A stretch of DNA of 64,000 bases from Kocuria soli. Its GTDB lineage: Bacteria > Actinomycetota > Actinomycetes > Actinomycetales > Micrococcaceae. The notes below the pieces were generated by a model that saw only the letters and a program-made list of their open reading frames with translations, did not search any database and had not been told where the DNA came from. Location of the stretch: positions 1 to 64,000 of the forward strand of contig NZ_RKMF01000013.1 in the NCBI RefSeq assembly GCF_003797835.1. The letters are read 5' to 3'. Both the position numbers and the translations under genes were made by a program. Below are positions 1-64,000 of this stretch, one piece after another. The first letter of the stretch is position 1. Each line of letters opens with the position of its first letter.

Positions 1-1
1 G

Positions 2-94
2 TATCACCGGCAGCGAGCGCAGGACACGCTCGGCGGGTTGACGCCCATCGAGTTCGAAGCGAAACTAACCGAGCCGCTCACACTCGCGGCCTAA
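2..94 (+). CDS. IS3-family transposase OrfB, C-terminal fragment (5' truncated by window edge)
   Basis: Only the final 30 residues and the TAA stop are present. They read YHRQRAQDTLGGLTPIEFEA followed by ten more residues, and resemble the C-terminus of IS3-group DDE transposases, where a YN-R-RRH-xLG-x-TPIEFE stretch follows the catalytic glutamate. The catalytic domain itself would lie outside the window, so whether this copy is active cannot be judged. It probably belongs to the same IS type as the fragment at 18259-18905, because the terminal repeats agree. Confidence 0.75.
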   Translation, partial: YHRQRAQDTLGGLTPIEFEAKLTEPLTLAA

Positions 95-102
95 ACCGAA
101 TC

Positions 103-122
103 TGTCATCAGTTCGTTCCTCA
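103..122 (+). repeat. Right terminal inverted repeat of the IS3-type element
   Basis: The sequence TGTCATCAGTTCGTTCCTCA differs by one base from 18886-18905 (TGTCACCAGTTCGTTCCTCA). Read from the outside inwards it begins TGAGG, consistent with the TG...CA ends of IS3-family elements. The next five bases, CGCCC, are also the same at both sites. Because the two ends face outward in opposite element orientations, that extra match is not a target duplication; it may be part of the repeat or chance. Confidence 0.7.
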
Positions 123-147
123 CGCCCACGCTCCTAAAGAGCAGGGA

Positions 148-164
148 ATACTTAGCCGGGGTAT
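148..164. promoter_or_regulatory. CsoR-like operator (imperfect) upstream of the Nuo-like operon
   Basis: ATACTTAGCCGGGGTAT matches 12 of 17 positions of the perfect palindrome in front of the copper ATPase gene (11836-11852). It keeps both outer ATAC/GTAT ends and the GGGGTATGTT half-site that both loci share. CsoR repressors bind G/C-rich palindromes flanked by TA and release DNA on binding Cu(I). The site lies about 70 bp upstream of the first gene, where a promoter would be expected. Copper control of this operon is an inference. Confidence 0.45.
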
Positions 165-232
165 GTTGGGGCTCGGGCGAGTTGCTCCTGGCAGTCGTTC
201 GGACAAGTTCCCCCCCCGATTGGAGGACCGCC

Positions 233-577
233 ATGTATTCGGGGCTGGTGTCTATGGCGTTGGTGGCTATGCTCGTCGTGGTGTTTCTCTATGCCCTGCA
301 CCGGCGCACTGCCGTTGCGGCTCGTCTGATCGTCTCTCTGCCCTTCCAATCCGGCTGGATCCCGAATGAGCACGCTCTCTCCCGGTTCCACGTCCGGTGG
401 TACTTGGCTTCTCTGGTGTTTCTTGCCTTCGACGTCGAGATGTTGTTCATGTACCCATGGGCGGTGGTTGTGCTCGAGAAGGGCGCCTCCGCGGTGGCAG
501 AGATGTTCCTGTTCCTGGGTGCCCTGCTCGTCGCCGTGCTGTGGGCGTGGAGGGAAGGAGCCTTCCGATGGGTCTGA
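233..577 (+). CDS. NuoA-like membrane subunit of a complex-I-like system
   Basis: The protein has 114 residues and three predicted membrane helices. It keeps the core NuoA signature: the loop and helix SRFHVRWYLASLVFLAFDVE followed by MLFMYPWAVVV. In respiratory complex I, NuoA lies beside the quinone site. Here the usually conserved ECGFDP loop is replaced by QSGWIP, so the loop cysteine and glutamate are gone. The start at 233 is preceded by GGAGGA with good spacing; an upstream in-frame start would add a non-conserved tail. It is the first gene of an eight-gene operon and overlaps the next gene by 10 bp. Confidence 0.85.
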   Translation: MYSGLVSMALVAMLVVVFLYALHRRTAVAARLIVSLPFQSGWIPNEHALSRFHVRWYLASLVFLAFDVEMLFMYPWAVVVLEKGASAVAEMFLFLGALLVAVLWAWREGAFRWV

Positions 578-1749
578 CCGACGCCCTGGCCAGGTATGCC
601 CTTCGCGCTACCCATGTTCTCGTGGTCGAGGTGCCCGGCGAGTGGCGGACCCGTGTCGGATTGGAACAGCAGATGCTGCGCCGAGGCTGGCGCCCCGCCT
701 GGACACCAGCAGACGCGGACGTGCTTGCCGTGTGCGGCATCCCGGGCCCCGCGCTGGCTGAGAACGTGGGTCAGCTTTGGGAGCAGATGCCCGGCCCGCG
801 TGTGCGCGCCGACATCGGCTCTCTCTCCCACGTGAGCTCCGCCCTCGACGACGCTGCCACCTTGCTGCTCGACACCCCGCACCATCGGGCGGACGCCCAG
901 AACCGACCAGAGAGACCTCAGCTCCCCGAGCCCCACGGCCAAAGTGACGACGACGGCATGGATCACGGCGGCCACGGCCATCACGGGGAGCACCAGAGCG
1001 CAGATCACAGCGACATGGGCCATGGTGGCCACGACGGCATGGACCACGGCGGGCATGGTGGGATCGACATGGCCCCGGAAGGGATCCCACTCGCGACAGG
1101 AGGTCAGGACCGCGACGGCCTCGAGATGGATGTTCTTCATCTGCCGTGGGGTCCTGTGCTGCCGTTCTGGCCGGCCGGCCTGGTATTACGTTGCGCGTTG
1201 CAGGGTGATGTCGTAGTCGAGGCGGGGGCGTCCGTCATTGACGATGCGCACCACCATGGGCCCGGCGAGGGACACCCCGCGCAAGCGCCGTGGGCTGCGG
1301 TGCGATGCGACAACGCCATGGCCTTGTTGGCACTGGCCGGGGCCGAGGACGTTGCCGTCCGTGCGCGCCGGGCTCGGGATGCGCTGCTCGACGGTAATGG
1401 GGATGCTGCACGAGACGCCGTCACACGGCTGCACCGGGCAGTGCGGCGGTCCCGGTTGCTGCGCTGGTCTTTGCGAGGCGTGCTGCCGCTCACGGCGTCC
1501 GACCTGGAAGATCACGGCCTGCCAATGTCCTGCCTCGGGGACGCCCACGACCGCCTGGTGTCGCTCGTAGAGCGGGTGCGGGCCCAGGTGCATGACCGTG
1601 GCCCGATGAATCCGTCCGGGACAGGTGCGGTGGTCTGGGACGAGCTACCGCACTTGATGACGGGACTGGAGCTGGCGACTGTGCGCTTGGCGGTGGCCAG
1701 TCTTGACCTGGACCCGCTCCCGGGTGCCCGGGAGGTGGCCCGTGCCTGA
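568..1749 (+). CDS. NuoB-like/NuoD-like fusion with a His/Met-rich insert and no iron-sulfur cysteines
   Basis: This is a 393-residue protein I place by motifs. Residues about 1-95 resemble NuoB: ADVLAVCGIPGPALAENVGQ leading to LWEQMPGPR aligns with the NuoB stretch ending QMPEPK, but the four cluster-N2 cysteines are absent. Residues about 127-170 are a linker rich in His, Asp, Met and Gly, with GMDHGGHG twice. Residues about 190-220 (WGPVLPFWPAGLVLRCALQG, then DVVVEA) resemble the NuoD start GPQHPxxHGVLR..LDGE, without its quinone-site histidines. The remainder is helical and ends before nuoH with an 8-bp overlap. If the reading is right, it would be a non-redox plug joining membrane arm and cytoplasm, possibly metal-binding. 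Start 568 has a GGAAGGAG Shine-Dalgarno. Confidence 0.6.
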   Translation: MGLTDALARYALRATHVLVVEVPGEWRTRVGLEQQMLRRGWRPAWTPADADVLAVCGIPGPALAENVGQLWEQMPGPRVRADIGSLSHVSSALDDAATLLLDTPHHRADAQNRPERPQLPEPHGQSDDDGMDHGGHGHHGEHQSADHSDMGHGGHDGMDHGGHGGIDMAPEGIPLATGGQDRDGLEMDVLHLPWGPVLPFWPAGLVLRCALQGDVVVEAGASVIDDAHHHGPGEGHPAQAPWAAVRCDNAMALLALAGAEDVAVRARRARDALLDGNGDAARDAVTRLHRAVRRSRLLRWSLRGVLPLTASDLEDHGLPMSCLGDAHDRLVSLVERVRAQVHDRGPMNPSGTGAVVWDELPHLMTGLELATVRLAVASLDLDPLPGAREVARA

Positions 1750-2677
1750 GGCCGTGGTGATGACCGTGCCCGGTTACTGGGCTGTCCTGGCAGCTGTGCT
1801 GCTGGGCGGTCTGGCCGTGTTTGCGGCTGCCCTGGACGCTGGTCTGTCCGACCGGGCGCAGGGCCTCGGCGGTGGCTGGGGGGCGCCTTTGGCCGGCACC
1901 GCCCGACTGCTGCGCCAGCGGCGGCGCACCACAGTGGCCGCTGACGCCGTGCTGTGGCGGGTTGGGAACGCTGGGATGCTGATGGGTGCGCTGCTGATGG
2001 TGGCTGTGGTGCCCCTGGGATGGTGGGCCCTGGCAGATCTCGATGTGGGCGTGGTGTGGTTCAACGCGGTCGACGTCATGGTCTGGGCACTGGTGTGGTT
2101 AGCGGGCTGGGGAGCGAATTCGACCCACAGCCTGGTGGGCGGCTACCGGTTCCTGGCCCACGGGCTGGCCTACGAGCTGCCGCTGATGTTCGCCCTGGTG
2201 GCCCCGGCGATCGCGGCCGGTAGCCTGAGCGTCGGGGACGTCGTCGCGGCCCAGGAGGGGCTGTGGTTCGTGGTGTGGATGCCGGTGGCGTTCGTGGTCT
2301 TTCTCGTGGGTGTCACGGGTTTTTCCGTGTGGGGGCCGTCCGCCCCGGCTCTGGGCGCTGACATCGCCGGCGGGGTGCTATCCGAGCTTTCGGGGGTGGA
2401 CCGCCTCGTCTTCCTGGCCGGGCGCTATGCGTTCCTGGCCGCGGGTGCTGCGTTCTCAGTGCCGCTGTTCCTGGGCGGGGGCGCCGGCCCGGTGCTGCCG
2501 GGCTGGGCGTGGTCGCTGGTGAAGACCGCGGCGGTGCTGGGCGTGCTGGTGTGGTTGCGACGGAAGCTGCCCGCGCTCCGGCCGGACCGCTTCATGGAGA
2601 TCGGGTGGGTGGTGATGTTGCCGGCCGCGCTCCTGCAGGACCTGGTCGTTGCTCTCATCGTCGTGGGGAAGGCCTGA
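1742..2677 (+). CDS. NuoH-like membrane subunit (degenerate quinone loop)
   Basis: The 311-residue polytopic protein matches NuoH in length class and in landmarks such as GGYRFLAHGLAYELPLMFAL and the C-terminal RFMEIGWVVMLP. NuoH normally carries a very conserved acidic loop, ETNRAPFDLPEAE...ELVAGYHTEYS, that couples quinone chemistry to proton transfer. The equivalent stretch here is SVWGPSAPALGADIAGGVLS followed by ELSG, with almost all of the acidic and arginine residues lost. The GTG start at 1742 overlaps the previous stop by 8 bp, so translation is probably coupled. The subunit may anchor the arm without binding quinone. Confidence 0.75.
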   Translation: MPEAVVMTVPGYWAVLAAVLLGGLAVFAAALDAGLSDRAQGLGGGWGAPLAGTARLLRQRRRTTVAADAVLWRVGNAGMLMGALLMVAVVPLGWWALADLDVGVVWFNAVDVMVWALVWLAGWGANSTHSLVGGYRFLAHGLAYELPLMFALVAPAIAAGSLSVGDVVAAQEGLWFVVWMPVAFVVFLVGVTGFSVWGPSAPALGADIAGGVLSELSGVDRLVFLAGRYAFLAAGAAFSVPLFLGGGAGPVLPGWAWSLVKTAAVLGVLVWLRRKLPALRPDRFMEIGWVVMLPAALLQDLVVALIVVGKA

Positions 2678-2681
2678 GATC

Positions 2682-3245
2682 ATGCTGATCGGTATCGCGT
2701 TCTGGGTGCTGGCCGTGGTGGCGGTGGCCGCCGGGGTGGCCGTGTTCGTGGTGGACTCGATGGCCCGGGCCACCTATGCCCTGGCACTGTCCTTCATTGC
2801 TGTAGGGGTGCAGATCCTGCTGCTGGGCCAGAGCTATCTGGGGGTCATCACGATCTTGATGATGGTGATGGAGATGGCGGTGATGGCCGTGTACATGGTG
2901 ATGTTCATGGGCATGAACCCGGCGCTGATGCCCATGGACATGACGCACGGGAAGAAGACCGCCATCGGCGCCTCCGCCGGTGTCTTCGTGCTCCTGGCCG
3001 CCGGAGCGCTGTTGATCCCGTGGCCGGAACGACGCGGGGTCCCGCCCGAGGACGTCACCGCCGCCCTGGGTCTGGAGATCATGGGGGAGAAGATGCTGGT
3101 CATGGCGGTGATCGGCCCCGTCATGGTGGCCACGATCGTGGCCGGGGTGGTGTTGGCCGCCCACCGCAGCCGCTACGACCGGTTCGGCGACGACCTGCGC
3201 CGGCGCCCTGCGGACGATCCTCAGGCCGGGGGTGTGGGTCGATGA
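2682..3245 (+). CDS. NuoJ-like membrane subunit, methionine-rich
   Basis: The 187-residue protein has about five membrane helices and resembles NuoJ/Nqo10. The third helix region (LMMVMEMAVMAVYMVMFMGM and the next residues) has an exceptional density of methionines and a glutamate where NuoJ usually has a glycine-rich pi-bulge segment. A membrane glutamate there would be well placed for ion transfer. The methionines could simply be hydrophobic filling or could reflect soft-metal contact. It starts 4 bp after nuoH and overlaps nuoK by ATGA. A long cytoplasmic C-terminal tail follows the last helix. Confidence 0.75.
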   Translation: MLIGIAFWVLAVVAVAAGVAVFVVDSMARATYALALSFIAVGVQILLLGQSYLGVITILMMVMEMAVMAVYMVMFMGMNPALMPMDMTHGKKTAIGASAGVFVLLAAGALLIPWPERRGVPPEDVTAALGLEIMGEKMLVMAVIGPVMVATIVAGVVLAAHRSRYDRFGDDLRRRPADDPQAGGVGR

Positions 3246-3544
3246 CGCTCCAGACCGTGCTGGTCGTGGCCGCCGCGCTGTTCGCGGTGGGCCTCTACGG
3301 GGCGCTGTCCCAGCAGGTGGTGGTGATGGTGATGATGGGCCTGGAGCTAATGATCAATGGGGTGCTGCTGGCCGCGGCCGGGTTCTGGTGGTTCTTGGCC
3401 CCGGACCCGTCCGGGCAGGTGCTGCTGTTGGTGGTGCTGGCGGCGATGACCGTAGAGATGGCTATGGGCTTTGCCGTGGCCACGCTGGTGCACCGTCGTC
3501 GGCGCACCGACATGACCGACATGGCTGAGGACCTCGCCCGATGA
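3242..3544 (+). CDS. NuoK-like membrane subunit
   Basis: The 100-residue, three-helix protein is a typical NuoK. Both functionally important membrane glutamates are present, one in MMGLELMINGVLLAAAGF (NuoK Glu36 equivalent) and one in AAMTVEMAMGFAVATLVH (Glu72 equivalent). NuoK is related to MnhC/MrpC and forms part of the central hydrophilic axis that moves protons. The start is set by the ATGA overlap with the NuoJ-like gene. Retention of both glutamates argues that ion translocation is under selection although the redox parts are missing. Confidence 0.85.
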   Translation: MTLQTVLVVAAALFAVGLYGALSQQVVVMVMMGLELMINGVLLAAAGFWWFLAPDPSGQVLLLVVLAAMTVEMAMGFAVATLVHRRRRTDMTDMAEDLAR

Positions 3545-5454
3545 CCGGGGGGCAGGCGGCCCTACTGGCGATGGTGGTGCTCCCCGCTGTGGTCGGCGCC
3601 GGACTGTCTTTATCCCGCCGGGCCGAGGCAGCATCGGCACCCATCGCGGTGGCTACTGCCGTGCTGACCACCGCCCTGGGGGTCGTGGCTGCCCTGGCAC
3701 GCCCGACGCTGGCGGTCCCGTTCGTGGCGGGGGCCGAGTTCGCCCTGGAGGTCGACGCCCTCGCCGCGCTGATCGTACCGATGGTCACCACGGTGACCCT
3801 TCTGGTGCTGGTCTTTGCCGCCGGAAACATCCGGTCCTCCCGGGCGCGGTTCCACGGGTTGATGCTGGTCTTCGCCGCCGCGGCGCTGACTACCGCGGCG
3901 GCAGCGAGCCTGCCGGCGTTGCTGTTCGCCTGGGAGATCATGGGGGCGACCTCCTACGCCCTGATCGGCTTCTGGTGGCGGGAGCCCCACCGGGTTTCCG
4001 CGGGGCTGACCGCCTTTATCACCACCCGCACCGCCGACCTCGGCCTCTACGTGGCGGCGGGGGCGGCACTGGCCGGTGGGGCCGGCATGGCCCTGGCCGA
4101 CCTGCCGGATGCCGCCGCCCCATGGCGGGATGTGCTCGCCGCCGGGATCTTGGTGGCGGCCTTGGGCAAGGCCGCGCAGTTACCGTTCTCTTTCTGGCTG
4201 TCCGGGGCGATGAACGGTCCCAGCCCGGTGAGCGCGCTGCTGCATTCGGCGGCGATGGTGGCGATGGGCGGCTACCTGCTGTTGCGCATGCAGCCGTTGC
4301 TGGCCGCGACCGGGTGGGCCGGTCCGGCGGCGGCCTGGATCGGGGTGGTCACCGCGGTACTGCTGGGGGCCGTGGCCTTGGCACAGCGGGAGCTCAAGCA
4401 ACTGTTGGCCGCCTCCACGGTCGCCCAGATGGGTTTCGTGGTGCTGGCCGCCGGTGTGGGCGCCGTCAGTGGGGGCACGGCCCATCTGGTGGCCCACGCG
4501 GCGACCAAGGCGCTGTTGTTCCTGGCGGCCGGGGCGTGGCTGAGCGCATTGGGCACCGAGAAGCTCCATCGGCTGCGGGGGGTGGCCCGTCGCTGGCGGC
4601 TGGTGGGCGTCACCGCCACCGTCGGGGCGCTGGCCCTGGCCGGGATCGCCCCGCTGTCGCTGTGGGCGACCAAGGACGCTGTGCTGGCCGGGGCGCTGGA
4701 GGCCTCCCCGTGGCTCTATGCCGCCGGACTCCTGGCGGCAGCCCTGTCGGCGGCCTATGCGGGCAAGGCCCTGTGGACGGTCTGGCGACGCGGCGTGCCG
4801 GTGCAGGCGCAGCAGGGCGGCACCGGAAAGGTGGGGGTGCTGGAGCAGGCCCCGCTGGTGGTGCTCGCCGTCGGGGCGGCGGTGCTGGGTGTGCTGGCCC
4901 TGCCGCCGCTCGGCCCGGTGCTCGCTGAGGCGCTGGGCGGCCACGGCGGGGTGTCCCCGCTGGGGCTGCTGGTCTCGGCCGGGCTCGCCCTGGCCGTGCT
5001 GCTAGCCCTGCTGCACTGGCGTGCCCCCGAGCCGGGGTGGGCTCTGCACTGGCTGGGCCTGGAGGCCGCCGCGCACGCCGTGGTCGTCCGCCCCGCCTTC
5101 ACCGTGGCACACGCCCTGGCGCGGTTCGACGACCATGTGCTCGACCGCGCCGTGCACGCCGTGGCCGGGGCCGTGCCCAGGATCGCCCGGGCAGCTGCAC
5201 AGGTCGACGATCGGGTCCTCGACCCTGGGATCGAGACCACTGCGGCCGCCGCCGAGGCCACTGGGCGCGCCGCCGCCCAGATCGACGACGCCGGGATCGA
5301 CGCCACCGTCGAGGGTGTGGCCGCCCGGATCCGCCGGCTCGGACAGCTGGCCCGTGCCCCGCAGACCGGGGCGATCCACCAGTACCTCTTCCAGGCCGTC
5401 GCGGTCCTCGCGATCGGCGTCGCCGCCTACTCCGTCTATGCCGTGATGGGATGA
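3541..5454 (+). CDS. NuoL-like antiporter-type subunit
   Basis: The 637-residue protein belongs to the NuoL/MrpA antiporter family. Key ion-path residues are visible: Glu132 in FAWEIMGATSY, Lys210 in GKAAQLPFSFWLSGAMNGPS, His235 in LLHSAAMVAMGGY and Lys323 in HAATKALLFLAAGAW. The C-terminus holds an amphipathic segment with three DD..LD-type repeats (about residues 525-605), the counterpart of the lateral helix HL, and a final membrane helix. It overlaps neighbours by ATGA at both ends. It is expected to translocate protons or sodium; what drives it here is unknown. Confidence 0.85.
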   Translation: MTGGQAALLAMVVLPAVVGAGLSLSRRAEAASAPIAVATAVLTTALGVVAALARPTLAVPFVAGAEFALEVDALAALIVPMVTTVTLLVLVFAAGNIRSSRARFHGLMLVFAAAALTTAAAASLPALLFAWEIMGATSYALIGFWWREPHRVSAGLTAFITTRTADLGLYVAAGAALAGGAGMALADLPDAAAPWRDVLAAGILVAALGKAAQLPFSFWLSGAMNGPSPVSALLHSAAMVAMGGYLLLRMQPLLAATGWAGPAAAWIGVVTAVLLGAVALAQRELKQLLAASTVAQMGFVVLAAGVGAVSGGTAHLVAHAATKALLFLAAGAWLSALGTEKLHRLRGVARRWRLVGVTATVGALALAGIAPLSLWATKDAVLAGALEASPWLYAAGLLAAALSAAYAGKALWTVWRRGVPVQAQQGGTGKVGVLEQAPLVVLAVGAAVLGVLALPPLGPVLAEALGGHGGVSPLGLLVSAGLALAVLLALLHWRAPEPGWALHWLGLEAAAHAVVVRPAFTVAHALARFDDHVLDRAVHAVAGAVPRIARAAAQVDDRVLDPGIETTAAAAEATGRAAAQIDDAGIDATVEGVAARIRRLGQLARAPQTGAIHQYLFQAVAVLAIGVAAYSVYAVMG

Positions 5455-6947
5455 GCATGCTCAGTACGATCGTCTTCCTGCCCCTGGCGGCCGCCGCCGT
5501 CCTGGCCGCGGTCCCCGCGATCCGGCCCGCCGCCGCTCGCTGGATCTGGGTCACGGTGAGCGTGGCCGAACTGGTGCTCATCGGTGTGCTCTGGGCCAAC
5601 TACGAGACGCCGGGGGCGAACGAGTTGGCGTTCGAAGAGCAGATGCCCTGGATCCCGGGGGTGGGCAGCAGCTATCACGTGGGCGTGGACGGTCTGTCGT
5701 TGCCGTTGCTGGCGATGACCGCGGTGGTCTTTTTGGCCTGCGCCGTCTACGCCTTCCGGGACAACGACCGGCCCCGGGCGCAGGCGGCCCTGTTCCTGTT
5801 CCTGCAGGGCGTGAGTCTGGGTGTGTTCGTGGCGGCCGATCTCATCCTGTTCTTCGTCTTCTTCGACCTCTCCATCGTGGGCATGTACTTCGTGATCGCC
5901 GGGTGGGGGCACGGCAGCTCCGCCCGTTCGGCCCTGAAATTCTTCCTCTACACGTTCCTGGGCTCCCTTTCCCTGCTGCTGGGTTTCATCGGGCTCTACG
6001 TGGCCTCCACCCCGCACACCTTTGACATCCCGGAGCTGGTCGCGGCCACCCCGCTGGACGGGAACCCGCTGGCCGGAGGCTTGGTGCTGGCAGCGATCCT
6101 GGTGGGTCTGGCCGTGAAGACCCCCACCGTGCCCTTCCACACCTGGTTGCCGCCCGCGCACACGGACGCCCCGGCCACCGGATCGGCGGTACTGGCCGCG
6201 GTGCTGCTGAAAATGGGGACCTACGGGTTCGTGCGCATCGCCATGCCGATGCTGCCGGAGGCCTGGCGGGCGTGGGCATGGGTGATCGTGGCCGTCGGTG
6301 TGGTCTCGGTGCTGTACGGGGCGTTCGTGGCTCTGGCCCAGACGAACCTCAAGCGCATGATCGCCTACACCTCGGTTAACCACATGGGCTACATCGTCCT
6401 CGCCCTCGGGGCCGTTGGGCTGGTGGTCGACGATGCCGCCCAGGCTCGTTCCGTGGCGGTGACCGGCGCGGTCACCCAGATGGTCAGCCACGGGCTGATC
6501 ACCGCCGCGCTCTTCCTGCTGGCCGGGGTGATGCAGAAGAGGGCGGGCACCTACGACATGGGTTCCTACGGTGGGCTGGCCGGCCCGGCCCCGCGTTACG
6601 CGGCCCTGTTCGCGATCGGGGCCTTCGCATCCCTGGGCCTGCCGGGGTTCTCGGGGTTCATCGCGGAGTTCCAGATCTTCGCCGGCAGTGTGGCCGTCGC
6701 CCCAGTCACCGCGATCGCGCTGCTGGGCATCCTCGTCACCGCCGCTCTGTTCCTGCGGGCCCTGCAACGGGTCTTCACCGGACCCACGGAGGGTCGATCC
6801 GCCGGATTCGCCGACGTCCGCGCTGAAGAGCTGTGGTCGGTGGTCCCATTGCTGGGTCTATCGGTGCTCATCGGCGTGCTGCCCCGGGTGCTGCTCGATG
6901 TGCTCGGGCCGGCCTCGGCGGCGCTGGTCGGCCTGGTGGGGAGGTAG
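5451..6947 (+). CDS. NuoM-like antiporter-type subunit
   Basis: The 498-residue, roughly 14-helix protein belongs to the NuoM family. The channel lysine is in VKTPTVPFHTWLPPAHTDAP (Lys223), followed by the LLKMGTYGFVR lysine, the NLKRMIAYTSVNHMGYIVLA motif and a late glutamate in GFIAEFQIFAG. The otherwise invariant helix-5 glutamate is an aspartate here (FFDLSIVGMYF, Asp139), a conservative change. The start overlaps the NuoL-like stop (ATGA). It should form the second ion channel of the membrane arm. Confidence 0.85.
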   Translation: MSMLSTIVFLPLAAAAVLAAVPAIRPAAARWIWVTVSVAELVLIGVLWANYETPGANELAFEEQMPWIPGVGSSYHVGVDGLSLPLLAMTAVVFLACAVYAFRDNDRPRAQAALFLFLQGVSLGVFVAADLILFFVFFDLSIVGMYFVIAGWGHGSSARSALKFFLYTFLGSLSLLLGFIGLYVASTPHTFDIPELVAATPLDGNPLAGGLVLAAILVGLAVKTPTVPFHTWLPPAHTDAPATGSAVLAAVLLKMGTYGFVRIAMPMLPEAWRAWAWVIVAVGVVSVLYGAFVALAQTNLKRMIAYTSVNHMGYIVLALGAVGLVVDDAAQARSVAVTGAVTQMVSHGLITAALFLLAGVMQKRAGTYDMGSYGGLAGPAPRYAALFAIGAFASLGLPGFSGFIAEFQIFAGSVAVAPVTAIALLGILVTAALFLRALQRVFTGPTEGRSAGFADVRAEELWSVVPLLGLSVLIGVLPRVLLDVLGPASAALVGLVGR

Positions 6948-6951
6948 TTCG

Positions 6952-8394
6952 GTGGAGGCCGGGATGTCCGGGATGCAGATGCGGCCCGAGCTGCTGCTGC
7001 CAGAGATCATCGTCTTCGTCGGCGGTCTCGTGGTGCTCCTAGGGGGGTCCTTCCTGCCCCGGGATCGACAGTGGATCGCCCGAGTCCTCGCCGCCGCCGT
7101 CCTGCTGGGCGCTACAGGGGCCGCCACGCTTGCCATGGCCGGTTCGACACAGGCCGCGTTCAGTGGCACCTTCGCCGTGGACATCGCCACCAATGCCGCC
7201 CGGGTAATCGCCGCTTTCACGACCCTGCTGGTCCTGGGTGTGGCCGCCGGCGAGATCGGCGGCTCCGCCCGGGAGTCCGACACCTACGCGCTATTGCTGT
7301 TCGCGACCACCGGGGTCATGGTGCTCGCCGGGGCCACCGACCTGGTGGTGCTGATCGTCGGGTTCCTGCTGGCGAGCATCCCGCTCTACGGGATCGTTGG
7401 GCTGGGGGGTGGGGCCGCCGGGGCGGAGGCGGCCCTGAAGACCTACTTGCTGGGCGCGCTCTCCGGGATCCTGCTGATGCTCGGGGTCACCGTGCTCTAC
7501 GCACTGGCCGGCAGCACAGACTATGCCGCGCTCCGGGAGGCGCTTCCCGCCGCACCGGGCGCAGCCGTGGGGGCCGGTGTGCTGGGTGTGCTTGCGGGCC
7601 TGCTCTTCAAGGCCGGCGGGGCGCCCCTACACTTCTGGGTGCCCGACGCCGCCCAGGGTGCCGGGGTCACCGCCGCTACCTTCCTCACCACTGTGCCCAA
7701 GGTCGGGGCGATGGTGGCCGTGTACCGGCTCGTGGCCATGCTGCCCGACGGCGACGGGACCTGGCTGCTCATCGCCGCGCTGCTGGCCACCGCCTCAATG
7801 TTGCTGGGCAACCTGGCCGCCTACTGGCAAGCCGACCCCCGCCGACTGCTGGGCTGGTCTACGGTCAGCCAGGTCGGCTTCCTGCTGGTGCCCGTGGCCG
7901 CCGCCGGGCGCAGTGACCTGGCCCTGCCCTCGCTGCTGTTCTACCTCGCCGCCTACGCGGTCACCAACGTCGCGGCCTTCGCTGTCACGGCCGCCCTGCC
8001 CCGGCATCGTGAACTTGGCTCATACCGGGGTCTGGCCCGGTCCCGACCGGGCCTGGCACTGGCGCTGCTTGTGGCGCTGCTGGGACTGGTAGGTACCCCA
8101 CCGCTGGGGGTGTTCGTCGGCAAGCTCACCACGGCCTCGGCCGCCTGGGATGGTGGTTACACATGGCTGGCACTGATGGTGATGCTCAACAGCGCGCTCA
8201 GCCTGTTCTACTACCTGCGCTGGTTCGGCCCAGTCTTCGCCCACCCAGCCGAGGACTCCCCGGGCTTCCCGCCACGCGGCGGGACCGCCGCCTGGCCGGC
8301 GGCCACCGCCGGCGTCGCCGCCACCGTGAGCCTGGCCCTGGGTATCCTGGCCGGCCTCCTGTGGGCGGCGCTCGACGGTCCCTTGTTGCCGTAA
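6952..8394 (+). CDS. NuoN-like antiporter-type subunit
   Basis: The roughly 480-residue protein belongs to the NuoN family. The channel lysine is kept in LFKAGGAPLHFWVPDAAQGA (Lys220). The helix-5 glutamate found in NuoN proteins (GxELLSLPLY type) is replaced: the region reads GFLLASIPLYGIVGL. The GTG start at 6952 follows GGGGAGG; an in-frame ATG at 6964 with GGAGG four bases upstream is an alternative that would shorten the protein by four residues. It is the last gene of the operon. No clear T-rich terminator follows the stop. Confidence 0.8.
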   Translation: MEAGMSGMQMRPELLLPEIIVFVGGLVVLLGGSFLPRDRQWIARVLAAAVLLGATGAATLAMAGSTQAAFSGTFAVDIATNAARVIAAFTTLLVLGVAAGEIGGSARESDTYALLLFATTGVMVLAGATDLVVLIVGFLLASIPLYGIVGLGGGAAGAEAALKTYLLGALSGILLMLGVTVLYALAGSTDYAALREALPAAPGAAVGAGVLGVLAGLLFKAGGAPLHFWVPDAAQGAGVTAATFLTTVPKVGAMVAVYRLVAMLPDGDGTWLLIAALLATASMLLGNLAAYWQADPRRLLGWSTVSQVGFLLVPVAAAGRSDLALPSLLFYLAAYAVTNVAAFAVTAALPRHRELGSYRGLARSRPGLALALLVALLGLVGTPPLGVFVGKLTTASAAWDGGYTWLALMVMLNSALSLFYYLRWFGPVFAHPAEDSPGFPPRGGTAAWPAATAGVAATVSLALGILAGLLWAALDGPLLP

Positions 8395-8696
8395 ACCAGA
8401 TGACGGCCTGCTCCGGCGCCACCGAACCCGGAAAAATCACGCGCCCTCACCCTCACCCGGGGCTGGAATGGGCCACCGAGGTCAGGCCCGCGGGGCGGGT
8501 CCGCGCTCAGCGGCGTCGGGCCCGGGAGACCACGTTCACCAGCGCGCTCTGACCAGCGTCGGCTGGACCATCGGCCTTACCGCCCCGCGGGGTGAGCCGG
8601 GGCTTTCGCCAGGGGCGGCCTCGACGCCGCAGGACCCTTCCTCGACGTTCCTGACCGCGTGTCTGCCGAACTCGTTGCGCATCGCCGAGAGCATTC

Positions 8697-8761
8697 TCAT
8701 GATCGAGTACGACCAGGTCCTTCGGGTACGTCTCCAGCATCGAGCTCACGTGATGAGACAT
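8697..8761 (-). pseudogene. 5' remnant of a DUF326/Csp-like four-helix (copper storage type) gene
   Basis: The first codons on the minus strand read MSHHVSSMLETYPKDL. The MLxTYPKDL start is typical of DUF326 cysteine-rich four-helix proteins related to the copper-storage protein Csp. Soon afterwards the frame becomes Arg-rich and contains none of the CxxxC repeats such proteins need. I read it as a decayed or truncated gene start. The match is short, so the call is tentative, but it fits the copper-type neighbours. Confidence 0.35.
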
Positions 8762-8785
8762 GGTCTCGCTCCGTCTGCCGACCCG

Positions 8786-8821
8786 AACGGAGCGGGTTGG
8801 TAGGCCCCAACCCGCTCCGTT
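8786..8821. terminator. Perfect 15-bp hairpin downstream of the DUF1541 lipoprotein gene
   Basis: AACGGAGCGGGTTGG (8786-8800) pairs exactly with 8807-8821 around a 6-base loop. It lies about 90 bp beyond the minus-strand lipoprotein stop. No T-run follows on either strand, so it may act as a stabilising or factor-assisted terminator rather than a classic one. Confidence 0.6.
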
Positions 8822-8909
8822 GACCGTAGACAGCGACCGGCGAGAAGCGGAAGGGCGAAGCCATGAAGAGTTCGTGAAGACGCGCGGGCCGGGACGCCGT
8901 CCCTCGCGC

Positions 8910-9560
8910 TTACTCGGCGGGCTGGAGCTCGCTCTCGACGAACCACTTGTGGTTGGTCATCTCCATGCCATCGATCGTGGTATCGACCATGTACACGGTC
9001 TCCTGCGTGGAGCTCTCGATCGTCGCCTCCGCGCCGTCCATGCCGGGCATGTGATCGGCATTCAGGACGACCTCGGTGCCCGCCGGAAGCGGCGCCTCAC
9101 CGGGATCCTCCAGCTCCTCGTGCACGACCCACTTGTGGTCGACGACGGGCTCGCCGCCATCCGTGGGCGTGTAGCTCACCGAGTAGGCCGTCGTGTCGAA
9201 GGCACCGGTGATCGTGGCCTCCGATCCGGCCATGCCGGGCATGTGATCGGCGGTGAGGACCACCGTCGAGTCGACCGGGTAGGTGGGTTCGGGCGCGGTC
9301 TCGATGCCCTCGGGCGGGGGCCCACCCTCGGGGTTGTGCCCGGCCATACCCCCGGAGCCATGATCCATGCCCATGCCCATGTCCATGCCCGATGACTCGG
9401 ACGGCGTGGCCGGCGCAGCCGCCGCCTCGGATGCCGTCTGCGTGGGTGCGGGTTGTGCCTCGTCCTGCTCGGCGGTGCCTCCGCAGGCGGTCAGCGCGAG
9501 CATGCTCGCGGCCGCGGCCGCGGTGGCGGTGATGCCGGTGGTCCAGCTGGACTTCTTCAT
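8910..9560 (-). CDS. DUF1541 (YdhK-family) lipoprotein, putative copper-binding
   Basis: The 216-residue protein begins with a lipoprotein signal ending LALTAC, so it should be anchored outside the membrane. A Met/His-rich segment (GMDMGMGMDHGSGGMAGH) follows at about residues 58-75. Two tandem DUF1541 units come next, each with the ADHMPGM core and a DHKWVV/NHKWFV ending. YdhK-like proteins are often found with copper-resistance genes; direct biochemistry is scarce. Its place beside a copper ATPase and multicopper oxidase supports a metal-binding role at the cell surface. Start 9560 follows AAGGAGACGAG. Confidence 0.8.
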   Translation of the reverse strand: MKKSSWTTGITATAAAAASMLALTACGGTAEQDEAQPAPTQTASEAAAAPATPSESSGMDMGMGMDHGSGGMAGHNPEGGPPPEGIETAPEPTYPVDSTVVLTADHMPGMAGSEATITGAFDTTAYSVSYTPTDGGEPVVDHKWVVHEELEDPGEAPLPAGTEVVLNADHMPGMDGAEATIESSTQETVYMVDTTIDGMEMTNHKWFVESELQPAE

Positions 9561-9683
9561 CTCGTCTCCTTCATTGATGCTGCTTCGTTGCTGTTCCTTC
9601 AGGCGCGGATCGCCCGAAAGCCTCGGTGCCGGCCCGATGAGAACAGGCGGGCGAAGTGTTGAGGGCCATGGTGACGGGCCGGG

Positions 9684-11813
<2,130 letters not shown>

Positions 11814-11824
11814 CGTTGCCTCCT

Positions 11825-12055
11825 TCATCCCAACAATACCCCCCGGGGGTATGTTTGGCGAGGGGTTTCCCGGGAAGCTGTAATGCTTCCTATCCCCGCT
11901 CCGGCCAGCAGGGCGGGCAGGTAGTGGATGGCGGTCAACCCGATCAGAGCCAACTCCCGTGCTGCGTCGATGCCGCTCAGCCGCTTCCGCGATATGGCCG
12001 CGCCTTCGGCGCTCACCACCGGGCCAGCCCCCTGATGCGCAGAGGCCTCGCTCAT
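11825..12055 (-). pseudogene. N-terminal remnant of a DUF418/DUF1624-type membrane protein
   Basis: After a good Shine-Dalgarno (AGGGAGA) the frame gives MSEASAHQGAGPVVSAEGAA and then ISRKRLSGIDAARELALIGL. The RLxGIDAARxLALIG segment is the characteristic first helix of DUF418 or heparan-glucosaminide-acetyltransferase-like proteins, which normally run several hundred residues. Homology stops after about 50 codons, and the frame runs into the promoter of the copper ATPase gene. It is therefore a truncated relic, probably cut when the copper genes were joined here. Confidence 0.5.
11836..11852. promoter_or_regulatory. CsoR-type operator of the copper ATPase gene
   Basis: ATACCCCCCGGGGGTAT is a perfect 8+1+8 palindrome with the TA-flanked C-run/G-run form recognised by CsoR-family copper-sensing repressors. 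It ends 23 bp upstream of the ATPase start codon, so a bound repressor would block the promoter. No csoR gene is visible in the window; the repressor must be encoded elsewhere. Confidence 0.75.
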
Positions 12056-12134
12056 GATCGTCTCCCTGATGTTGTCTTGTTGCGTCGGGCCCACCCTGCG
12101 GGTGTCAACCCTGGTCAGCTCGCAGTGCCGGTTA

Positions 12135-13001
12135 TCACAACAGCTGCTGGGTGATCGCTCCCCCGTCCACCGTGCGCAGCACCTGGTTGTCTGCCATTAA
12201 CAGCGCTTCCACGTCCCCGTCATCGGTGCGGCTGGCGCCCAGGGCGGTGACCTCCCCGATAGGTTCTTGGCTGGAGGTCCAGCTCGCCCCGGCATCGGTG
12301 CTGGTCAGCAGGCGCCCGTCGATCCCGGCGGCGACGATGGTGCGGTCATCGGCCCAGGCCACCAACGAGGCCAGCTGGGGGGTGTTCAAGGGGGACCAGC
12401 TGGCGCCGTCGTCGGTGGAGCGCAGCACGCCGTTTTCCGTGGTGGCCAGCACCACGCCCGATTCCGGGGACACGGCCAGGGAGGCCGGGGCGGAGGGGAT
12501 GGAGCGCGTCTGCCAGGTGCGCCCGTCGGGGCTGAACCGAAGCTGCCCGTCGAAGACGACGATCCCGGCGGGGCCGGCAGCCAGGGCGTGGAAATCCGAT
12601 TCCCCGCCGCGAGAGAGCACGCTCCAGCTCTGCCCGCCGTCGGTGGACTCGGCCAGCCCCAATGGCTCGGGTAGGTCCACACCCGGGCCGGGGTGGCCTG
12701 AGGCCAGGTAGCGGCCGTCGGCGGCGATGGTGAAGCCCATCAGATCCACGATGGGCCCGGCCCTGGTCAGGTCCCCGTCCTCGAGACGGTAGAGGCCTTC
12801 GTGGGTGGCCAGCAGCACGACCCCGTCGTCCGGGGCGCGCGTGATGGCATGAACATGGGTGATCGCCGTGGCCCCGCCGGCGCCCTCACCGGAGGGGGCT
12901 GATGTGGAGGTGTCCGGCTGCGGGGAGCAGGCTGCGACCGCCAGCCCGGTTCCTGTGACCAGGCCTAAGCTGAGGAGAGCCCGTCGGGGCATCAGGGTCA
13001 T
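12135..13001 (-). CDS. Beta-propeller (BNR/sortilin-like, F510_1955-type) lipoprotein
   Basis: The 288-residue protein starts MTLMPRRALLSLGLVTGTGL and reaches a lipobox-like LAVAAC, so it should be an exported lipoprotein. The rest is built of repeated Asp-box units such as STDDGASWSPL, STDAGASWTSS and STDGGQSWSVL, which fold into beta-propeller blades in sialidase, photosystem-assembly and sortilin-like proteins. No catalytic residues can be assigned. The start codon overlaps the multicopper oxidase stop as TAATG, so the two proteins are probably made together. A role in oxidase assembly or metal handling at the surface is inference. Confidence 0.75.
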   Translation of the reverse strand: MTLMPRRALLSLGLVTGTGLAVAACSPQPDTSTSAPSGEGAGGATAITHVHAITRAPDDGVVLLATHEGLYRLEDGDLTRAGPIVDLMGFTIAADGRYLASGHPGPGVDLPEPLGLAESTDGGQSWSVLSRGGESDFHALAAGPAGIVVFDGQLRFSPDGRTWQTRSIPSAPASLAVSPESGVVLATTENGVLRSTDDGASWSPLNTPQLASLVAWADDRTIVAAGIDGRLLTSTDAGASWTSSQEPIGEVTALGASRTDDGDVEALLMADNQVLRTVDGGAITQQLL

Positions 13002-14494
13002 TAGCGATACCTCATCTCGATCATCATTCCGGCCTCGCCGTGGTAGAGGTTGTGGCAGTGGACCATCCAATTCCCGGGGTTGTCGGCTTGCAGTTGCAGG
13101 GCCAGGGATTGCATCGGGGCGAGCATGACCGTGTCTTTGCGCAATCCGTTGGGCAGGGCGAAGGTGTGGCCGTGGACGTGCAGCGGGTGGGGCATCATGG
13201 TCTGGTTGGTCGCGTCCAGCTGGACGCGTTGGCCTTCTCGGATCATCAGTGGATCGTTCTTGCCGTAGGGGGCGCCGTTGAACCCCCACTGGTACGGGTC
13301 CATCTGTCCGGTCATCGCCATAGGCAGGGCCACGTCGATGTCTCGGGTTTCCAACCGGGCGGTCTCGGCCGGTTCCAGGTCGGCGCCGATCAAGGCCGGG
13401 CAACGCAGTTCCTTCGGGGTCACCGTCGGGGCTGGGGCGGCGCCGGGGCCGGTGCGGATCAAGGCCAGGGCTTGGCCGTCCTTGCCCATGGGGGCGGCCA
13501 CGAACGGGAAGACCCCGTCGGCCAGGGTGACGGTGGCGTCGTAGCGTTCACCCATCCCGATGGCCAGCGCGTCCGTCTCCTGCGGCTTCACGGGGAACCC
13601 GTCGGTGTGTGTCACCTCCATGCGGTGCCCGTCCAGAGCGACGGTGAAGATGGTGTCGGCGGCGGCGTTGATGATCCGCAGCCGCACCCGGTCCCCCGGT
13701 TTGGCGGCCAGCACATCCGGGGCCTCCGGCACCTTGCCGTTGATCAGGTAGTGCGGGTAGGTGACGTCCCCAGCGTCCTGGCCGTAGGGCGAGTCTCCAC
13801 CGCCCATCATTGCTCCGTGATCCATACCGCCCATGGCCTCCGGGGAGCTCATGTCCATGTCCCCGTGGCCCATTCCGGCCATGCCTCCGTGGCCGGCCTC
13901 GTTCCCACTGGAGGAGGTGAGCATCTGGAGCACTTCCTCGGGAGTGCGTCCCGTGCCGTCGAGCCAGTCATCGAGCACGAGCACCCATTCGTGGTCATAG
14001 CGCCCTGGTTCTCTGGGGTCGTCGATGATCAGCGGGGCGTACAGAGCCCGGTCCAGTTGGACCCCGACGTGGGGGTGGTAGAAGTAGGTCCCCGGATCCG
14101 GTGCGGTGAAGTCGTAGGTGTAGGTGCTCCCGGCGGCGATCGGGTCCTGGGTCAGCCCTGGCACTCCGTCGGCGGCGGCTTCCAGGGCGATGCCATGCCA
14201 GTGCACGGTGGTCTCAGCCGGCAACTGGTTCTCAACGGTGATCCGCAGCCGATCCCCGGCCGTGGCCCGGATCAATGGTCCGGGGACCGTGTCACCGTAG
14301 GCCCACGTATCGACCGGCAGGCCTCCCAGGTCCAGGGTCGCCGGCTGTGCGACAAGCTTTTTCTCCACCAGGGCCCGGCCGGGACGTGACGGTGCCGCGG
14401 AGGAACCCATGGCAGGTGCACCCCCTGCCAGGACACCAGCACTGAGCAGGCCGAAGCCACCAGTCATCAACCGTCTGCGGGAAACCTGAGTCAT
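13001..14494 (-). CDS. Multicopper oxidase, Tat-exported (CopA/CueO-like)
   Basis: The 497-residue protein begins with a twin-arginine signal (SRRRLMTGGFGLLSAGVLAG). Copper ligand motifs appear in order: HWHGIAL, HPHVGV, HPLHVHGHTF and HCHNLYHGEAGM, giving the type 1 site and the trinuclear centre. A Met/His-rich insert at about residues 215-255 contains GMGHGDMDM and GGMDHGAMM, like the Met-rich copper-binding regions of CueO. Such enzymes oxidise Cu(I) or phenolics outside the cell. The start at 14494 has an AAAGGA Shine-Dalgarno; any longer frame upstream is antisense to the regulator genes. It shares a promoter region with the divergent two-component system. Confidence 0.9.
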   Translation of the reverse strand: MTQVSRRRLMTGGFGLLSAGVLAGGAPAMGSSAAPSRPGRALVEKKLVAQPATLDLGGLPVDTWAYGDTVPGPLIRATAGDRLRITVENQLPAETTVHWHGIALEAAADGVPGLTQDPIAAGSTYTYDFTAPDPGTYFYHPHVGVQLDRALYAPLIIDDPREPGRYDHEWVLVLDDWLDGTGRTPEEVLQMLTSSSGNEAGHGGMAGMGHGDMDMSSPEAMGGMDHGAMMGGGDSPYGQDAGDVTYPHYLINGKVPEAPDVLAAKPGDRVRLRIINAAADTIFTVALDGHRMEVTHTDGFPVKPQETDALAIGMGERYDATVTLADGVFPFVAAPMGKDGQALALIRTGPGAAPAPTVTPKELRCPALIGADLEPAETARLETRDIDVALPMAMTGQMDPYQWGFNGAPYGKNDPLMIREGQRVQLDATNQTMMPHPLHVHGHTFALPNGLRKDTVMLAPMQSLALQLQADNPGNWMVHCHNLYHGEAGMMIEMRYR

Positions 14495-14583
14495 GATTCC
14501 TTTCCGAGGCACAGCAGGGCACGAACGACGACCACCATTCTGGATCCGGGCGCGGGCACAATGACTGGGTTTTTCTTGAAGAT

Positions 14584-14609
14584 TCAGCGAAGACTGCGGA
14601 GAGTCAGCG
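14584..14609. promoter_or_regulatory. TCAGCG direct repeats in the divergent oxidase/regulator promoter
   Basis: TCAGCG occurs at 14584-14589 and again at 14604-14609, about two helical turns apart. This spacing suits an OmpR-type regulator dimer. The site lies between the multicopper oxidase gene (minus) and the response regulator gene (plus). The assignment to the adjacent regulator is inference. Confidence 0.3.
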
Positions 14610-14653
14610 CTCTTGCGGTGACCCGGCCACAGCGTGGGGGCCACACTGGAGGC

Positions 14654-15364
14654 ATGAACCCTGGCACCGATTCCGCGACCCTTCCGGGACGGGTGCTCGT
14701 GGTCGACGATGAGAAGCCCCTGGCGCAGATGATCGCGACCTATCTCGTCCGCGCCGGCTACACCGTGGGCCAGGCCCACACCGGTCCCGCCGCCCTTGAA
14801 GCAGCCCGAAGCCAGCACCCGGACGTGGTGGTCCTGGATCTGGGACTGCCAGGACTGGACGGGATCGAGGTGTGCCGCGCCCTTCGGTCCTTCTCCGAGT
14901 GCTATGTGCTCATGCTCACCGCCCGTGGGGACGAGGACGACAAGCTGGCCGGACTGGAGGTGGGGGCCGATGACTACATCACCAAACCCTTCAGCGTGCG
15001 CGAACTCGTCGCCCGGGTCCATGCCGTGCTGCGCCGCCCGCGCACCGTCGCCGTTCGAGAGGCACCACGGGTCTTCGGGGACCTGGCCATCGACCTCGCC
15101 GCCCACGAGGCCCGGGTGGCCGGAGACGCTGTCGCGTTGACGCGCACCGAGTTCGACCTCCTGGCAACCCTCTCGGCCGGCCCCGGGCGGGCCTACTCCC
15201 GCCGTCAGCTCATCGACATCGTGTGGGATCCGTCCTGGGTGGGCGACGAGCGGATCGTGGACGTGCACATCGGACATCTGCGCCGCAAGCTCATGGACGC
15301 ACAACCCGATCTTGATTGCATCAGCACAGTCCGCGGTGTCGGTTACCGGATGGCAAGCCGATGA
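14654..15364 (+). CDS. OmpR-family response regulator
   Basis: The 236-residue regulator has an N-terminal receiver domain with the acidic pair in VVDDEKPL, the phospho-acceptor aspartate in VVVLDLGLPGLDGIE and the conserved lysine in DYITKPFS. A C-terminal winged helix runs from TRTEFDLLATL to VHIGHLRRKL and VRGVGYRM. It should bind DNA as a dimer once phosphorylated by the kinase encoded just downstream, with which it overlaps by ATGA. Its position divergent from the multicopper oxidase suggests a metal-responsive (CopR/CusR-like) role; the signal is not proven. I chose start 14654, preceded by GGAGG. Confidence 0.85.
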   Translation: MNPGTDSATLPGRVLVVDDEKPLAQMIATYLVRAGYTVGQAHTGPAALEAARSQHPDVVVLDLGLPGLDGIEVCRALRSFSECYVLMLTARGDEDDKLAGLEVGADDYITKPFSVRELVARVHAVLRRPRTVAVREAPRVFGDLAIDLAAHEARVAGDAVALTRTEFDLLATLSAGPGRAYSRRQLIDIVWDPSWVGDERIVDVHIGHLRRKLMDAQPDLDCISTVRGVGYRMASR

Positions 15365-16506
15365 GCGGGCACCGCCCACGGGGGTTGGCCTCCCGGTTCT
15401 TCCTGGCTCAGGCCATCGTGGTGATCGCCAGTATCCTTGCCGCGGTCCTCGCCGCATCCTTGGCCGGCCCGGCGATCTTCCACGAACACCTGCTGCGCGC
15501 TGGGGCCGGACAGGGTGCCACCCAGCTGATGCATGTGGAACAGGCTTACCGCGACACCAACCTCTGGACCCTGGGGGTGGCCCTGGCCACTGCCCTGGTG
15601 TGCGCGCTGGGTGTCACGTGGTTGTTCACCCGCCGCCTCCAGCGCCCGATCGACGCGCTCGCCCAGGCGGCCCAGGCTATGGCCCGCGGTCGCTTTGACA
15701 CCCGGGTCCCCGCGATGGGCGCCGGCGCGGAGGTGGATGCCCTGGCCGGGGCGTTCAACACCATGGCCGCCCAGTTGGAGCGCACCGAGGACACCCGCCG
15801 ACGGATGCTCTCCGACCTGGCCCATGAGATGCGCACCCCCATCTCTGTGCTCACCGTGTACCTGGAGGCGCTTCAGGACGGGGTCGCGCACTGGGACGCG
15901 ACCACCAGCGAGCTCATGGGGGATCAGCTGGCCCGACTCACCCGGTTGGTGGAGGACATCCACGACGTCTCCCGCGCGGAGGAGGGCCGCATCGTCCTGG
16001 AGCGCGCCGAACAACCCGTGGTCGAGCTGGTGCGCGCAGCCGCTGAGACCCACCGGGAGGCCTACGCCGCCGAAGGCGTGGCCCTGAACGTCGACGTCGG
16101 CGAGGCCGCCGGGGACATCTCGGCCGACCGGCAGCGCATGGGCCAGGTGCTGGGCAATCTGCTCTCCAACGCCCTGCGCCACACCCCACCCGGCGGACAG
16201 GTCACGCTCAGCGCCATCCGACAGGTCCCAGGGCGGGTGGCCATCCGTGTCGCCGACACCGGCGACGGCATCAGCCCCGAGCAGCTGCCCCACCTCTTCG
16301 AACGCTTCTACCGCGGCGACACCGCCCGCGACCGCGACCACGGTGGCTCCGGGATCGGGCTGACCATCTCCAAGGCCCTGACCGAAGCCCATGGCGGACG
16401 CCTCACCGCCGCCTCCCCCGGTGTCGGGCAGGGCGCGGTCTTCACCGTGGAACTACCCACCCATCATCGGACCGGGCCATCCCCGACTACGGAAATCGCA
16501 CGATGA
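15361..16506 (+). CDS. Sensor histidine kinase
   Basis: The 381-residue kinase has two membrane helices (about residues 12-35 and 62-83) flanking a very short extracytoplasmic loop, then a HAMP domain (RRLQRPIDALAQAAQAMARG). The H-box is DLAHEMRTPISVL, the N-box LGNLLSNALRHTPPGG, and the ATP lid carries DTGDGISPEQLPHLF and GGSGIGLTI. It should phosphorylate the preceding response regulator. The small sensory loop lacks an obvious Met/His cluster, so copper sensing cannot be read directly. The start is fixed by the ATGA overlap. Confidence 0.85.
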   Translation: MSGHRPRGLASRFFLAQAIVVIASILAAVLAASLAGPAIFHEHLLRAGAGQGATQLMHVEQAYRDTNLWTLGVALATALVCALGVTWLFTRRLQRPIDALAQAAQAMARGRFDTRVPAMGAGAEVDALAGAFNTMAAQLERTEDTRRRMLSDLAHEMRTPISVLTVYLEALQDGVAHWDATTSELMGDQLARLTRLVEDIHDVSRAEEGRIVLERAEQPVVELVRAAAETHREAYAAEGVALNVDVGEAAGDISADRQRMGQVLGNLLSNALRHTPPGGQVTLSAIRQVPGRVAIRVADTGDGISPEQLPHLFERFYRGDTARDRDHGGSGIGLTISKALTEAHGGRLTAASPGVGQGAVFTVELPTHHRTGPSPTTEIAR

Positions 16507-16613
16507 CCCCCGCCTCTAGTGGCCCAGCCGTCCCAGTTCCTACCTCTACCGAGGCTCGTGCCTGTCTCGCGTCACCGACACGCGGCACCCGACCCCTCTA
16601 CCCGCGCGATCTC

Positions 16614-16868
16614 CTAGGCGTTTTTCGGGTTGACGACGCTGTCCTCGTCCTCCTCCATGCCGGGCCGCTCCTCGTTTAGCGGCGAGGGGTCCGCCTCCTG
16701 AGAAGGATCGGCGTCTTCTTGGAGCTTGCGATCAACGGTGTCGTTGAACTGGTCAGCGCCAGCGGCGGGTTCGCCCCTGTTCTGGGACGTGCCGGCCATG
16801 TCCATGCTCGACGGTGCGGCTTGTGATTCGTCCTGGTTCTGCCGGTTCGTGTTGTGAGAGTCGTTCAT
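16614..16868 (-). CDS. Small acidic hydrophilic protein, unknown
   Basis: I do not recognise this 84-residue protein. It starts MNDSHNTNRQNQDESQAAPS, contains SSMDMAGTSQNRGEP, and is rich in Asp, Glu, Asn and Gln with no cysteine, membrane helix or signal peptide; it looks disordered. A strong Shine-Dalgarno (AAAGGAGAG) precedes the ATG, which supports real translation. It lies in the copper-type island next to the kinase gene but on the other strand. A stress-associated role is only a guess. Confidence 0.55.
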   Translation of the reverse strand: MNDSHNTNRQNQDESQAAPSSMDMAGTSQNRGEPAAGADQFNDTVDRKLQEDADPSQEADPSPLNEERPGMEEDEDSVVNPKNA

Positions 16869-16994
16869 GGTCTCTCCTTTGGGTTGTGCGCACGTAAGAA
16901 CTGCTGCGGCGCTGGGGTCATCTGGTCGCACCGCCCGGGATTTGAATCGCCCCGGGTCTGGTGGAGGCTGTGATCCCACGGGAGGATGAGGAGC

Positions 16995-17342
16995 ATGGCA
17001 GCACCGAGGAAGTACCCCGACGAGCTTCGGGAGAGAGCCACGAGGATGGCAGTTCAGTCACGGCGCGATCCATCGACGAGGTCGGGAACGTTTCGCCGTG
17101 TGGGCGAGCAGCTCGGGATCAATCCTGAGACTCTGAGGAACTGGGTCGTGCAGGCCGAGGTTGACGAGGGGCACCGTCCCGGGACCACGACCAGCGAGTC
17201 CCAGCGCCTGGTCGAGCTGGAGAAGGAAGTGCGTGAGCTGCGCAGGGCGAACTCGATCCTGAGGTCAGCCTCGGCTTTTTCGCGGCGGAGCTCGACCGCC
17301 CACAGCGTTGATCGTGGAGTACATCGACCAGTACAGGCATGA
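16995..17342 (+). CDS. IS3-family OrfA (helix-turn-helix), C-terminus frameshifted
   Basis: The protein has an N-terminal helix-turn-helix (EQLGINPETLRNWVVQAEVD) and a leucine-zipper-like region (LVELEKEVRELRRANSILRS). In related elements OrfA ends SASAFFAAELDRPQR before a stop. Here the frame reads SASAFSRRS because a T-run at 17276-17280 has five Ts; one more T would restore the usual ending. This may be a one-base deletion that blocks normal OrfAB fusion, or a slippery site. Start 16995 is preceded by GAGGAG. Confidence 0.75.
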   Translation: MAAPRKYPDELRERATRMAVQSRRDPSTRSGTFRRVGEQLGINPETLRNWVVQAEVDEGHRPGTTTSESQRLVELEKEVRELRRANSILRSASAFSRRSSTAHSVDRGVHRPVQA

Positions 17343-18240
17343 GTTCGGCGTCGAGCCGATCTGTCGAACGCTGACCGCAGCGGGCACGCAGATCGCGCCG
17401 AGCACGTACTACGCGTTCAAGACCCGCCCACCCTCGAAGCGAGCACTACGCGACGAGGAACTGCTGGTCGAGATCCACCGCGTCCATGCGGCGAACTTCG
17501 GCGTCTACGGGGCGAAGAAGGTCCACGCCCAGCTGCGCCGCGAGGGCGTCGTCATCGCGCGTTGCACGGTCGAGCGGCTCATGCGCGGCGCGGGGTTGCG
17601 AGGGGTCAGCCGGGCCAAGGGCCCGCGCACCACGATCTCCGGTCGTGGCCCGGATAATCGTCCTGACCTGGTCGAACGTGACTTCACCGCGACCGCTCCG
17701 AACCAGTTGTGGGTCGCGGACATCACCTACTGCCGCACCTTCGCCGGCTGGGTGTATGCCGCGTTCGTCATCGATGTGTTCTCCCGCCGCGTGGTCGGCT
17801 GGCAGCTGTCGAAGTCGCTGCGGACGGACCTCGCGTTGGACGCGCTCGAGATGGGCATCTGGACCCGCGATCACGCAGGCCAGGCCGTCTCCGGGCTCAC
17901 GCACCACAGCGATAAGGGCGTTCAGTACGTCGCCATCCGCTACACCGAGCGTCTTGCTGAGGCCGGCGCGGCCGCCTCGGTCGGCTCCACCGGCGACTCG
18001 TATGACAATGCCCTGGCCGAGGCCTTCAACTCGCTGTTCAAGGCTGAACTGGTCCGCAACCGCGGGCCCTGGAAGAACATCGACGACCTCGAGATCGCGA
18101 CCGCGGAATACATCGACTGGTTCAATCACCGGCGACTTCACGGCGAGATCGGCATGATCCCGCCCGTCGAGCTCGAGGACACCTACCATCACAACCACCC
18201 CGCACCGGCACCCGCCGACGCGGCACTTGCGAGCCTCTAA
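17308..18240 (+). CDS. IS3-family OrfB transposase (DDE)
   Basis: The 310-residue protein has a complete rve-type integrase core. The DDE residues are visible in WVADITYCRTFAGWVYAAFV, in HHSDKGVQYVA and in DSYDNALAEAFNSLFKAE. The C-terminal FNHRRLHGEIGMIPPVELE is typical of the IS3 family. It probably needs fusion with OrfA by frameshifting to act, and begins at TTG inside the OrfA end. The catalytic core is intact, but OrfA appears altered. Confidence 0.85.
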   Translation: MIVEYIDQYRHEFGVEPICRTLTAAGTQIAPSTYYAFKTRPPSKRALRDEELLVEIHRVHAANFGVYGAKKVHAQLRREGVVIARCTVERLMRGAGLRGVSRAKGPRTTISGRGPDNRPDLVERDFTATAPNQLWVADITYCRTFAGWVYAAFVIDVFSRRVVGWQLSKSLRTDLALDALEMGIWTRDHAGQAVSGLTHHSDKGVQYVAIRYTERLAEAGAAASVGSTGDSYDNALAEAFNSLFKAELVRNRGPWKNIDDLEIATAEYIDWFNHRRLHGEIGMIPPVELEDTYHHNHPAPAPADAALASL

Positions 18241-18258
18241 CAAACCCGGGGCGTTTCA

Positions 18259-18539
18259 GAGAGGATCCCGGCCTGCGAGCACGGCTTCCACGCCGTCCGC
18301 CGACTCATCCGCCACCCGGCCCGCCGAGCCTCGTCTGCCAGGTATCGGTATCCGAACGTCGGGTCGTCATCGTGGGCATCCCGCAGTGCGTTGATCCGAT
18401 ACGCACGGAGAACGTCAGCGTTCTGCACAGGATCGTTCCGCCACCGGTAGTAGGGCTGTCTGGCGAGCTTGAGAACCCGGCACGACACCGTCACGGGAAT
18501 CCCCGATCCGGCAAGCTCAGCAACGAGCGGGTATGTCAT
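18259..18539 (-). pseudogene. IS3-family OrfB, N-terminal fragment
   Basis: The fragment begins MTYPLVAELAGSGIPVTVSC and includes YYRWRNDP and FGYRYLADE, typical of the N-terminal region of OrfB before the catalytic domain. It ends at the junction with the adjacent IS after ACSQAGILS-like residues, well before the DDE triad, so it cannot be catalytic. The start overlaps the orfA stop (ATGA). Confidence 0.8.
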
Positions 18540-18841
18540 TTTGGGGAACCACCAAGGCGCAGATTCGCCTGCGACAGATACGCCGCAGCCCTCCTGAGCA
18601 CCTCGTTCTCCTGCTCAAGCAGGCGGATCCGCTTCTTCAACTCACGAGCTTCCGCCGCGTCCGCCGCAGTCTGACCTGGGCGGTTGCCGTCCTCGACGTC
18701 GGCCTGACGGAGCCAGTTCTGCAACGTCGCTTCACTGATACCGAAATCCGTGGCGATCTGTTTGATGGTGACGCCGCTCTCACGACGCCGAGCGACCGCG
18801 ACAACATCCTCGCGGAACTCTCTGGGATAGGGACCAGGCAT
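18536..18841 (-). CDS. IS3-family OrfA (helix-turn-helix)
   Basis: The 101-residue protein starts MPGPYPREFREDVVAVARRR and has a helix-turn-helix (TIKQIATDFGISEATLQNWL) followed by a leucine-rich coiled segment (ELKKRIRLLEQENEVLRRAA). This is the usual DNA-binding half of an IS3 transposase. It is intact, but its orfB partner is truncated, so the copy is non-autonomous. Confidence 0.85.
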   Translation of the reverse strand: MPGPYPREFREDVVAVARRRESGVTIKQIATDFGISEATLQNWLRQADVEDGNRPGQTAADAAEARELKKRIRLLEQENEVLRRAAAYLSQANLRLGGSPK

Positions 18842-18885
18842 GATGACATCCTCCCCGCCAGCGCCCCTAAGCGCTAACGATCAGT

Positions 18886-18905
18886 TGTCACCAGTTCGTT
18901 CCTCA
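18886..18905 (-). repeat. Left terminal inverted repeat of the truncated IS3-type element
   Basis: TGTCACCAGTTCGTTCCTCA on the plus strand is the outer end of the truncated element. It matches 103-122 at 19 of 20 bases. It marks the right boundary of the island; ordinary chromosomal genes follow. Confidence 0.7.
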
Positions 18906-18958
18906 CGCCCCAACGGACCAGAGCCCGTGCCGTCTCCTGACGTGGATAGCCTGCTGGC

Positions 18959-19798
18959 ATGAACCCGAGTGTGAGTTGGGTAGAGACGTCGGATGGCCGC
19001 AAACTTCAGACCTTCACGTGGGGCAGCGGTGACGGAGTGGTCGTCTTTGAGGCGGGGTTGGGCGCCGGCGCACGGTCCTGGGGACTGGTCGCCCAGGAAC
19101 TTCCTGCTCGCGTGAGAGCGGTGGCCTACAACCGAGCCGGGATCGGCGAGAGCACGCCGGATGACCAGCATCCGACGTTGGACAGGCTCGCTGCAGATCT
19201 GTCATGCGTCGTCGGTAACCAGGGCAGTCGAGTGGTCCTGGTTGGTCATTCCTGGGGTGGACCAATCGTCCGACGGGCGGCCAGTGGTCCTGCAAAGGAA
19301 ATAGTGCGCGGAGTGGTGTTGGTCGATCCCTCTGACGAAGGTGCCACGGTCTATTTCACGAAGGGCAACGCGGTGATTACAGCAGTGCAGTCTGCTGTGA
19401 TGCCGGTCTTGGCACGAATGGGGATTCTGCGGTGTGTACTCAATGCAGTGATCAGGGGCGTTGGCCTGCGTAAGCACCTCAGAGGCGCAGTTGAGGAGTC
19501 GACGACGCTCGCCGCAGTGCGAGCCACTGCCGCGGAGGACCGCCAGATTCGTAACGGTCTGAAAATGCTCAGGTGCGATCCTGATGTGATCGATGTGCCG
19601 GTCACTGTGATCAGTGGCACGAAGAAGACACGTTGCGGGTCGAGCCGTCAGGAGTTGATCGAAGCACATCGGCGTTCCGCGGGGCTCTACCCACGTGGGC
19701 GTCACGTAGAGGCCCATAACTCTCAGCACTTCATTCCACTGACTGACCCTGAGCTGGTGGGTTCAGAGGTCTTGAGGATTCTCGAATCCCCGACTTGA
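18959..19798 (+). CDS. Alpha/beta hydrolase
   Basis: The 279-residue protein has the alpha/beta-hydrolase fold. The nucleophile serine is in VLVGHSWGGPIV (about residue 98), an oxyanion region in VFEAGLGAGARSWG, the acid probably in the VTVISGTKK region, and the catalytic histidine in NSQHFIPLTDPELV near the C-terminus. The substrate cannot be told. There is no signal peptide, so it should be cytoplasmic. It begins just beyond the IS boundary and stands alone. Confidence 0.75.
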   Translation: MNPSVSWVETSDGRKLQTFTWGSGDGVVVFEAGLGAGARSWGLVAQELPARVRAVAYNRAGIGESTPDDQHPTLDRLAADLSCVVGNQGSRVVLVGHSWGGPIVRRAASGPAKEIVRGVVLVDPSDEGATVYFTKGNAVITAVQSAVMPVLARMGILRCVLNAVIRGVGLRKHLRGAVEESTTLAAVRATAAEDRQIRNGLKMLRCDPDVIDVPVTVISGTKKTRCGSSRQELIEAHRRSAGLYPRGRHVEAHNSQHFIPLTDPELVGSEVLRILESPT

Positions 19799-20166
19799 TC
19801 GTGACCATTTCGGGCCGGAGGTGCTGGTGCGTTGCTGCCGACGCCGCGGGCCTGGAGTGAGCACTGTGAGCAGCCCCGTACGAGGTAAGTGCTTGTGGGC
19901 CTGTCGTTGATGCCCATCCCTGGAGCGTGGTTGCGCAGCTACTCTGCTGCGCGGATGGGGCTTCGAACCCGACCGCTGGTCCGGGCGCTCCCGGCTCGGC
20001 AAAAAGGCCAGCCAGGTCAATCTCGTATTGGGGATCATGCTGCACGCGATTGACCGCACCCTGACGCTGAACGAGGCCAACGTCATCCCCAACATGATCT
20101 GATGACCTGACGGTATAGGTTGGTCATTGCATGCGAGGTGGCGCTTCCTTCACATTCAACCGTTAT
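19799..20166. other. Intergenic stretch with one possible gene remnant
   Basis: The 368-bp gap after the hydrolase gene holds no complete gene I can support. The segment 19911-20102 is an open plus-strand frame without a start codon and with protein-like composition; the rest is featureless. Confidence 0.5.
19911..20102 (+). pseudogene. Possible C-terminal gene remnant, unknown
   Basis: The plus-strand frame is open from a TGA at 19908 to a TGA at 20100. It encodes LERGCAATLLRGWGFEPDRW and later LGKKASQVNLVLGIMLHAID before ending VIPNMI. Composition and codon use look like protein, but there is no start codon or Shine-Dalgarno. I do not recognise the family. It may be the tail of a gene lost by rearrangement near the IS cluster, or chance. 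Confidence 0.25.
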
Positions 20167-20400
20167 TTATTCGAGGTTGCGAGTAAACGTTGTTCTATTC
20201 ACCAATGCGCCCCGGATCCAACCAATGATGGCCAGCACGACCCCGAGCCCAATGAGAACGGCTCCCGGACTCGTGTCTGTGGCGCGGGGATCCAGGAGGA
20301 ACAGAGCCAGGGCAACGAATAACCCGACGATGACAAAAAATCTACCCGTCTGTACCAGGTCTGATTTTGTCTGCTTCTGATTTTTCGTTCCGGTGGTCAT
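20167..20400 (-). CDS. Small two-helix membrane protein, unknown
   Basis: The 77-residue protein has a polar N-terminus (MTTGTKNQKQTKSDLVQTGR) and two predicted membrane helices at about residues 21-37 and 45-62, ending in a basic tail. No family could be named with confidence; similar short proteins are common in Micrococcales. It lies downstream of the GAF-domain regulator gene on the same strand, 70 bp away. Confidence 0.6.
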   Translation of the reverse strand: MTTGTKNQKQTKSDLVQTGRFFVIVGLFVALALFLLDPRATDTSPGAVLIGLGVVLAIIGWIRGALVNRTTFTRNLE

Positions 20401-20470
20401 TTCACCGCCCTCTCAGCGGAGCTGCAATTGGGCACGTTGCCAGTGATGTGCTGAACCGTGTCCCACCCCC

Positions 20471-21685
20471 TCACCGCACCCGAACCTCCGCCTGCAACAT
20501 GTACGGCGCCGCGGACACCAAACTCGGGAACCGCTTGCGCAGTCGACTGACCTCCGCCCGCACGGCGACGTCGGAAATGCCCGGCTTGGGCCACGCGGCG
20601 ATCGCCAGTTCGGTGGGCGTCATGGCCCCGTGCGCCCCGGCTAGCGTCAGGATGATGGCCGTGTGGCGGCCGCTGAGGTGGTGCGTCGTCGTACGGTCCC
20701 CGAGCTCGATCTCCAGGGTGGACGCGGCCGGGTCCAGGACATAGGCGTGGTCGGCGTGGGTGGGGCTGACCTGGGTGATCAGCACGACGTCGCCCAGGTT
20801 GTCCACCTCGCACAACCCCACCCCGGGCACCACTTGACGACCACTCCGCAAGGGCGCCTTGTCCGTGCCCAGCGAGATCCGTTCCGTCGGCACCACGTGA
20901 CTGGCACCCAGCACCCACCCGTGGCGATCGCACAGCAGCCACGGAACCTGCAGGTCGGCCACCAGATGCCAGGACCGGGTCCGCAACCGCTCCAGCTCTC
21001 GCAGATGCGCGTTGCGCAGGGACAACTCCACCTGCGCAGTCACGGACTTGATGAGGCCAAGGATCGCCGGATGCGCCTCGTCCAAGGGCCCGGAGATGTC
21101 CAGCACCCCGATGGTCTGCCCACTCGCGGGATCGTGCAGCGGAGCCGCAGCGCAGGACCACAGGTGCTGGTCCAGGCACCAGTGCTCGGGGCCGTGGACC
21201 TGGATGGGGCGGCCCAGACGCGTGGCCATGTCGATGGCATTGGTGCCCACGCTGTTCTCACCCCACCGGGCACCGGGGACAAAGCCGATGCCGTCGGCGG
21301 CCTGCAACACGTTCCAGTCACCGAACCGCCTGGTCACCCGCGCATCGGCGGTGGCAAAGACCCCCACCAGCCCGGAGTCGGCCAGGGTGGGGCCCAGGAT
21401 CGAGCCGACCAGCTTCTCGAGTCCACCCGCCGTGGTCCCGTAGGTGGTGACCATGGCGGCACGGGCATCGGCGGCCGCGGTCTCGTCGACGTCGGGGTCC
21501 TGACGCTCCACGGGAACCCCGATGCGCTGCATGCGATTCCAGGAGTGTTCGATGACCGGCCGCGGCCGGGCGGGCAGGGGCCGACCGGCCAGGCGGGCCT
21601 GGTGCACCTCGGACAGCACGTGCGCGTAATCGACGGGGTCCACGTCGGAGAAGAACGCGGGCTCCAGCCGTGCCTGCTGCACCAT
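20471..21685 (-). CDS. AcoR-like GAF-domain transcriptional regulator
   Basis: The 404-residue protein opens like AcoR regulators, with RPVIEHSWNRMQRIGVPVER and a GAF domain at about residues 75-190 (GARWGENSVGTNAIDMATRL and HLWSCAAAPLHDPASGQTIG). It lacks the sigma-54 AAA domain of classical AcoR. The C-terminus (LAIAAWPKPGISDVAVRAEV, then SRLRKRFP) is a probable winged helix, the usual actinobacterial variant. It is divergent from the acetoin-type dehydrogenase operon and probably activates it. The start at 21685 follows AGGAGG. Confidence 0.8.
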   Translation of the reverse strand: MVQQARLEPAFFSDVDPVDYAHVLSEVHQARLAGRPLPARPRPVIEHSWNRMQRIGVPVERQDPDVDETAAADARAAMVTTYGTTAGGLEKLVGSILGPTLADSGLVGVFATADARVTRRFGDWNVLQAADGIGFVPGARWGENSVGTNAIDMATRLGRPIQVHGPEHWCLDQHLWSCAAAPLHDPASGQTIGVLDISGPLDEAHPAILGLIKSVTAQVELSLRNAHLRELERLRTRSWHLVADLQVPWLLCDRHGWVLGASHVVPTERISLGTDKAPLRSGRQVVPGVGLCEVDNLGDVVLITQVSPTHADHAYVLDPAASTLEIELGDRTTTHHLSGRHTAIILTLAGAHGAMTPTELAIAAWPKPGISDVAVRAEVSRLRKRFPSLVSAAPYMLQAEVRVR

Positions 21686-21757
21686 GGCGACCTCCTGGAA
21701 ATGTGATGGGGGCCACGTTGAGTTTATCGGCGGGGGTCTGTGGGAGGCCAGGGAACG

Positions 21758-21773
21758 TTGCATGCCGTTGCAA
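21758..21773. promoter_or_regulatory. TTGCA-N6-TGCAA inverted repeat in the regulator/aco divergent promoter
   Basis: A short inverted repeat, TTGCA at 21758-21762 and TGCAA at 21769-21773, lies midway between the AcoR-like gene and the first dehydrogenase gene. It is a candidate operator for that regulator or a LacI-type catabolite regulator. The call rests only on symmetry and position. Confidence 0.3.
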
Positions 21774-21924
21774 TCGGGCGTCTGCCGTTGTGAGCCGGGC
21801 CGCACGGGCGTCATACGCACCTCTCCGGCGCGAGTCCAGGGGCACATCCCTATGGTTCAGGGACTCGCGGCCGCGAGCGCCATGCCGAGGGCGGCCGTGC
21901 ATCACAAAGAAGTGAGGTCTGGAC

Positions 21925-22896
21925 ATGGAGTTGTCAGAGTTGTCAAAAGAGCAGCTGCTGGATGCCTACCGGAAGATGTCCGAAATCCGGGCATTCGAGG
22001 ACCGGCTGCACAAGGAGAACACCGGAGGTGACATCCCCGGGTTCATCCACCTGTACGCAGGTGAGGAGGCCATCGCCGTCGGCGTGTGCGAGCACCTGAC
22101 CCCGGCGGACAAGATCGCCTCCACCCACCGCGGTCACGGCCACTGCATCGCCAAGGGCAGTGACATCGAGGGAATGATGCTCGAGATCTTCGGGCGCAAG
22201 GAAGGCCTGTGTCACGGCAAGGGCGGCTCCATGCACATTGCCGACCTGGCCACGGGCATGCTCGGTGCCAACGGCATCGTGGGTGGCGGCCCGCCCATCA
22301 CCATCGGCGCCGCGCTGACCGCCAAGTACAAGGGCGACGGCAACGTGGCCGTGTCCTTTACGGGCGACGGCGGCTCCAACCAGGGCCTTGTGCTCGAGGC
22401 GATGAACATGGCGGTGGTGCTCAACCTCCCCGTGGTCTTCGTGTTCGAGAACAACGGAATGGGCGAGGCCACGGGTGCAGAGTTCGCCGTCGGTGCTCCA
22501 AGCATTGCCAAGCGTGCCGAGGGCTTCGGACTACCGGCCGTGACCGTGGACGGCACCGACTTCTTCGCGGTCCACGAAGCCGCGGGAGAAGCCATCGAAC
22601 GAGCCCGCACGGGCGGCGGCCCCTCCGTCATCGAGGCCAAGTGCAACCGCTTCTACGGCCACTTCGAAGGTGACCAAGCGCTCTACCGCACCCCCGAACA
22701 GCTCGAAGAGCTCAAGGCCAAGACCGATCCGCTGTCGATCTTCCGGGACCGCACGGACGGCGTCCTCGACCCGGCCGAGCTGGCCCTGATCGATTCCGAA
22801 AGCGAACAACGTGTGGACGCCGCCGTCGCCACGGCCCGCGCCGCCGCCCTGCCCGACCCCTCCGACGTGGACACCGACGTCTACGTCTCGTACTGA
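21925..22896 (+). CDS. acoA: Acetoin/2-oxo-acid dehydrogenase E1 component, alpha subunit
   Basis: The 323-residue thiamine-diphosphate enzyme subunit matches AcoA/PdhA. It has HRGHGHCIAKG, CHGKGGSMH, and the ThDP/Mg signature GDGGSNQGLVLEAMNMAVVL followed by NLPVVFVFENN. With the beta subunit it decarboxylates or cleaves the substrate and transfers the acyl group to lipoyl-E2. The length and the HGKGGSMH motif fit acetoin dehydrogenases, but pyruvate or branched-chain substrates are not excluded by sequence. It is the first gene of a four-gene operon divergent from an AcoR-like regulator. Confidence 0.85.
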   Translation: MELSELSKEQLLDAYRKMSEIRAFEDRLHKENTGGDIPGFIHLYAGEEAIAVGVCEHLTPADKIASTHRGHGHCIAKGSDIEGMMLEIFGRKEGLCHGKGGSMHIADLATGMLGANGIVGGGPPITIGAALTAKYKGDGNVAVSFTGDGGSNQGLVLEAMNMAVVLNLPVVFVFENNGMGEATGAEFAVGAPSIAKRAEGFGLPAVTVDGTDFFAVHEAAGEAIERARTGGGPSVIEAKCNRFYGHFEGDQALYRTPEQLEELKAKTDPLSIFRDRTDGVLDPAELALIDSESEQRVDAAVATARAAALPDPSDVDTDVYVSY

Positions 22897-22932
22897 TTCG
22901 TACCCGACCGGTACTGACAGGAGCTATTCGTC

Positions 22933-23949
22933 ATGACGAAAATGAGTTTTCGCGAAGGCATCCGCGCGGCCATGGCCGATGCGATGCGCGAAGATCCCGA
23001 CGTGGTTCTCATCGGTGAGGACCTGCGCGGTGGCAAGGGAGGAATCAACCCGGACAAATCGATCGAGGCCTTCGGCGGCGTCTTCGGAGTCACCCAGGGA
23101 CTGTGGACCGAGTTCGGTGACGACCGCGTCATCGACACCCCCATCACGGAGTCGGCGATCGTCGGCATGGCAGCCGGCGCTGCCGTGACCGGTCTGCGGC
23201 CCGTGGCCGAGTTGATGTTCATGGACTTCTTCGGCGTGGCCTACGACATGATCTACAACCAGGCCGCGAAGTTCCGCTACATGTTCGGCGGCAAGGCACG
23301 GACCCCGTTGGTGGTCCGCGGCATCATCGGCGCCGGTGTGGGGGCGGCGGGGCAGCACTCCAACTCCCCGTACAACATCTTCACCTCGACCGCCGGCATC
23401 AAGGTGGTCGTCCCCTCCAACGCCTACGACGCGCGCGGCCTGCTGCTGCAGTCCATTCGCGACGACGACCCCGTCCTGTTCTGCGAACACAAGACTCTCT
23501 ACGACGTCAAAGTGGACGTCCCGGAGTCCGCCTACGCGATCCCGCTGGGCGTTGCCGCCTACCCGCGTGAGGGCACGGACGTGACCGTGGTGGCGCTGGC
23601 CAAGGCCGCCGTCGACTCGATCCAGGTTGCGGACAAGCTGGCCGCCGAAGGGATCTCGGTCGAGGTCGTGGATCCCCGCACCACCTCCCCGTTGGACGAG
23701 GACGGGATTCTGGAGTCCGTGGCCTCCACCGGCCGCCTGGTCATCGTGGACGAGTCCGCGGCGCGCTGCGGTTTCGCCCACGACGTCGCCGCCCTGGTGG
23801 CCTCCAAGGGCTTCGACACCCTCAAGGCGCCGATCCAGATGGTCATCCCGCCGCACACCCCGGTCCCGTTCTCCACCCCGCTCGAGCAGGCGTGGATCCC
23901 CGGCCCGGAGAAGATCGAGGCGGCCATCCGCGCGGTTGTGGAGGCTTGA
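22933..23949 (+). CDS. acoB: Acetoin/2-oxo-acid dehydrogenase E1 component, beta subunit
   Basis: The 338-residue subunit belongs to the transketolase-like E1-beta family: the start FREGIRAAMADAMREDPDVV, GEDLRGGKGG, the VIDTPITESAIVGMAAGAAV motif and the C-terminal transketolase domain with EVVDPRTTSPLDEDGI. It forms the thiamine-diphosphate site together with the alpha subunit. AGGAG lies upstream of the ATG, and one base separates its stop from the E2 gene, indicating one transcript. Confidence 0.85.
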   Translation: MTKMSFREGIRAAMADAMREDPDVVLIGEDLRGGKGGINPDKSIEAFGGVFGVTQGLWTEFGDDRVIDTPITESAIVGMAAGAAVTGLRPVAELMFMDFFGVAYDMIYNQAAKFRYMFGGKARTPLVVRGIIGAGVGAAGQHSNSPYNIFTSTAGIKVVVPSNAYDARGLLLQSIRDDDPVLFCEHKTLYDVKVDVPESAYAIPLGVAAYPREGTDVTVVALAKAAVDSIQVADKLAAEGISVEVVDPRTTSPLDEDGILESVASTGRLVIVDESAARCGFAHDVAALVASKGFDTLKAPIQMVIPPHTPVPFSTPLEQAWIPGPEKIEAAIRAVVEA

Positions 23950-23950
23950 G

Positions 23951-25609
23951 ATGGCACCGATCTACGGACTAGAGATCCCCAAATGGGGAATGACCATGGA
24001 CGAGGGTGTGGTCACCGAATGGCTGGTGGGCGACGGCGCGGAGGTGACCGCCGGACAACCGGTGGTCTCCGTGGAGTCCTCCAAGCTGGCCGGTGAGATC
24101 GAGGCGCAGGGTGCCGGCGTGATGCGACGGCAGTTGGGCCAGCTGGGGGAGACCTACGTGGTGGGCACCCTGATCGGGGTCATCGCCGACGCGGACGTGT
24201 CCGACGCCGAGATCGACGACTTCGTCACCGGTCACGGTGCGGCGGCCGGTGGTGGCAGTGGCAGCGGCGGAGGAGCCGCCGTCGGTGCCGCGACGGACAG
24301 CGAAGGCGAGCCCCTGGGTGCAACAGAGACCCCGGCGAACACGGCCGCCCCGCAAGGCGACAGCGCCACGTCCCGCACCCCAGCACCGGCAGCGACGGCG
24401 GCAGCCACCTCACCCACGGTGCCCGCTCCGGCGGAGGACACGGGCGCCGACCGGATCCCCGAGCAACTGCGCGGCAGCGATGACGGGGAGATCCCCGCGA
24501 CGCCGCACGCCCTGAAGCTCGCACAGGAACACGGGATCGCCCTGTCCAAGATCACCCCCACGGGTCGTGGCGGGCGCGTGAGCGTCCGCGACATCCAGGA
24601 GGCGGTGTCCGCCGCCGGTGGCCAGGTGAGCTTCGGCAACGACCGCCCGAAGGTGGGCAGACTGCCCGTCACGGGGGACGACTCCGCGGTGGCGGCAACG
24701 CCCATCGCGCGCCGCCTGGCGGCCGAGAACGGGATCAACCTGAACGGGATCCGGCCCTCGGGTAGGGGTGGGCGGGTCACCCGCGAGGACGTTCTGGGCC
24801 ATCTGGCTCGGACCACCGGTTCGGCCGGTGGGACGGCACAGCCCGTGGCGCAGGAACCTGCCCGGGCGGCCGCGGCGCCGTCGTCGTCGGAAAGCGGCAC
24901 CGGGAACAACACTGGGAACAAGGGGACGCAGATCCCCCTGACCCAGATGCGCAAGGTGATCGCCGGGCGGCTGCAGGAGAGCTACCAGCAGTCCCCGCAC
25001 TTCCGGGTCACCACCCACGCCGACATCGACGAGCTGCTGAGCATCCGCAAGCAGATCAACGCCGGCCGGGACGACGCACGGGTGACGGTCAACGACCTGG
25101 TGGTCGGCGCCGCGGCCCAGGCGTTGTTGCGGGTGCCGGAGGTCAACGCGCAGTACGACCCCGCCGCCCAGGTGGTCACGCAGTTCGAGCACGTGGACCT
25201 GTCCGTCGCCGTTTCCACGGGGGAGGGGCTGATCACGCCGATCGTTCGCAATGCGGACCAGAAGAAGATCACCGCCATCTCCGCCGAGATGACGGACCTG
25301 GCCACCCGTGCCAAGGCCGGAACGCTGGGGCCGGACGAGTTCCAAGGCGGCACGTTCACGGTCTCCAACCTGGGAATGTTTGGTGTCTCGCACTTCGACG
25401 CGATCATCAATCCGCCCCAGGTGGCCATCCTGGCGGTCGGCGCGGGACAGCGTCAGTTCGTCCCGGACGACGACGGCGCCCCCGTGGCTCGCACCCGCTT
25501 GCCGCTGACCCTTTCGGCCGATCACCGCGTGGTCGACGGCGCCACCGCAGCCCGGTTCTGCCGGGAACTGCAGCGCATCCTCGAATCCCCCAGCCTGATC
25601 TTCGCCTGA
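23951..25609 (+). CDS. Dihydrolipoamide acyltransferase E2, with two peripheral subunit-binding domains
   Basis: The 552-residue protein has one lipoyl domain (residues about 1-78; the lysine is in VSVESSKLAGEIEA), a flexible Ala/Gly/Pro linker, then two E1/E3-binding domains instead of the usual one: PATPHALKLAQEHGIALSKI..GRGGRV and AATPIARRLAAENGINLNGI..GRGGRV. The C-terminal acyltransferase core carries DHRVVDGATAARF, whose His and Asp are catalytic, and GTFTVSNLGMFGV. It shuttles the acyl group to CoA in the multienzyme complex. The start is immediately after the E1-beta stop. Confidence 0.85.
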   Translation: MAPIYGLEIPKWGMTMDEGVVTEWLVGDGAEVTAGQPVVSVESSKLAGEIEAQGAGVMRRQLGQLGETYVVGTLIGVIADADVSDAEIDDFVTGHGAAAGGGSGSGGGAAVGAATDSEGEPLGATETPANTAAPQGDSATSRTPAPAATAAATSPTVPAPAEDTGADRIPEQLRGSDDGEIPATPHALKLAQEHGIALSKITPTGRGGRVSVRDIQEAVSAAGGQVSFGNDRPKVGRLPVTGDDSAVAATPIARRLAAENGINLNGIRPSGRGGRVTREDVLGHLARTTGSAGGTAQPVAQEPARAAAAPSSSESGTGNNTGNKGTQIPLTQMRKVIAGRLQESYQQSPHFRVTTHADIDELLSIRKQINAGRDDARVTVNDLVVGAAAQALLRVPEVNAQYDPAAQVVTQFEHVDLSVAVSTGEGLITPIVRNADQKKITAISAEMTDLATRAKAGTLGPDEFQGGTFTVSNLGMFGVSHFDAIINPPQVAILAVGAGQRQFVPDDDGAPVARTRLPLTLSADHRVVDGATAARFCRELQRILESPSLIFA

Positions 25610-25620
25610 AGGGGGACGCG

Positions 25621-27045
25621 ATGAATGAACCCAAACAGTTCGACGTCGTGGTCGTCGGGGCGGGCCCCGGTGGTTACCCCGCGGCGATCAGGGCGGCGCA
25701 AACGGGATTGCAGACGGCCGTGGTGGAGCGCGGTGACTTGGGAGGGATCTGCCTCAACTGGGGCTGTATCCCCACCAAGAGCCTGTTGCACGCGGCCGAG
25801 TTGGCCCGGACCTCCCGGCACAGTGCGAACTTCGGGGTGCAGTACCCCGCCCCGGAGATCGACCTGGCCGGGGCGGTTGCGGCGTCGCGGTCCGTGGCCG
25901 GACAACTGGCCGGCGGTGTGGGTGCGCTGCTGGCCGGCAACGGTGTGGAGGTGTTCCGGGGTTCGGCCCGGTTGGCGGACAAGGGCGAGGTCAACGTCAC
26001 CGACGACGACGGCCGGGTGACCCGGTTGTCGGCCGACCACGTCGTGCTGGCCACGGGTGCCGCGCCGCGCTCGCTGCCGGGGATCGACCTGTCCGATCCC
26101 GGTGTCTGGTCCTACCGTGAGGCGCTGGCACCGGAGACGTTGCCGGAGTCCCTTCTGGTCATCGGTTCGGGCGCCATCGGGTCCGAATTCGCCTCCGTCT
26201 ACTCGGCGTTGGGATCGCAGGTGACGCTTCTGGAGGCGGCCGACCGGTTGCTTCCGGCGGAGGCGCCGTCGGTGTCCCAGGTCCTGGCGAGCGAGCTCGG
26301 CAAGCAGGGCATCACCACGGCAACCGGGGTGAAGATCACCTCCGTGACCCGCACCGGTGAAGGGCCGGGGTCGATGGTGACCACCTGGGAGGACTCCAAC
26401 GGAGCCGCCCAGGAGACCACCTCCGATGCCGTGCTGCTGGCGGTAGGCGTCAAGGCGAACACCGCCGACCTGGGGCTGGAGCCGTACGACATCCTGCGCC
26501 CGGACGGCTCCGTGATCACCGACGACGTCGGCCGCACGGGCGTGTGGGGACTCTACGCGATCGGAGACGTGGCCGGTGGCCCGTGTCTGGCCCACAAGGC
26601 CACCACGGAAGCCGTACGGTGCATCGACGCGCTCGCGGGCGTCCGCCGGGTTCCCGAACCGGAGGACTGGCGGGACTGGGTGCCCAAGTGCACGTACACC
26701 TCCCCGGAGGTGGCCAGCATCGGCATCACCGCCGCCGCAGCCCGGGCCAAGGGCCTCAACGTCAAGTCCGGCCGGGTGCCCATGTCCGAGAACGGGCGGG
26801 CGCTGGGCGCGGGGGAGACCGTGGGCTTTGCCGAGGTCACGATCGACACGGACACCGGTCACATCCTGGGTGCCACCCTGGTGGGTGCCGGAGTCACGGA
26901 GTTGATCGGGATGCTCAGCGTGGCCCACGCCGCCGGGATGACCGCCGAGGAGTTCGCGCGGTCCGTCATCCCGCACCCCACGCGATCGGAGGCCGTGCAC
27001 GAGGCGGTTCTCAAGGCCCTCGGGAGACCGATCAACAGTCTGTGA
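25621..27045 (+). CDS. lpdA: Dihydrolipoyl dehydrogenase E3
   Basis: The 474-residue flavoprotein reoxidises lipoyl-E2. The FAD-binding motif is VVVGAGPGGYPAAIRAAQ, the redox disulfide is GGICLNWGCIPTKSLLHAAE, the NAD-binding motif GSGAIGSEFASVYSALGS, and the catalytic His/Glu pair lies in HPTRSEAVHEAVLKALG. The length is normal for the family. It completes the E1alpha-E1beta-E2-E3 operon, which is followed by a strong hairpin. Confidence 0.9.
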   Translation: MNEPKQFDVVVVGAGPGGYPAAIRAAQTGLQTAVVERGDLGGICLNWGCIPTKSLLHAAELARTSRHSANFGVQYPAPEIDLAGAVAASRSVAGQLAGGVGALLAGNGVEVFRGSARLADKGEVNVTDDDGRVTRLSADHVVLATGAAPRSLPGIDLSDPGVWSYREALAPETLPESLLVIGSGAIGSEFASVYSALGSQVTLLEAADRLLPAEAPSVSQVLASELGKQGITTATGVKITSVTRTGEGPGSMVTTWEDSNGAAQETTSDAVLLAVGVKANTADLGLEPYDILRPDGSVITDDVGRTGVWGLYAIGDVAGGPCLAHKATTEAVRCIDALAGVRRVPEPEDWRDWVPKCTYTSPEVASIGITAAAARAKGLNVKSGRVPMSENGRALGAGETVGFAEVTIDTDTGHILGATLVGAGVTELIGMLSVAHAAGMTAEEFARSVIPHPTRSEAVHEAVLKALGRPINSL

Positions 27046-27071
27046 CGGTGGTCGGTGCCCGAGAGCCGGCG

Positions 27072-27106
27072 ACGGCGGCCCCGGAGTTCCGCTCCGGGGC
27101 CGCCGT
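27072..27106 (+). terminator. Perfect 15-bp hairpin after the dehydrogenase operon
   Basis: ACGGCGGCCCCGGAG (27072-27086) pairs exactly with 27092-27106 around the loop TTCCG. It lies 27 bp after the lpdA stop. A T-run is lacking, but stems of this kind commonly end transcripts in high-GC actinobacteria. Confidence 0.75.
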
Positions 27107-27442
27107 GTGTCCGGGACGCGCCGTCGTCGGGAAAAACCTGGCGACTTCCCGACGTCTGCACACCCAGCTGACCTGCTGAAACACCGCAATCCCAAAAGTA
27201 GCCACAAGGCCCCACGGAAAACCTCGGGCAACCGTCGCCATCTGAGGCGACTGAACGTCTACTGTTCAATCGCGCCTAAGTCCTCGGTGCGGTACGGATC
27301 CGGTGGGGCCAACTTGCGGGTGGGCCTCGGTCCTGAGTGACCTTCGTTGTCCGGTGAGGTGTGCCATGCGCAGAACTTAGGCCTAACGTATGACTGCGCC
27401 GTGTGGCGCCCGCCCCTGATCAACGGAGAGAAGAGGGACGCA
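27107..27442. promoter_or_regulatory. Promoter/leader region of the PTS genes
   Basis: The 336-bp stretch between the dehydrogenase terminator and the PTS gene has no gene. It contains the palindrome TTAGGCCTAA (about 27377) near the middle and a Shine-Dalgarno (GAGAAGAGGGA) before the ATG at 27443. A catabolite or sugar-responsive operator is likely here, but none can be named. Confidence 0.4.
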
Positions 27443-30109
27443 ATGAGTGACCCGACGACGGCCACCAGGATCGATTTCATCGCTCCCCTGACCGGCGTGT
27501 TGGTGCCGATCGAAGAGGTACCGGACCCCGTGTTCGCGCAGAAGATGATGGGCGAGGGGTTCTCCATCGACCCCCTGGCCGGTCAGCTCGTGGCCCCGGT
27601 GGCCGGTGAGGTGGTGGACGTCCAACAGTCCGGCCACGCCGTGACCGTCCGCTCGGAAGACGGCCTGGACGTGCTCATGCACATCGGCCTGGACACCGTC
27701 GCCCTTCAGGGGCAGGGCTTCACCCCGCTGGTCGAACAGGGCCAGCGTGTGACCGTGGGCCAACCGCTCATCGACTTCGAACTGGACTTCCTGGCCACCC
27801 GCGCCAAGAGCCTCCTGACCCAGATCGTGATCGCCAACTCTGATCGGGTGGACTCCCTGTCGCCCAAGTCCGGGCTGGTCAAGGCCGGCCAGGACGTGGC
27901 CGCCGAGGTCGTCCTGGCGGGCGAATCCACCAACGACGGCGCCGCGGGTTCCACCGCCGCCGGGGTCGCGGCGGGTGCCGGGGCAGGCGTAGCTGCTGGT
28001 GCGGCCGCTGGAGCCGCTTCCGCCGGTGGGTCGGACACCGCGATCGCCGAGGTCATCATCCCCAACCCCACGGGTATGCACGCGCGCCCCGCGGCCAACC
28101 TGGTCAACGTGGCCAAGGACTTCGAGTCCGACATCCAATTGGACAAGGAGGACGAGTCCGGCAGCGCCAAGAGCATCGTCTCCATCCTGGCCATGGCCCT
28201 CGCCTTCGGCGACAAGATGACGATCACCGCCACCGGCCCGGATGCCCAGCAGGCCGTGACCGCGCTGACCGAGGCCATCAACGGTGGCCTGGGCGAAGAC
28301 GTCGGAACCCTGCCGTCCGGCACTGCGGACACCCTGGCCACCCCCGCCGTCGAAGAGCCCTCGCAGGCCGAGCCGGTGCACGTCACGGATGAGCCCCGCT
28401 CGGGCGACCCGAACGTCCTGCTCGGCGTGACCGCCTCGCCGGGTCTGGGCATCGGCCGTGTGGTGCAGATGCGTCAGACGGAGATCCAGGTCCAGGAGAC
28501 CGGGGAGGACCCCGGCCAGGAGCGCGCCAAGCTCGACGCGGCGATCCAGACCTCAATCAACGAACTCGGCGCACTCCAGCAGCGCCTGGTGAACGAAGGC
28601 TCCGAGGACAAGGCCGAGATCTTCGGCGCGCACCAGGAGATCCTGCGCGACCCCGAACTGGTCAACCAGGCCCAGACCGGGATCGACCAGGGCAAGTCGG
28701 CGGCCTTCGCCTGGCGGGAGTCCTACACGGGCTTCGCCACCCAGCTGGAAGGTCTGCAGAACGAGGTGCTGGCAGGGCGTGCTGCGGACATGCGCGACGT
28801 CGGTCAGCGCGTGCTCGAGACCCTGACCGGGCAGCACCGCGAACAGGCCGAACTGGCCGAGGGCACCATCCTGGTGGCCGAGGACCTGACCCCGTCCGAC
28901 ACGGCACAGCTGGACCGCTCCAAGGTCGTGGGCTTTGCGACCACGCAGGGTGGTGCCTCCTCCCACGTGGCGATCATCGCCCGCTCCATGGACATCCCCG
29001 CCGTCGCCGGCATCGAGGCCCGCGCGCTGGACATCGCGGAGGGCTCCCGCGTGGTGCTCGACGGCACGGCCGGCAAGCTCCAGGTGAACCTTTCCGACGA
29101 GGAGATCGCCGGGATCGAGGCGCGGCAGCAGCGCATGGCCGAGCGCAAGGCCGTCGAGGACGCAGCCAAGGACGAACCCGCCGTGACCACGGACGGGCAC
29201 CAGGTCGCCGTCGTCGCCAACATCGGCGGTGCCGACGACGCACGGGAGGCCATGCAGCACGGCGCCGAGGGTGTGGGTCTGCTGCGCTCCGAGTTCGTGT
29301 TCATGGAGCGCCCGACCGCGCCCACGGAGCAGGAACAGGCCGACGTGTACGCGGAGTGCTCGCGGGCCCTCAAGCCGGGTCAGCCCCTGGTCCTGCGCAC
29401 GCTCGACGTCGGCGGCGACAAGCCCTTGAGCTACCTCCCGATCCCCAAGGAGGAGAACCCGTTCCTGGGTCTGCGCGGTGTGCGTGTGGGCCTTGAGCAG
29501 CCCGAGGTTCTGCGCACCCAGCTGCGCGCGATCTTCGCGGCCGCTGGCGCCGGCGCCGAACTGCACGTCATGTTCCCCATGATCGCCACGATCGCGGACT
29601 GGCGTGCCGCCAAGGCCATCTTCGACGAGGAGAAGGCCGCCTCCGGCATCACCACCAAGGTCTCCTGCGGCATCATGATGGAGGTCCCCTCCGTGGCCGT
29701 GATGGCCCAGCAGTTCGCCGCCGAGGAAGGCTGTGACTTCTTCAGCGTGGGCACCAACGACCTCACCAGCTACACGCTGGCGATGGACCGCGGCCACCCC
29801 AAGCTGGCCGCGCAGGTGGACCCCTGCAACCCCGCCGTCCTGACCCTGATCGGGCAGGCCGCCGCCGCGCTGCACGCCCAGGGCAAGTGGCTCGGCGTCT
29901 GCGGTGGCGTGGCCTCCGATCCCCAGGCCGTCCCGATTCTCGTTGGGCTCGGTGTCGACGAGCTCAGCGCCTCCATCCCGGCGATCCCCTCCGTGAAAGC
30001 GAAGGTCCGGGAGTACTCACTCGAGCAGTGCAAGGAATTGGCGGCCCAGGCCGTCACCTGCTCGACCCCCGAAGAGGTTCGCTCACTGGTCCCCATGGAC
30101 CAGGACTGA
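27443..30109 (+). CDS. Multiphosphoryl transfer protein: EIIA(Glc-type)-HPr-Enzyme I fusion
   Basis: The 888-residue fusion joins three phosphotransferase proteins. Residues about 1-155 are a Crr-type EIIA (phospho-His in DVLMHIGLDTVALQG). An Ala/Gly linker leads to HPr at about residues 195-285 (phospho-His in PTGMHARPAANLV). Enzyme I follows from about residue 320, with the phospho-His in GGASSHVAIIARSMDIPAVA, the PEP-binding GLLRSEFVFMERP, and the C-terminal cysteine in GVCGGVASDP. It would carry phosphate from PEP to the EIIB of the next gene. No separate ptsI or ptsH is near. The start was chosen by the Shine-Dalgarno. Confidence 0.9.
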   Translation: MSDPTTATRIDFIAPLTGVLVPIEEVPDPVFAQKMMGEGFSIDPLAGQLVAPVAGEVVDVQQSGHAVTVRSEDGLDVLMHIGLDTVALQGQGFTPLVEQGQRVTVGQPLIDFELDFLATRAKSLLTQIVIANSDRVDSLSPKSGLVKAGQDVAAEVVLAGESTNDGAAGSTAAGVAAGAGAGVAAGAAAGAASAGGSDTAIAEVIIPNPTGMHARPAANLVNVAKDFESDIQLDKEDESGSAKSIVSILAMALAFGDKMTITATGPDAQQAVTALTEAINGGLGEDVGTLPSGTADTLATPAVEEPSQAEPVHVTDEPRSGDPNVLLGVTASPGLGIGRVVQMRQTEIQVQETGEDPGQERAKLDAAIQTSINELGALQQRLVNEGSEDKAEIFGAHQEILRDPELVNQAQTGIDQGKSAAFAWRESYTGFATQLEGLQNEVLAGRAADMRDVGQRVLETLTGQHREQAELAEGTILVAEDLTPSDTAQLDRSKVVGFATTQGGASSHVAIIARSMDIPAVAGIEARALDIAEGSRVVLDGTAGKLQVNLSDEEIAGIEARQQRMAERKAVEDAAKDEPAVTTDGHQVAVVANIGGADDAREAMQHGAEGVGLLRSEFVFMERPTAPTEQEQADVYAECSRALKPGQPLVLRTLDVGGDKPLSYLPIPKEENPFLGLRGVRVGLEQPEVLRTQLRAIFAAAGAGAELHVMFPMIATIADWRAAKAIFDEEKAASGITTKVSCGIMMEVPSVAVMAQQFAAEEGCDFFSVGTNDLTSYTLAMDRGHPKLAAQVDPCNPAVLTLIGQAAAALHAQGKWLGVCGGVASDPQAVPILVGLGVDELSASIPAIPSVKAKVREYSLEQCKELAAQAVTCSTPEEVRSLVPMDQD

Positions 30110-30110
30110 A

Positions 30111-30131
30111 TCACCGGCCGCCAACCGGTGA
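30111..30131 (+). terminator. Weak hairpin between the two PTS genes
   Basis: TCACCGG (30111-30117) pairs with CCGGTGA (30125-30131) in the 60-bp gap between the PTS fusion and the sugar permease gene. With no T-run it is more likely an attenuating or mRNA-processing element than a full stop. Confidence 0.3.
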
Positions 30132-30169
30132 CAAAACCCCAGAGCGAAGACTGACAAGGATCCCTCCCC

Positions 30170-32077
30170 ATGAGTAATTCAGCACAGCAGATCGTCGACG
30201 CCGTCGGCGGTCCGGACAACATCTCGAGCCTGACGCACTGCGCCACGCGTCTGCGTTTCCAGCTCAACGACGCGAGCGTGGTCGATGCCAAGACCGTGGA
30301 CTCCATCGACGGCGTCATGGGCTCCGTGCCCCAGGCCGGTGAGCGCTACCAGGTGATCATCGGTGGCGCCGTGCAGTCCGTGTACAACGAGATCAACGCC
30401 CTGCCTGCGATGGCCAACCGCGGCGGTGGCGGCGGAGAATCCGCCGACGACGTGAAGGCTGCCGCCCGTGCCAAGGGCCCGCGCGGCAAGTTCTCCTGGT
30501 TGGACAACTTCTTCGAGTTCCTCTCCGACTCCTTCCGCCCGATCCTGGGTGCCCTGCTGGGCGCCTCCCTGTTCATCACGTTCATGGCGCTCATGGGCAC
30601 CCTGGGCGTGATCGGCAACTGGGCGGACCCGCGAACCGACCTGGACCCGTCCTGGCAGTTCGTGAACTTCATGTGGCAGTCGGTGTTCGTCTTCCTGCCC
30701 CTGATGGTCGCCTACAACGCAACCAAGAAGTTGGGCGCTGACCCGTGGGTCGGCTTCGCCGTCATGGCCCTGGTGATGCTGCCGGGCTTCGCCGCCCTGG
30801 GGGAGTCCCCCGCTGCGTACCAGGCCAACGTCGCAGGCAGTGACGTGACGCTGGTCGACGTGTTCGGCATCCCGCTGACCATCTTCAACTACGGCTCCCA
30901 GGTGTTCCCGCCGCTGCTCATGGCTGCGGTGCTCGGGCCGTTGAGCAAGGGCTTGAAGAAGATCATCCCGGCCAACGTGCAGTTGATCTTCGTGCCCTTC
31001 CTGTCGATGCTGATCATGCTGCCACTGACCGCGTTCCTGATCGGCCCCATCGGCGTGTTCGCAGGTGCCGGTCTGGCCAACGTGCTGCAGTCCGTGAACG
31101 CGTTCTCGCCGTTCATCTTCGCGATCATCATCCCGCTGGCCTACCCGTTCATGGTGCCGCTGGGTCTGCACTGGCCGATCAACGCGATCATGCTGCTGAA
31201 CATCCAGACCCTGGGCTTCGACTACATCCAGGGCCCCATGGGCGCGTGGAACTTCGCCTGCTTCGGCGCCACCGCCGGCGTTCTCTTCCTGGCCATCAAG
31301 GACAAGGAAGTGCAGATGCGCCAGACGGCGACGGGTGCGCTCGCGGCCGGTCTGCTGGGTGGTATCTCCGAACCGTCCCTGTACGGCATTCACCTGCGCT
31401 TCAAGCGCATCTACCCGCTCATGCTGGTGGGCTGTGCCGTGGGTGGTCTGGTCCAGGGCTTCGGCGGCGGTCAGGTGCACACCAACGCGTTCGTGTTCAC
31501 CTCCCTGCTGACCATCCCGGCCTTCGACCGCATTGGCCTGTACACCCTGTCCATCGGTGCCGCGTTCCTGGTGGCCATGCTCCTGGTGATCTTCCTGGAC
31601 TACCGCACCCCGGAACAGCGCGCCGAGTCCAAGGCCGCCAAGGCCGCACTCGAAGGTGGCGACACCTCCGGTGCCGCGGCTGCCGGTGGTGCCGCTGCGG
31701 GTGGTTCGACCGCCGCGGGCGTCGCCGCTACCCGCTCCACCGACGCCGGGGCCGGCTCGAACGGAACCGGTGCGAACGGAACCGGTGCCGCGGATCCCAA
31801 GGACGTCGTCTCCGACGAGGACCAGGCCAAGGCGAGCCAGTGGCTGGCCGCCTTGGGCGGTCCGGAGAACGTCTCCCAGGCAGACGCCGCCGCCGAAACC
31901 CGGCTGCGGGTCCAGGTCAAGGACTCCACCAAGGTCGACGAGGCGGCCCTGAACGCCGCGGGTCTGCCCGGAGCCGTTCAGGTCTCCCCGGACCTGTGGC
32001 ACCTGGTGGTCGGCTCGAACGCCAACCAGTACGCCACGGCGATGGGCGCCAAGCTCGGCAAGCAGCCCGTGGGCTGA
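30170..32077 (+). CDS. PTS sugar permease EIIB-EIIC with a C-terminal cysteine-less EIIB-like domain
   Basis: The 635-residue permease begins with an EIIB domain (phospho-Cys in SSLTHCATRLRFQLN, about residue 22). The EIIC membrane domain spans about residues 115-475, with LGLHWPINAIMLLNIQT and GGISEPSLYGIHLRFKRIYP. The SEPSLYG signature resembles the beta-glucoside/sucrose/trehalose class, but the sugar cannot be fixed. After an Ala/Gly/Thr linker comes a second EIIB-like domain (residues about 555-630) in which THCATRLRF has become AAAETRLRV, so it lacks the phosphorylated cysteine. It has no EIIA and depends on the preceding fusion. A strong terminator follows. Confidence 0.85.
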   Translation: MSNSAQQIVDAVGGPDNISSLTHCATRLRFQLNDASVVDAKTVDSIDGVMGSVPQAGERYQVIIGGAVQSVYNEINALPAMANRGGGGGESADDVKAAARAKGPRGKFSWLDNFFEFLSDSFRPILGALLGASLFITFMALMGTLGVIGNWADPRTDLDPSWQFVNFMWQSVFVFLPLMVAYNATKKLGADPWVGFAVMALVMLPGFAALGESPAAYQANVAGSDVTLVDVFGIPLTIFNYGSQVFPPLLMAAVLGPLSKGLKKIIPANVQLIFVPFLSMLIMLPLTAFLIGPIGVFAGAGLANVLQSVNAFSPFIFAIIIPLAYPFMVPLGLHWPINAIMLLNIQTLGFDYIQGPMGAWNFACFGATAGVLFLAIKDKEVQMRQTATGALAAGLLGGISEPSLYGIHLRFKRIYPLMLVGCAVGGLVQGFGGGQVHTNAFVFTSLLTIPAFDRIGLYTLSIGAAFLVAMLLVIFLDYRTPEQRAESKAAKAALEGGDTSGAAAAGGAAAGGSTAAGVAATRSTDAGAGSNGTGANGTGAADPKDVVSDEDQAKASQWLAALGGPENVSQADAAAETRLRVQVKDSTKVDEAALNAAGLPGAVQVSPDLWHLVVGSNANQYATAMGAKLGKQPVG

Positions 32078-32106
32078 CAACCTGGCGGCTTGACCGCCTG
32101 ACGTAC

Positions 32107-32151
32107 GAGGGCCGGTGACCACGTTCCGACGTGGTCACCGGCCCTCTTTCG
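32107..32151 (+). terminator. Rho-independent terminator after the PTS genes
   Basis: An 18-bp perfect stem (32107-32124 with 32129-32146) closes a 4-base TCCG loop and is followed by TTTCG. It lies between the converging permease and MFS genes and may serve both strands. Confidence 0.9.
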
Positions 32152-32214
32152 TGCCGCCCGTCCTTGTGCGGCTGTCTTGTTCGTATGCCGTGTGCGGCTG
32201 CGACGGGGGGTGCC

Positions 32215-33495
32215 TCAGGTACGGGCCGCGACGACGTCGTCGGTGTTGGTCGGGCGGGAGCGTTCGAGTCGGAACGCGAACAGCAGAATTCCGGCGCCGG
32301 CCAGAGCCATGGCGGCACCCACCAACGACGGCGTGCGGTAGCCGAGCCCAGCGGTGAGGACCAACCCGCCGAGCCAAGCACCCAGGGCGTTGGCCACGTT
32401 CAGCGATGCATGGTTCATGGCCGCGCCCAGCGTGACGGCGTCCCCGGCCACGTCCATGAGGCGCAGCTGGAGGTTGGTCACCAGGATCGACCCGATGGCG
32501 GTGATCAGGAACAGCACCGGCAGCGCCCACCACCCGCGGGGGATGACCAGCCAGAACAGGAGCATGGCGACGGCGGAGCCCGCCGAGCCGAGCAGCAGGG
32601 ACTTGGCGATCGACCACCGGGCCAGTTCACCGGCCAGCCAGGTCCCCACCGTCATGCCCAGACCGAAGGCCAACAGGAACAGGGGGACGCTGGAGGCGGA
32701 CAGCCCTCCGACGTCGGTAACCGTGGTGGCGATGTAGGAGTAGATCGCGAACAGACCGCCGAATCCCACAGCGCCCGCGGCCATGGTCAGCCAGACCTGG
32801 CTGCGGCGGAAGAAGTCCCGGGCCTCGGAGAGTCCCTTGGCGTCACGGTCGGCGGGGGTGGCCGGGACGAAGATCATGACCAGGACCACCGTCAGTACGG
32901 AGATCGCGGCCGCCAGGACGTAGGTGGACCGCCATCCGAAGGTCTGGCCCATCCAGGTGGCGGTGGGCACGCCCACGATGTTGGCCACGGACAGTCCGAT
33001 CATCACGCCGGCCACCGCGCGCCCACGGTACTGCGGGGCCACCAAACCGGCTGCGACTAGGGACGCCACCCCGAAATATGCCCCGTGCGGCATACCGTCG
33101 AAGAACCGGGCCAGCGTGAAGAATGCGTAATTGGTGGCCAGGCCGCTCAGGATGTTGAAGACGGCGTACACCCCCATGAGGGACAACAGCAGCCCCTTGC
33201 GTGGCAGGCGCGCACCGAAGATCGACAGCACGGGGACGCCGACCACCACGCCCAGCGCATAAGCGGAAATCGCGTGCGCCGCCTGGGGTTCGGGCACGCC
33301 CAGGGACTCCGCGATCTGCGGGAGGACGCCCATGGTCATGAACTCGGTGGTGCCGATCGCGAATCCACCGACCGACAGGGCGATGATCGCAACGACCGCC
33401 CAGGCGGTCTGGTTTCCACCGGGGTGTGCGCCGTCGTAGGTGGTGCGGGCACTGGGCGGTGAGGGGGAGGAGGTGCGGGCCACGGAACATCCCAT
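32215..33495 (-). CDS. MFS transporter, AraJ/NepI/sugar-efflux (DHA1) type
   Basis: The 426-residue protein has 12 predicted helices and resembles DHA1-12 exporters such as AraJ, SotB and NepI. It keeps GTTEFMTMGVLPQIAESLGV after helix 1, the loop motif GARLPRKGLLLSLM, and LARFFDGMPHGAYFGVAS. These are drug or sugar/nucleoside exporters; the substrate is unknown. The start is uncertain: ATG at 33495 has little Shine-Dalgarno, and a GTG at 33483 is an alternative. It is divergent from the PIG-L gene. Confidence 0.75.
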   Translation of the reverse strand: MGCSVARTSSPSPPSARTTYDGAHPGGNQTAWAVVAIIALSVGGFAIGTTEFMTMGVLPQIAESLGVPEPQAAHAISAYALGVVVGVPVLSIFGARLPRKGLLLSLMGVYAVFNILSGLATNYAFFTLARFFDGMPHGAYFGVASLVAAGLVAPQYRGRAVAGVMIGLSVANIVGVPTATWMGQTFGWRSTYVLAAAISVLTVVLVMIFVPATPADRDAKGLSEARDFFRRSQVWLTMAAGAVGFGGLFAIYSYIATTVTDVGGLSASSVPLFLLAFGLGMTVGTWLAGELARWSIAKSLLLGSAGSAVAMLLFWLVIPRGWWALPVLFLITAIGSILVTNLQLRLMDVAGDAVTLGAAMNHASLNVANALGAWLGGLVLTAGLGYRTPSLVGAAMALAGAGILLFAFRLERSRPTNTDDVVAART

Positions 33496-33594
33496 CACTG
33501 GTCGATCGGTCGGGTGCGTGCCCGGACGTGAACTGCAGTGGACGTCACGCCGGGCCAGCGGAAGAACACACGGGCGCGGGTGGTTGTTCCGAAC

Positions 33595-34398
33595 ATGTCC
33601 GTCCTCGTATTCCTGCACGCCCATCCCGACGACGAGTCCTCGGGAACCTCGGGCACCATGGCCAAGGCCGTTGCCGAGGGTCACCGCGTCGTTGAAATCA
33701 TCGCCACCAACGGCGACCACGGCACCCCGCCACCCGCGCCGAAGAACGGTGAACCGGTGCTGGGTGTGGTTGAGCACCGGCGACTGGAGGCTGCTGCGGC
33801 CGCGCGGGAGATCGGGATCCACCGCGTCGAATGGCTCGGGTACACGGATTCCGGCATGACCGGGTGGGAGCAGAACTCCGCCAACCGCTCCTTCATGGGG
33901 GCCGACGTGGACGAGGCCGCCGCCAAGGTGGCCGCGATACTGGACCAGGAGAGCGCGGACGTACTGGTCGGATACGACTGGCACGGGAATTACGGCCACC
34001 CCGATCATGTGAAAGTACACGCCGTGGCCCACAGAGCCGCCGAGTTGGCCGCCACGCGGCCGCGCCTGCTGGAGACCAGCATGAATCGGGACGAGATGCG
34101 TCGACGTTTCGAGGCCGCGGTGGCCGCCGGTGCGGACCCGGAGACCCTCTTCGACCCCGAACACCCCGGCGACGACGGCAACGGGCTCGGTCTCCCGGAA
34201 TCAGAGTTGCATTGGGCGGTTGAGTTGGACGGCGAGTTGCTGGCCGTCAAACGCCGCGCCCTGGGCTGTCACTCGTCTCAGGAGGACGTGCAGAACTTGC
34301 TGTCCTTGCCGCAGGACCAGTTCGAGGCTGCGTTCGGCACCGAGCACTACCGGGAGGCGGGACGTCCGGACGGAATGTTGCGGGAGTGGCCCTTCTGA
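33595..34398 (+). CDS. PIG-L/LmbE-family deacetylase (mycothiol-type)
   Basis: The 267-residue enzyme has the zinc motif AHPDDE (about residues 9-14) and the second zinc site GHPDHVKVH (about residues 139-147), the signature of PIG-L deacetylases. In actinobacteria this family includes MshB (mycothiol synthesis) and Mca (mycothiol-conjugate amidase). The length is similar to both, and I cannot separate them from sequence alone. It should be a cytoplasmic metal-dependent N-deacetylase. Confidence 0.8.
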   Translation: MSVLVFLHAHPDDESSGTSGTMAKAVAEGHRVVEIIATNGDHGTPPPAPKNGEPVLGVVEHRRLEAAAAAREIGIHRVEWLGYTDSGMTGWEQNSANRSFMGADVDEAAAKVAAILDQESADVLVGYDWHGNYGHPDHVKVHAVAHRAAELAATRPRLLETSMNRDEMRRRFEAAVAAGADPETLFDPEHPGDDGNGLGLPESELHWAVELDGELLAVKRRALGCHSSQEDVQNLLSLPQDQFEAAFGTEHYREAGRPDGMLREWPF

Positions 34399-34471
34399 GC
34401 TGAGCCTGACGGCCGTGTTTAACTGCCCTGACACCATATCCACCTGAACACCGAGGTGAAGGGGCAAGTTC

Positions 34472-35773
34472 ATGAACAAAGACGTTCTGGGGCCGCTACC
34501 GGGCATTGATCCCAACGAACCGCAGGAGCGGTTGCGTGGATGGAAGATCGTGGGTCCGGGCCTGGTCGTGGCTGCGACCGGCGTCGGCGCTGCGGACCTG
34601 GTGGCCACGCTGGCTGCGGGCTCACGCTACGGGTACGCCCTGCTGTGGGCCGTGATCGTGGGAACGATCATGAAGATCGTGCTGGTCGAAGGTGCCGGGC
34701 GGTACTCGCTGTCCACCGGGCGCACCATCTTTGAGGGATGGCGCTCACTCGGTCGGTGGACCACGTGGTACTTCGGCCCCTACATCATGATCTGGGGGTT
34801 CGTGTACGGCGCGACGGCGATGTCCTCCTCCGCTCTGCCGCTCGCGGCGCTGTTCCCGTGGCTGCCCCTGTGGGTATGGGCGATCCTGTCCGGGCTGATC
34901 GGCCTGGCGCTCGTGTGGTTCGGACGGTATGCCGCGGTCGAGAAGGTCACCGCCGCGCTGGTGGGAATCATGTTCGTCGTGGTCGTGGGGCTCGCGATCC
35001 TGGCATTGCCCAACATTCCGAACATGATCACCGGGCTGGTCCCGGTCATTCCGGAAGGTGGGCTGGTCTACACACTGGCGCTGGCCGGAGGTATCGGCGG
35101 CACCATCACGCTGGCCGCCTACGGGTACTGGTTGCGGGAGAAGGGCTGGGCCACTCCGCGCTGGATGCGGGTCATGCAGCTGGACAACACCACGGCATAT
35201 GTCGTCACCGGCATATTTGTTCTGGCCATGCTGGTGGTGGGCGCGGAGGTGCTCTACACGGCCGGACTGACGGTTTCGGCCAGCGACAGCGGCCTGCTCG
35301 ATCTGGACGAGGTCCTGCGTGATCGGTACGGCGATTTCATCGGTGTCATGTTCCTGGTCGGCTTCTGGGCGGCGTCCTTCTCCTCCGTGGTAGGCGTTTG
35401 GTCAGGGGTGTCCCTCATGTTCGCTGACTTCTGGGGCAACATGCGCAACAAGCCCGCCGGGCACCCGGACACCCGCCCCGGCGGGAAGTACACCAAGTTC
35501 TACCTGCTCTGGTTGACGTTCCCACCCATGCTCCTGCTGCTTCTGGAGCGGCCGATCTTCTTGATCTTGCTCTACGGGGTTCTTGGCGCGCTGTTCATGC
35601 CGTTCCTCGCCATCACCCTGCTGGGGTTGCTCAACACGGACCGTGTGCCCAAGAACTGGCGCAACGGCTGGTTCACCAACCTGGTCTTGGCCGTCTGCGC
35701 GATCCTGTTCATCATCCTGGGCGTTTACCAGACCTGGGACACCATTCAGGACGTTCTGGGCGCAGGGGGCTGA
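34472..35773 (+). CDS. Nramp-related transporter lacking the canonical metal motifs
   Basis: The 433-residue, roughly 11-helix protein aligns with Nramp proteins in LAAGSRYGYALLWAVIVGTI and the later GGIGGTITLAAYGYWLREKG. Canonical Nramp metal importers have DPGN in helix 1 and an AxxMPH motif in helix 6. Here helix 1 reads GAAD at that place and helix 6 lacks the methionine and histidine. It belongs to a divergent branch that may move magnesium or something other than Mn/Fe. The neighbours give no clue. A long palindrome and a terminator hairpin follow. Confidence 0.7.
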   Translation: MNKDVLGPLPGIDPNEPQERLRGWKIVGPGLVVAATGVGAADLVATLAAGSRYGYALLWAVIVGTIMKIVLVEGAGRYSLSTGRTIFEGWRSLGRWTTWYFGPYIMIWGFVYGATAMSSSALPLAALFPWLPLWVWAILSGLIGLALVWFGRYAAVEKVTAALVGIMFVVVVGLAILALPNIPNMITGLVPVIPEGGLVYTLALAGGIGGTITLAAYGYWLREKGWATPRWMRVMQLDNTTAYVVTGIFVLAMLVVGAEVLYTAGLTVSASDSGLLDLDEVLRDRYGDFIGVMFLVGFWAASFSSVVGVWSGVSLMFADFWGNMRNKPAGHPDTRPGGKYTKFYLLWLTFPPMLLLLLERPIFLILLYGVLGALFMPFLAITLLGLLNTDRVPKNWRNGWFTNLVLAVCAILFIILGVYQTWDTIQDVLGAGG

Positions 35774-35798
35774 CCGGCCCTCTTCCGCCGCCTCCTCC

Positions 35799-35860
35799 CG
35801 CCGACTTCGGGGTTGTTCCGCCTATAGGGCCGAATAGGCGGAACAACCCCGAAATCGGCG
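35799..35860. repeat. 62-bp near-perfect inverted repeat between convergent genes
   Basis: The 27-bp arms 35799-35825 and 35834-35860 are complementary at 26 of 27 positions around an 8-base spacer. The structure is far larger than needed for a terminator and could be a palindromic repeat element or a bidirectional terminator. A genome search for further copies would tell. Confidence 0.8.
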
Positions 35861-35885
35861 CGGGAATGTAGGCCCGGACATACGA

Positions 35886-35922
35886 AGCGGCCCCGCACCT
35901 CCGGAAGAGGTGCGGGGCCGCT
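35886..35922 (-). terminator. 16-bp hairpin terminating the Lys/Ala-rich protein gene
   Basis: AGCGGCCCCGCACCTC (35886-35901) pairs exactly with 35907-35922 around CGGAA. It lies about 30 bp beyond the minus-strand stop at 35951. Confidence 0.75.
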
Positions 35923-35950
35923 GTGATCGCGTCAAATCACGACAGCGAGA

Positions 35951-36793
35951 TCAGGCCTGGTTGTTGTCCGTGCCCTTGATCTGCTCCTTGATGTCCGCAG
36001 CGGTGTTCTTGGCGTCGTCCTTGACGGACTTGGCGGCGTCCACCGGGGACTTGGCGTCCTTGGCGTCGTCGACCTTCACACCGGAGCCCGCGGCAACGGT
36101 GGTGTTGGGGTCAACCGGGGACGCGGTCACGCGCGGGGACGTGGAGGCCGGGGTCTTCCAGGGATCCTGGACCGGGCGGGACGCCTTGAACGCGGCAGCA
36201 CCGGCGACGGCACCAGCCGCAACCAGCCCGAGGATCAGCCAGCCCTTGCCGGACTTCTGGGCCTTCTTCTGCTGCTTGGCGTAGTCCTTGGCAACCTTGG
36301 CGGCAGCCTTCTTTGCCTTGGTGACGGCCTTCTTGTCGCCGGTCAGACGGGCCACAATGGCCTCCAGCTGCTCCGGGGTGTCAGCGTTGGCGAACTTGCC
36401 GGCCAGCTGCGCGGCGGCAGCGTTGTAACGCGCGGAAGCAGCATCCCGGCCCTCGCCGTAGACCTTGGCGGCCCGCTCGGAAGCCTGGGACGCCTTGACC
36501 TTGGCCACAGCGGGGGCAGCTGCGGCTGCGGCCTTGGCAACCGCCGGGCTTGCGCCGACCTTTGCCTTGGCTGCAGCGCCCTGTGCCCGGCCGATGCCGT
36601 CCTGGACGTAGGGGCTGGCAGCGTGGACGCCGCCGGCCAGGGTTGCGGCGCCTGACTTGGCGCTCTGCTGCAGGGTCGGGGCGACGGCGCCGATCTCCTT
36701 GGCGATCCAGTCACCGGCATCGACGATGCGGTTCTCGATGGCGCTGTGCTGGGACTTGGCCTTCTTCTGGGCCTTGGACTTGAACAAGCTCAT
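35951..36793 (-). CDS. Lys/Ala-rich single-pass membrane protein, unknown
   Basis: The 280-residue protein is dominated by Ala and Lys with long helical, possibly coiled-coil, stretches at residues 1-170, one membrane helix (WLILGLVAAGAVAGAAAFKA, about 185-205) and a polar Pro/Thr/Asp tail. The N-terminus is basic (MSLFKSKAQKKAKSQHSAIE). I cannot assign a domain; proteins of this sort occur beside ppiA in some Micrococcaceae. It may link the membrane with DNA, ribosomes or wall polymers, but that is a guess. Confidence 0.65.
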   Translation of the reverse strand: MSLFKSKAQKKAKSQHSAIENRIVDAGDWIAKEIGAVAPTLQQSAKSGAATLAGGVHAASPYVQDGIGRAQGAAAKAKVGASPAVAKAAAAAAPAVAKVKASQASERAAKVYGEGRDAASARYNAAAAQLAGKFANADTPEQLEAIVARLTGDKKAVTKAKKAAAKVAKDYAKQQKKAQKSGKGWLILGLVAAGAVAGAAAFKASRPVQDPWKTPASTSPRVTASPVDPNTTVAAGSGVKVDDAKDAKSPVDAAKSVKDDAKNTAADIKEQIKGTDNNQA

Positions 36794-36984
36794 GGAAGCT
36801 CCCTCCTAGGGTGACGAGTCTCCTGTGCCAGCATACGGCCACACGTGTACTCAAGCACGATAGAAAGCCTACTTACCCCGTAATGACGGCCCGGATCAGC
36901 GCAATTTTCACTGTGCGCTGAACAGTTCGGGGCCTCGACCGTCACCAGTTCGCACGCGTAATCGTGCGTGCCATACTGAGCGTC

Positions 36985-37527
36985 ATGACTGCTATTGCCA
37001 CCGCCAAGGCGACAATCCACACTAACCACGGCGACATCGTGGTGAACCTCTTCGGCAACCACGCTCCCAAGACCGTGAAGAACTTCATCGGCCTGGCCGA
37101 CGGGTCCCAGGAGTGGGTGCACCCGCAGACCGGCGAGAAGGGTGAAGGCCCCCTCTACAAGGACGTCATCTTCCACCGCATCATCAAGGACTTCATGATC
37201 CAGGGCGGTGACCCCCTGGGTCAGGGTGTTGGCGGCCCCGGCTACATGTTCGACGACGAGATCCACCCCGAGCTGTCCTTCAGCAAGCCCTACCTGCTGG
37301 CCATGGCCAACGCGGGCAAGCGCGGAGGCAAGGGAACCAACGGCTCCCAGTTCTTCATCACCACCATCGCCACCGAATGGCTCAACGGCAAGCACACCAT
37401 CTTCGGTGAGGTCGCCGATGATGCCTCCCGCAAGGTGGTCGACGAGCTCAACAACGTCACCACCGGCGGCATGGACCGCCCGGTGGAGGACTGCGTGATC
37501 ACCTCGATCGACATCGAGCAGCTCTGA
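36985..37527 (+). CDS. ppiA: Peptidyl-prolyl cis-trans isomerase, cyclophilin type
   Basis: The 180-residue cyclophilin lacks a signal peptide and should be cytoplasmic. It contains HNTNHGDIVVNLFGNHAP-type strand residues, the active-site block VIFHRIIKDFMIQGGDPLGQ (Arg catalytic, Phe/Met/Gln lining the pocket) and GGKGTNGSQFFIT. In many actinobacteria ppiA lies a few genes from oriC. I chose ATG at 36985, where homology starts; a GTG seven codons earlier is possible. Confidence 0.9.
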   Translation: MTAIATAKATIHTNHGDIVVNLFGNHAPKTVKNFIGLADGSQEWVHPQTGEKGEGPLYKDVIFHRIIKDFMIQGGDPLGQGVGGPGYMFDDEIHPELSFSKPYLLAMANAGKRGGKGTNGSQFFITTIATEWLNGKHTIFGEVADDASRKVVDELNNVTTGGMDRPVEDCVITSIDIEQL

Positions 37528-37552
37528 CCCACACCGACGTCGCGCATGCGCA

Positions 37553-37593
37553 TCACGGAGGGCCCCGCCGAGCATCGGCGGGGCCCTCCGTGA
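37553..37593 (+). terminator. 18-bp hairpin terminator after ppiA
   Basis: TCACGGAGGGCCCCGCCG (37553-37570) pairs exactly with 37576-37593 around AGCAT. It separates ppiA from the rhomboid gene. Confidence 0.85.
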
Positions 37594-37618
37594 TTCCCGG
37601 TACCTCAGAAGGACACCC

Positions 37619-38371
37619 ATGAACCAGTACACCTCCGGTCCTGATCCCGACGACGACGCCGCCCACCGCCCCGTCCCGTACGAAACGGCTCACGGTCGGC
37701 CCCACCACGCCGAACACACCGGGACGTCCGGCCCTGCCGAGCGTCAGGCCCCCGTCCGTCCCCGCAACCCGATGGTCGTCACCTGGACGTTGATCTGGAC
37801 CAACGTGGCCGTCTACGCCCTGATGTGGATCCTGAACCTCACGGGGATCGACGCGACCTACTGGCTGGGCCTGGCACCGGCCGTGGCCTTTACGGAACCG
37901 TGGCGCATCCTGACCAGCGGGTTCGCGCATTCGATGACCAATCCCACGCATCTGCTCCTGAACATGTACACGCTGTGGATCTTCGGTCGGATGCTGGAAG
38001 GGGGACTGGGGCGTGGCCGGTTCCTGAGCGTCTACGTCGCATCACTGCTGGGTGGCGCTGCCGCCGTCGTCCTGCTGTCCCCGGAGTACTCGCTGACGGT
38101 GGGTGCCTCCGGCGCCATCTTCGGTCTGTTCGGGGCCGTACTGGCCGTGACGCTGTGGGGGCCGCGCCAGTTCCGGTCGAACCTGACCACCATCCTGGTC
38201 CTGATCGGGCTCAACGTGGTGTTCGGGTTCCTGGTCCCCGGGATTTCCTGGCAGGGACACCTGGGCGGGCTGGTGACCGGTTTGGTCGTCACGGGCATCT
38301 TCCTGGCCCGTTCCAGGCGAAACCCGCGGAGTGCCGGAGGCAGGCCTCAAGCCACCGAACAGGGGCGCTGA
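37619..38371 (+). CDS. Rhomboid-family intramembrane serine protease
   Basis: The 250-residue protein has a polar N-terminal segment of about 55 residues, then six or so membrane helices. The catalytic serine is in VGASGAIFGLFGAVLA (GxSG, about residue 164) and the histidine in WQGHLGGLVTGL. HLLLNMYTLWIFGRMLEGGL holds the conserved loop-1/helix-2 motif. It should cleave membrane-spanning substrates, which are unknown here. The ppiA-rhomboid order matches the origin-proximal region of related genomes. Confidence 0.85.
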   Translation: MNQYTSGPDPDDDAAHRPVPYETAHGRPHHAEHTGTSGPAERQAPVRPRNPMVVTWTLIWTNVAVYALMWILNLTGIDATYWLGLAPAVAFTEPWRILTSGFAHSMTNPTHLLLNMYTLWIFGRMLEGGLGRGRFLSVYVASLLGGAAAVVLLSPEYSLTVGASGAIFGLFGAVLAVTLWGPRQFRSNLTTILVLIGLNVVFGFLVPGISWQGHLGGLVTGLVVTGIFLARSRRNPRSAGGRPQATEQGR

Positions 38372-38390
38372 CGGCGTCTGCGTACCCGCC

Positions 38391-38543
38391 GTCCACAGGC
38401 TTCATCCACACCCGTGGACAAGTTCCACACGTGTAATTCCACATGTGTGAACAACCCTGTGGGCAGTGTCCTGACGCGGATCCCGCCGTTTGACCGAGTT
38501 CATGGTTCACGATGTGCACAATGTTCTCCACACCTGTGGACAA
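38391..38543. promoter_or_regulatory. Cluster of DnaA-box-like motifs
   Basis: This non-coding stretch is full of TCCACA/TGTGGA motifs. A perfect actinobacterial DnaA box (TTGTCCACA) lies on the minus strand at 38535-38543; near matches include 38402-38410 (TCATCCACA) and 38413-38421 (TTGTCCACG on the minus strand), and further half-like motifs lie at about 38391, 38424, 38437 and 38527. No dnaA or dnaN gene is nearby, so it is not shown to be the origin. It may titrate DnaA or be an origin-proximal control region. The remainder of 38372-38683 holds nothing else I can name. Confidence 0.5.
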
Positions 38544-38683
38544 CCTTCTGCACGGGGTGGGGATCGGGCAGCCGTGCGTTTCGATCAAGTCAACAGCACG
38601 TTCGGGGCTGGGCGGACGGGCCGGGCGCTAGGTTGAGATCTAACATGCGCACACGAGCGCACGGTCCCACGGCAAAGGCGGCG

Positions 38684-39940
38684 ATGGTGACAACCCCGGA
38701 TTTCCCAGGCACTTCGAACAGCACTCCTCAGCAGGACGACGGCGGCCCCGCAGCGGGTGTCGCACCCGGCGGACCCAGCCGGGGAGGGGAGGAAGATGCG
38801 CTGACCTTTCACCACGTGACCCTGGGCCAACGCGTCCTGTTCGGCTCCGGCAAGGCGGCCGAAAACATTGCCCAGGAACTCGATCGGCTGGACGCGCGCC
38901 GCGTCATGGTCATCAGCAGCGCGCGGGACGCCCAGACCTCCGAGCGCCTGGTCCCTGACAACCGAGTCTCTGTGCGGTGGACCGACGTCGCCCAACACGT
39001 TCCCGCTGACCTCGCCGAGCGGGCGCGGGGTCGTGCACGGGAGGGCCAGGCTGACCTGTTGGTGGCCATCGGAGGCGGATCGGCCATCGGTCTGGGCAAG
39101 GCCGTGGCACTGACCTCCCGCCTCCCGCTGATCGCGGTGCCCACCACCTACGCCGGCTCCGAGGCCACGGACATGTGGGGTATCACCGAGGACCGGACCA
39201 AGACCACGGGCAATGCGCCTCAGGTCCTCCCGGTCAGCGTGGTGTACGACGCGGACCTGTCCATGACCCTTCCCGTGGACCTTGCCGTCAGTTCCGGCCT
39301 CAACGCCCTGGCACATTGAGTGGATTCGTTGTGGGCCCCGCGGGCTGATCCGATCAACCAGGCGCTGGCGTTGTAGGGAGCCCGCGCGCTGGCTCGCGCA
39401 TTGCCGGGGATCACGGCTGATGCGGGCGCGCGGCACCCGCGGGAGCAGGCGCTGTACGGCTGCTACCTGGCCGCGGTGGCCTTCGCCTCCGCGGGGTCGG
39501 GGCTGCACCACAAGATCTGTCACACGCTGGGCGGCACCTTCGGCCTGCCGCACGCCCAGACCCACGCCGTCGTCCTGCCCTACGTCCTGGCGCTCAACGG
39601 CCCGGGGACCCCGGAGGTCATGGGGCGCCTGGCCACCGCGTTGGGAGCCACCGACGACAAGGACAGCGGTACGGGCGGCGGCACGGGCGACAGGAACGAC
39701 GACGCCGGCCCGGCGACCGCCCTGACCCGACTGCTCGACCTGCGCGCAGCTGTCCATGCCCCGGATGCGCTCGAGCCCCTGGGCCTGGTGGCCACCGAAG
39801 TGTCCGAGGCCGTATGTCGGGTGGCCGCGGTGGTGCCGCCGTCGAACCCCGTGACGGTTGGCGAGTCCGATCTGGAACGCCTGCTCACGGATGCTCAACG
39901 GGGCGACCTGCCGCGCTCGCCGTACCGCCTGGACGGGTGA
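38684..39940 (+). pseudogene. Maleylacetate reductase pseudogene (iron-containing ADH family), two nonsense codons
   Basis: The frame encodes a near full-length maleylacetate reductase: VLFGSGKAAENIAQELDRLD, LLVAIGGGSAIGLGKAVAL, PTTYAGSEATDMWGITE and, later, GLHHKICHTLGGTFGLPHAQ with THAVVLPYVLALN. It is interrupted by TGA at 39317-39319, where the family has Cys in NALAHC, and by TAG at 39374-39376, where Glu is expected. There is no frameshift; both halves are in one frame. An Asp/Gly-rich insert lies near residue 325. The enzyme would reduce maleylacetate in hydroxyquinol or resorcinol breakdown. It is probably inactive unless the bases are sequencing errors. Confidence 0.8.
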
Positions 39941-40113
39941 CGCCCTGAGCGCAGGGCGGGCGCGGTCCCGGACAGGGCCGCCACCTCAGACCGGGGGATG
40001 ACGCTCCGGGCGGTCACGGACGGAGGGCATGCGACCCCGGCATGAGGTGGTGCGGCCGGAGTCCATCCCGGCGGGCGATGTGCCGGGCAGGGGCCAACGA
40101 GCACTGTGGAGCC

Positions 40114-40878
40114 ATGACTCATCCACAGTTGCAAGCCGTCAATCTCAGTCAGTTCTACGGGCCCACCGCAGCCCTCGATCACCTGGACCTCATCATTCAT
40201 CGGGGCCAGTCCGTGGCCATCATGGGCCCGTCCGGTTCCGGGAAGACCACGTTGCTCCACGCCCTGGCAGGCATCGACGTTCCGCAGGACGGGGAGGTGT
40301 ACTTCCACGGCGCCACCGGAGCAGAGGCAGTGCACGTCATGAGCGCGGAACAGCGTGCCGAACTGCGTCTCAAGCATTTCGGTTTCGTGTTCCAGGCGGG
40401 GCTCATGCTCACGGAGCTGACCGTGGTGGAGAACGTGGCCCTGCCGCTCATGCTCTCGGGCGTGGATCGCGCCAGTGCCTACCAAACAGCCTCGGCCTGG
40501 TTGAACCGACTGGGGTTGGAGGGCATGGGGGACCGGCGTCTGGGACAGCTTTCAGGCGGGCAGGCCCAACGCGTAGCCATCGCCCGTGCCCAGGTGTGCG
40601 GGCCGGAGGTGATCTTCGCGGATGAACCCACGGGCGCCCTGGACTCCGTGACCTCCGCGGAAGTCCTGCAGGCGCTGCTGGAGTCCACGGCCGAACGCGG
40701 CGCGACCCTGGTGGTGGTCACCCATGACGAGCACGTGGCGGCCCGGTGCGCGCGCACCATCCGGCTGCGCGACGGCCGCATCGTCGCCGATTCAGAAGCG
40801 GCCGATTCAGAGGCTGCTGACTTGAACGTACCCCGCGCCGGCGCGGCCCGGACGACGAGCGAGCGAGTGGCCCCGTGA
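40114..40878 (+). CDS. ABC transporter ATP-binding protein (LolD/MacB type)
   Basis: The 254-residue ATPase has Walker A GPSGSGKTTL, Q-loop GFVFQAGLMLTELTVVENVA, signature LSGGQAQR, Walker B VIFADEPTGALDS and H-loop VVTHDEH. The type matches LolD/MacB/FtsE-like exporters with an FtsX-type partner, which is the next gene. The C-terminus carries a short repeat (ADSEAADSEAAD) of unknown meaning. The stop overlaps the permease start (GTGA). The substrate is unknown; such pairs often handle antimicrobial peptides or membrane lipoproteins. Confidence 0.85.
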   Translation: MTHPQLQAVNLSQFYGPTAALDHLDLIIHRGQSVAIMGPSGSGKTTLLHALAGIDVPQDGEVYFHGATGAEAVHVMSAEQRAELRLKHFGFVFQAGLMLTELTVVENVALPLMLSGVDRASAYQTASAWLNRLGLEGMGDRRLGQLSGGQAQRVAIARAQVCGPEVIFADEPTGALDSVTSAEVLQALLESTAERGATLVVVTHDEHVAARCARTIRLRDGRIVADSEAADSEAADLNVPRAGAARTTSERVAP

Positions 40879-42254
40879 AAGCCCTGACGACCGTCCACCC
40901 GGGTCGACTCCCCAAAGCCCCGCTGCCCGTTCTGACGCTGTTCGCCCGCAAGAGCGCGGCCGATCACCGGTCCTGGGCGTTGCCCGTGACGGCCTACGCA
41001 CTGGTCAGCGGCCTGCTGGTCTCCGTGATCGCCGGCGTGGTCATGTACTGGCAGTTCCAGTTCACAGCTCCAGGCATGGTCTCCACCTATCGGATCCTCT
41101 CCGCGGTGGCCTTGTTCATCCTGGCGCTGCCGCTGATCAACCTGGCCTCCGCGGCAGCCAGACTCTCCACCCGCCGCAAGGACTCCAGGCTCTCCGGGCT
41201 CAGGCTGCTGGGGGCGCCCCGCCGAACCCTCTCGGCTTTGATCCTGGGGGAGGCGGTTACCCAGGCCACCCTGGGTGTTGTGATCGGAGGTGGGCTCTAC
41301 GCCCTGCTGATCCCCGTCCTGGGTCTGCTGCACGTCGACGGACGTCAGATCGGCGCGGGGGCCATGGTGCTGCCCGTTCCGGTGATTCTGCTCTGCTGGG
41401 CCCTGCTGATCCTCCTGGCAGGCGTGAGCTCCGCCGTCGGCCTGCGCAGAATCTCCATCTCCCCGCTGGCTGTCCGCACTCGACGGGACGTGCCGAAGAT
41501 GCACTGGCTGCGAGCGGTCGTCCCCGTGATCGCCCTGGTGGCCGTCGTGCTCCTGTGGCGGGAGTCCCTGAGCCTCCCGGAGATCGGGGTGGCCCTGGTG
41601 GGCAGTGCCGTGCTGTTCGGCGTGCCCATGATGGCGATGGCCTTCGCGGGGCCCTGGATCGTGGCCCGTTCCGGACGGCGGATGCACCGCAAAGCAAAGT
41701 CACCCGAGCACCTGGTGGCCGCGCGCATGATCCTGTCCGACCCGCGGGCCGCCTGGCGCCAGCTACAGTCCGTGGTCCTGCTGGCCTTCGTGGCCGTGAC
41801 GGTGGGAGGCGGGCTCGCGGTCATGGCCCAGACTTCGGGCCAGCCGGGCGTCGAGCACCTGGTCGCGGACATGAGGACGGGTGCGGTGCTGACCGTCCTG
41901 TTCGGCTTCTTCACGGTGGCCTGCGCGGTCATGATCGACCAGACCGCCGCCGTCGCGGACCGACGGGACGTGTGGCGGAACCTGGACCTCGTGGGCATGC
42001 CCTTCGGCAGCGTCGATCGGGTCCGTCGCATGGCGGTCACCCGCCCCATGCGCGCTCTTTTGATCGTGGCGCTGGTCAGCGCCGTGGTGGTGCAGGCCCC
42101 GGTCCTGGGCGTCGGCCTGGTGTTGTCACCCACCAGCGTGGGCGCGGCTGCCGTCGTCCTTGGGCTGGGGATTCTCATGGTGCCTCTCGCGGTTCTGCTC
42201 ACGCGGTCCTCCCTCACGACGGCGGTCCGTGAGCCCGTGGGTCAGGTCCTGTGA
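40875..42254 (+). CDS. ABC transporter permease, FtsX-like
   Basis: The 459-residue protein has about ten predicted helices in two repeats with cytoplasmic segments KDSRLSGLRLLGAPRRTLSA and later DRRDVWRNLDLVGMPFGSVD, the coupling regions of FtsX-type permeases. It lacks a large MacB-like extracellular domain. The GTG start overlaps the ATPase gene by 4 bp, so the two form one exporter. The exported compound is unknown. Confidence 0.8.
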   Translation: MKALTTVHPGRLPKAPLPVLTLFARKSAADHRSWALPVTAYALVSGLLVSVIAGVVMYWQFQFTAPGMVSTYRILSAVALFILALPLINLASAAARLSTRRKDSRLSGLRLLGAPRRTLSALILGEAVTQATLGVVIGGGLYALLIPVLGLLHVDGRQIGAGAMVLPVPVILLCWALLILLAGVSSAVGLRRISISPLAVRTRRDVPKMHWLRAVVPVIALVAVVLLWRESLSLPEIGVALVGSAVLFGVPMMAMAFAGPWIVARSGRRMHRKAKSPEHLVAARMILSDPRAAWRQLQSVVLLAFVAVTVGGGLAVMAQTSGQPGVEHLVADMRTGAVLTVLFGFFTVACAVMIDQTAAVADRRDVWRNLDLVGMPFGSVDRVRRMAVTRPMRALLIVALVSAVVVQAPVLGVGLVLSPTSVGAAAVVLGLGILMVPLAVLLTRSSLTTAVREPVGQVL

Positions 42255-42404
42255 CCTTGACTCCGGCCTGGCAACGCATGGCAACTCGACCAGAGCTTGA
42301 TCGATGTCAAGGCCCACGATGGGTAGCGGTCGTAGCGTCCAGTCCGGCTGGCAAATGACGGCCTGTCACCAATCGTCGGGTGCGAACCCGAGGAAGAAGG
42401 ATCC

Positions 42405-43589
42405 ATGCTCTCGGAGAAGTCCAAGCCGCTGATCGAGGCCACCGCGCCGGTGATCGTCGAGCGTCTGCCGGAGATCGCGCCCAAGTTCTACCAGTCGATG
42501 TTCGAGGCGCACCCCGAACTGCTCGACGGTGTGTTCAGCCGCGCGAACCAGAAGTCCGGCGCTCAGCCGCTGACCTTGGCCGGTTCCGTGATCGCCTTCG
42601 CTCAGCACTTGCTGACCCACCCGGACTCCTACCCGGACGAACTGCTCTCCCGCGTGGCCCACAAGCACACCTCCTTGGGCATCGTGGAGCCGCAGTACCA
42701 GATCGTGCATGACCACCTGCTGGGTGCGATCGCCGCGGACCTCGGTGACGCCCTCACACCCGAGATCGGCGAAGCCTGGGACGAGGTCTACTGGCTCATG
42801 GCCGAGGCCCTGCTCAAGCTCGAGCGTGGCCTGTACGCGAGCCAGGCCAACGACGTCATCTTCGCGCCGTTCCGCTTGGCCGAGCGGACCGAGACCGGCG
42901 GCGGCACCGTGGTGTTCACCTTCGAGCCGGCCGACGACACCCCCATGACCCCCGCCATTGCCGGCCAGTACGTGAGCGTCAAGGTGCGCATGTCCGACGG
43001 CATCGAACAGCCCCGTCAGTTCACCCTGATCCCCGGCCAGGAGGGCACGCGCCGGATCGCGGTCAAGAAGGACATGGACGGTGAGGTCACGCCCGTTCTG
43101 CACGAACTCCCGGTCGGTACCGAGCTGCCCATCTCCAACCCGTACGGCGACGTGGTGCTCACGGACTCGGAGGCCCCGTTGGTCTTCCTGTCCGCCGGAA
43201 TCGGTGTGACGCCCATGGTGTCCTTCCTGGACAACCTGGCCACGGAGGGTTCCACCCGGGAAGTCCGTGCCATCCGCGTGGATCCGACCGACGCGGACGC
43301 CCCACTGCTGTCCGAACAGCAGGAGGCCGTGGCCAAGCTGAGCAACGGCTCCCTGGAGCGGTGGACCACCAAGTCCCTGGAAGGCGACCACACGGGCCGC
43401 CCGGACTTCGCTGAGCTCAACGTCTCCCCGGACTCACACGTGTACCTGTGCGGGCGCCTGGGATTCATGCAGGACGCACGTTCCGCCCTGGTGGCGGCCG
43501 GCGTTCCGGGCCAGAACATCCGCTACGAGATCTTCGGCCCCGACCTGTGGATGCTGCACGACGACGCCGCACGTGTCCAGGCGGCCTGA
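42405..43589 (+). CDS. hmp: Flavohemoglobin (nitric oxide dioxygenase)
   Basis: The 394-residue protein joins a globin domain (residues about 1-138) to an FAD/NAD reductase. The distal B10 tyrosine is in PKFYQSMF, the proximal histidine in VAHKHTSLGI. The FAD-binding motif is PRQFTLIPG, NAD-binding GIGVTPMVSFLDN, and the C-terminus has EIFGPDLW. It converts NO and O2 to nitrate using NAD(P)H. The distance of about 150 bp to the ABC operon suggests its own promoter; I saw no certain NsrR site. An AAGAAGGA Shine-Dalgarno precedes the ATG. Confidence 0.9.
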   Translation: MLSEKSKPLIEATAPVIVERLPEIAPKFYQSMFEAHPELLDGVFSRANQKSGAQPLTLAGSVIAFAQHLLTHPDSYPDELLSRVAHKHTSLGIVEPQYQIVHDHLLGAIAADLGDALTPEIGEAWDEVYWLMAEALLKLERGLYASQANDVIFAPFRLAERTETGGGTVVFTFEPADDTPMTPAIAGQYVSVKVRMSDGIEQPRQFTLIPGQEGTRRIAVKKDMDGEVTPVLHELPVGTELPISNPYGDVVLTDSEAPLVFLSAGIGVTPMVSFLDNLATEGSTREVRAIRVDPTDADAPLLSEQQEAVAKLSNGSLERWTTKSLEGDHTGRPDFAELNVSPDSHVYLCGRLGFMQDARSALVAAGVPGQNIRYEIFGPDLWMLHDDAARVQAA

Positions 43590-43648
43590 CGCCGACCGGT
43601 CCGAAGGCCTGAAACCGGAGGACCGATCATCCGTGGAGTGAACCGACT

Positions 43649-43702
43649 GACCGGTGAGTTGTCCCGCCCATGCACGCTCGTGGGTGGAGGAACTCACCGG
43701 TC
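43649..43702. terminator. Inverted repeat between convergent hmp and transporter genes
   Basis: GACCGGTGAGTT (43649-43660) pairs with AACTCACCGGTC (43691-43702). The central part also has weaker complementarity. The right arm overlaps the stop codon of the minus-strand transporter gene. It is a probable bidirectional terminator. Confidence 0.55.
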
Positions 43703-44989
43703 GATCGTTTTACGGTGCGGGTCGTTCAGACCCGTGTGGTCGGCGGGCTCCATGAGCCGCGACGTGACGTAGCCGATCACGATGCCCCAGAAGGCCGCGT
43801 GAATGTTGAACAGGTCCAGTCCGGACACGGTGACGACGAACGTCACCAGGGCACCGAAGGTGAACTTGTGGGCGAACGCGGCAACGAACGCGTTCTGCAA
43901 TGCCTTGATCATGGCCAGCCCGCCCAGGGCCAGGATGAAGGCCTCCGGCGTCGCGAGCATGAATCGGGTGTAGGCCGGTGCGAACAAGGCGCACACCAGG
44001 GACAACACCCCGTAGGTCAGGGCGGCCGTGTACTGCCGCTCGCGCTCGCCGGAGGTCGTGTACTGCCGCTCGCGCTCGCCGGAGGTCGTGAGCAGAGCGT
44101 TGGTGGGGCCGGTGACGCACGCGCTGACCGCACCCACCGCGGCGTTGAGCACGGAAAAGGCACCCGAGGCCACGGCGAACATGTTGATGGGCGGTTGGTG
44201 CCCCGCTGAACGCAGCACCGCGATTCCCTGCCCGTTCTGCACCACCAGCACCGTGATGGCCAGGGGAATGAGCAGTTCTAGCTGGGCCGCCACCGTGAAT
44301 TCGGGGGCCGTGAACTGCGGCTGGGCCAGAACGGGGCCCGCGGCGTCGAACGTGAACTGCCCGCTGAGGACCACCACGGACACCCCCACCAGCAGCGTGG
44401 CCAGAACCGGTGGGACGGCCTTGCCGAGTCGGGGAACCGCTGAGAACAGGACGAACGTGGCCACCATGGGAAGCGCGATCAGGGGAGCCTCCGTGGAGGA
44501 ACTCACGATGTCCGTCCCGAACCGCAGGAACACCGCGGCGACCATGGCCATGATGATCGGCATGGGGATGAAGGCCATGGCCTTGCGCACCACCCCGGAG
44601 GCGCCCAACGCCAGGACCAGGACGCCCGTGGTGAAGAAGGCCCCCACCACCTCTGCGAAGCTCAAGTGCTGGAGGGAGGGACCCAGGAGCACGGTCCCGG
44701 GGATGGACCACGCGAAACCCAGGGGCTGGCGATAGATCAGCGACATGACCACCGTTGCCAAACCTGCCGAGAGGAAGATCCCGAACACCCAGGAGGCGAG
44801 CTCCCCGTCGCTGAGGCCACCGGCGGCACCCACCGCCAATGTCACGGCAATCGGACCGGACGCTGAGAAGACCAGGCCGATCAGCCCGTTGATGCCGTAG
44901 ACCGGCGCCCAGTCGCGCAAGACGGCCCGCGGCCCGGCAGGGCGTACCCCGGGCCGTTCCAGGATCGGTTCGCGCTGATCGGCTTGCAT
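43694..44989 (-). CDS. benE: BenE-family benzoate/H+ symporter with an internal 10-residue duplication
   Basis: The 431-residue, 12-helix protein belongs to the BenE benzoate transporter family, with GFAWSIPGTVLLGPS, FIPMPIIMAMVAAVFLRFG and the VSACVTGPTNALL motif. A TTSGERERQY segment is repeated exactly in tandem just after that motif, from a perfect 30-bp duplication. It lies in a predicted loop between helices and keeps the frame. The transporter may still work. ATG 44989 was chosen because earlier in-frame codons encode an Arg-rich non-conserved tail. Nearby aromatic-pathway genes fit the role. Confidence 0.8.
   Translation of the reverse strand: MQADQREPILERPGVRPAGPRAVLRDWAPVYGINGLIGLVFSASGPIAVTLAVGAAGGLSDGELASWVFGIFLSAGLATVVMSLIYRQPLGFAWSIPGTVLLGPSLQHLSFAEVVGAFFTTGVLVLALGASGVVRKAMAFIPMPIIMAMVAAVFLRFGTDIVSSSTEAPLIALPMVATFVLFSAVPRLGKAVPPVLATLLVGVSVVVLSGQFTFDAAGPVLAQPQFTAPEFTVAAQLELLIPLAITVLVVQNGQGIAVLRSAGHQPPINMFAVASGAFSVLNAAVGAVSACVTGPTNALLTTSGERERQYTTSGERERQYTAALTYGVLSLVCALFAPAYTRFMLATPEAFILALGGLAMIKALQNAFVAAFAHKFTFGALVTFVVTVSGLDLFNIHAAFWGIVIGYVTSRLMEPADHTGLNDPHRKTIDR
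44028..44087. repeat. Perfect 30-bp tandem duplication inside the benE-like gene
   Basis: The 30 bases at 44028-44057 are repeated exactly at 44058-44087. Identity at the DNA level implies a recent event or active slippage. The unit is a multiple of three and adds ten residues to the transporter. Confidence 0.95.
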
Positions 44990-45167
44990 TCTCACCCTTC
45001 CGGAGACCGCGGCCACCCGGTGGGTGGTGCGACGACGGCCACGGTGCCGCCGCTCGGTCAGTTCACCAGACCGGGCGGACTCGGGGAAGCGAGGCGGACC
45101 CCAGTCTTCGGCCCCGGGTCGCCACCAGGCGGGTCCGGAAACACCGGGATTGATACCTGAGAACAGA

Positions 45168-45206
45168 AGAAACCTGCGTGAATCAGTACGATCCACGCAG
45201 GTTTCT
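45168..45206 (-). terminator. Rho-independent terminator of the intradiol dioxygenase gene
   Basis: AGAAACCTGCGTG (45168-45180) pairs exactly with 45194-45206. Read on the minus strand it is followed by TTCTGTTCTC, a T-rich tail. It lies 41 bp after the dioxygenase stop. Next to it (45202-45227) a TTTCTCTGTCGCC unit occurs twice in a row. Confidence 0.75.
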
Positions 45207-45246
45207 CTGTCGCCTTTCTCTGTCGCCCTTATCCGCCGTTGGGAGG

Positions 45247-46335
45247 TCAGGCTCCGGGTGCCCCCATGGGCGCGCCCCCGCCACCGGCAGGCATCGAGCC
45301 GCCCGTGGGCTCCGTCCCGGTGTCCACACCGGCGGTCAGGGCCACCTTGTAGCCCTTGGACACGTTGCCGGTCACCGTGGCCAGCTGGCTCGCGCCGCCG
45401 TCGTCACCGAAGACGTTGTCGGAGTCCAAGGTGATCTGGGAGAGATTGGTTACCGACTGCTCGTAGCCCGTGGTCGCGTAGACCGTGTCGCACACGTCCT
45501 GCGGCAGGGCCACCTGGGAGGTGGAGATCGCGTTGGTCGAGTCCGTGATCGAGGCTTCGTCCGGGTAGACCTCGAAGTGGATGTGCGGCCAGCGTCCCGA
45601 GTAGGTCGCGGGGAAGATGCTGGTGAACGTGACCTTGCCCTGACCGTCGGTTATCTGCACGCCGCGCAGGTAGTTCTCCTCGGCGATGCTCTCCGAGTAC
45701 ATCGAGTACTCGCCGTCGCGGTTGCAGTGCCACACGTAGACCGCGGCGCCCTTCATGGGAGCGTTGCCGTTGGCCATGTCCGCGATGGTCAGCTCCAGGG
45801 TCATGGGGACACCCTCGGCCGTGCCCGTGGGGCCGTTGAAGCTCGAACGGATGTCACTGCGGACCACCCCGGACTCTTCCAGGACGTCGGCACCGTTGGA
45901 ACCGTCACCGGGGTAGGGGCCGGCCGTCTCGTCCGGGATCTCGGAATCGACGTCCACCGTGGCATCCGCGGAGGCAGACTCCGTGGCAGACCCCGTGGCG
46001 GATCCGGTCGCGGTGGCGCTCGCCGAGGAGCTGCTGCCGGACGACGACGTCGGAGCGCACGCGGCCAGCCCGAAGGCGGCGGCTCCCAGGCCCATCGCCG
46101 ACAGGACGCTGCGCCGGTTGACCAGGGTCTGGATGTCGAAGCCCAGGCCCTGGTCGACCACTTCCTCGTCCTGCCGAGGAAGCTCGCGGCCCTGGTAGGT
46201 GTGCTTGCCGTCGACCACCTGCATCTCGATGCCGAAGGGGTCGGTGTAGGTCTCCGGCTCCTGCTCCTCCGGGGTGGCCGGGTGCTCCGCGGCGGTCTGG
46301 ATCTCCTGGGACGGGTGGGACTTTCGGAACAGCAC
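45247..46335 (-). CDS. Exported intradiol ring-cleavage dioxygenase (lipoprotein/Tat-type signal)
   Basis: The 362-residue protein has a polar N-region of about 72 residues ending QGLGFDIQTLV, then a twin-arginine-like signal NRRSVLSAMGLGAAAFGLAA with a lipobox cysteine at residue 93, followed by a Ser/Ala/Thr linker. The catalytic domain shows the intradiol fold: AAVYVWHCNRDGEYSMYS and GRWPHIHFEVYPDEAS, containing iron-binding tyrosine and histidine candidates. A Gly/Pro/Met tail (GGSMPAGGGGAPMGAPGA) ends it. It may cleave catechol-type compounds outside the membrane. It lies near a benzoate-type transporter and a maleylacetate reductase pseudogene, though not in one operon. Confidence 0.8.
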   Translation of the reverse strand: MLFRKSHPSQEIQTAAEHPATPEEQEPETYTDPFGIEMQVVDGKHTYQGRELPRQDEEVVDQGLGFDIQTLVNRRSVLSAMGLGAAAFGLAACAPTSSSGSSSSASATATGSATGSATESASADATVDVDSEIPDETAGPYPGDGSNGADVLEESGVVRSDIRSSFNGPTGTAEGVPMTLELTIADMANGNAPMKGAAVYVWHCNRDGEYSMYSESIAEENYLRGVQITDGQGKVTFTSIFPATYSGRWPHIHFEVYPDEASITDSTNAISTSQVALPQDVCDTVYATTGYEQSVTNLSQITLDSDNVFGDDGGASQLATVTGNVSKGYKVALTAGVDTGTEPTGGSMPAGGGGAPMGAPGA

Positions 46336-46491
46336 GGGTGCGCCTCCTGCTCTGGGTCATGGTCTGAGCCGCGCGGAGTGACACCCGGCGGCCCGGTCTG
46401 AGACTCAAGGTAGGGGCGCACCCTGTGGTGGCGGGTGCGTCAACCTGTGATCAGGCTGTGCCTGTGGGGGCGCGTCAGCCGGGTGGGGGCC

Positions 46492-46839
46492 TCAGCCCTG
46501 CATCTGACGAACTTCCACCGCCTGGCGGCAGGCAGCCGAGGCCTGAGCACCCAGGTCCTGGGCCTCCTGTGCATCGGTGGCCTCCAGGATCCAGAAGCCG
46601 CCCAGCTGGACGGGGGCACCGCTTGCGGTCCCGTCGGTCACGGTGGTCTCTCCCGACGTGGCATCCACGAGCTTGGCGGCCGTGGCCGGCTGCTCGAGTG
46701 CGCCGATGAACACGATGCGCTGTTCGTCCTGCATCTTCTGGTTGAAGGCCATCACGGCTCCGTGGAGTTCCTCCATGCTCACGCCTTCGGGCAGGCCGGC
46801 GTCGTCGGTGTGGTTCACGGAGATGAAGAACTGGGGCAT
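46492..46839 (-). CDS. YciI-like (YCII-related) protein
   Basis: The 115-residue protein begins MPQFFISVNHTDDAGLPEGV and has the layout of YCII-related/DGPF-domain proteins: an N-terminal strand, a long helix (MEELHGAVMAFNQKMQDEQR) and a C-terminal GGFWILEATDAQEAQDLGAQ helix. These small dimeric proteins often accompany ECF sigma factors, but none is seen here. Function is unknown. It overlaps the upstream reductase gene by 25 bp and shares its strand. Confidence 0.75.
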   Translation of the reverse strand: MPQFFISVNHTDDAGLPEGVSMEELHGAVMAFNQKMQDEQRIVFIGALEQPATAAKLVDATSGETTVTDGTASGAPVQLGGFWILEATDAQEAQDLGAQASAACRQAVEVRQMQG

Positions 46840-47489
46840 GGTGTTTCCTTTGTGCTGGCCGGTCCTTCTTCCGAACCAGACGTGGTCGGGACGGAGGATG
46901 CGATCGAGGCGCTGTGCGGCGAATCCGGACGAGAGTTTAGGACCTGGTAGCACGTGCTGACCATGCCGGATGCGGTGGTCGCCGTGCCACGATGCACCAG
47001 GTGCAGATCCGCGGGAAGCGCCCCGAACAGCGGAATGCCCGAGCCGATCAGAACCGGGACGTAATTGACCACCACCTGCGTGACCAGCCCGGCGGCCAGG
47101 AAACTCTGAACCGTCCTGCCGCCGTCGACGTACACGTGCCGCGCCCCGCGATCATCCAGCAGTGCCACCGCGTCCTCGAAGTCACGCGCCACCAGGACAC
47201 CGTGCGGCTGAGCGTCACCGAGGGTCGAGCTCAGCACGATCACCTGAAGGGGGTCGTAGGGCCAGAACCCCATCTCCAGCACCTTCTGGAAGGTGAGCCG
47301 ACCCATGACCATGTGATCCGCGGATGCCAGGAGGGAGTCGAAGTCCGGGACATCCGGATGCGCCCGGGCGGCGGCGTGTTCGACGGCGGGGTGGTCCTCC
47401 AACCAGGCGATGTCATGGTCCGTGCGGGCGATGAATCCGTCGACGCTCAGACCGGCGAAGACGGTGGCGTCCCAGGTGTGTGCAGGCAT
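46815..47489 (-). CDS. RibD C-terminal/DHFR-like reductase
   Basis: The 224-residue protein matches the dihydrofolate-reductase-like RibD_C family: ATVFAGLSVDGFIAR, DHMVMGRLTFQKVLEMG, and YVDGGRTVQSFLAAGLV, the nucleotide-binding core. Members reduce pteridines or other small molecules; the substrate is not predictable. The last 30 residues are Ser/Thr-rich and result from reading into the overlapping downstream gene, so the functional domain ends earlier. Start 47489 fits the family. Confidence 0.8.
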   Translation of the reverse strand: MPAHTWDATVFAGLSVDGFIARTDHDIAWLEDHPAVEHAAARAHPDVPDFDSLLASADHMVMGRLTFQKVLEMGFWPYDPLQVIVLSSTLGDAQPHGVLVARDFEDAVALLDDRGARHVYVDGGRTVQSFLAAGLVTQVVVNYVPVLIGSGIPLFGALPADLHLVHRGTATTASGMVSTCYQVLNSRPDSPHSASIASSVPTTSGSEEGPASTKETPCPSSSSP

Positions 47490-47544
47490 GCAGCCATGGT
47501 GGCCCGGGCCACCGACAACGCAAGCCGGGTCACGTTGCCGTGGT

Positions 47545-48150
47545 TCACCCCGAGACCATCAACTTGACCGCGATCAGCAGCATCACCAGCCCCACGCCGA
47601 TGTCGATCGCCTTCCACGTGCCCGGGCGATCCAACGGCTTGGCCAGGGCTCGCGCGCCGACGCCCAAGACCGTGAACCACAGCACCGAGCCGGTGGCGGC
47701 ACCCAGGGCGAACACCCACCGCAGAGCTCCCTGCTGATTCGCCAGGTTGCCCAACATGACCACGGTGTCGAGGTACACGTGCGGGTTGAGGAAGGTCAGG
47801 GCCAGGGTGGTCGCCAGAACAGTCCCCGCGGACTTGGCGGCGGTTGCGCCTCCGGCCTGGGAGAGGGACGCGTTGCCGAAGGCCGACCGGAAGGACTGGA
47901 GCGCGAACCAGATCAGATAGGCGGCCCCGCCCCATCGCAGGACCACCAACGCCCACGGGAACCGTTCCACGATGGTTCCGATCCCCAGGGTCCCGACGCC
48001 GATCAACAGGGCGTCGGCCGCGATACACACGGCGACGACGATGCCCACGTGCTCCCGCCTGATGCCTTGACGCAGCACCCAGGCGTTCTGCGCGCCGATG
48101 GCGACGATCAGCGCAAGTCCGGCGAACATTCCGGTCAGAAAGATTCCCAT
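47545..48150 (-). CDS. LysE/ArgO-family amino acid exporter
   Basis: The 201-residue, six-helix protein is a LysE family exporter: the N-terminal GLALIVAIGAQNAWVLRQGI and the loop TFLNPHVYLDTVVMLG are typical of LysE/ArgO, which export lysine and arginine. It is divergent from a LysR-type regulator, the usual lysE-lysG/argO-argP arrangement. ATG at 48150 starts at the first membrane helix. Confidence 0.85.
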   Translation of the reverse strand: MGIFLTGMFAGLALIVAIGAQNAWVLRQGIRREHVGIVVAVCIAADALLIGVGTLGIGTIVERFPWALVVLRWGGAAYLIWFALQSFRSAFGNASLSQAGGATAAKSAGTVLATTLALTFLNPHVYLDTVVMLGNLANQQGALRWVFALGAATGSVLWFTVLGVGARALAKPLDRPGTWKAIDIGVGLVMLLIAVKLMVSG

Positions 48151-48186
48151 GGGGAAGAACGTTAGGCCGACGGCAACCGGTGGTAC

Positions 48187-48204
48187 AGCGAAAGATTCTT
48201 CGCT
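48187..48204. promoter_or_regulatory. Probable LysR-type operator in the exporter/regulator gap
   Basis: AGCGAA (48187-48192) and TTCGCT (48199-48204) form a perfect 6-bp inverted repeat with a 6-base spacer, containing the T-N11-A-like symmetry LysR regulators favour. It sits just upstream of the exporter start. Confidence 0.5.
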
Positions 48205-48289
48205 AGAAAAAGAATTGCTTAAGATCATGCTGCGGGCCGTGCGGAACTCGTGCGGAACTCCACGGAGCGGCCGCACAAGGAGGCACACG

Positions 48290-49243
48290 ATGGACATCGA
48301 ACAGCTGCGCACGTTGGTCACGGTGGTGGACGAAGGAACCTTCGACCGGGCCGCGGCGCGCCTGCACGTGTCCGCCCCGGCGGTGAGCCAGCGCATCAAG
48401 GCGCTCGAGACCCAGACGGGGCACGTGCTGGTTCAGCGCGTTGTCCCGGTCCGGCTCACGGAGCCCGGGACCGAGGTGTTGCGGCTGGCGCGCCAGGTCC
48501 TCGCCCTCCACAACGACGCCATGGAACACCTGGGTCTGGGCGGTGACCCGAACGGCCCGGGAGCGGCAACGGGGCGGCGGCAATTGCCCGTGGCCGTCAA
48601 TGCCGATTCCCTGGCCACGTGGTTCCGGCCGGTGCTCGCGGAGGTGGGATCCGCCGTCGTCGCTCCCGGACAGGTACCCGTCACGGTGCGGTTGAGCGTG
48701 GAGGATCAGGACCACTCACTCGCGTTGCTGCAGGCCGGGACCGTGGCGGCTGCCGTGACCACGTCCGAGCGGACGGTCACGGGGTGCCGGAGCATCGCGC
48801 TCGGGGAGATGGTCTACGAACCCTGCCTGTCCGCCACCCTCCTGGACCGGCTGACGGACCAGGCCGACGGGAGGGGAGGGGACAAGGGCAGCACGGACTC
48901 GGCGTTGGACCTGAGCGTGGTGCCCGTGGTCGTGTTCAACGACAAGGACGACCTCCAACACCATCAGCTCCGGAGGGTCCAGGCGGACGGTGCCGCCCCC
49001 GAACACCGGGTTCCGTCATCGGAGGCTTTCATCCGTGCCGTGGCCGACGGGCTGGGCTGGGGGATGGTGCCGCGCCTGCAAATGGCCCGGTCACCGTTCG
49101 CGGCCGTGACCGAGGACTTTGCGCGGGTTCCCGGTTTGGAGGACGACACCGTGACCCTCTTCCTGCAACGCTGGAAGACGCCGCTGCCCGCCCTGGACCG
49201 GCTCGAGGCCAGCGTCCGCAAGTACGCCGACATGTACCTGTGA
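48290..49243 (+). CDS. LysR-family regulator, LysG/ArgP type
   Basis: The 317-residue regulator has an N-terminal winged helix (MDIEQLRTLVTVVDEGTFDR, then AAARLHVSAPAVSQRIKALE) and a C-terminal effector domain (VNADSLATWFRPVLAEV..., GLGWGMVPRLQMA). The ArgP/LysG group binds lysine or arginine and switches on the exporter. Its divergent LysE-type neighbour and the shared palindrome support that role. Start 48290 follows AAGGAGG. Confidence 0.85.
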   Translation: MDIEQLRTLVTVVDEGTFDRAAARLHVSAPAVSQRIKALETQTGHVLVQRVVPVRLTEPGTEVLRLARQVLALHNDAMEHLGLGGDPNGPGAATGRRQLPVAVNADSLATWFRPVLAEVGSAVVAPGQVPVTVRLSVEDQDHSLALLQAGTVAAAVTTSERTVTGCRSIALGEMVYEPCLSATLLDRLTDQADGRGGDKGSTDSALDLSVVPVVVFNDKDDLQHHQLRRVQADGAAPEHRVPSSEAFIRAVADGLGWGMVPRLQMARSPFAAVTEDFARVPGLEDDTVTLFLQRWKTPLPALDRLEASVRKYADMYL

Positions 49244-49283
49244 CCGGGTGCTCGGCGGGGGTGCCGGGTGGGATGATCGGGTC

Positions 49284-50144
49284 ATGACACAGAACGCCCA
49301 GACCACGGAATCCACGGACCTCCCCGAGGGCCCCACCGTCTCCGTCGAATGGTTGGCCGCGAACCTGGACCGGGTGGTGGTCGTGGACGCCTCGGCCATG
49401 GACCACCGAGGTGCGGACACGGGGATCCCCGGCGCCCGGCGTTTCGATCTGGACGGGGAGATGTCCGCCGATTCCGCTCTCCCGCACACCATGCTCCCGG
49501 CCGGTGACTTCGCGCAGCGCCTGGGTCGGCTGGGTATCGGGCAGGACAGCGTGGTGGTCGCCTATGATCGGGCCGGCATGTTCTCCTCCGCACGGGCCTG
49601 GTGGATGCTGCGCGCCACGGGGGTCAGTACGCCCTACGTCCTGGACGGCGGCCTGCCCGCGTGGGTGGCCGCCGGGCATCCGGAGGCGCCGTTGGACCTG
49701 GACCCGGAGCCCGTTGCCGCCCCCGACGTGCGCATCACCGACGGTGCGTTCATCGACGACGCCGACGTCGCGGCCCGGTTGCAGGACACCGAGCAAGCCG
49801 TGGTGGATGTCCGTAGCGCGGAGCGCTTCGCCGGGACCGCCCCCGAACCCCGTCCGGGCCTTCGGGGTGGGCACATGCCCGGTGCCGTGAACGTGCCCTT
49901 CTCCGAACTGGCCCCCGGTGGGTTCCTGCTCGATCCGCAGCGACTGCGCGACAGGCTCGCCGGCGCGGTCGGTGACCGGCAGCGTCTGACCTTCAGCTGC
50001 GGCTCCGGGATCACGGCCTGCGTGGGTGCGCTGGCCGCCGTCGCGGCAGGACGCAAGCAGGTCTCGGTCTACGACGGTTCCTGGGCCGACTGGGGTCGGG
50101 CCGACCACGACCCCGACGAGCGCCCCGTGGTCACGGGTGCCTGA
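49284..50144 (+). CDS. Thiosulfate/3-mercaptopyruvate sulfurtransferase (two rhodanese domains)
   Basis: The 286-residue protein has two rhodanese modules. The first (residues about 20-135) is inactive-type with YDRAGMFSSARAWWMLRATG. The second carries the catalytic cysteine in FSCGSGITACVGALA; a CGSGITA loop is usual for 3-mercaptopyruvate sulfurtransferases. HMPGAVNVPFSEL is the second conserved block. It transfers sulfur to thiol acceptors in the cytoplasm. Its stop overlaps the next start by 8 bp. Confidence 0.85.
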   Translation: MTQNAQTTESTDLPEGPTVSVEWLAANLDRVVVVDASAMDHRGADTGIPGARRFDLDGEMSADSALPHTMLPAGDFAQRLGRLGIGQDSVVVAYDRAGMFSSARAWWMLRATGVSTPYVLDGGLPAWVAAGHPEAPLDLDPEPVAAPDVRITDGAFIDDADVAARLQDTEQAVVDVRSAERFAGTAPEPRPGLRGGHMPGAVNVPFSELAPGGFLLDPQRLRDRLAGAVGDRQRLTFSCGSGITACVGALAAVAAGRKQVSVYDGSWADWGRADHDPDERPVVTGA

Positions 50145-51171
50145 GGCCTCCGACGTCGCACAGCCACAACCGTCTCCCGAATCCGCTCGCCCGACTCGCC
50201 GTAATCTCCTGCGCGCCGCGGGTGTGACGGTGCTGGGAGCGGGTGCCGCCGCTGCTCTCACCACGCCGGTCGGCACCGGCTCCGTCGATTCCGGGCAGGT
50301 CTCGGGTCATCGCAGAGCGGGGCGGCCCGTGGACAGGGGCCGTTTGACCTGGGGTGATGATGAAGAACGTCAGACGGGGTGGCTCTTCGTCCCCGATCCC
50401 ACCGAATGGTCTCGGGGAGAGATCGATCCCGCCTACCCCGTCGCCGTCGTGGTGCACGGAGGGTCCTGGCACGATGCCTCCTCGCCGAGCTACATGGCCG
50501 ACATCGCCCAGGACCTTGCCCGGTACGGACTAGCCGTCTGGGCCCCGACCTATCGGGGTCTGGACGGGCCCGGAGGCTGGCCCGAGACCTTTCAGGACGT
50601 GTCGGACGCCATCGACTTCGTTCCGCAGCTTGCCGAACAGGGCCGGTTCAGACCGCAGCGGGATAACGTTCACCTCCTGGGGCACAGTGCGGGCGGGCAC
50701 CTGGCGACCTGGGCCGCCGGGAGGTCCGAGCTCCCCGCGGGTGCACCGGGTGCCGATCCCGTGATCGAGGCCCGCAGCGTCACCTCCATGGCCGGCCTCT
50801 ACGACCTCAGCCTGGCCGAGAACTTTGAAGGCGGCGATCTGATCAGGGACCTCCTGGGCGGGGTCACGCCGGAGGAGGACCCTGAACGCTACGACATTGC
50901 CTCCCCGATCGACCGGCTGCCCCTGGGGATCCCGGTCAACGTCCTGCACGGCACGGAGGACCAGGTCATCCCACTCGAAGCGGTCGAGGGCTACTTCCAG
51001 GCCTTGCGCGATTCCGGGAACCCCGGGGCGCGGGAGATCCTGCCCGGTGTGGGACACGACGACTGGTCCGATCTGCACGGGGACCCCTGGGCCCGGGCGC
51101 GCAAGGCCTTCCTGGACTCCGTGTTCCCCACGGGGACCGAATCCGGCGTCGGGGCCATGGGGGTTGGTTGA
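50137..51171 (+). CDS. Tat-exported alpha/beta hydrolase (copy 1)
   Basis: The 344-residue protein begins with a twin-arginine signal (PTRRNLLRAAGVTVLGAGAA). The mature part is an alpha/beta hydrolase of the BD-FAE/carboxylesterase type: an oxyanion VVHGGSWHDASS, nucleophile LLGHSAGGHLATWAA, acid HGTEDQVIPLEA and histidine GVGHDDWSDLHG. It should act outside the cytoplasm; the substrate is unknown. A GTG start overlaps the sulfurtransferase gene. The next gene is a paralogue, so the pair arose by tandem duplication. Confidence 0.8.
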   Translation: MPEASDVAQPQPSPESARPTRRNLLRAAGVTVLGAGAAAALTTPVGTGSVDSGQVSGHRRAGRPVDRGRLTWGDDEERQTGWLFVPDPTEWSRGEIDPAYPVAVVVHGGSWHDASSPSYMADIAQDLARYGLAVWAPTYRGLDGPGGWPETFQDVSDAIDFVPQLAEQGRFRPQRDNVHLLGHSAGGHLATWAAGRSELPAGAPGADPVIEARSVTSMAGLYDLSLAENFEGGDLIRDLLGGVTPEEDPERYDIASPIDRLPLGIPVNVLHGTEDQVIPLEAVEGYFQALRDSGNPGAREILPGVGHDDWSDLHGDPWARARKAFLDSVFPTGTESGVGAMGVG

Positions 51172-51172
51172 C

Positions 51173-52207
51173 GTGCGGCGACGACCTTCAGATCAGGAAC
51201 ATGCCGGCCGATCACTGCCCGGGTTCACCCGCAGGGCCTTGTTCCGTGCCGCCTGGCTGGCCGGGTTGGCGGGAGGTGCGCTCGCGGGGTCGAGCGTGGT
51301 GCTCCCTCGGCAGGCGCACTCGATGGTCGTGGCGGGGCGGCAACGGTCGGGGACTCCCGTGGAGATCGAGAAGATCCGATGGGGCGAGGACCCTGAACGT
51401 CAGTCGGGACAGTTGTACCTCCCGGATCCCATTGTCTGGTCCGGGGGAGACCGGCGCCCCACGTATCCCGTCATGGTGTTCTTCCACGGTGGCGGCTGGA
51501 CGGACACCTCCGGTCCCGAGTACTGCCAGGCCGCAGCCAGGGATTTGGCCTGCTACGGGGTCGCGGTGTGGATGCCCACGTACCGGGGCACCCCTTCTCC
51601 CGGTGGTTGGCCCATGACCTTCGACGACGCCGCCGACGGTCTGGACTTCGTGAGGGAACTGGGAGCCCACGCCGACTTCACCCCGAATCTGGAGCGGGTG
51701 CACGTCACCGGGCACAGCGCGGGCGGCCAGTTGGCCGCGTGGGTCAGTGCCCGCAACGCTTTCCCCGCGGGAACACCCGGCGCGGGGTCGGGGCCGAGTG
51801 GGGACCGCGTGCGTGTGCGCAGCGTGACCGCACTCTCCGCTGTCCTGGACCTCGACAAGGCCGTCACGGAGGACGACGACCACTGGGCGTTGGACGTCAT
51901 GGGCGGCCGCCCGGACGAACACCCCGACCGCTACCGCCGCGTCTCACCCCTCCGGGGGCTGCCGTCGTCGGTCCCCGTCAACGTCCTCCACGGACGTGCC
52001 GACTCCACTGTTCCGGTCAACACCCTGCGTGACTACCTCAAGCGGCACGCGCAGACCGGCAACACGGGGCGGGTGATCCTGCTGGACGGAGCCGAACACA
52101 ACGACTTCGTGGCGCTCCGCAACCGCGCGTGGGCCGTGGCCCGGGAGGTGTGTCTGTCCAGCGTGGGAACTCAGGAGGACCGGGCGCGGACCGGGGCGAC
52201 CCCCTAG
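51173..52207 (+). CDS. Tat-exported alpha/beta hydrolase (copy 2)
   Basis: This 344-residue paralogue of the preceding protein shares IRWGEDPERQSGQLYLPDPI with the WGDDEERQTGWLFVPDP of copy 1 and has the same layout: Tat signal GFTRRALFRAAWLAGLAGGA, oxyanion FFHGGGWTDTSG, nucleophile VTGHSAGGQLAAWVS, acid HGRADSTVPV and histidine GAEHNDFV. It starts at GTG directly after the upstream stop. The copies have clearly diverged, suggesting different substrates. Confidence 0.8.
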   Translation: MRRRPSDQEHAGRSLPGFTRRALFRAAWLAGLAGGALAGSSVVLPRQAHSMVVAGRQRSGTPVEIEKIRWGEDPERQSGQLYLPDPIVWSGGDRRPTYPVMVFFHGGGWTDTSGPEYCQAAARDLACYGVAVWMPTYRGTPSPGGWPMTFDDAADGLDFVRELGAHADFTPNLERVHVTGHSAGGQLAAWVSARNAFPAGTPGAGSGPSGDRVRVRSVTALSAVLDLDKAVTEDDDHWALDVMGGRPDEHPDRYRRVSPLRGLPSSVPVNVLHGRADSTVPVNTLRDYLKRHAQTGNTGRVILLDGAEHNDFVALRNRAWAVAREVCLSSVGTQEDRARTGATP

Positions 52208-52218
52208 ACTGCCTTCCC

Positions 52219-53616
52219 GTGGACACGGGCAGCAGCAGGGCAGCGGGCGCAGCACAGCGCGCGGTCCGCCGTGCCTTCGCGCCGTTCGGGTACTCGGGGT
52301 ACCCACGGCTGGCCGTCGCCATGCTGTCGATGGTGCTCGGTCAGGGCACCTGGGCTCTCTCCACCGTCTTCCAGGTCATGCACGACGGCGGCGACCCGGT
52401 GGCGTTGTCCACGGTCACCGCGATCGGCTCGTGCGGATTGATCGTGTTCGCCCTGTTGGGCGGGGTCGCGGCTGATCGCCTGCCTCCGCACCGAGTCCTG
52501 TTGGGCGTCTCACTCACCCTGACGGTGGTGGTGAGCACGGTCTCCGTGCTCAGTGCCACGGGTGTGCTGACCACCTGGCAGTTGGCCGGTGCAGCTTTTC
52601 TGATCTTTGCCGGCGTGGGGATGTTCTACCCGTCCTACTCGGCGTCCTTGCCGCGTCTGCTTCCACCGGACAAGCTGCTGGCGGCCAACGGCGTGGAAGG
52701 CTCCGCCAGGCCGCTGTTGCAAACGGCTGCCGGCCCCGCCGTGGCCGGATTCCTGGCTGCGGCCTGGGGCCCCTGGTCCGGTTTCGCGGCGGTGGCGGTG
52801 TGCGGCGTGATCTCCGTGGTCACGTTGCTCGGTTTGGAAGTCCCCGAGTTGGAGCACCAGGACTCCGGCAGTGGGCAGGACGATGCGAACCCGGCCGGTC
52901 CCGACACCGGCTCCGTCAAGATCTCCGGTATCGGCGTGGAGGCCGTCGGCGCGCCCGTGGAACCGGCCGCTGCTCCCAGCGGCGCCTTCGGCAAGGTCCT
53001 GAGCGACCTGAAGGAAGGTGTGGGTTACACGATTCGGACCCCGTGGCTGCTCGGTACCTTGCTGTTCGCCGTGGTTGCGATCTTCTTCTTCCTGGGGCCC
53101 CTGGAGGTGCTCCTGCCGTTCGTCGTCCGGGATGCCCTCGGCGGCGGGGAGGCGGAATTCGGTCTGCTGCTGGCCGTCACGGGCACGGCCTCGGCCGTCG
53201 GAGCCATGACCACCGCGGGACTGCCCTACCCGCGCAGGTATCTCACCGTGATCGTGCTCGTGTGGGGATTCGGGACCCTGCCGCTGGCCTTCGTGGGATT
53301 CACCGAGTCCTGGGCGGTCATGGTCCTGATCCTGCTGGTCGTGGGGGCATCGGACGGCATCGGCCAGGTGCTGTGGGGCACGCTGCTTCAGCGGCGTGTT
53401 CCCGGGCGCATGCTCGGGCGGGTGTCCAGCCTGGACTTCTTCGTGTCCCTGCTGTTGCTCCCGGCGTCCATGGCCGTGGCGGGTCCGTTGTCGGTGGTGG
53501 TCCCGATCCCCGTGATCTTCGTGATCGCCGCGACGGCGCCGGCCGTTGCCGCCGTCGTCGTGTGGTGGGTGGCACGAATGGGCCGTGACGAACTCACCAA
53601 TCCCCTACGCAGCTGA
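52219..53616 (+). CDS. MFS transporter (DHA3/enterobactin-exporter-like)
   Basis: The 465-residue protein has 12 predicted helices with the MFS loop motif GGVAADRLPPHRVLLG after helix 2 and a long hydrophilic middle loop (about residues 215-275). The overall pattern matches DHA3 drug or siderophore exporters (MFS_3/EntS type). The substrate is unknown. The GTG start at 52219 follows the hydrolase gene by 11 bp, so they may be co-transcribed. Confidence 0.75.
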   Translation: MDTGSSRAAGAAQRAVRRAFAPFGYSGYPRLAVAMLSMVLGQGTWALSTVFQVMHDGGDPVALSTVTAIGSCGLIVFALLGGVAADRLPPHRVLLGVSLTLTVVVSTVSVLSATGVLTTWQLAGAAFLIFAGVGMFYPSYSASLPRLLPPDKLLAANGVEGSARPLLQTAAGPAVAGFLAAAWGPWSGFAAVAVCGVISVVTLLGLEVPELEHQDSGSGQDDANPAGPDTGSVKISGIGVEAVGAPVEPAAAPSGAFGKVLSDLKEGVGYTIRTPWLLGTLLFAVVAIFFFLGPLEVLLPFVVRDALGGGEAEFGLLLAVTGTASAVGAMTTAGLPYPRRYLTVIVLVWGFGTLPLAFVGFTESWAVMVLILLVVGASDGIGQVLWGTLLQRRVPGRMLGRVSSLDFFVSLLLLPASMAVAGPLSVVVPIPVIFVIAATAPAVAAVVVWWVARMGRDELTNPLRS

Positions 53617-53658
53617 CGGCCGACGGCGGTGGGTGCGACGACGTCGGGCGAGCGGTCC

Positions 53659-55098
53659 TCAGTCGTGCATGTCCTCGAGTTCCACGCCCTTGGTCTCGCG
53701 CACCGCCTTGATCACGAAGAAGATCGAGGCGAAGGCGAAGAACGCGTAGAGGCCGTAGGCCAGAACCAGCGAGATCTCCGAAATGGCGGGGAACGTGACC
53801 GTGACCAGCCAGTTGGCGATCCACTGGATGAAGCCCGCCACGGCCAGCGCGGCACCGCGAATCCGGTTGGGGAACATCTCACCCAGCAGGACCCACATCA
53901 CGGGGCCCCAGGAGATGCCGAAGAAGATCACGTACAGGTTCGCCGCCACCAGGGCGATCGGTCCGGCAACGTCGCCCAGAACGGGCCCTGCGTCGGTGAC
54001 CGTGGCAGTGGCGAAGACGCCAGCCATGGTGCCCAGTGTCAGGGCCATACCCACCGAACCGATGAGCAGGAGCCGCTTCCGGCCGATCTTGTCCACCAAC
54101 AGGATCGCCACCAGGGTGACCACCACGTTGGTCACGGAGGTGATCGTGGAGATCGTGAAGGCATCGCTCTCCTGGAAGCCGACCGACTCCCAGAGCTGGT
54201 TGGAGTAGTAGAAGATCACGTTGATCCCGACCAGCTGCTGCAGCGCAGCCAGTCCGATGCCGATCCACATGATCGGTTTCAGACCGAGCGCCTTGCCCGC
54301 CAGGTCCGAGAGCTTCGGCTTGTGTTCGGTGTCCAGAGTGCGGTCGATGATGGACAGGCGGTGCTGCGCCGGTCCTTCGCCCTGGAGGTGGGTCATGACG
54401 GCCATGGCCTCGTCCCGGCGACCCTGCTGGACCAGCCACCGCGGAGACTCCGGGATCAGGAAGGCCCCCACCAGGTAGACCAGGGCGGGGACGGCGCAAA
54501 GGAGGAACATCCAGCGCCAGGCCGGCAGACCCGCGAGCCAGGTGGCGTCGGAGGAACCTGCCAGGGCCACGATGATGCGGTTGGCGATCTGGGAGGCGAA
54601 GATCCCGAGCACGATGCCCAGCTGCTGCAGAGAACCCAGGCGCCCGCGAATGTCCGCGGGGGCGATCTCGGCAATGTAGGCCGGGGCGATGATCGAGGCC
54701 ACGCCCACGCCGACGCCGCCGACCACGCGCCAGAACACCAGCCAGTAGAAGCCACCCTGATCTGCGCCGAAGAACGGATCGATGCCGCAGAAGATTGCGG
54801 AGAACAGGAAGAGGATCGCGGCGATGCGCATCACGCGCACACGGCCGATCTTGTCCGCCAAGCGACCACCGAGAGCTGCACCTGCCGCAGCTCCCAGGAG
54901 GGCCGAGGCCACGGCACTGCCGAGTGCGGTGGCACCGACGCCGAAATACTCGCGCATGGCCGAGGTCGCGCCGTTGATCACCGCTGAGTCGTAGCCGAAC
55001 AGGAATCCGCCGATTGCGGCGACGATCGTGATCCGCAGAACGGCCGCCGTGTTGGCGGTGTGCGCCGCAACGGAGGTGGGAGACGTGTACGTGGACAT
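53659..55098 (-). CDS. Sugar porter (MFS SP family) sugar:H+ symporter
   Basis: The 479-residue protein is a sugar-porter family member: GGFLFGYDSAVINGATSAMR, the motif GGRLADKIGRVRVMR, PESPRWLVQQGRRDEAM, QQLVGINVIFYYSNQLW and VDKIGRKRLLLIGS are all present. It resembles actinobacterial glucose or xylose/arabinose permeases (GlcP, XylE). Start 55098 is preceded by AAGGAG with good spacing. It stands alone and may provide PTS-independent sugar uptake. Confidence 0.9.
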   Translation of the reverse strand: MSTYTSPTSVAAHTANTAAVLRITIVAAIGGFLFGYDSAVINGATSAMREYFGVGATALGSAVASALLGAAAGAALGGRLADKIGRVRVMRIAAILFLFSAIFCGIDPFFGADQGGFYWLVFWRVVGGVGVGVASIIAPAYIAEIAPADIRGRLGSLQQLGIVLGIFASQIANRIIVALAGSSDATWLAGLPAWRWMFLLCAVPALVYLVGAFLIPESPRWLVQQGRRDEAMAVMTHLQGEGPAQHRLSIIDRTLDTEHKPKLSDLAGKALGLKPIMWIGIGLAALQQLVGINVIFYYSNQLWESVGFQESDAFTISTITSVTNVVVTLVAILLVDKIGRKRLLLIGSVGMALTLGTMAGVFATATVTDAGPVLGDVAGPIALVAANLYVIFFGISWGPVMWVLLGEMFPNRIRGAALAVAGFIQWIANWLVTVTFPAISEISLVLAYGLYAFFAFASIFFVIKAVRETKGVELEDMHD

Positions 55099-55524
55099 AT
55101 CGGGCTCCTTCGCCACAAGGACGGCCGTCGCGGCTGGTGTGGCCCGGGGCACGTCCTGAAGATTCCTGTCAGGCTAGAACTCAGTGCGCTGCGTGTCCAT
55201 TCGTGACCCGCTCGCGTCCGGGTGCAGCTGGGGGTTTCAGCCTGTGGCTGGTTGGTGGCCTGCGTCCTCGAAGGGGGCCGGTGGGGATCGGACCTGTGAT
55301 CTGATGCTGATCTCTTGAAACTCTTGCCTCTGTGTTGAGGCGCGTCGTGATGCGTCACTAAAATCGGTGAAACACCTCATGTTGATTCGGGGACCTGTCC
55401 CACATATTGGTGACAGGTCCCGGGCGAGGCCGGATTGGGAACCGGGTTCGTGACACGGGGACGGGCCCGCCGGGCAGCGGGCCTTGCCGAACACGCCGTC
55501 AACGGCGTGACACAAGGGGGACGA
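55099..55524. other. Intergenic/leader region with an inverted repeat
   Basis: The 426-bp gap between the sugar porter and the repeat-rich protein gene contains a perfect 10-bp inverted repeat, GGGACCTGTC at 55390-55399 and GACAGGTCCC at 55412-55421. The latter half may be a long leader of the downstream gene, or coding if an earlier start is used. I recognise no riboswitch motif. Confidence 0.4.
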
Positions 55525-56964
55525 GTGCACGAGGAAGGCCGCGAAGCGGACGACGACGGCAAAGCCAATGGCCGGCATCGTGATCCAGGGGCACGTGTCC
55601 TCTGGGGTCCCAAGGGTGCCGTCTCTGCGGCGGGAGTGCCGCTTTACATCACGCTTGCCGCCGGTGTGCTGGTGGCGGGAGCCATCACCACGGTCGCGCC
55701 GAGCACCACCGCCGAGACGACGACCTCGGACCTGCAGTCCACCCAGCAGGACAATGACGACGTGGGTCGAGACGCGGCTCTCAGGTCCACACCGCGTACC
55801 ACCATCACAGCCCGCCCGGGCATGACCTCGAACAGTTACGGGGACCCCGGGCCGACCTTCAACAGCTTTGGTGAACCGCCCTACCTGCTGGTCGCTCCCA
55901 CCGGAGCTTTGCGAACCGAAGCCGGTGTGCGACACATGGGCAAATGTATTTGGGCGACATTCACGGTTGACGGCCAACGGCTCTGGTTCCCCCCCTCCGG
56001 GAATGCGGGTGCGGGGCTCGGTGCAGATCACATCGTGCCCCCGGTGCCCTCCGTGTTCTGGCCCGCCCCGGCCTTGTCCTCGATGGCTCCTGCCCCGATC
56101 AGCGGTGTGGAGCCTGAGCCGGACACAACTTCACCGTCCGACCCGGTTACCGCTGTCTCCGCGCCCTCCACCGGCCTTCCTGCGCGCTTTCCCATGGTCC
56201 CCACAGGGGTCATTGCCGTGTCCGAGGGCCTGGTGGACGCGAGTCCGAACGTTTCACCGAACGGTGACGGCGCCGCCGGTGTGCCTAGACCCGTGGAAGA
56301 AGTCCCCTACGTTTTGGGCCGTTCGTCCGCGATGACGGGTGCGGATCTCGCGGGATCCGGAGATCCGGACCAGGACCCTGCGACCGATGCTTACAGCCTG
56401 GATGACTCCGGCGCTGACGATTCCTTGCCGGAACCGACGGAGGTCGAGGAATCGGAGACTTCCCCGCCGGCCGTCACTCCAACCGAGCCTGCTACCCCAA
56501 CCGAGCCTGCTACCCCAACCGAGCCTGCTACCCCAACCGAACCTGCTACCCCAACCGAACCGGAAGCCACAGAGGAACCGGAAGTCCCACAGGAAACCGA
56601 GACACCGGTCGAATCGGAGGGGGCGGCGGAAACCAAGGCTCCGGGAGAATTCACCGAGCCGACCCCGCCCACAGAATCGACGGCCACAGTCGAACCGGTT
56701 GTATCGGACCAGCCGTCGGATCAACCCGAACCGTCGGGTCAACCCGTGCCATCGGATCAAGCTGAACCGTCAGATCCAGCCGAGTCCCCTGAGCCGTCCC
56801 AACCTGCTGAACCCGCTACCCGTGAAGAGCCTGCTACGCCAGCAGAGCCCGCTGAGCCATCCAGGACGCAGGCATCCCCGGCAACTCCCGGCCAGGACGG
56901 CGGCCCGGCAACTCTCGCAACTTCCGCCGGTTCGTCAGTGCCTGTGGTGCCCGTCGTCGATTAA
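55525..56964 (+). CDS. Repeat-rich exported or surface protein, unknown
   Basis: The roughly 479-residue protein has a charged N-terminus, one membrane/signal helix (about residues 35-60, AAGVPLYITLAAGVLVAGAI), then a Ser/Thr/Pro-rich extracellular part. The C-terminal third is Pro/Glu/Thr rich with about five TPTEPA repeats encoded by 18-bp units (56476-56565). No enzymatic domain or LPXTG sorting motif is visible. It looks like a wall-spanning stalk or adhesin-like protein. GTG 55525 has AAGGGGGA upstream; an earlier start at 55435 or 55450 is possible. Confidence 0.6.
   Translation: MHEEGREADDDGKANGRHRDPGARVLWGPKGAVSAAGVPLYITLAAGVLVAGAITTVAPSTTAETTTSDLQSTQQDNDDVGRDAALRSTPRTTITARPGMTSNSYGDPGPTFNSFGEPPYLLVAPTGALRTEAGVRHMGKCIWATFTVDGQRLWFPPSGNAGAGLGADHIVPPVPSVFWPAPALSSMAPAPISGVEPEPDTTSPSDPVTAVSAPSTGLPARFPMVPTGVIAVSEGLVDASPNVSPNGDGAAGVPRPVEEVPYVLGRSSAMTGADLAGSGDPDQDPATDAYSLDDSGADDSLPEPTEVEESETSPPAVTPTEPATPTEPATPTEPATPTEPATPTEPEATEEPEVPQETETPVESEGAAETKAPGEFTEPTPPTESTATVEPVVSDQPSDQPEPSGQPVPSDQAEPSDPAESPEPSQPAEPATREEPATPAEPAEPSRTQASPATPGQDGGPATLATSAGSSVPVVPVVD
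56476..56565 (+). repeat. 18-bp tandem repeats coding TPTEPA
   Basis: Nearly five copies of an 18-base unit (ACCCCAACCGAGCCTGCT and one-base variants) lie in tandem within the surface-protein gene. Such in-frame repeats readily vary in number between strains. Confidence 0.9.
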
Positions 56965-57124
56965 CTGTTTGACTGAGAAACATTCACACCCGATGCAACA
57001 GAAGCGGTCACAACCGTGTCTGACCTGAGGTGCACACTGGGTGGTTCCTAAAAATATTCCCCGTTTGTTGTTCAACCTCGACGTGGCGTTCAGAGATTCT
57101 CCCAAGTGATGCCACAATCGAAGA

Positions 57125-58045
57125 ATGTCTTTCCCGGCGCAGTACACTTCCCCCTCGCCGGACCGAACGACATGGCGGTTGCCGCAGCTGGAGCACTGGG
57201 TGGTCGTCCCGCTGATCGTCATTCTGACGATCGGAACCCTGGGACGAGTCATCAGTTTCACGCCACCGGTCGGAGCCGCTGAGTCGCAGGTCCTCGCGGC
57301 CCTCGAACCCGTGCGTTCTTCCATCATGCTGGCGGCAGCAGGCGTCGTGCACGGAATCTTCAGTGCCCCCATGGTCTTCGCACTCATCGCCGCCCTCACC
57401 GCCTGGCTGGTCGTCATCCGCCGTTCCGCGCGGGACGCTGCGGGCTTCGCCGTCACGGCCGTGGTGGGCGCCATGGTCTGCTTCATGGTGCAGCAGATCG
57501 TCGGTCGCCCCGCTCCCGTGGTCCCCGGCGAAACCTTGACCGCCGCCGAGACCTTGGCGTCCATGCCCGCGGGTGCGGTGTGCGGGGCGATCGTGGTGAC
57601 CTTGGCGTTGCTGGTCTCCGCCCGGCAGCACGCCCGCGCGGTCTTCACGTTGACCGCCGGAGGCACGGTCACGCTGGTCGTGGCGCTGGCCAGCCTGGTG
57701 GGTTCGTACGCCTACCTCCTGGACGTCGTCGCCGCCTTGCCCGTGGCCTGGGCCGGCGTGGTCCTCGGCTGCGGTGTGGCCAACCAGGCCGTTCCCGCCA
57801 TGGCCTACCGCTTCGGGTGGGACCTCGACGAATCCGGGCGCAAGCTCAACTACCGCAACCCGGACCGCAGCGTGGCTTACGCGGACGCCTACGTGGCCCC
57901 CGACGTCGACACCACCGCGCGGACGCGCTCCGCCGTCGTTCCGAAGGGTACGGATCACGACGTCGCGCCCGCCGAGATGACCGACGAGTACGACGACGGA
58001 CCCATCACCGAGGAGATCCCGGTGATCCGCCACAGCGCCGCCTGA
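57125..58045 (+). CDS. PAP2-superfamily-like membrane protein, apparently without catalytic residues
   Basis: The 306-residue protein has about seven membrane helices and the layout of PAP2 lipid phosphatases. QQIVGRPAPVVPGETL resembles the KxxxxxxRP motif. The next motif, usually PSGH, reads ASMPAGAVCGAIVV, and the third (SRxxxxxHxxxD) reads LVGSYAYLLDVV with neither Arg nor His. It may be a non-enzymatic flippase-like or structural relative. A long charged tail follows the last helix. The role is unknown. Confidence 0.55.
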   Translation: MSFPAQYTSPSPDRTTWRLPQLEHWVVVPLIVILTIGTLGRVISFTPPVGAAESQVLAALEPVRSSIMLAAAGVVHGIFSAPMVFALIAALTAWLVVIRRSARDAAGFAVTAVVGAMVCFMVQQIVGRPAPVVPGETLTAAETLASMPAGAVCGAIVVTLALLVSARQHARAVFTLTAGGTVTLVVALASLVGSYAYLLDVVAALPVAWAGVVLGCGVANQAVPAMAYRFGWDLDESGRKLNYRNPDRSVAYADAYVAPDVDTTARTRSAVVPKGTDHDVAPAEMTDEYDDGPITEEIPVIRHSAA

Positions 58046-58094
58046 CCCACTGGCCCACCGCCGGGCGTGAGACTCCAGTTCACGCCCGTGTGCC

Positions 58095-58141
58095 AAAGGA
58101 CCGGGGCCGGATCCTTCGAAGGATGCGGCCCCGGTCCTTTT
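58095..58141. terminator. Bidirectional terminator between the PAP2-like and MMPL genes
   Basis: AAAGGACCGGGGCCG (58095-58109) pairs with 58126-58140, and an inner stem (58111-58116 with 58119-58124) extends the hairpin. T-runs on both ends (TTTT on the plus strand, TTT on the minus strand) make it usable in both directions. Confidence 0.85.
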
Positions 58142-58182
58142 CATGGCTCACCGTGAGATCGGCGCGGGCGCGGGTGGGACGC

Positions 58183-60513
58183 TCACCGTTCGATCTTCTT
58201 GTGCAGGGGCCACCAGATCACCCGCCCGAGGTCGTAGGACAGCGCCGGTACCAGCAGAGACCTGACCAGCAGCGCGTCCAGCAGGACCCCGAAGGCCACG
58301 ATGAAGGCCAACTGCACCATGAACACGATGGGAATGACCGCCAGGGCCGCGAAGGTGGCTGCCAGGACCACGCCCGCCGAGGTGATGACGCCGCCGGTCA
58401 GGACCAGTCCACGCAAGATGCCCGCCCGGGTGCCGTGGACCAGGGACTCCTCCCTGACCCGTGACATGAGGAAGATGTTGTAGTCGATCCCCAGCGCCAC
58501 CAGGAACACGAAGGCGTACAGCGGCACGGACGCGTCCGAGCCCGGGAAGTGGAACACGTGGTTGAACAGCAGCGCCGAGACCCCGAGTGCCGAGGCGAAG
58601 GAGATCACCGTCAGGACGATCAACAGCAACGGGGCCAGGACCGAACGCAGCAGCAGCATCAGGATCAGGGTCACCACCACCAAGATCACGGGGATGATCA
58701 GGTTGCGGTCGTGGATCGAGGCGGTCTGGGTGTCCATGGCACTGGCCGTCTCACCGCCGACGACGATCGACGGGTCGATCTCCTTCAAATCGTTGCGCAG
58801 CTGCTCGACCGCGGCATTCGCCTGATCCGAGTCCGGCGCGACATTCGTGGTGATCTGGATCTGCACGTCCCCGTCGGAGACCGTGGGTTCCACGCCCTCG
58901 AACGGATTGGCCCCACCCGGAGCGCCCTGGAACTGAGCAGCCTGTTCCTCGGCGGCCTTGCCCAACGGCAGTGACCCCGACGGCGAATCGTTGGCGGTCA
59001 CGGACACGGAATCCGTCACGTCCAGGTCCTCGGCGGCTTGAGCCACGCGGTCCTGGGTGTCCTCGGGGGCGATCACGGTGATGGGTGAACCCGTGCCGCC
59101 CGGGAAATGGGCGGAGAGTGCGGCTTGACCATCCGCGGCGGGTGAAGCACCCAGCAGCGTCTCCGACTGCTTGAGCCCCGACGCCTGCAAAGTGGGCGCG
59201 AACACCGCCATGGCCACCAGGGCGACCGTTGCCACGATCCACACCGGGCGGAAGCGCCGGGCCACGAACCGCCCGACGCCGGCCCAGAGACCCTTCCCTG
59301 TGACCGTCGGCAGCCCTTGCGGGCCCTCGTGGTCGACCACACGAATCGCGTCCGGGCGGTGGGGATCGTACTTGGGGCGGCTCGGCCAGAACGCTGCCCG
59401 ACCCAGGATGTAGAGCACGGCCGGCAGGAACGTGAGCGCCGCCAGCATGGAGAAGGCGATGCCGGTTGCTGCTGCGGGCCCCAGCGCCTTGGTGGAACCG
59501 AGATCGGAGAACAAGAGGCACAGGAGTCCGGCCATAACCGTTCCGCCGGAGGCCAGCACGGGTTCGATCGTTCCCCGCAGGGCGGCACGGGTGGCCGCAC
59601 CCTTGCTGCGATGCTCCCGCAGGGCCTCCCGGTAGCGGGCCGTGTAGAGCAGGCAGTAGTCCGTCGCGGCACCGACCACCAGGATGAACAGGATGCCCTG
59701 CACCTGCCCGTCGATCTGGATCACTCCGCCGGAAGCCAACAGGTAGACCACGATGATCGCCGCGCACAAAGCCGCCATGGCGGTGATCAGAACCAGAACC
59801 GGCAGGAACGGGGAGCGGTAGACGATCACCAGGATCACGAACACCACGGCAAGCGCCACCAGGAGCAGCACGCCGTCGATCCCGGAGAAGCCCTCGGCCA
59901 GCTCGGTGGCGAATCCCGCCGGCCCGGTCACATAGGTGTTCAGACCCTCCGGGGCGGTGTCTGACATCTCAGCGCGCAGGTCCGCGACCTGTTCGTCGAA
60001 GGTCGTCTCGCTCATGGGGACGAAGATCTGCAGTGCCGCGCCGTCCTCAGACTCGACGGGCGGGGACCCGGCCTCCTCGGCCAAGCCCTTGTCCACGAGG
60101 CCTTCGCCGAGCTCCTGTGCCCACTGCTTGTCCTCGTCCGTCAGGCCCCCGTCGCGCTGGGCCACGGCGATTCCGGGCAGGTACGGGTCGGCCACGAAAT
60201 CTTCCGCCCGCTCGGAGACCTGAGTGGATTCCGCGGTCTCCGGCAGGAAGGTGGACTGGGAGTTCTCGACGACGTCGCTGATCCGCCCGAAGAACGGGCC
60301 GCCGAGCCCGATGACCAGAACCCACGCGACCAATGCCAGGGCGGGCAGCAGCACACGGACCCAACGGGGGCCTCGAGCGCGGCGCCCCTCGCCGGTGGTG
60401 GGCCTGTCGGCGCTCGGCTCAGTGGCAACGTCCTCAGGGCCGACGGACCCGGCGGCGCTCCAAGGGGGCTCGTGGTCCGTGGAACGCGGTGAGGAAGAGG
60501 GTTCAGGCGCCAA
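58183..60513 (-). CDS. MMPL-family (RND superfamily) membrane transporter
   Basis: The 776-residue protein has two MMPL domains and 12 predicted helices, with large extracytoplasmic loops after helix 1 and helix 7. The proton-relay Asp-Tyr pairs are in GAATDYCLLYTARYREALRE (helix 4) and LGIDYNIFLMSRVREESLVH (helix 10). MMPL proteins export lipids, glycolipids or drugs by proton antiport. No TetR regulator gene is adjacent. The start is uncertain: TTG at 60513 is the most upstream plausible codon; the first 50 residues are low-complexity, so a later start is possible. Confidence 0.8.
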   Translation of the reverse strand: MAPEPSSSPRSTDHEPPWSAAGSVGPEDVATEPSADRPTTGEGRRARGPRWVRVLLPALALVAWVLVIGLGGPFFGRISDVVENSQSTFLPETAESTQVSERAEDFVADPYLPGIAVAQRDGGLTDEDKQWAQELGEGLVDKGLAEEAGSPPVESEDGAALQIFVPMSETTFDEQVADLRAEMSDTAPEGLNTYVTGPAGFATELAEGFSGIDGVLLLVALAVVFVILVIVYRSPFLPVLVLITAMAALCAAIIVVYLLASGGVIQIDGQVQGILFILVVGAATDYCLLYTARYREALREHRSKGAATRAALRGTIEPVLASGGTVMAGLLCLLFSDLGSTKALGPAAATGIAFSMLAALTFLPAVLYILGRAAFWPSRPKYDPHRPDAIRVVDHEGPQGLPTVTGKGLWAGVGRFVARRFRPVWIVATVALVAMAVFAPTLQASGLKQSETLLGASPAADGQAALSAHFPGGTGSPITVIAPEDTQDRVAQAAEDLDVTDSVSVTANDSPSGSLPLGKAAEEQAAQFQGAPGGANPFEGVEPTVSDGDVQIQITTNVAPDSDQANAAVEQLRNDLKEIDPSIVVGGETASAMDTQTASIHDRNLIIPVILVVVTLILMLLLRSVLAPLLLIVLTVISFASALGVSALLFNHVFHFPGSDASVPLYAFVFLVALGIDYNIFLMSRVREESLVHGTRAGILRGLVLTGGVITSAGVVLAATFAALAVIPIVFMVQLAFIVAFGVLLDALLVRSLLVPALSYDLGRVIWWPLHKKIER

Positions 60514-60526
60514 GGCTGACTCCGAT

Positions 60527-60574
60527 GCGGTGAGAACTGCGGTGAGGACCGCGATGAAGACCGCGGTGAGAACG
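60527..60574. repeat. Four 12-bp tandem repeats upstream of the MMPL gene
   Basis: GCGGTGAGAACT, GCGGTGAGGACC, GCGATGAAGACC and GCGGTGAGAACG follow one another immediately upstream of the annotated MMPL start. They could be promoter-region operators or, if translation starts further up, encode a VLTAV-type hydrophobic repeat. Confidence 0.75.
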
Positions 60575-60588
60575 ACGCGAATGCGGAA

Positions 60589-60617
60589 AGGGCGAGGCCC
60601 GTCACAGGCCTCGCCCT
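60589..60617 (-). terminator. 11-bp hairpin between the aldo/keto reductase and MMPL genes
   Basis: AGGGCGAGGCC (60589-60599) pairs with 60607-60617 around a 7-base loop. It lies about 70 bp after the aldo/keto reductase stop on the minus strand, and is a probable terminator for that gene. Confidence 0.5.
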
Positions 60618-60620
60618 CAC

Positions 60621-60646
60621 ACTACGTGTAGTTCACGTTTCGTAGT
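60621..60646. promoter_or_regulatory. ACTACG-N14-CGTAGT inverted repeat, possible TetR-type operator
   Basis: A perfect 6-bp inverted repeat (60621-60626 and 60641-60646) within 26 bp has the size of TetR-family operators, which commonly control MMPL genes. The MMPL gene lies about 110 bp downstream on the minus strand. The regulator is not in the window. Confidence 0.35.
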
Positions 60647-60685
60647 AAATGGCTGCGGCGGCTCACGCCGCTTCAGGTGCCGGGT

Positions 60686-61513
60686 TCAGTTGAGCTCCAT
60701 CGGGTTCGGCCCCAGACGGCCGTTCTCCCGCCCCAGTCCGGTCAGGCGCTCGAGCTGTTCCTCATCCAGCACGATGTCCAGGGCGCCCCAGTTCTCCCGG
60801 ATCCGATCGGGGGTCACCGACTTGGGGAAGACGATGTTGCCGATGGCCAGGTGCCAGGCCAGGACGGTCTGCGCCGGGGTGGCCCCGACCTCCTCGGCGA
60901 TCTGCGTGACCACGGGGTCCGTGAGCACCTCACCTCCCTGCCCCAGGGGGGACCAGGCTTCCGTGAGCACACCGTGGGAGGCGTTGGCTGCCCGCAGTTC
61001 GACCTGGGGGAAGTACGGGTGCAGTTCGATCTGGTTCACCGCGGGCACCGTGCCCGTCCCCACGAGTTCTTCGAGCAGCGGGGCCGGGAAGTTGGAGACA
61101 CCGATCGACCGGGCACGGCCGCTCTCACGCAGACTCCGGAATGCTTCCCAGCTGTCGCGGTACAGGCCGTTCTCGGGGCACGGCCAGTGGATCAGGTAGA
61201 GGTCCACGTAGTCCGTTCCCAGGCGTTCCAGGGACTGGTCGAAGGCGGCAAGCGCCGAGTCGTAGCCCTGGTCCGTGTTCCACAGTTTGGTGGTCAGGAA
61301 GATCTCCTCACGGGGAACACCGGATGCGGCGATCGCGCGGCCGACGCCCTCCTCGTTGCCGTAGATCGCTGCGGTGTCGATGTGCCGGTATCCCGTTTCC
61401 AGGGCCGTGGCCACGGAGGCTTCGGCAACGTCGGGCTCGACCTGCCAGGTGCCGAAACCGAGCTGGGGGATGCGGTGGTCGTCGTTGAGAACCAGCGTGG
61501 GGGACGTGCTCAT
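60686..61513 (-). CDS. Aldo/keto reductase
   Basis: The 275-residue (alpha/beta)8-barrel NADPH-dependent reductase has all four catalytic residues: Asp and Tyr in YRHIDTAAIYGNEEGVGRAI, Lys in TTKLWNTD and His in LYLIHWPCP. SIGVSNFPAPLLEELV and FPKSVTPDRIRENWGALDI bind cofactor. It resembles 2,5-diketo-gluconate reductases/DkgA and glyoxal reductases. I chose start 61513 (MSTSPT) with GGAG upstream; a start four codons earlier lacks homology. Confidence 0.9.
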   Translation of the reverse strand: MSTSPTLVLNDDHRIPQLGFGTWQVEPDVAEASVATALETGYRHIDTAAIYGNEEGVGRAIAASGVPREEIFLTTKLWNTDQGYDSALAAFDQSLERLGTDYVDLYLIHWPCPENGLYRDSWEAFRSLRESGRARSIGVSNFPAPLLEELVGTGTVPAVNQIELHPYFPQVELRAANASHGVLTEAWSPLGQGGEVLTDPVVTQIAEEVGATPAQTVLAWHLAIGNIVFPKSVTPDRIRENWGALDIVLDEEQLERLTGLGRENGRLGPNPMELN

Positions 61514-61630
61514 TTGGTGCTCCAATCGCGCGACGGGTCAGGCCGCAGAGTCTTGACCTCGGTGCAGTCAACCTGTCCAGTCAACCGCGCACGGACACCT
61601 TGCACAACTCGGCGGCCCGCTTCCGGACGT

Positions 61631-62503
61631 TCACAGCTTGGCCATCATGAGGGGCAAGGCCGTCCCCGACGGCAGGCGGACGGTGTAGTCCGCGTACGCG
61701 GAGAACTCGGTGGCCTCCGGATTGATTTCGACCACCGGAACACCCAGACCCAGCGCCGCCAGTGGCAGGGAAGCCGCGGGTTGGACGATCCCGGAGGTGC
61801 CGATGACCAGGACGAGATCGGCTTCCGTCATGGACTGTTCCGCGGCCTCGAACGCATCCCACGGCAGGGCCTCCCCGAACCACACGACCCCCGGCCTGAT
61901 CCGCGCGTCGCACTCGAGGCACTCGGGAGGCTCAAGGGGCTGTGGGTCCGTGTCGACAGGAGCGTCCAGGCGCAGTTCCCCGATCTGCCAGCGGTCGGCC
62001 GGGCGCTCGCAGGACTCGCAGCGGAATTCGAAGAGCGATCCGTGCAGGTGCGAAAGCACCCGAGAACCGGCTCGCTCGTGGAGGTCGTCCACGTTCTGCG
62101 TGCTGATCGTGAGCTCAACGTCCTGCGCCCAGCGCGCAAGGGCACGGTGTCCGGCGTTGGGCTGCACTCCACGCACCATGCGGGCTCGCTGGACGTACCA
62201 GGACCAGACAACGGCGGGGTCGTCCTCCCACGCTTCCGGAGTGGCCAGTTCCTGGGGCGAGTAGCGGGACCACAGCCCGGTCTCGGGGGTGCGGAAGGTC
62301 GGCACGCCGGACTCCGCCGAGACTCCCGCCCCGGAGAGCACCGCCACGCGGCGTGCTGTTCGGGCCAGATCCAGGACGGCGGGGTCGAAGGCGTCGAGTT
62401 GCGAGTTCAGGCGGGCGGCGAGCTCGGCCAGGTCTTGTGTGCTCGAGACGGCGTGGCTCGGTGGTCCGGGATGGCCCGGGGAGGTGGAAACGTCGTCGGA
62501 CAT
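61631..62503 (-). CDS. NAD-dependent deacylase, sirtuin family
   Basis: The 290-residue enzyme has GAGVSAESGVPTFR (NAD binding), TQNVDDLHERAG, the catalytic histidine in SHLHGSLFEF, and two CxxC pairs (RCESCERP and PECLECDAR) that bind zinc. IGTSGIVQPAASLPLAA is the C-terminal nucleotide motif. It removes acyl groups from lysines using NAD. It has an N-terminal extension of about 45 residues and no signal. The start ATG at 62503 was chosen because the upstream frame is antisense to the next gene. Confidence 0.9.
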   Translation of the reverse strand: MSDDVSTSPGHPGPPSHAVSSTQDLAELAARLNSQLDAFDPAVLDLARTARRVAVLSGAGVSAESGVPTFRTPETGLWSRYSPQELATPEAWEDDPAVVWSWYVQRARMVRGVQPNAGHRALARWAQDVELTISTQNVDDLHERAGSRVLSHLHGSLFEFRCESCERPADRWQIGELRLDAPVDTDPQPLEPPECLECDARIRPGVVWFGEALPWDAFEAAEQSMTEADLVLVIGTSGIVQPAASLPLAALGLGVPVVEINPEATEFSAYADYTVRLPSGTALPLMMAKL

Positions 62504-62608
62504 GACTCCACCGTAGCGGTGCTCCCTCGGAAATCCGGTCGGCCGATTCCAGACCTCCGTCGGTCCTGCCGAGGGTTGGTGCGGGGGGTCGTGTGGTGGA
62601 ATGGATGC

Positions 62609-63031
62609 ATGAAGTTTGACTTCCGGCGCCTGACCCCCGCACTGGTGACCTCGTTGGCCCTGCTGTTCCTCGCGCTGTTGTGCGCGAGCATCGGCTGGGT
62701 GATTCTCGCCTGGATCGTCGGCCTGGCCGGCCTGGCGCTCAACGTGATTGCCGTCGCCGTCGTGCAGATCGACGTGCCCATGGAGTCGAGTCGGACGACC
62801 AACGACCGCAAGGCCAGGCCCACGACAACGACCGTGCGCTCCAACCCCTCCGAGGACCGGGCCAAGGACGCACGGACCGCGCTGCGGGACTCCGCCGCGC
62901 GGACCGGATCGACCTCGACCTCGGTTTCGTCCTCCACCCCCACCTCCTTCTCGGCATCGGCATCGACGTCGAGTGTCACCGGGGACACCGCCGCCGCCGT
63001 CGGCGAACCGAAGATCACCAAGCGCTTCTGA
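62609..63031 (+). CDS. Small membrane protein with a Ser/Thr-rich tail, unknown
   Basis: The 140-residue protein begins MKFDFRRLTPALVTSLALLF and has two predicted helices at about residues 9-27 and 29-52, followed by a polar Ser/Thr/Asp-rich tail with no recognisable domain. No function can be assigned. It is divergent from the sirtuin gene and 13 bp upstream of the MOSC gene, with which it may be co-transcribed. Confidence 0.65.
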   Translation: MKFDFRRLTPALVTSLALLFLALLCASIGWVILAWIVGLAGLALNVIAVAVVQIDVPMESSRTTNDRKARPTTTTVRSNPSEDRAKDARTALRDSAARTGSTSTSVSSSTPTSFSASASTSSVTGDTAAAVGEPKITKRF

Positions 63032-63044
63032 CGCTGGCCGACGC

Positions 63045-63722
63045 ATGAGCGAATCCTCGGTGGGCACCGTCCTGAGCGTGAACGTCGGCCGGCAGCGCTC
63101 GAATCCGGTGCCCGGTCGGGTCGACACCGGGATCCACAAGGCCTCCGTTGCGGGGCCGGTCAACGTTCGTGCCCCCGGTCTGCGCGGTGACGGGGCGGGA
63201 TCGGGATTCGTCGGGGACTACATCGGAGACGACAAGCATCACGGTGGAGACCATCAGGCCGTCTACGCCTTTGCACGGGAGGAACTCGATCACTGGGCCA
63301 CGGAGCTCAATCGCGAGATCCCACCCGGATTGTTCGGGGAGAACCTGACCACCTCCGGTTACGACGTCGATGCCGCCGTCCTGGGGGAGATCTGGCGCAT
63401 CGGTAACCTGCGGCTCCAGGTGACCGGTGGCCGTACGCCGTGCGCGACCTTCGCCGGTGTCATGGGGGAGCCCGGATGGGTCAAGACCTTCGCACAACGG
63501 GGACGGACCGGTGCGTATCTGATGGTCCTCGAGCCCGGGGCCGTCAGTGCCGGGGCCGAGATCGTGGTGGAGTCACGTCCGGACCACGGCATCACCGTGA
63601 GCCAGGCCTTCCGCGCCGGGACCACAGAGCGCGCACTGCTGCCCCAACTGTCGGACCTGGGGCCCTACCTGCTTCCGGAATTGCGAGCGAAAGCGGAGAA
63701 GGCAGCCGGGCGATCCCGCTGA
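63045..63722 (+). CDS. MOSC-domain protein (YiiM-like)
   Basis: The 225-residue protein carries a MOSC domain: VNVRAPGLRGDGAG at the start, the HHGGDHQAVYAFAREELDHW block, FGENLTTSGYDVDAAVLGEI and the conserved cysteine in GRTPCATFAGVMGEPGWVK. MOSC domains transfer or bind sulfur for molybdenum cofactor enzymes; YiiM-type members reduce N-hydroxylated compounds. Here no molybdoenzyme partner is seen. The exact reaction is unknown. Confidence 0.85.
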   Translation: MSESSVGTVLSVNVGRQRSNPVPGRVDTGIHKASVAGPVNVRAPGLRGDGAGSGFVGDYIGDDKHHGGDHQAVYAFAREELDHWATELNREIPPGLFGENLTTSGYDVDAAVLGEIWRIGNLRLQVTGGRTPCATFAGVMGEPGWVKTFAQRGRTGAYLMVLEPGAVSAGAEIVVESRPDHGITVSQAFRAGTTERALLPQLSDLGPYLLPELRAKAEKAAGRSR

Positions 63723-63728
63723 GAGCGG

Positions 63729-64000
63729 TCAGTTGAGGGCCGCGCCCCGGTAGATCTTCTGTACGGCCTCGGGCTCCAGCCGGGTTTCGACGGCGGTGGT
63801 GGTCTCCGGGCTCCGGCGCAGGTAGCGCACCGGACCGTGCTGGCCGGCCGCCAGGCGCATCGCGTCCAACGTGGCGTAGCGCTGCACGGTCTTCGCCGTG
63901 AAAGCCACGCCCTGAACGGGGGAGACGGCCAAGGTGAGCCGGGCCCCGACGCTCGAGAAGTCGTCCTGGCCCCCGGATTCCTCGGGATGTCCGGATTCTT
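63729..64000 (-). CDS. Unknown protein, C-terminal part (truncated by window edge)
   Basis: The minus-strand frame is open to the window end, giving at least 89 residues that finish LEPEAVQKIYRGAALN. The visible part contains DDFSSVGARLTLAVSPVQGV and RLAAGQHGPVRYLRRSPETT. I recognise no family and cannot see the start. Codon use resembles neighbouring genes, so it is probably real. Confidence 0.6.
   Translation of the reverse strand, partial: ESGHPEESGGQDDFSSVGARLTLAVSPVQGVAFTAKTVQRYATLDAMRLAAGQHGPVRYLRRSPETTTAVETRLEPEAVQKIYRGAALN

Follow-up and report, generated by a model that had tools for sequence, protein, structure and literature searches.

An eight-gene operon at positions 233 to 8394 of the window (the whole stretch of Kocuria soli DNA that was analysed, 64,000 nt) encodes relatives of NuoA, a NuoB-NuoD fusion, NuoH, NuoJ, NuoK, NuoL, NuoM and NuoN, and the best reading of its sequence is that the product either transports Cu(I) or is gated by it, with coupling to ion flow. 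That the product is not a dehydrogenase, as the original prediction held, is well supported by sequence comparison: redox subunits were not found, and residues of the Fe-S sites, the quinone site and the acidic loop of NuoH have been lost. There is about an even chance that it is a redox-free complex I derivative handling Cu(I) or another soft metal ion. This reading draws on the kept membrane arm and the electron-carrying part that was not found, on His/Met-rich or HMBD sequence joining, or carried by, the NuoB/NuoD remnants, on invariant methionines of NuoJ, NuoK and NuoA that are missing from ordinary complex I, and on the enrichment of copper genes nearby.

Gene content and residues of the redox part

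All eight genes lie on the forward strand. The NuoA-like gene (233..577; Pfam PF00507, E 1e-22) is followed by the B/D fusion (568..1749) and by the NuoH-like gene (1742..2677), which starts at GTG 1742 or ATG 1760 and was recognised by PF00146 (E 2e-44 for 1760-2674) and PDB alignments. In an annotated Rhodococcus relative the NuoH gene overlaps the fusion gene by 8 bases. The remaining genes are NuoJ-like (2682..3245; PF00499, E 9e-10), NuoK-like (3242..3544; PF00420, E 4e-13), NuoL-like (3541..5454; PF00361, E 1e-47), NuoM-like (5451..6947; PF00361, E 7e-65) and NuoN-like (6964..8394; PF00361, E 7e-48). The best NCBIfam matches of the three large subunits are NuoL, NuoM and NuoN, with NuoM above the curated cut-off (TIGR01972, 483 bits against 263.8) and the other two below theirs. 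Pfam matches over cut-off were complex I-type only for all eight proteins, and every membrane-arm subunit of complex I (A, H, J, K, L, M, N) is represented.

The redox subunits have no such counterparts. Across 114 operon loci, the NuoI query gave zero matches, and the NuoF and NuoG queries gave none in 113, the exception being a 27% edge match in L130; an NADH module was accordingly not found with NuoF and NuoG as queries (NuoE was outside the query set). These results and the profile matches bear out the predicted eight-gene set without a redox module. A second, complete nuo operon had been proposed as a check, and the organism's own genome gave no family match for NuoD or NuoF and no PF01512. 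Redox genes lying just beyond the window are ruled out by the plasmid relatives and the own-genome searches.

The fusion comprises a NuoB-like part (approximately nt 568-900), a disordered His/Met-rich linker (approximately nt 901-1131) and a NuoD-like part (approximately nt 1123-1728). The NuoD fold was recognised by sequence profile and by structure comparison, mainly over residues 179-387. Recognition of the NuoB part relies on the sequence profile together with a single Foldseek row of lower rank, 7r43_B, which we take to be NuoB. A fusion unrelated to NuoB/NuoD had been named as grounds for abandoning the prediction; structure comparison and sequence profile uphold the kinship, and an unrelated protein is ruled out by these comparisons together with the PF00346 matches of relatives.

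Residues tied to redox work are lost and those of the ion path are largely kept, in the pattern predicted for NuoA, NuoB, NuoD and NuoH on the one hand and NuoK, NuoL and most of NuoM on the other. The NuoA-like protein retains FDVE (D67, E69), and the cysteine of the ECGFDP loop is gone. By eye, the B part of the fusion has neither the Cys pair nor the downstream cluster Cys of what we assume to be the Fe-S ligand motifs, and in the D part the presumed quinone His motif of NuoD is replaced. An alignment of 59 fusions (the window plus 58 of 78 fusion rows) has no CxxC in any column that is invariant or almost so, so that a NiFe large subunit of the membrane-bound hydrogenase/Ech kind, for which we take CxxC as the metal-ligand motif, was not seen. 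In the acidic quinone loop of NuoH, the Asp is retained in 7/113 rows and both Glu in 0/113. Retained are E35 and E72 of NuoK and the ion-path residues of NuoL; the TM5 Glu is an Asp in NuoM and is gone from NuoN, which has lost the canonical ion pair.

Methionines and metal-binding sequence

The NuoJ-like protein carries a Met-rich stretch at residues 60-89 (2859..2948, forward strand), with M60, M61, M63, E64, M65, M68, M72, M74, M76 and M78, followed in the loop by M83, M85, M87 and H89. Only M74 is common to ordinary NuoJ, the remaining methionines of the stretch being family-specific; M63 and M83 are mostly absent from proteobacterial rows. The NuoJ alignment comprised the window and 67 of 70 NuoJ rows. 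Residues 27, 60, 61, 65, 68, 72, 76, 78, 85, 87 and 138 are Met in all 113 family rows, in 74/74 after clustering at 90%, and in 8-9 of 9 proteobacterial rows (L226 and L227 being near-identical, and L224 omitted). At these columns Met was found in none of 22 ordinary rows (5 of 8 actinobacterial, 16 proteobacterial, many closely alike, and the control Komagataeibacter L200, with an ordinary full nuo operon), although 17 of the 22 are gaps at residue 85. In helix 3, an ordinary Tyr is Met in 113/113 rows and a Gly two residues further is Met in 108/113.

The median Met content of NuoJ is 9.6% in the family against 3.1% in ordinary rows, and that of NuoK 9.5% against 4.9%, while in NuoL, NuoM and NuoN the family lies below the ordinary median. 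Family-specific methionines are M29, M31, M69, M73, M75 and M91 in NuoK (6 of 8 ordinary rows being available for comparison), and Met70 and Met73 in NuoA, where His47 and His53 are invariant in the actinobacterial-type family. Taken together, the eight family-specific methionines of NuoJ helix 3 show no preference for a helix face (R 0.37, p 0.19); a stripe selected post hoc (M61-E64-M65-M68-M72-M76) does lie on one face (R 0.78, p 0.003). The NuoJ model has five helices at a mean pLDDT of only 64.6, and with a model this weak a continuous Met path through NuoJ is putative.

The fusion linker is His-rich in most copies and varies freely in length and composition; in seven rows the fusion has only 8-9 His. 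In L225 a single B-HMBD-His-HMBD-D fusion was matched directly by the canonical NuoB and NuoD queries, and a Sulfitobacter NuoD-like protein (PF00346) carries five HMBD domains. Roseivivax and Methylobacterium have NuoJ proteins with His-rich stretches. Methylobacterium L198 counts against the Cu(I) reading, since it has no B/D gene beside nuoA and part of the NuoJ Met pattern is missing.

Copper genes and spread of the operon

Downstream of the operon, on the reverse strand, are genes for a Met/His-rich DUF1541 protein, lipoprotein-like by eye (8910..9560; PF07563, E 3e-47), a P-type ATPase (9684..11828; PF00122, PF00702) with a CPH motif in its ORF sequence, presumably CopB-type, and a multicopper oxidase (13001..14440; PF07731, PF07732, PF00394). 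A response regulator (14561-15364; PF00072/PF00486) and a sensor kinase (15316-16506; PF00512/PF02518) follow on the forward strand.

The operon was found in 27 of 394 class genomes, at 125 loci in a scan of named genomes (the best 80 of the 125 were used further) and on 15 plasmid records, mycobacterial and soil plasmids included. Distant versions are present in Pseudomonadota; one of the scans behind this result had 33 genomes out of 398 within the threshold of E 1e-36, and the neighbourhoods of 7 of these were examined; a NuoH tree covered 32 of the 113 family rows. Conservation of the operon across loci rules out chance or an assembly artefact. A lone NuoH relative in Halorussus (L201) is not of this operon kind.

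The original prediction of a copper link is supported outside the window by neighbouring genes, metal-binding linkers, HMBD domains and NuoJ methionines; ion translocation and driving by copper, the other parts of that prediction, are still inferred. The suggested search for copper genes beside the same gene set elsewhere found them near 34 of 49 full-flank loci (those of the best 80 with at least 20,500 bases) and 12 of 26 class loci, against 1 of 33 controls (Fisher p 4e-10 and 8e-5, kinship ignored and controls not matched for plasmids or islands); the named (L042-L121) and class (L122-L148) sets overlap (L066/L124, L109/L123) and are not independent. The class count covers 26 of 27 loci, L148 having a fusion match only. 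Copper genes were also near the operon on 5 of 6 plasmids (1/33 controls), and near 52 of the best 80 named loci, or 53 with DUF305 counted. In Roseivivax, CueR, a P-type ATPase, HMA and a multicopper oxidase are directly beside the operon, and cytochrome c genes are nearby. Against the Cu(I) reading, none of the copper genes sought was found at 15/49 full-flank and 14/26 class loci. Loci with copper genes nearby have fusions richer in His (p 1e-4, kinship ignored); fusions of the 15 full-flank loci lacking such genes have 8-34 His, from Salinispora L119 and L120 (8) to L068 (31) and L055 (34).

Relation to known systems and possible function

The original prediction knew of no described system with this gene set in a copper-type island. 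The gene set itself has been described: a 'partial NDH-1/nuo operon' is in print for Salinispora, Kocuria and Streptomyces as a marine or osmotic adaptation (PMC3314556, Penn and Jensen 2012; PMC6002675; PMC6676996), and PMC6676996 lists its genes as nuoA, hypothetical protein, nuoH, J, K, L, M, N. The gene order matches that found here and Salinispora L119 and L120 are family members; in the available text of those papers, however, the fusion is left as a hypothetical protein and neither a copper function nor the Met pattern appears. 'Nuo' and 'Mrp' are absent from the accessible text of a copper review (PMC7558416), and in the open-access PMC literature neither a copper reading of the operon nor biochemistry, transport, binding or phenotype data for it were found.

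Respiratory complex I (NDH-1, nuoA-N) shares the homologous membrane arm (A, H, J, K, L, M, N), the NuoB and NuoD remnants and the relative gene order. In contrast to it, the operon lacks canonical B, C, D, F, G and I matches (E outside the query set), Fe-S ligands, quinone residues, the NuoH acidic loop and the NuoN ion pair, and adds family-specific methionines and a metal-binding linker. Mrp-type antiporters are redox-free and have antiporter-like subunits akin to NuoL/M/N and NuoK, whereas the operon has NuoH, NuoA and a B/D module, its large subunits find their highest-scoring matches in NuoL, NuoM and NuoN, and neither an mrpA-G set nor best matches to MrpA/D were seen among the eight proteins. 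CTR-type and RND-type Cu(I) transporters use Met motifs of the MxxxM kind in folds that differ from the operon subunits, and no sequence relation to them was seen. The DAB inorganic-carbon uptake complex (DabA/DabB) is described as a complex I-type proton-conducting subunit with a non-redox cytoplasmic subunit (PMC13144422). Its NuoL-like subunit is single and the partner resembles carbonic anhydrase, whereas the operon has a full A-N membrane arm and a His/Met-rich NuoB/NuoD remnant; no DabA partner was seen among the eight proteins, whose Pfam matches are of complex I type.

Cu(I) on the B/D module and NuoJ might merely control the flow of H+, Na+ or K+ through NuoL and NuoM, in a copper-gated channel or antiporter that does not transport the metal. 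This is rather unlikely: the metal-binding module does occupy the place of the complex I coupling (quinone) module, the NuoL/M ion-path residues are retained and an Ion_trans_2 ion-channel gene lies near 13 loci and 0 controls, but invariant methionines along the whole NuoJ helix and following loop exceed the apparent need of a sensor. Somewhat less likely still is a unit of Na+/H+ (Mrp-like) or proton-motive-force type that serves adaptation to salt or marine life and has secondary metal features; an adaptive role of this kind was published from the occurrence of the operon in isolates that are marine or under osmotic stress (PMC3314556, PMC6002675, PMC6676996). The low-His Salinispora loci without copper neighbours would suit such a unit, yet it leaves unexplained the HMBD domains, the copper neighbours and the methionines of NuoJ/K/A, the last being present in the Salinispora rows too. 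The mycobacterial and soil plasmids also speak against it, as do the 20 neighbour clusters scanned, of which 13 had a Pfam match, in no case to a transporter of Na+ or osmolytes, and 7 had none.

A copper redox enzyme, in which copper on the His/Met-rich module takes over from the Fe-S chain and trades electrons with quinone or an outside acceptor, is improbable. In its favour are a metal-binding module at the position of the Fe-S module, a multicopper oxidase gene nearby and the cytochrome c genes near the Roseivivax operon; against it are the lost NuoH acidic loop and (by eye) NuoD quinone motif, and a linker that varies more freely than an electron path should. Some copies are on plasmids or beside transposases, that of Pseudarthrobacter (L004) is broken and two fusion rows (L079, L113) are frame-broken, as might be expected of a decayed, inactive nuo operon hitchhiking on plasmids and islands. 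This explanation is largely refuted by conservation of the operon, with all eight genes in the same order on one strand at 107/114 loci and many invariant residues per subunit across 55-79 clusters (90% identity), and it has very little probability left.

For the Cu(I)-handling reading, we tentatively propose, at somewhat under an even chance, a new functional class within the complex I superfamily, namely a pump for Cu(I) or soft metals driven by proton-motive force, in which the quinone module would have turned into a cytosolic metal-binding module and the E-channel into a Met-lined metal path. The B/D module would collect Cu(I) and hand it to the path in NuoJ/K/A, standing in place of quinone site and E-channel, and Cu(I) would leave the cell as H+ (or Na+/K+) enters through NuoL and NuoM, the two flows being coupled in the manner of a metal/cation antiporter. 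Exported copper might then be handled outside by the multicopper oxidase and binding proteins. The lost NuoN ion pair, the weakness of the NuoJ model and the fusions with few His count against Cu(I) handling.

If true, the long-range coupling of complex I would work with a non-redox input while the whole membrane arm is retained, and nature would thereby offer a test of the way in which the coupling site communicates with the antiporter-like subunits. Copper handling would gain a further, new system, frequently carried by mobile elements, and the published labels of NADH dehydrogenase or osmotic adaptation genes would need correction. Many soil and marine bacteria carry this reduced relative of complex I, in which electron-carrying parts have been lost and apparently copper-binding ones acquired, and the findings suggest that an energy machine was rebuilt for metal ions.

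An eight-gene operon and its host genome

The operon consists of genes for NuoA-like (233–577), NuoB/NuoD-like fusion (568–1749), NuoH-like (start at 1742 or 1760, end at 2677), NuoJ-like (2682–3245), NuoK-like (3242–3544), NuoL-like (3541–5454), NuoM-like (5451–6947) and NuoN-like (6964–8394) proteins. By Pfam, seven of the eight score above the cut-off in complex I families, the exception being the fusion, and among the NCBIfam matches listed only NuoM passes its curated cut-off. The contig opens within an open frame (1–94); judged by eye, the end of this frame looks like the tail of an IS3-type transposase. A further, rve-type transposase is encoded at 17308–18240. A Rhodococcus locus (L001) has an IS3 transposase directly upstream of the operon and a second one downstream.

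The host genome (2.95 Mb, completeness listed as 100%; the window begins at the end of contig C3) gave no NuoD- or NuoF-family match. A NuoD-family match was found in 58 of 60 genomes of a class sample, the two without one being the host itself and G002, a genome of the same family. Outside the operon, PF00361 matches in the host are limited to two genes on contig C11, which look Mrp-like from their frame sizes (1096 and 569 aa).

The operon is a conserved unit. The window, six plasmids, 80 named-genome loci and 27 class loci were compared (114 loci, the named and class sets overlapping), and 107 carry all eight genes in order and on the same strand. Six of the seven incomplete loci are cut at a contig end, and the other (L148) was matched by the fusion alone. 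The named loci are the best 80 of 125 encoding loci, all in actinobacterial records except two from Lysobacter. A profile built from five fusions detected the fusion in 27/394 class genomes (own included) and 17/138 genera; among plasmid records, 11 carry DNA relatives of the operon and 15 the fusion. Queries with canonical NuoB, C, D, F, G and I matched just one of the 114 loci (a 27% NuoG match at the edge of L130), upholding the original observation that NuoC, F, G and I are missing. Some genomes hold two divergent operon copies each: Mycobacterium sp. WUMAC-067 (L068 and L083) and G387 (L122 and L132).

Ion-path residues and membrane methionines

Across the family, the FDxE motif of NuoA and the glutamates of NuoK are retained, as are key residues of NuoL and NuoM; for NuoK, NuoL and most of NuoM this had been observed originally. 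The NuoM TM5 Glu is present as Asp in 108/110 rows. The TM5 Glu of NuoN is missing in 109/109 rows, and its TM7 has Lys in 86 and Glu in 23. The originally observed loss of the NuoH acidic loop (PFDLPEAE) was also confirmed: neither E is retained in any of 113 rows and D still in 7/113; the acid following those of the loop is Asp in 112/113 and a later Glu is retained in 110/113.

Methionine columns in NuoJ were first located using 113 family and 5 ordinary complex I rows (alignment position minus 5 gives the window residue). Residues 27, 60, 61, 65, 68, 72, 76, 78, 85, 87 and 138 are Met in 113/113 family rows, in 8 or all 9 of the proteobacterial rows, and in 0/22 ordinary rows (17/22 are gaps at residue 85). 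The family rows represent 102 distinct sequences, or 74 clusters at 90% identity, and after such clustering all eleven columns remain Met in 74/74. Met 63, 83, 134 and 141 are kept mainly within the actinobacterial type. An ordinary Tyr (22/22) is replaced by M61, and the ordinary Gly two residues later (22/22) by M63 in 108/113 family rows; E64 is an additional, invariant Glu. NuoK has six family-specific Met, several adjoining its two conserved Glu, and NuoA has two beside FDxE. Met content exceeds that of ordinary subunits in J (9.6 vs 3.1%), K (9.5 vs 4.9%) and, somewhat, A (4.2 vs 2.6%), and is below ordinary in family H, L, M and N; three proteobacterial rows are above ordinary in N (2.8–4.2%) and one M (4.9%).

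A low-confidence structure model of NuoJ has five helices, the third spanning residues 51–76. A helix-face test of the stripe M61-E64-M65-M68-M72-M76, a set picked post hoc, gave p = 0.003; p was 0.19 when the helix's eight family-specific Met were all included. In NuoJ, the positive-inside rule would place the C-terminus and the loop that follows helix 3, the sites of its His-rich extras, on the cytosolic side, along with the B/D module.

Copper genes and published readings

This gene set, for which no described system in a copper-type island was originally known, is already in print. Penn and Jensen (2012; PMC3314556) described a 'second partial NDH-1 operon' in Salinispora, made up of seven nuo genes, noted relatives of it in Proteobacteria and nine further Actinobacteria, and interpreted it as a marine adaptation; the word 'copper' does not occur in the text of this paper. 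A 2018 paper on Kocuria flava (PMC6002675) adopts this reading, and a 2019 Streptomyces paper (PMC6676996), giving the order nuoA, hypothetical protein, nuoH-J-K-L-M-N, extends it to osmoadaptation. Carriers from sites rich in copper (K. marina SO9-6, Streptomyces SM254) appear in both of these papers, where they are interpreted as osmotic. Searches of open-access papers found neither an identification of the hypothetical protein nor a mention of the methionine pattern or of a copper role for the operon.

Beyond the end of the operon, the window encodes a DUF1541 protein, a CPH-motif P-type ATPase, a multicopper oxidase and the two proteins of a two-component system. A protein with weak, below cut-off BNR-repeat matches (12135–13403) overlaps the multicopper oxidase frame at the latter's end. 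Neighbours elsewhere were identified by clustering flanking ORFs, by Pfam on 20 cluster members (13 matched) and by tblastn with known proteins. The commonest were DUF305 (29 loci), multicopper oxidase (26), DUF326 (26), HMA (25), P-type ATPase (21) and CsoR (20). One or more genes for a P-type ATPase, CsoR, HMA, DUF326 or multicopper oxidase lie near the operon in 34/49 named loci with full flanks (52/80 of all named), 12/26 class loci and 5/6 plasmids, compared with 1/33 arbitrary 20-kb regions of carrier genomes; these controls were not chosen to match plasmids or islands, and the metal-rich character of such elements may account for part of the excess. Fusions have fewer His where copper genes are absent (Mann–Whitney p = 1e-4, kinship ignored), with L055 and L068 among the exceptions. 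An ion-channel (Ion_trans_2) gene lies near the operon, mostly downstream, in 13 loci (e.g., L105:19399–20319) and in 0/33 control regions. In Kineococcus (L117:14762–16701), an operon copy is followed by what appear by eye to be MerR- and mercuric-reductase-type proteins, so soft metals beyond copper may be involved. Arthrobacter FB24 has a F510_1955 family glycosylhydrolase near the operon (L199:9443–10354).

Relatives in Pseudomonadota and proposed function

Plasmid searches with NuoH revealed operons in Sulfitobacter, Roseivivax and Methylobacterium. The NuoB-like and NuoD-like proteins of Sulfitobacter are separate, the latter with five HMBD domains and a PF00346 match (E = 4e-13); in another proteobacterial relative (L225) they are joined in a single protein that contains two HMBD domains and likewise matches PF00346. 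NuoJ bears a His-rich tail in Roseivivax and an insert rich in His and Met in Methylobacterium, whose L198 locus has no fusion adjoining nuoA. The Sulfitobacter plasmid carries an additional, shortened antiporter-like PF00361 gene near the operon, on the opposite strand (L196:5017–6240).

Operons of the proteobacterial kinds, with confirmed gene sets, occur in at least 7/398 Pseudomonadota genomes (four close to the Sulfitobacter type and three to the Roseivivax type), a lower bound because neighbourhoods covered 7 of the 33 genomes over the strict threshold. In an unrooted NuoH tree of 66 rows, a split with support 100/99 sets 25 ordinary rows apart from the 41 others; L198 is a long branch of unsure placement. 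The operons of two Lysobacter loci (L054 and L055; Gammaproteobacteria) are of actinobacterial type, with membrane subunits 71–89% identical, which suggests inter-phylum transfer. The Lysobacter centre, which is of this type, fell below the strict threshold of the Pseudomonadota scan, a second reason why 7/398 is a lower bound.

A redox-free derivative of complex I that acts on Cu(I) or a comparable soft metal agrees best with the sequence data. How many membrane Met there are, and how widely they are spread, favours metal transport over gating as its possible role. The DAB complex (PMC13144422) provides a precedent for a complex I-type proton path joined to a non-redox cytoplasmic partner.
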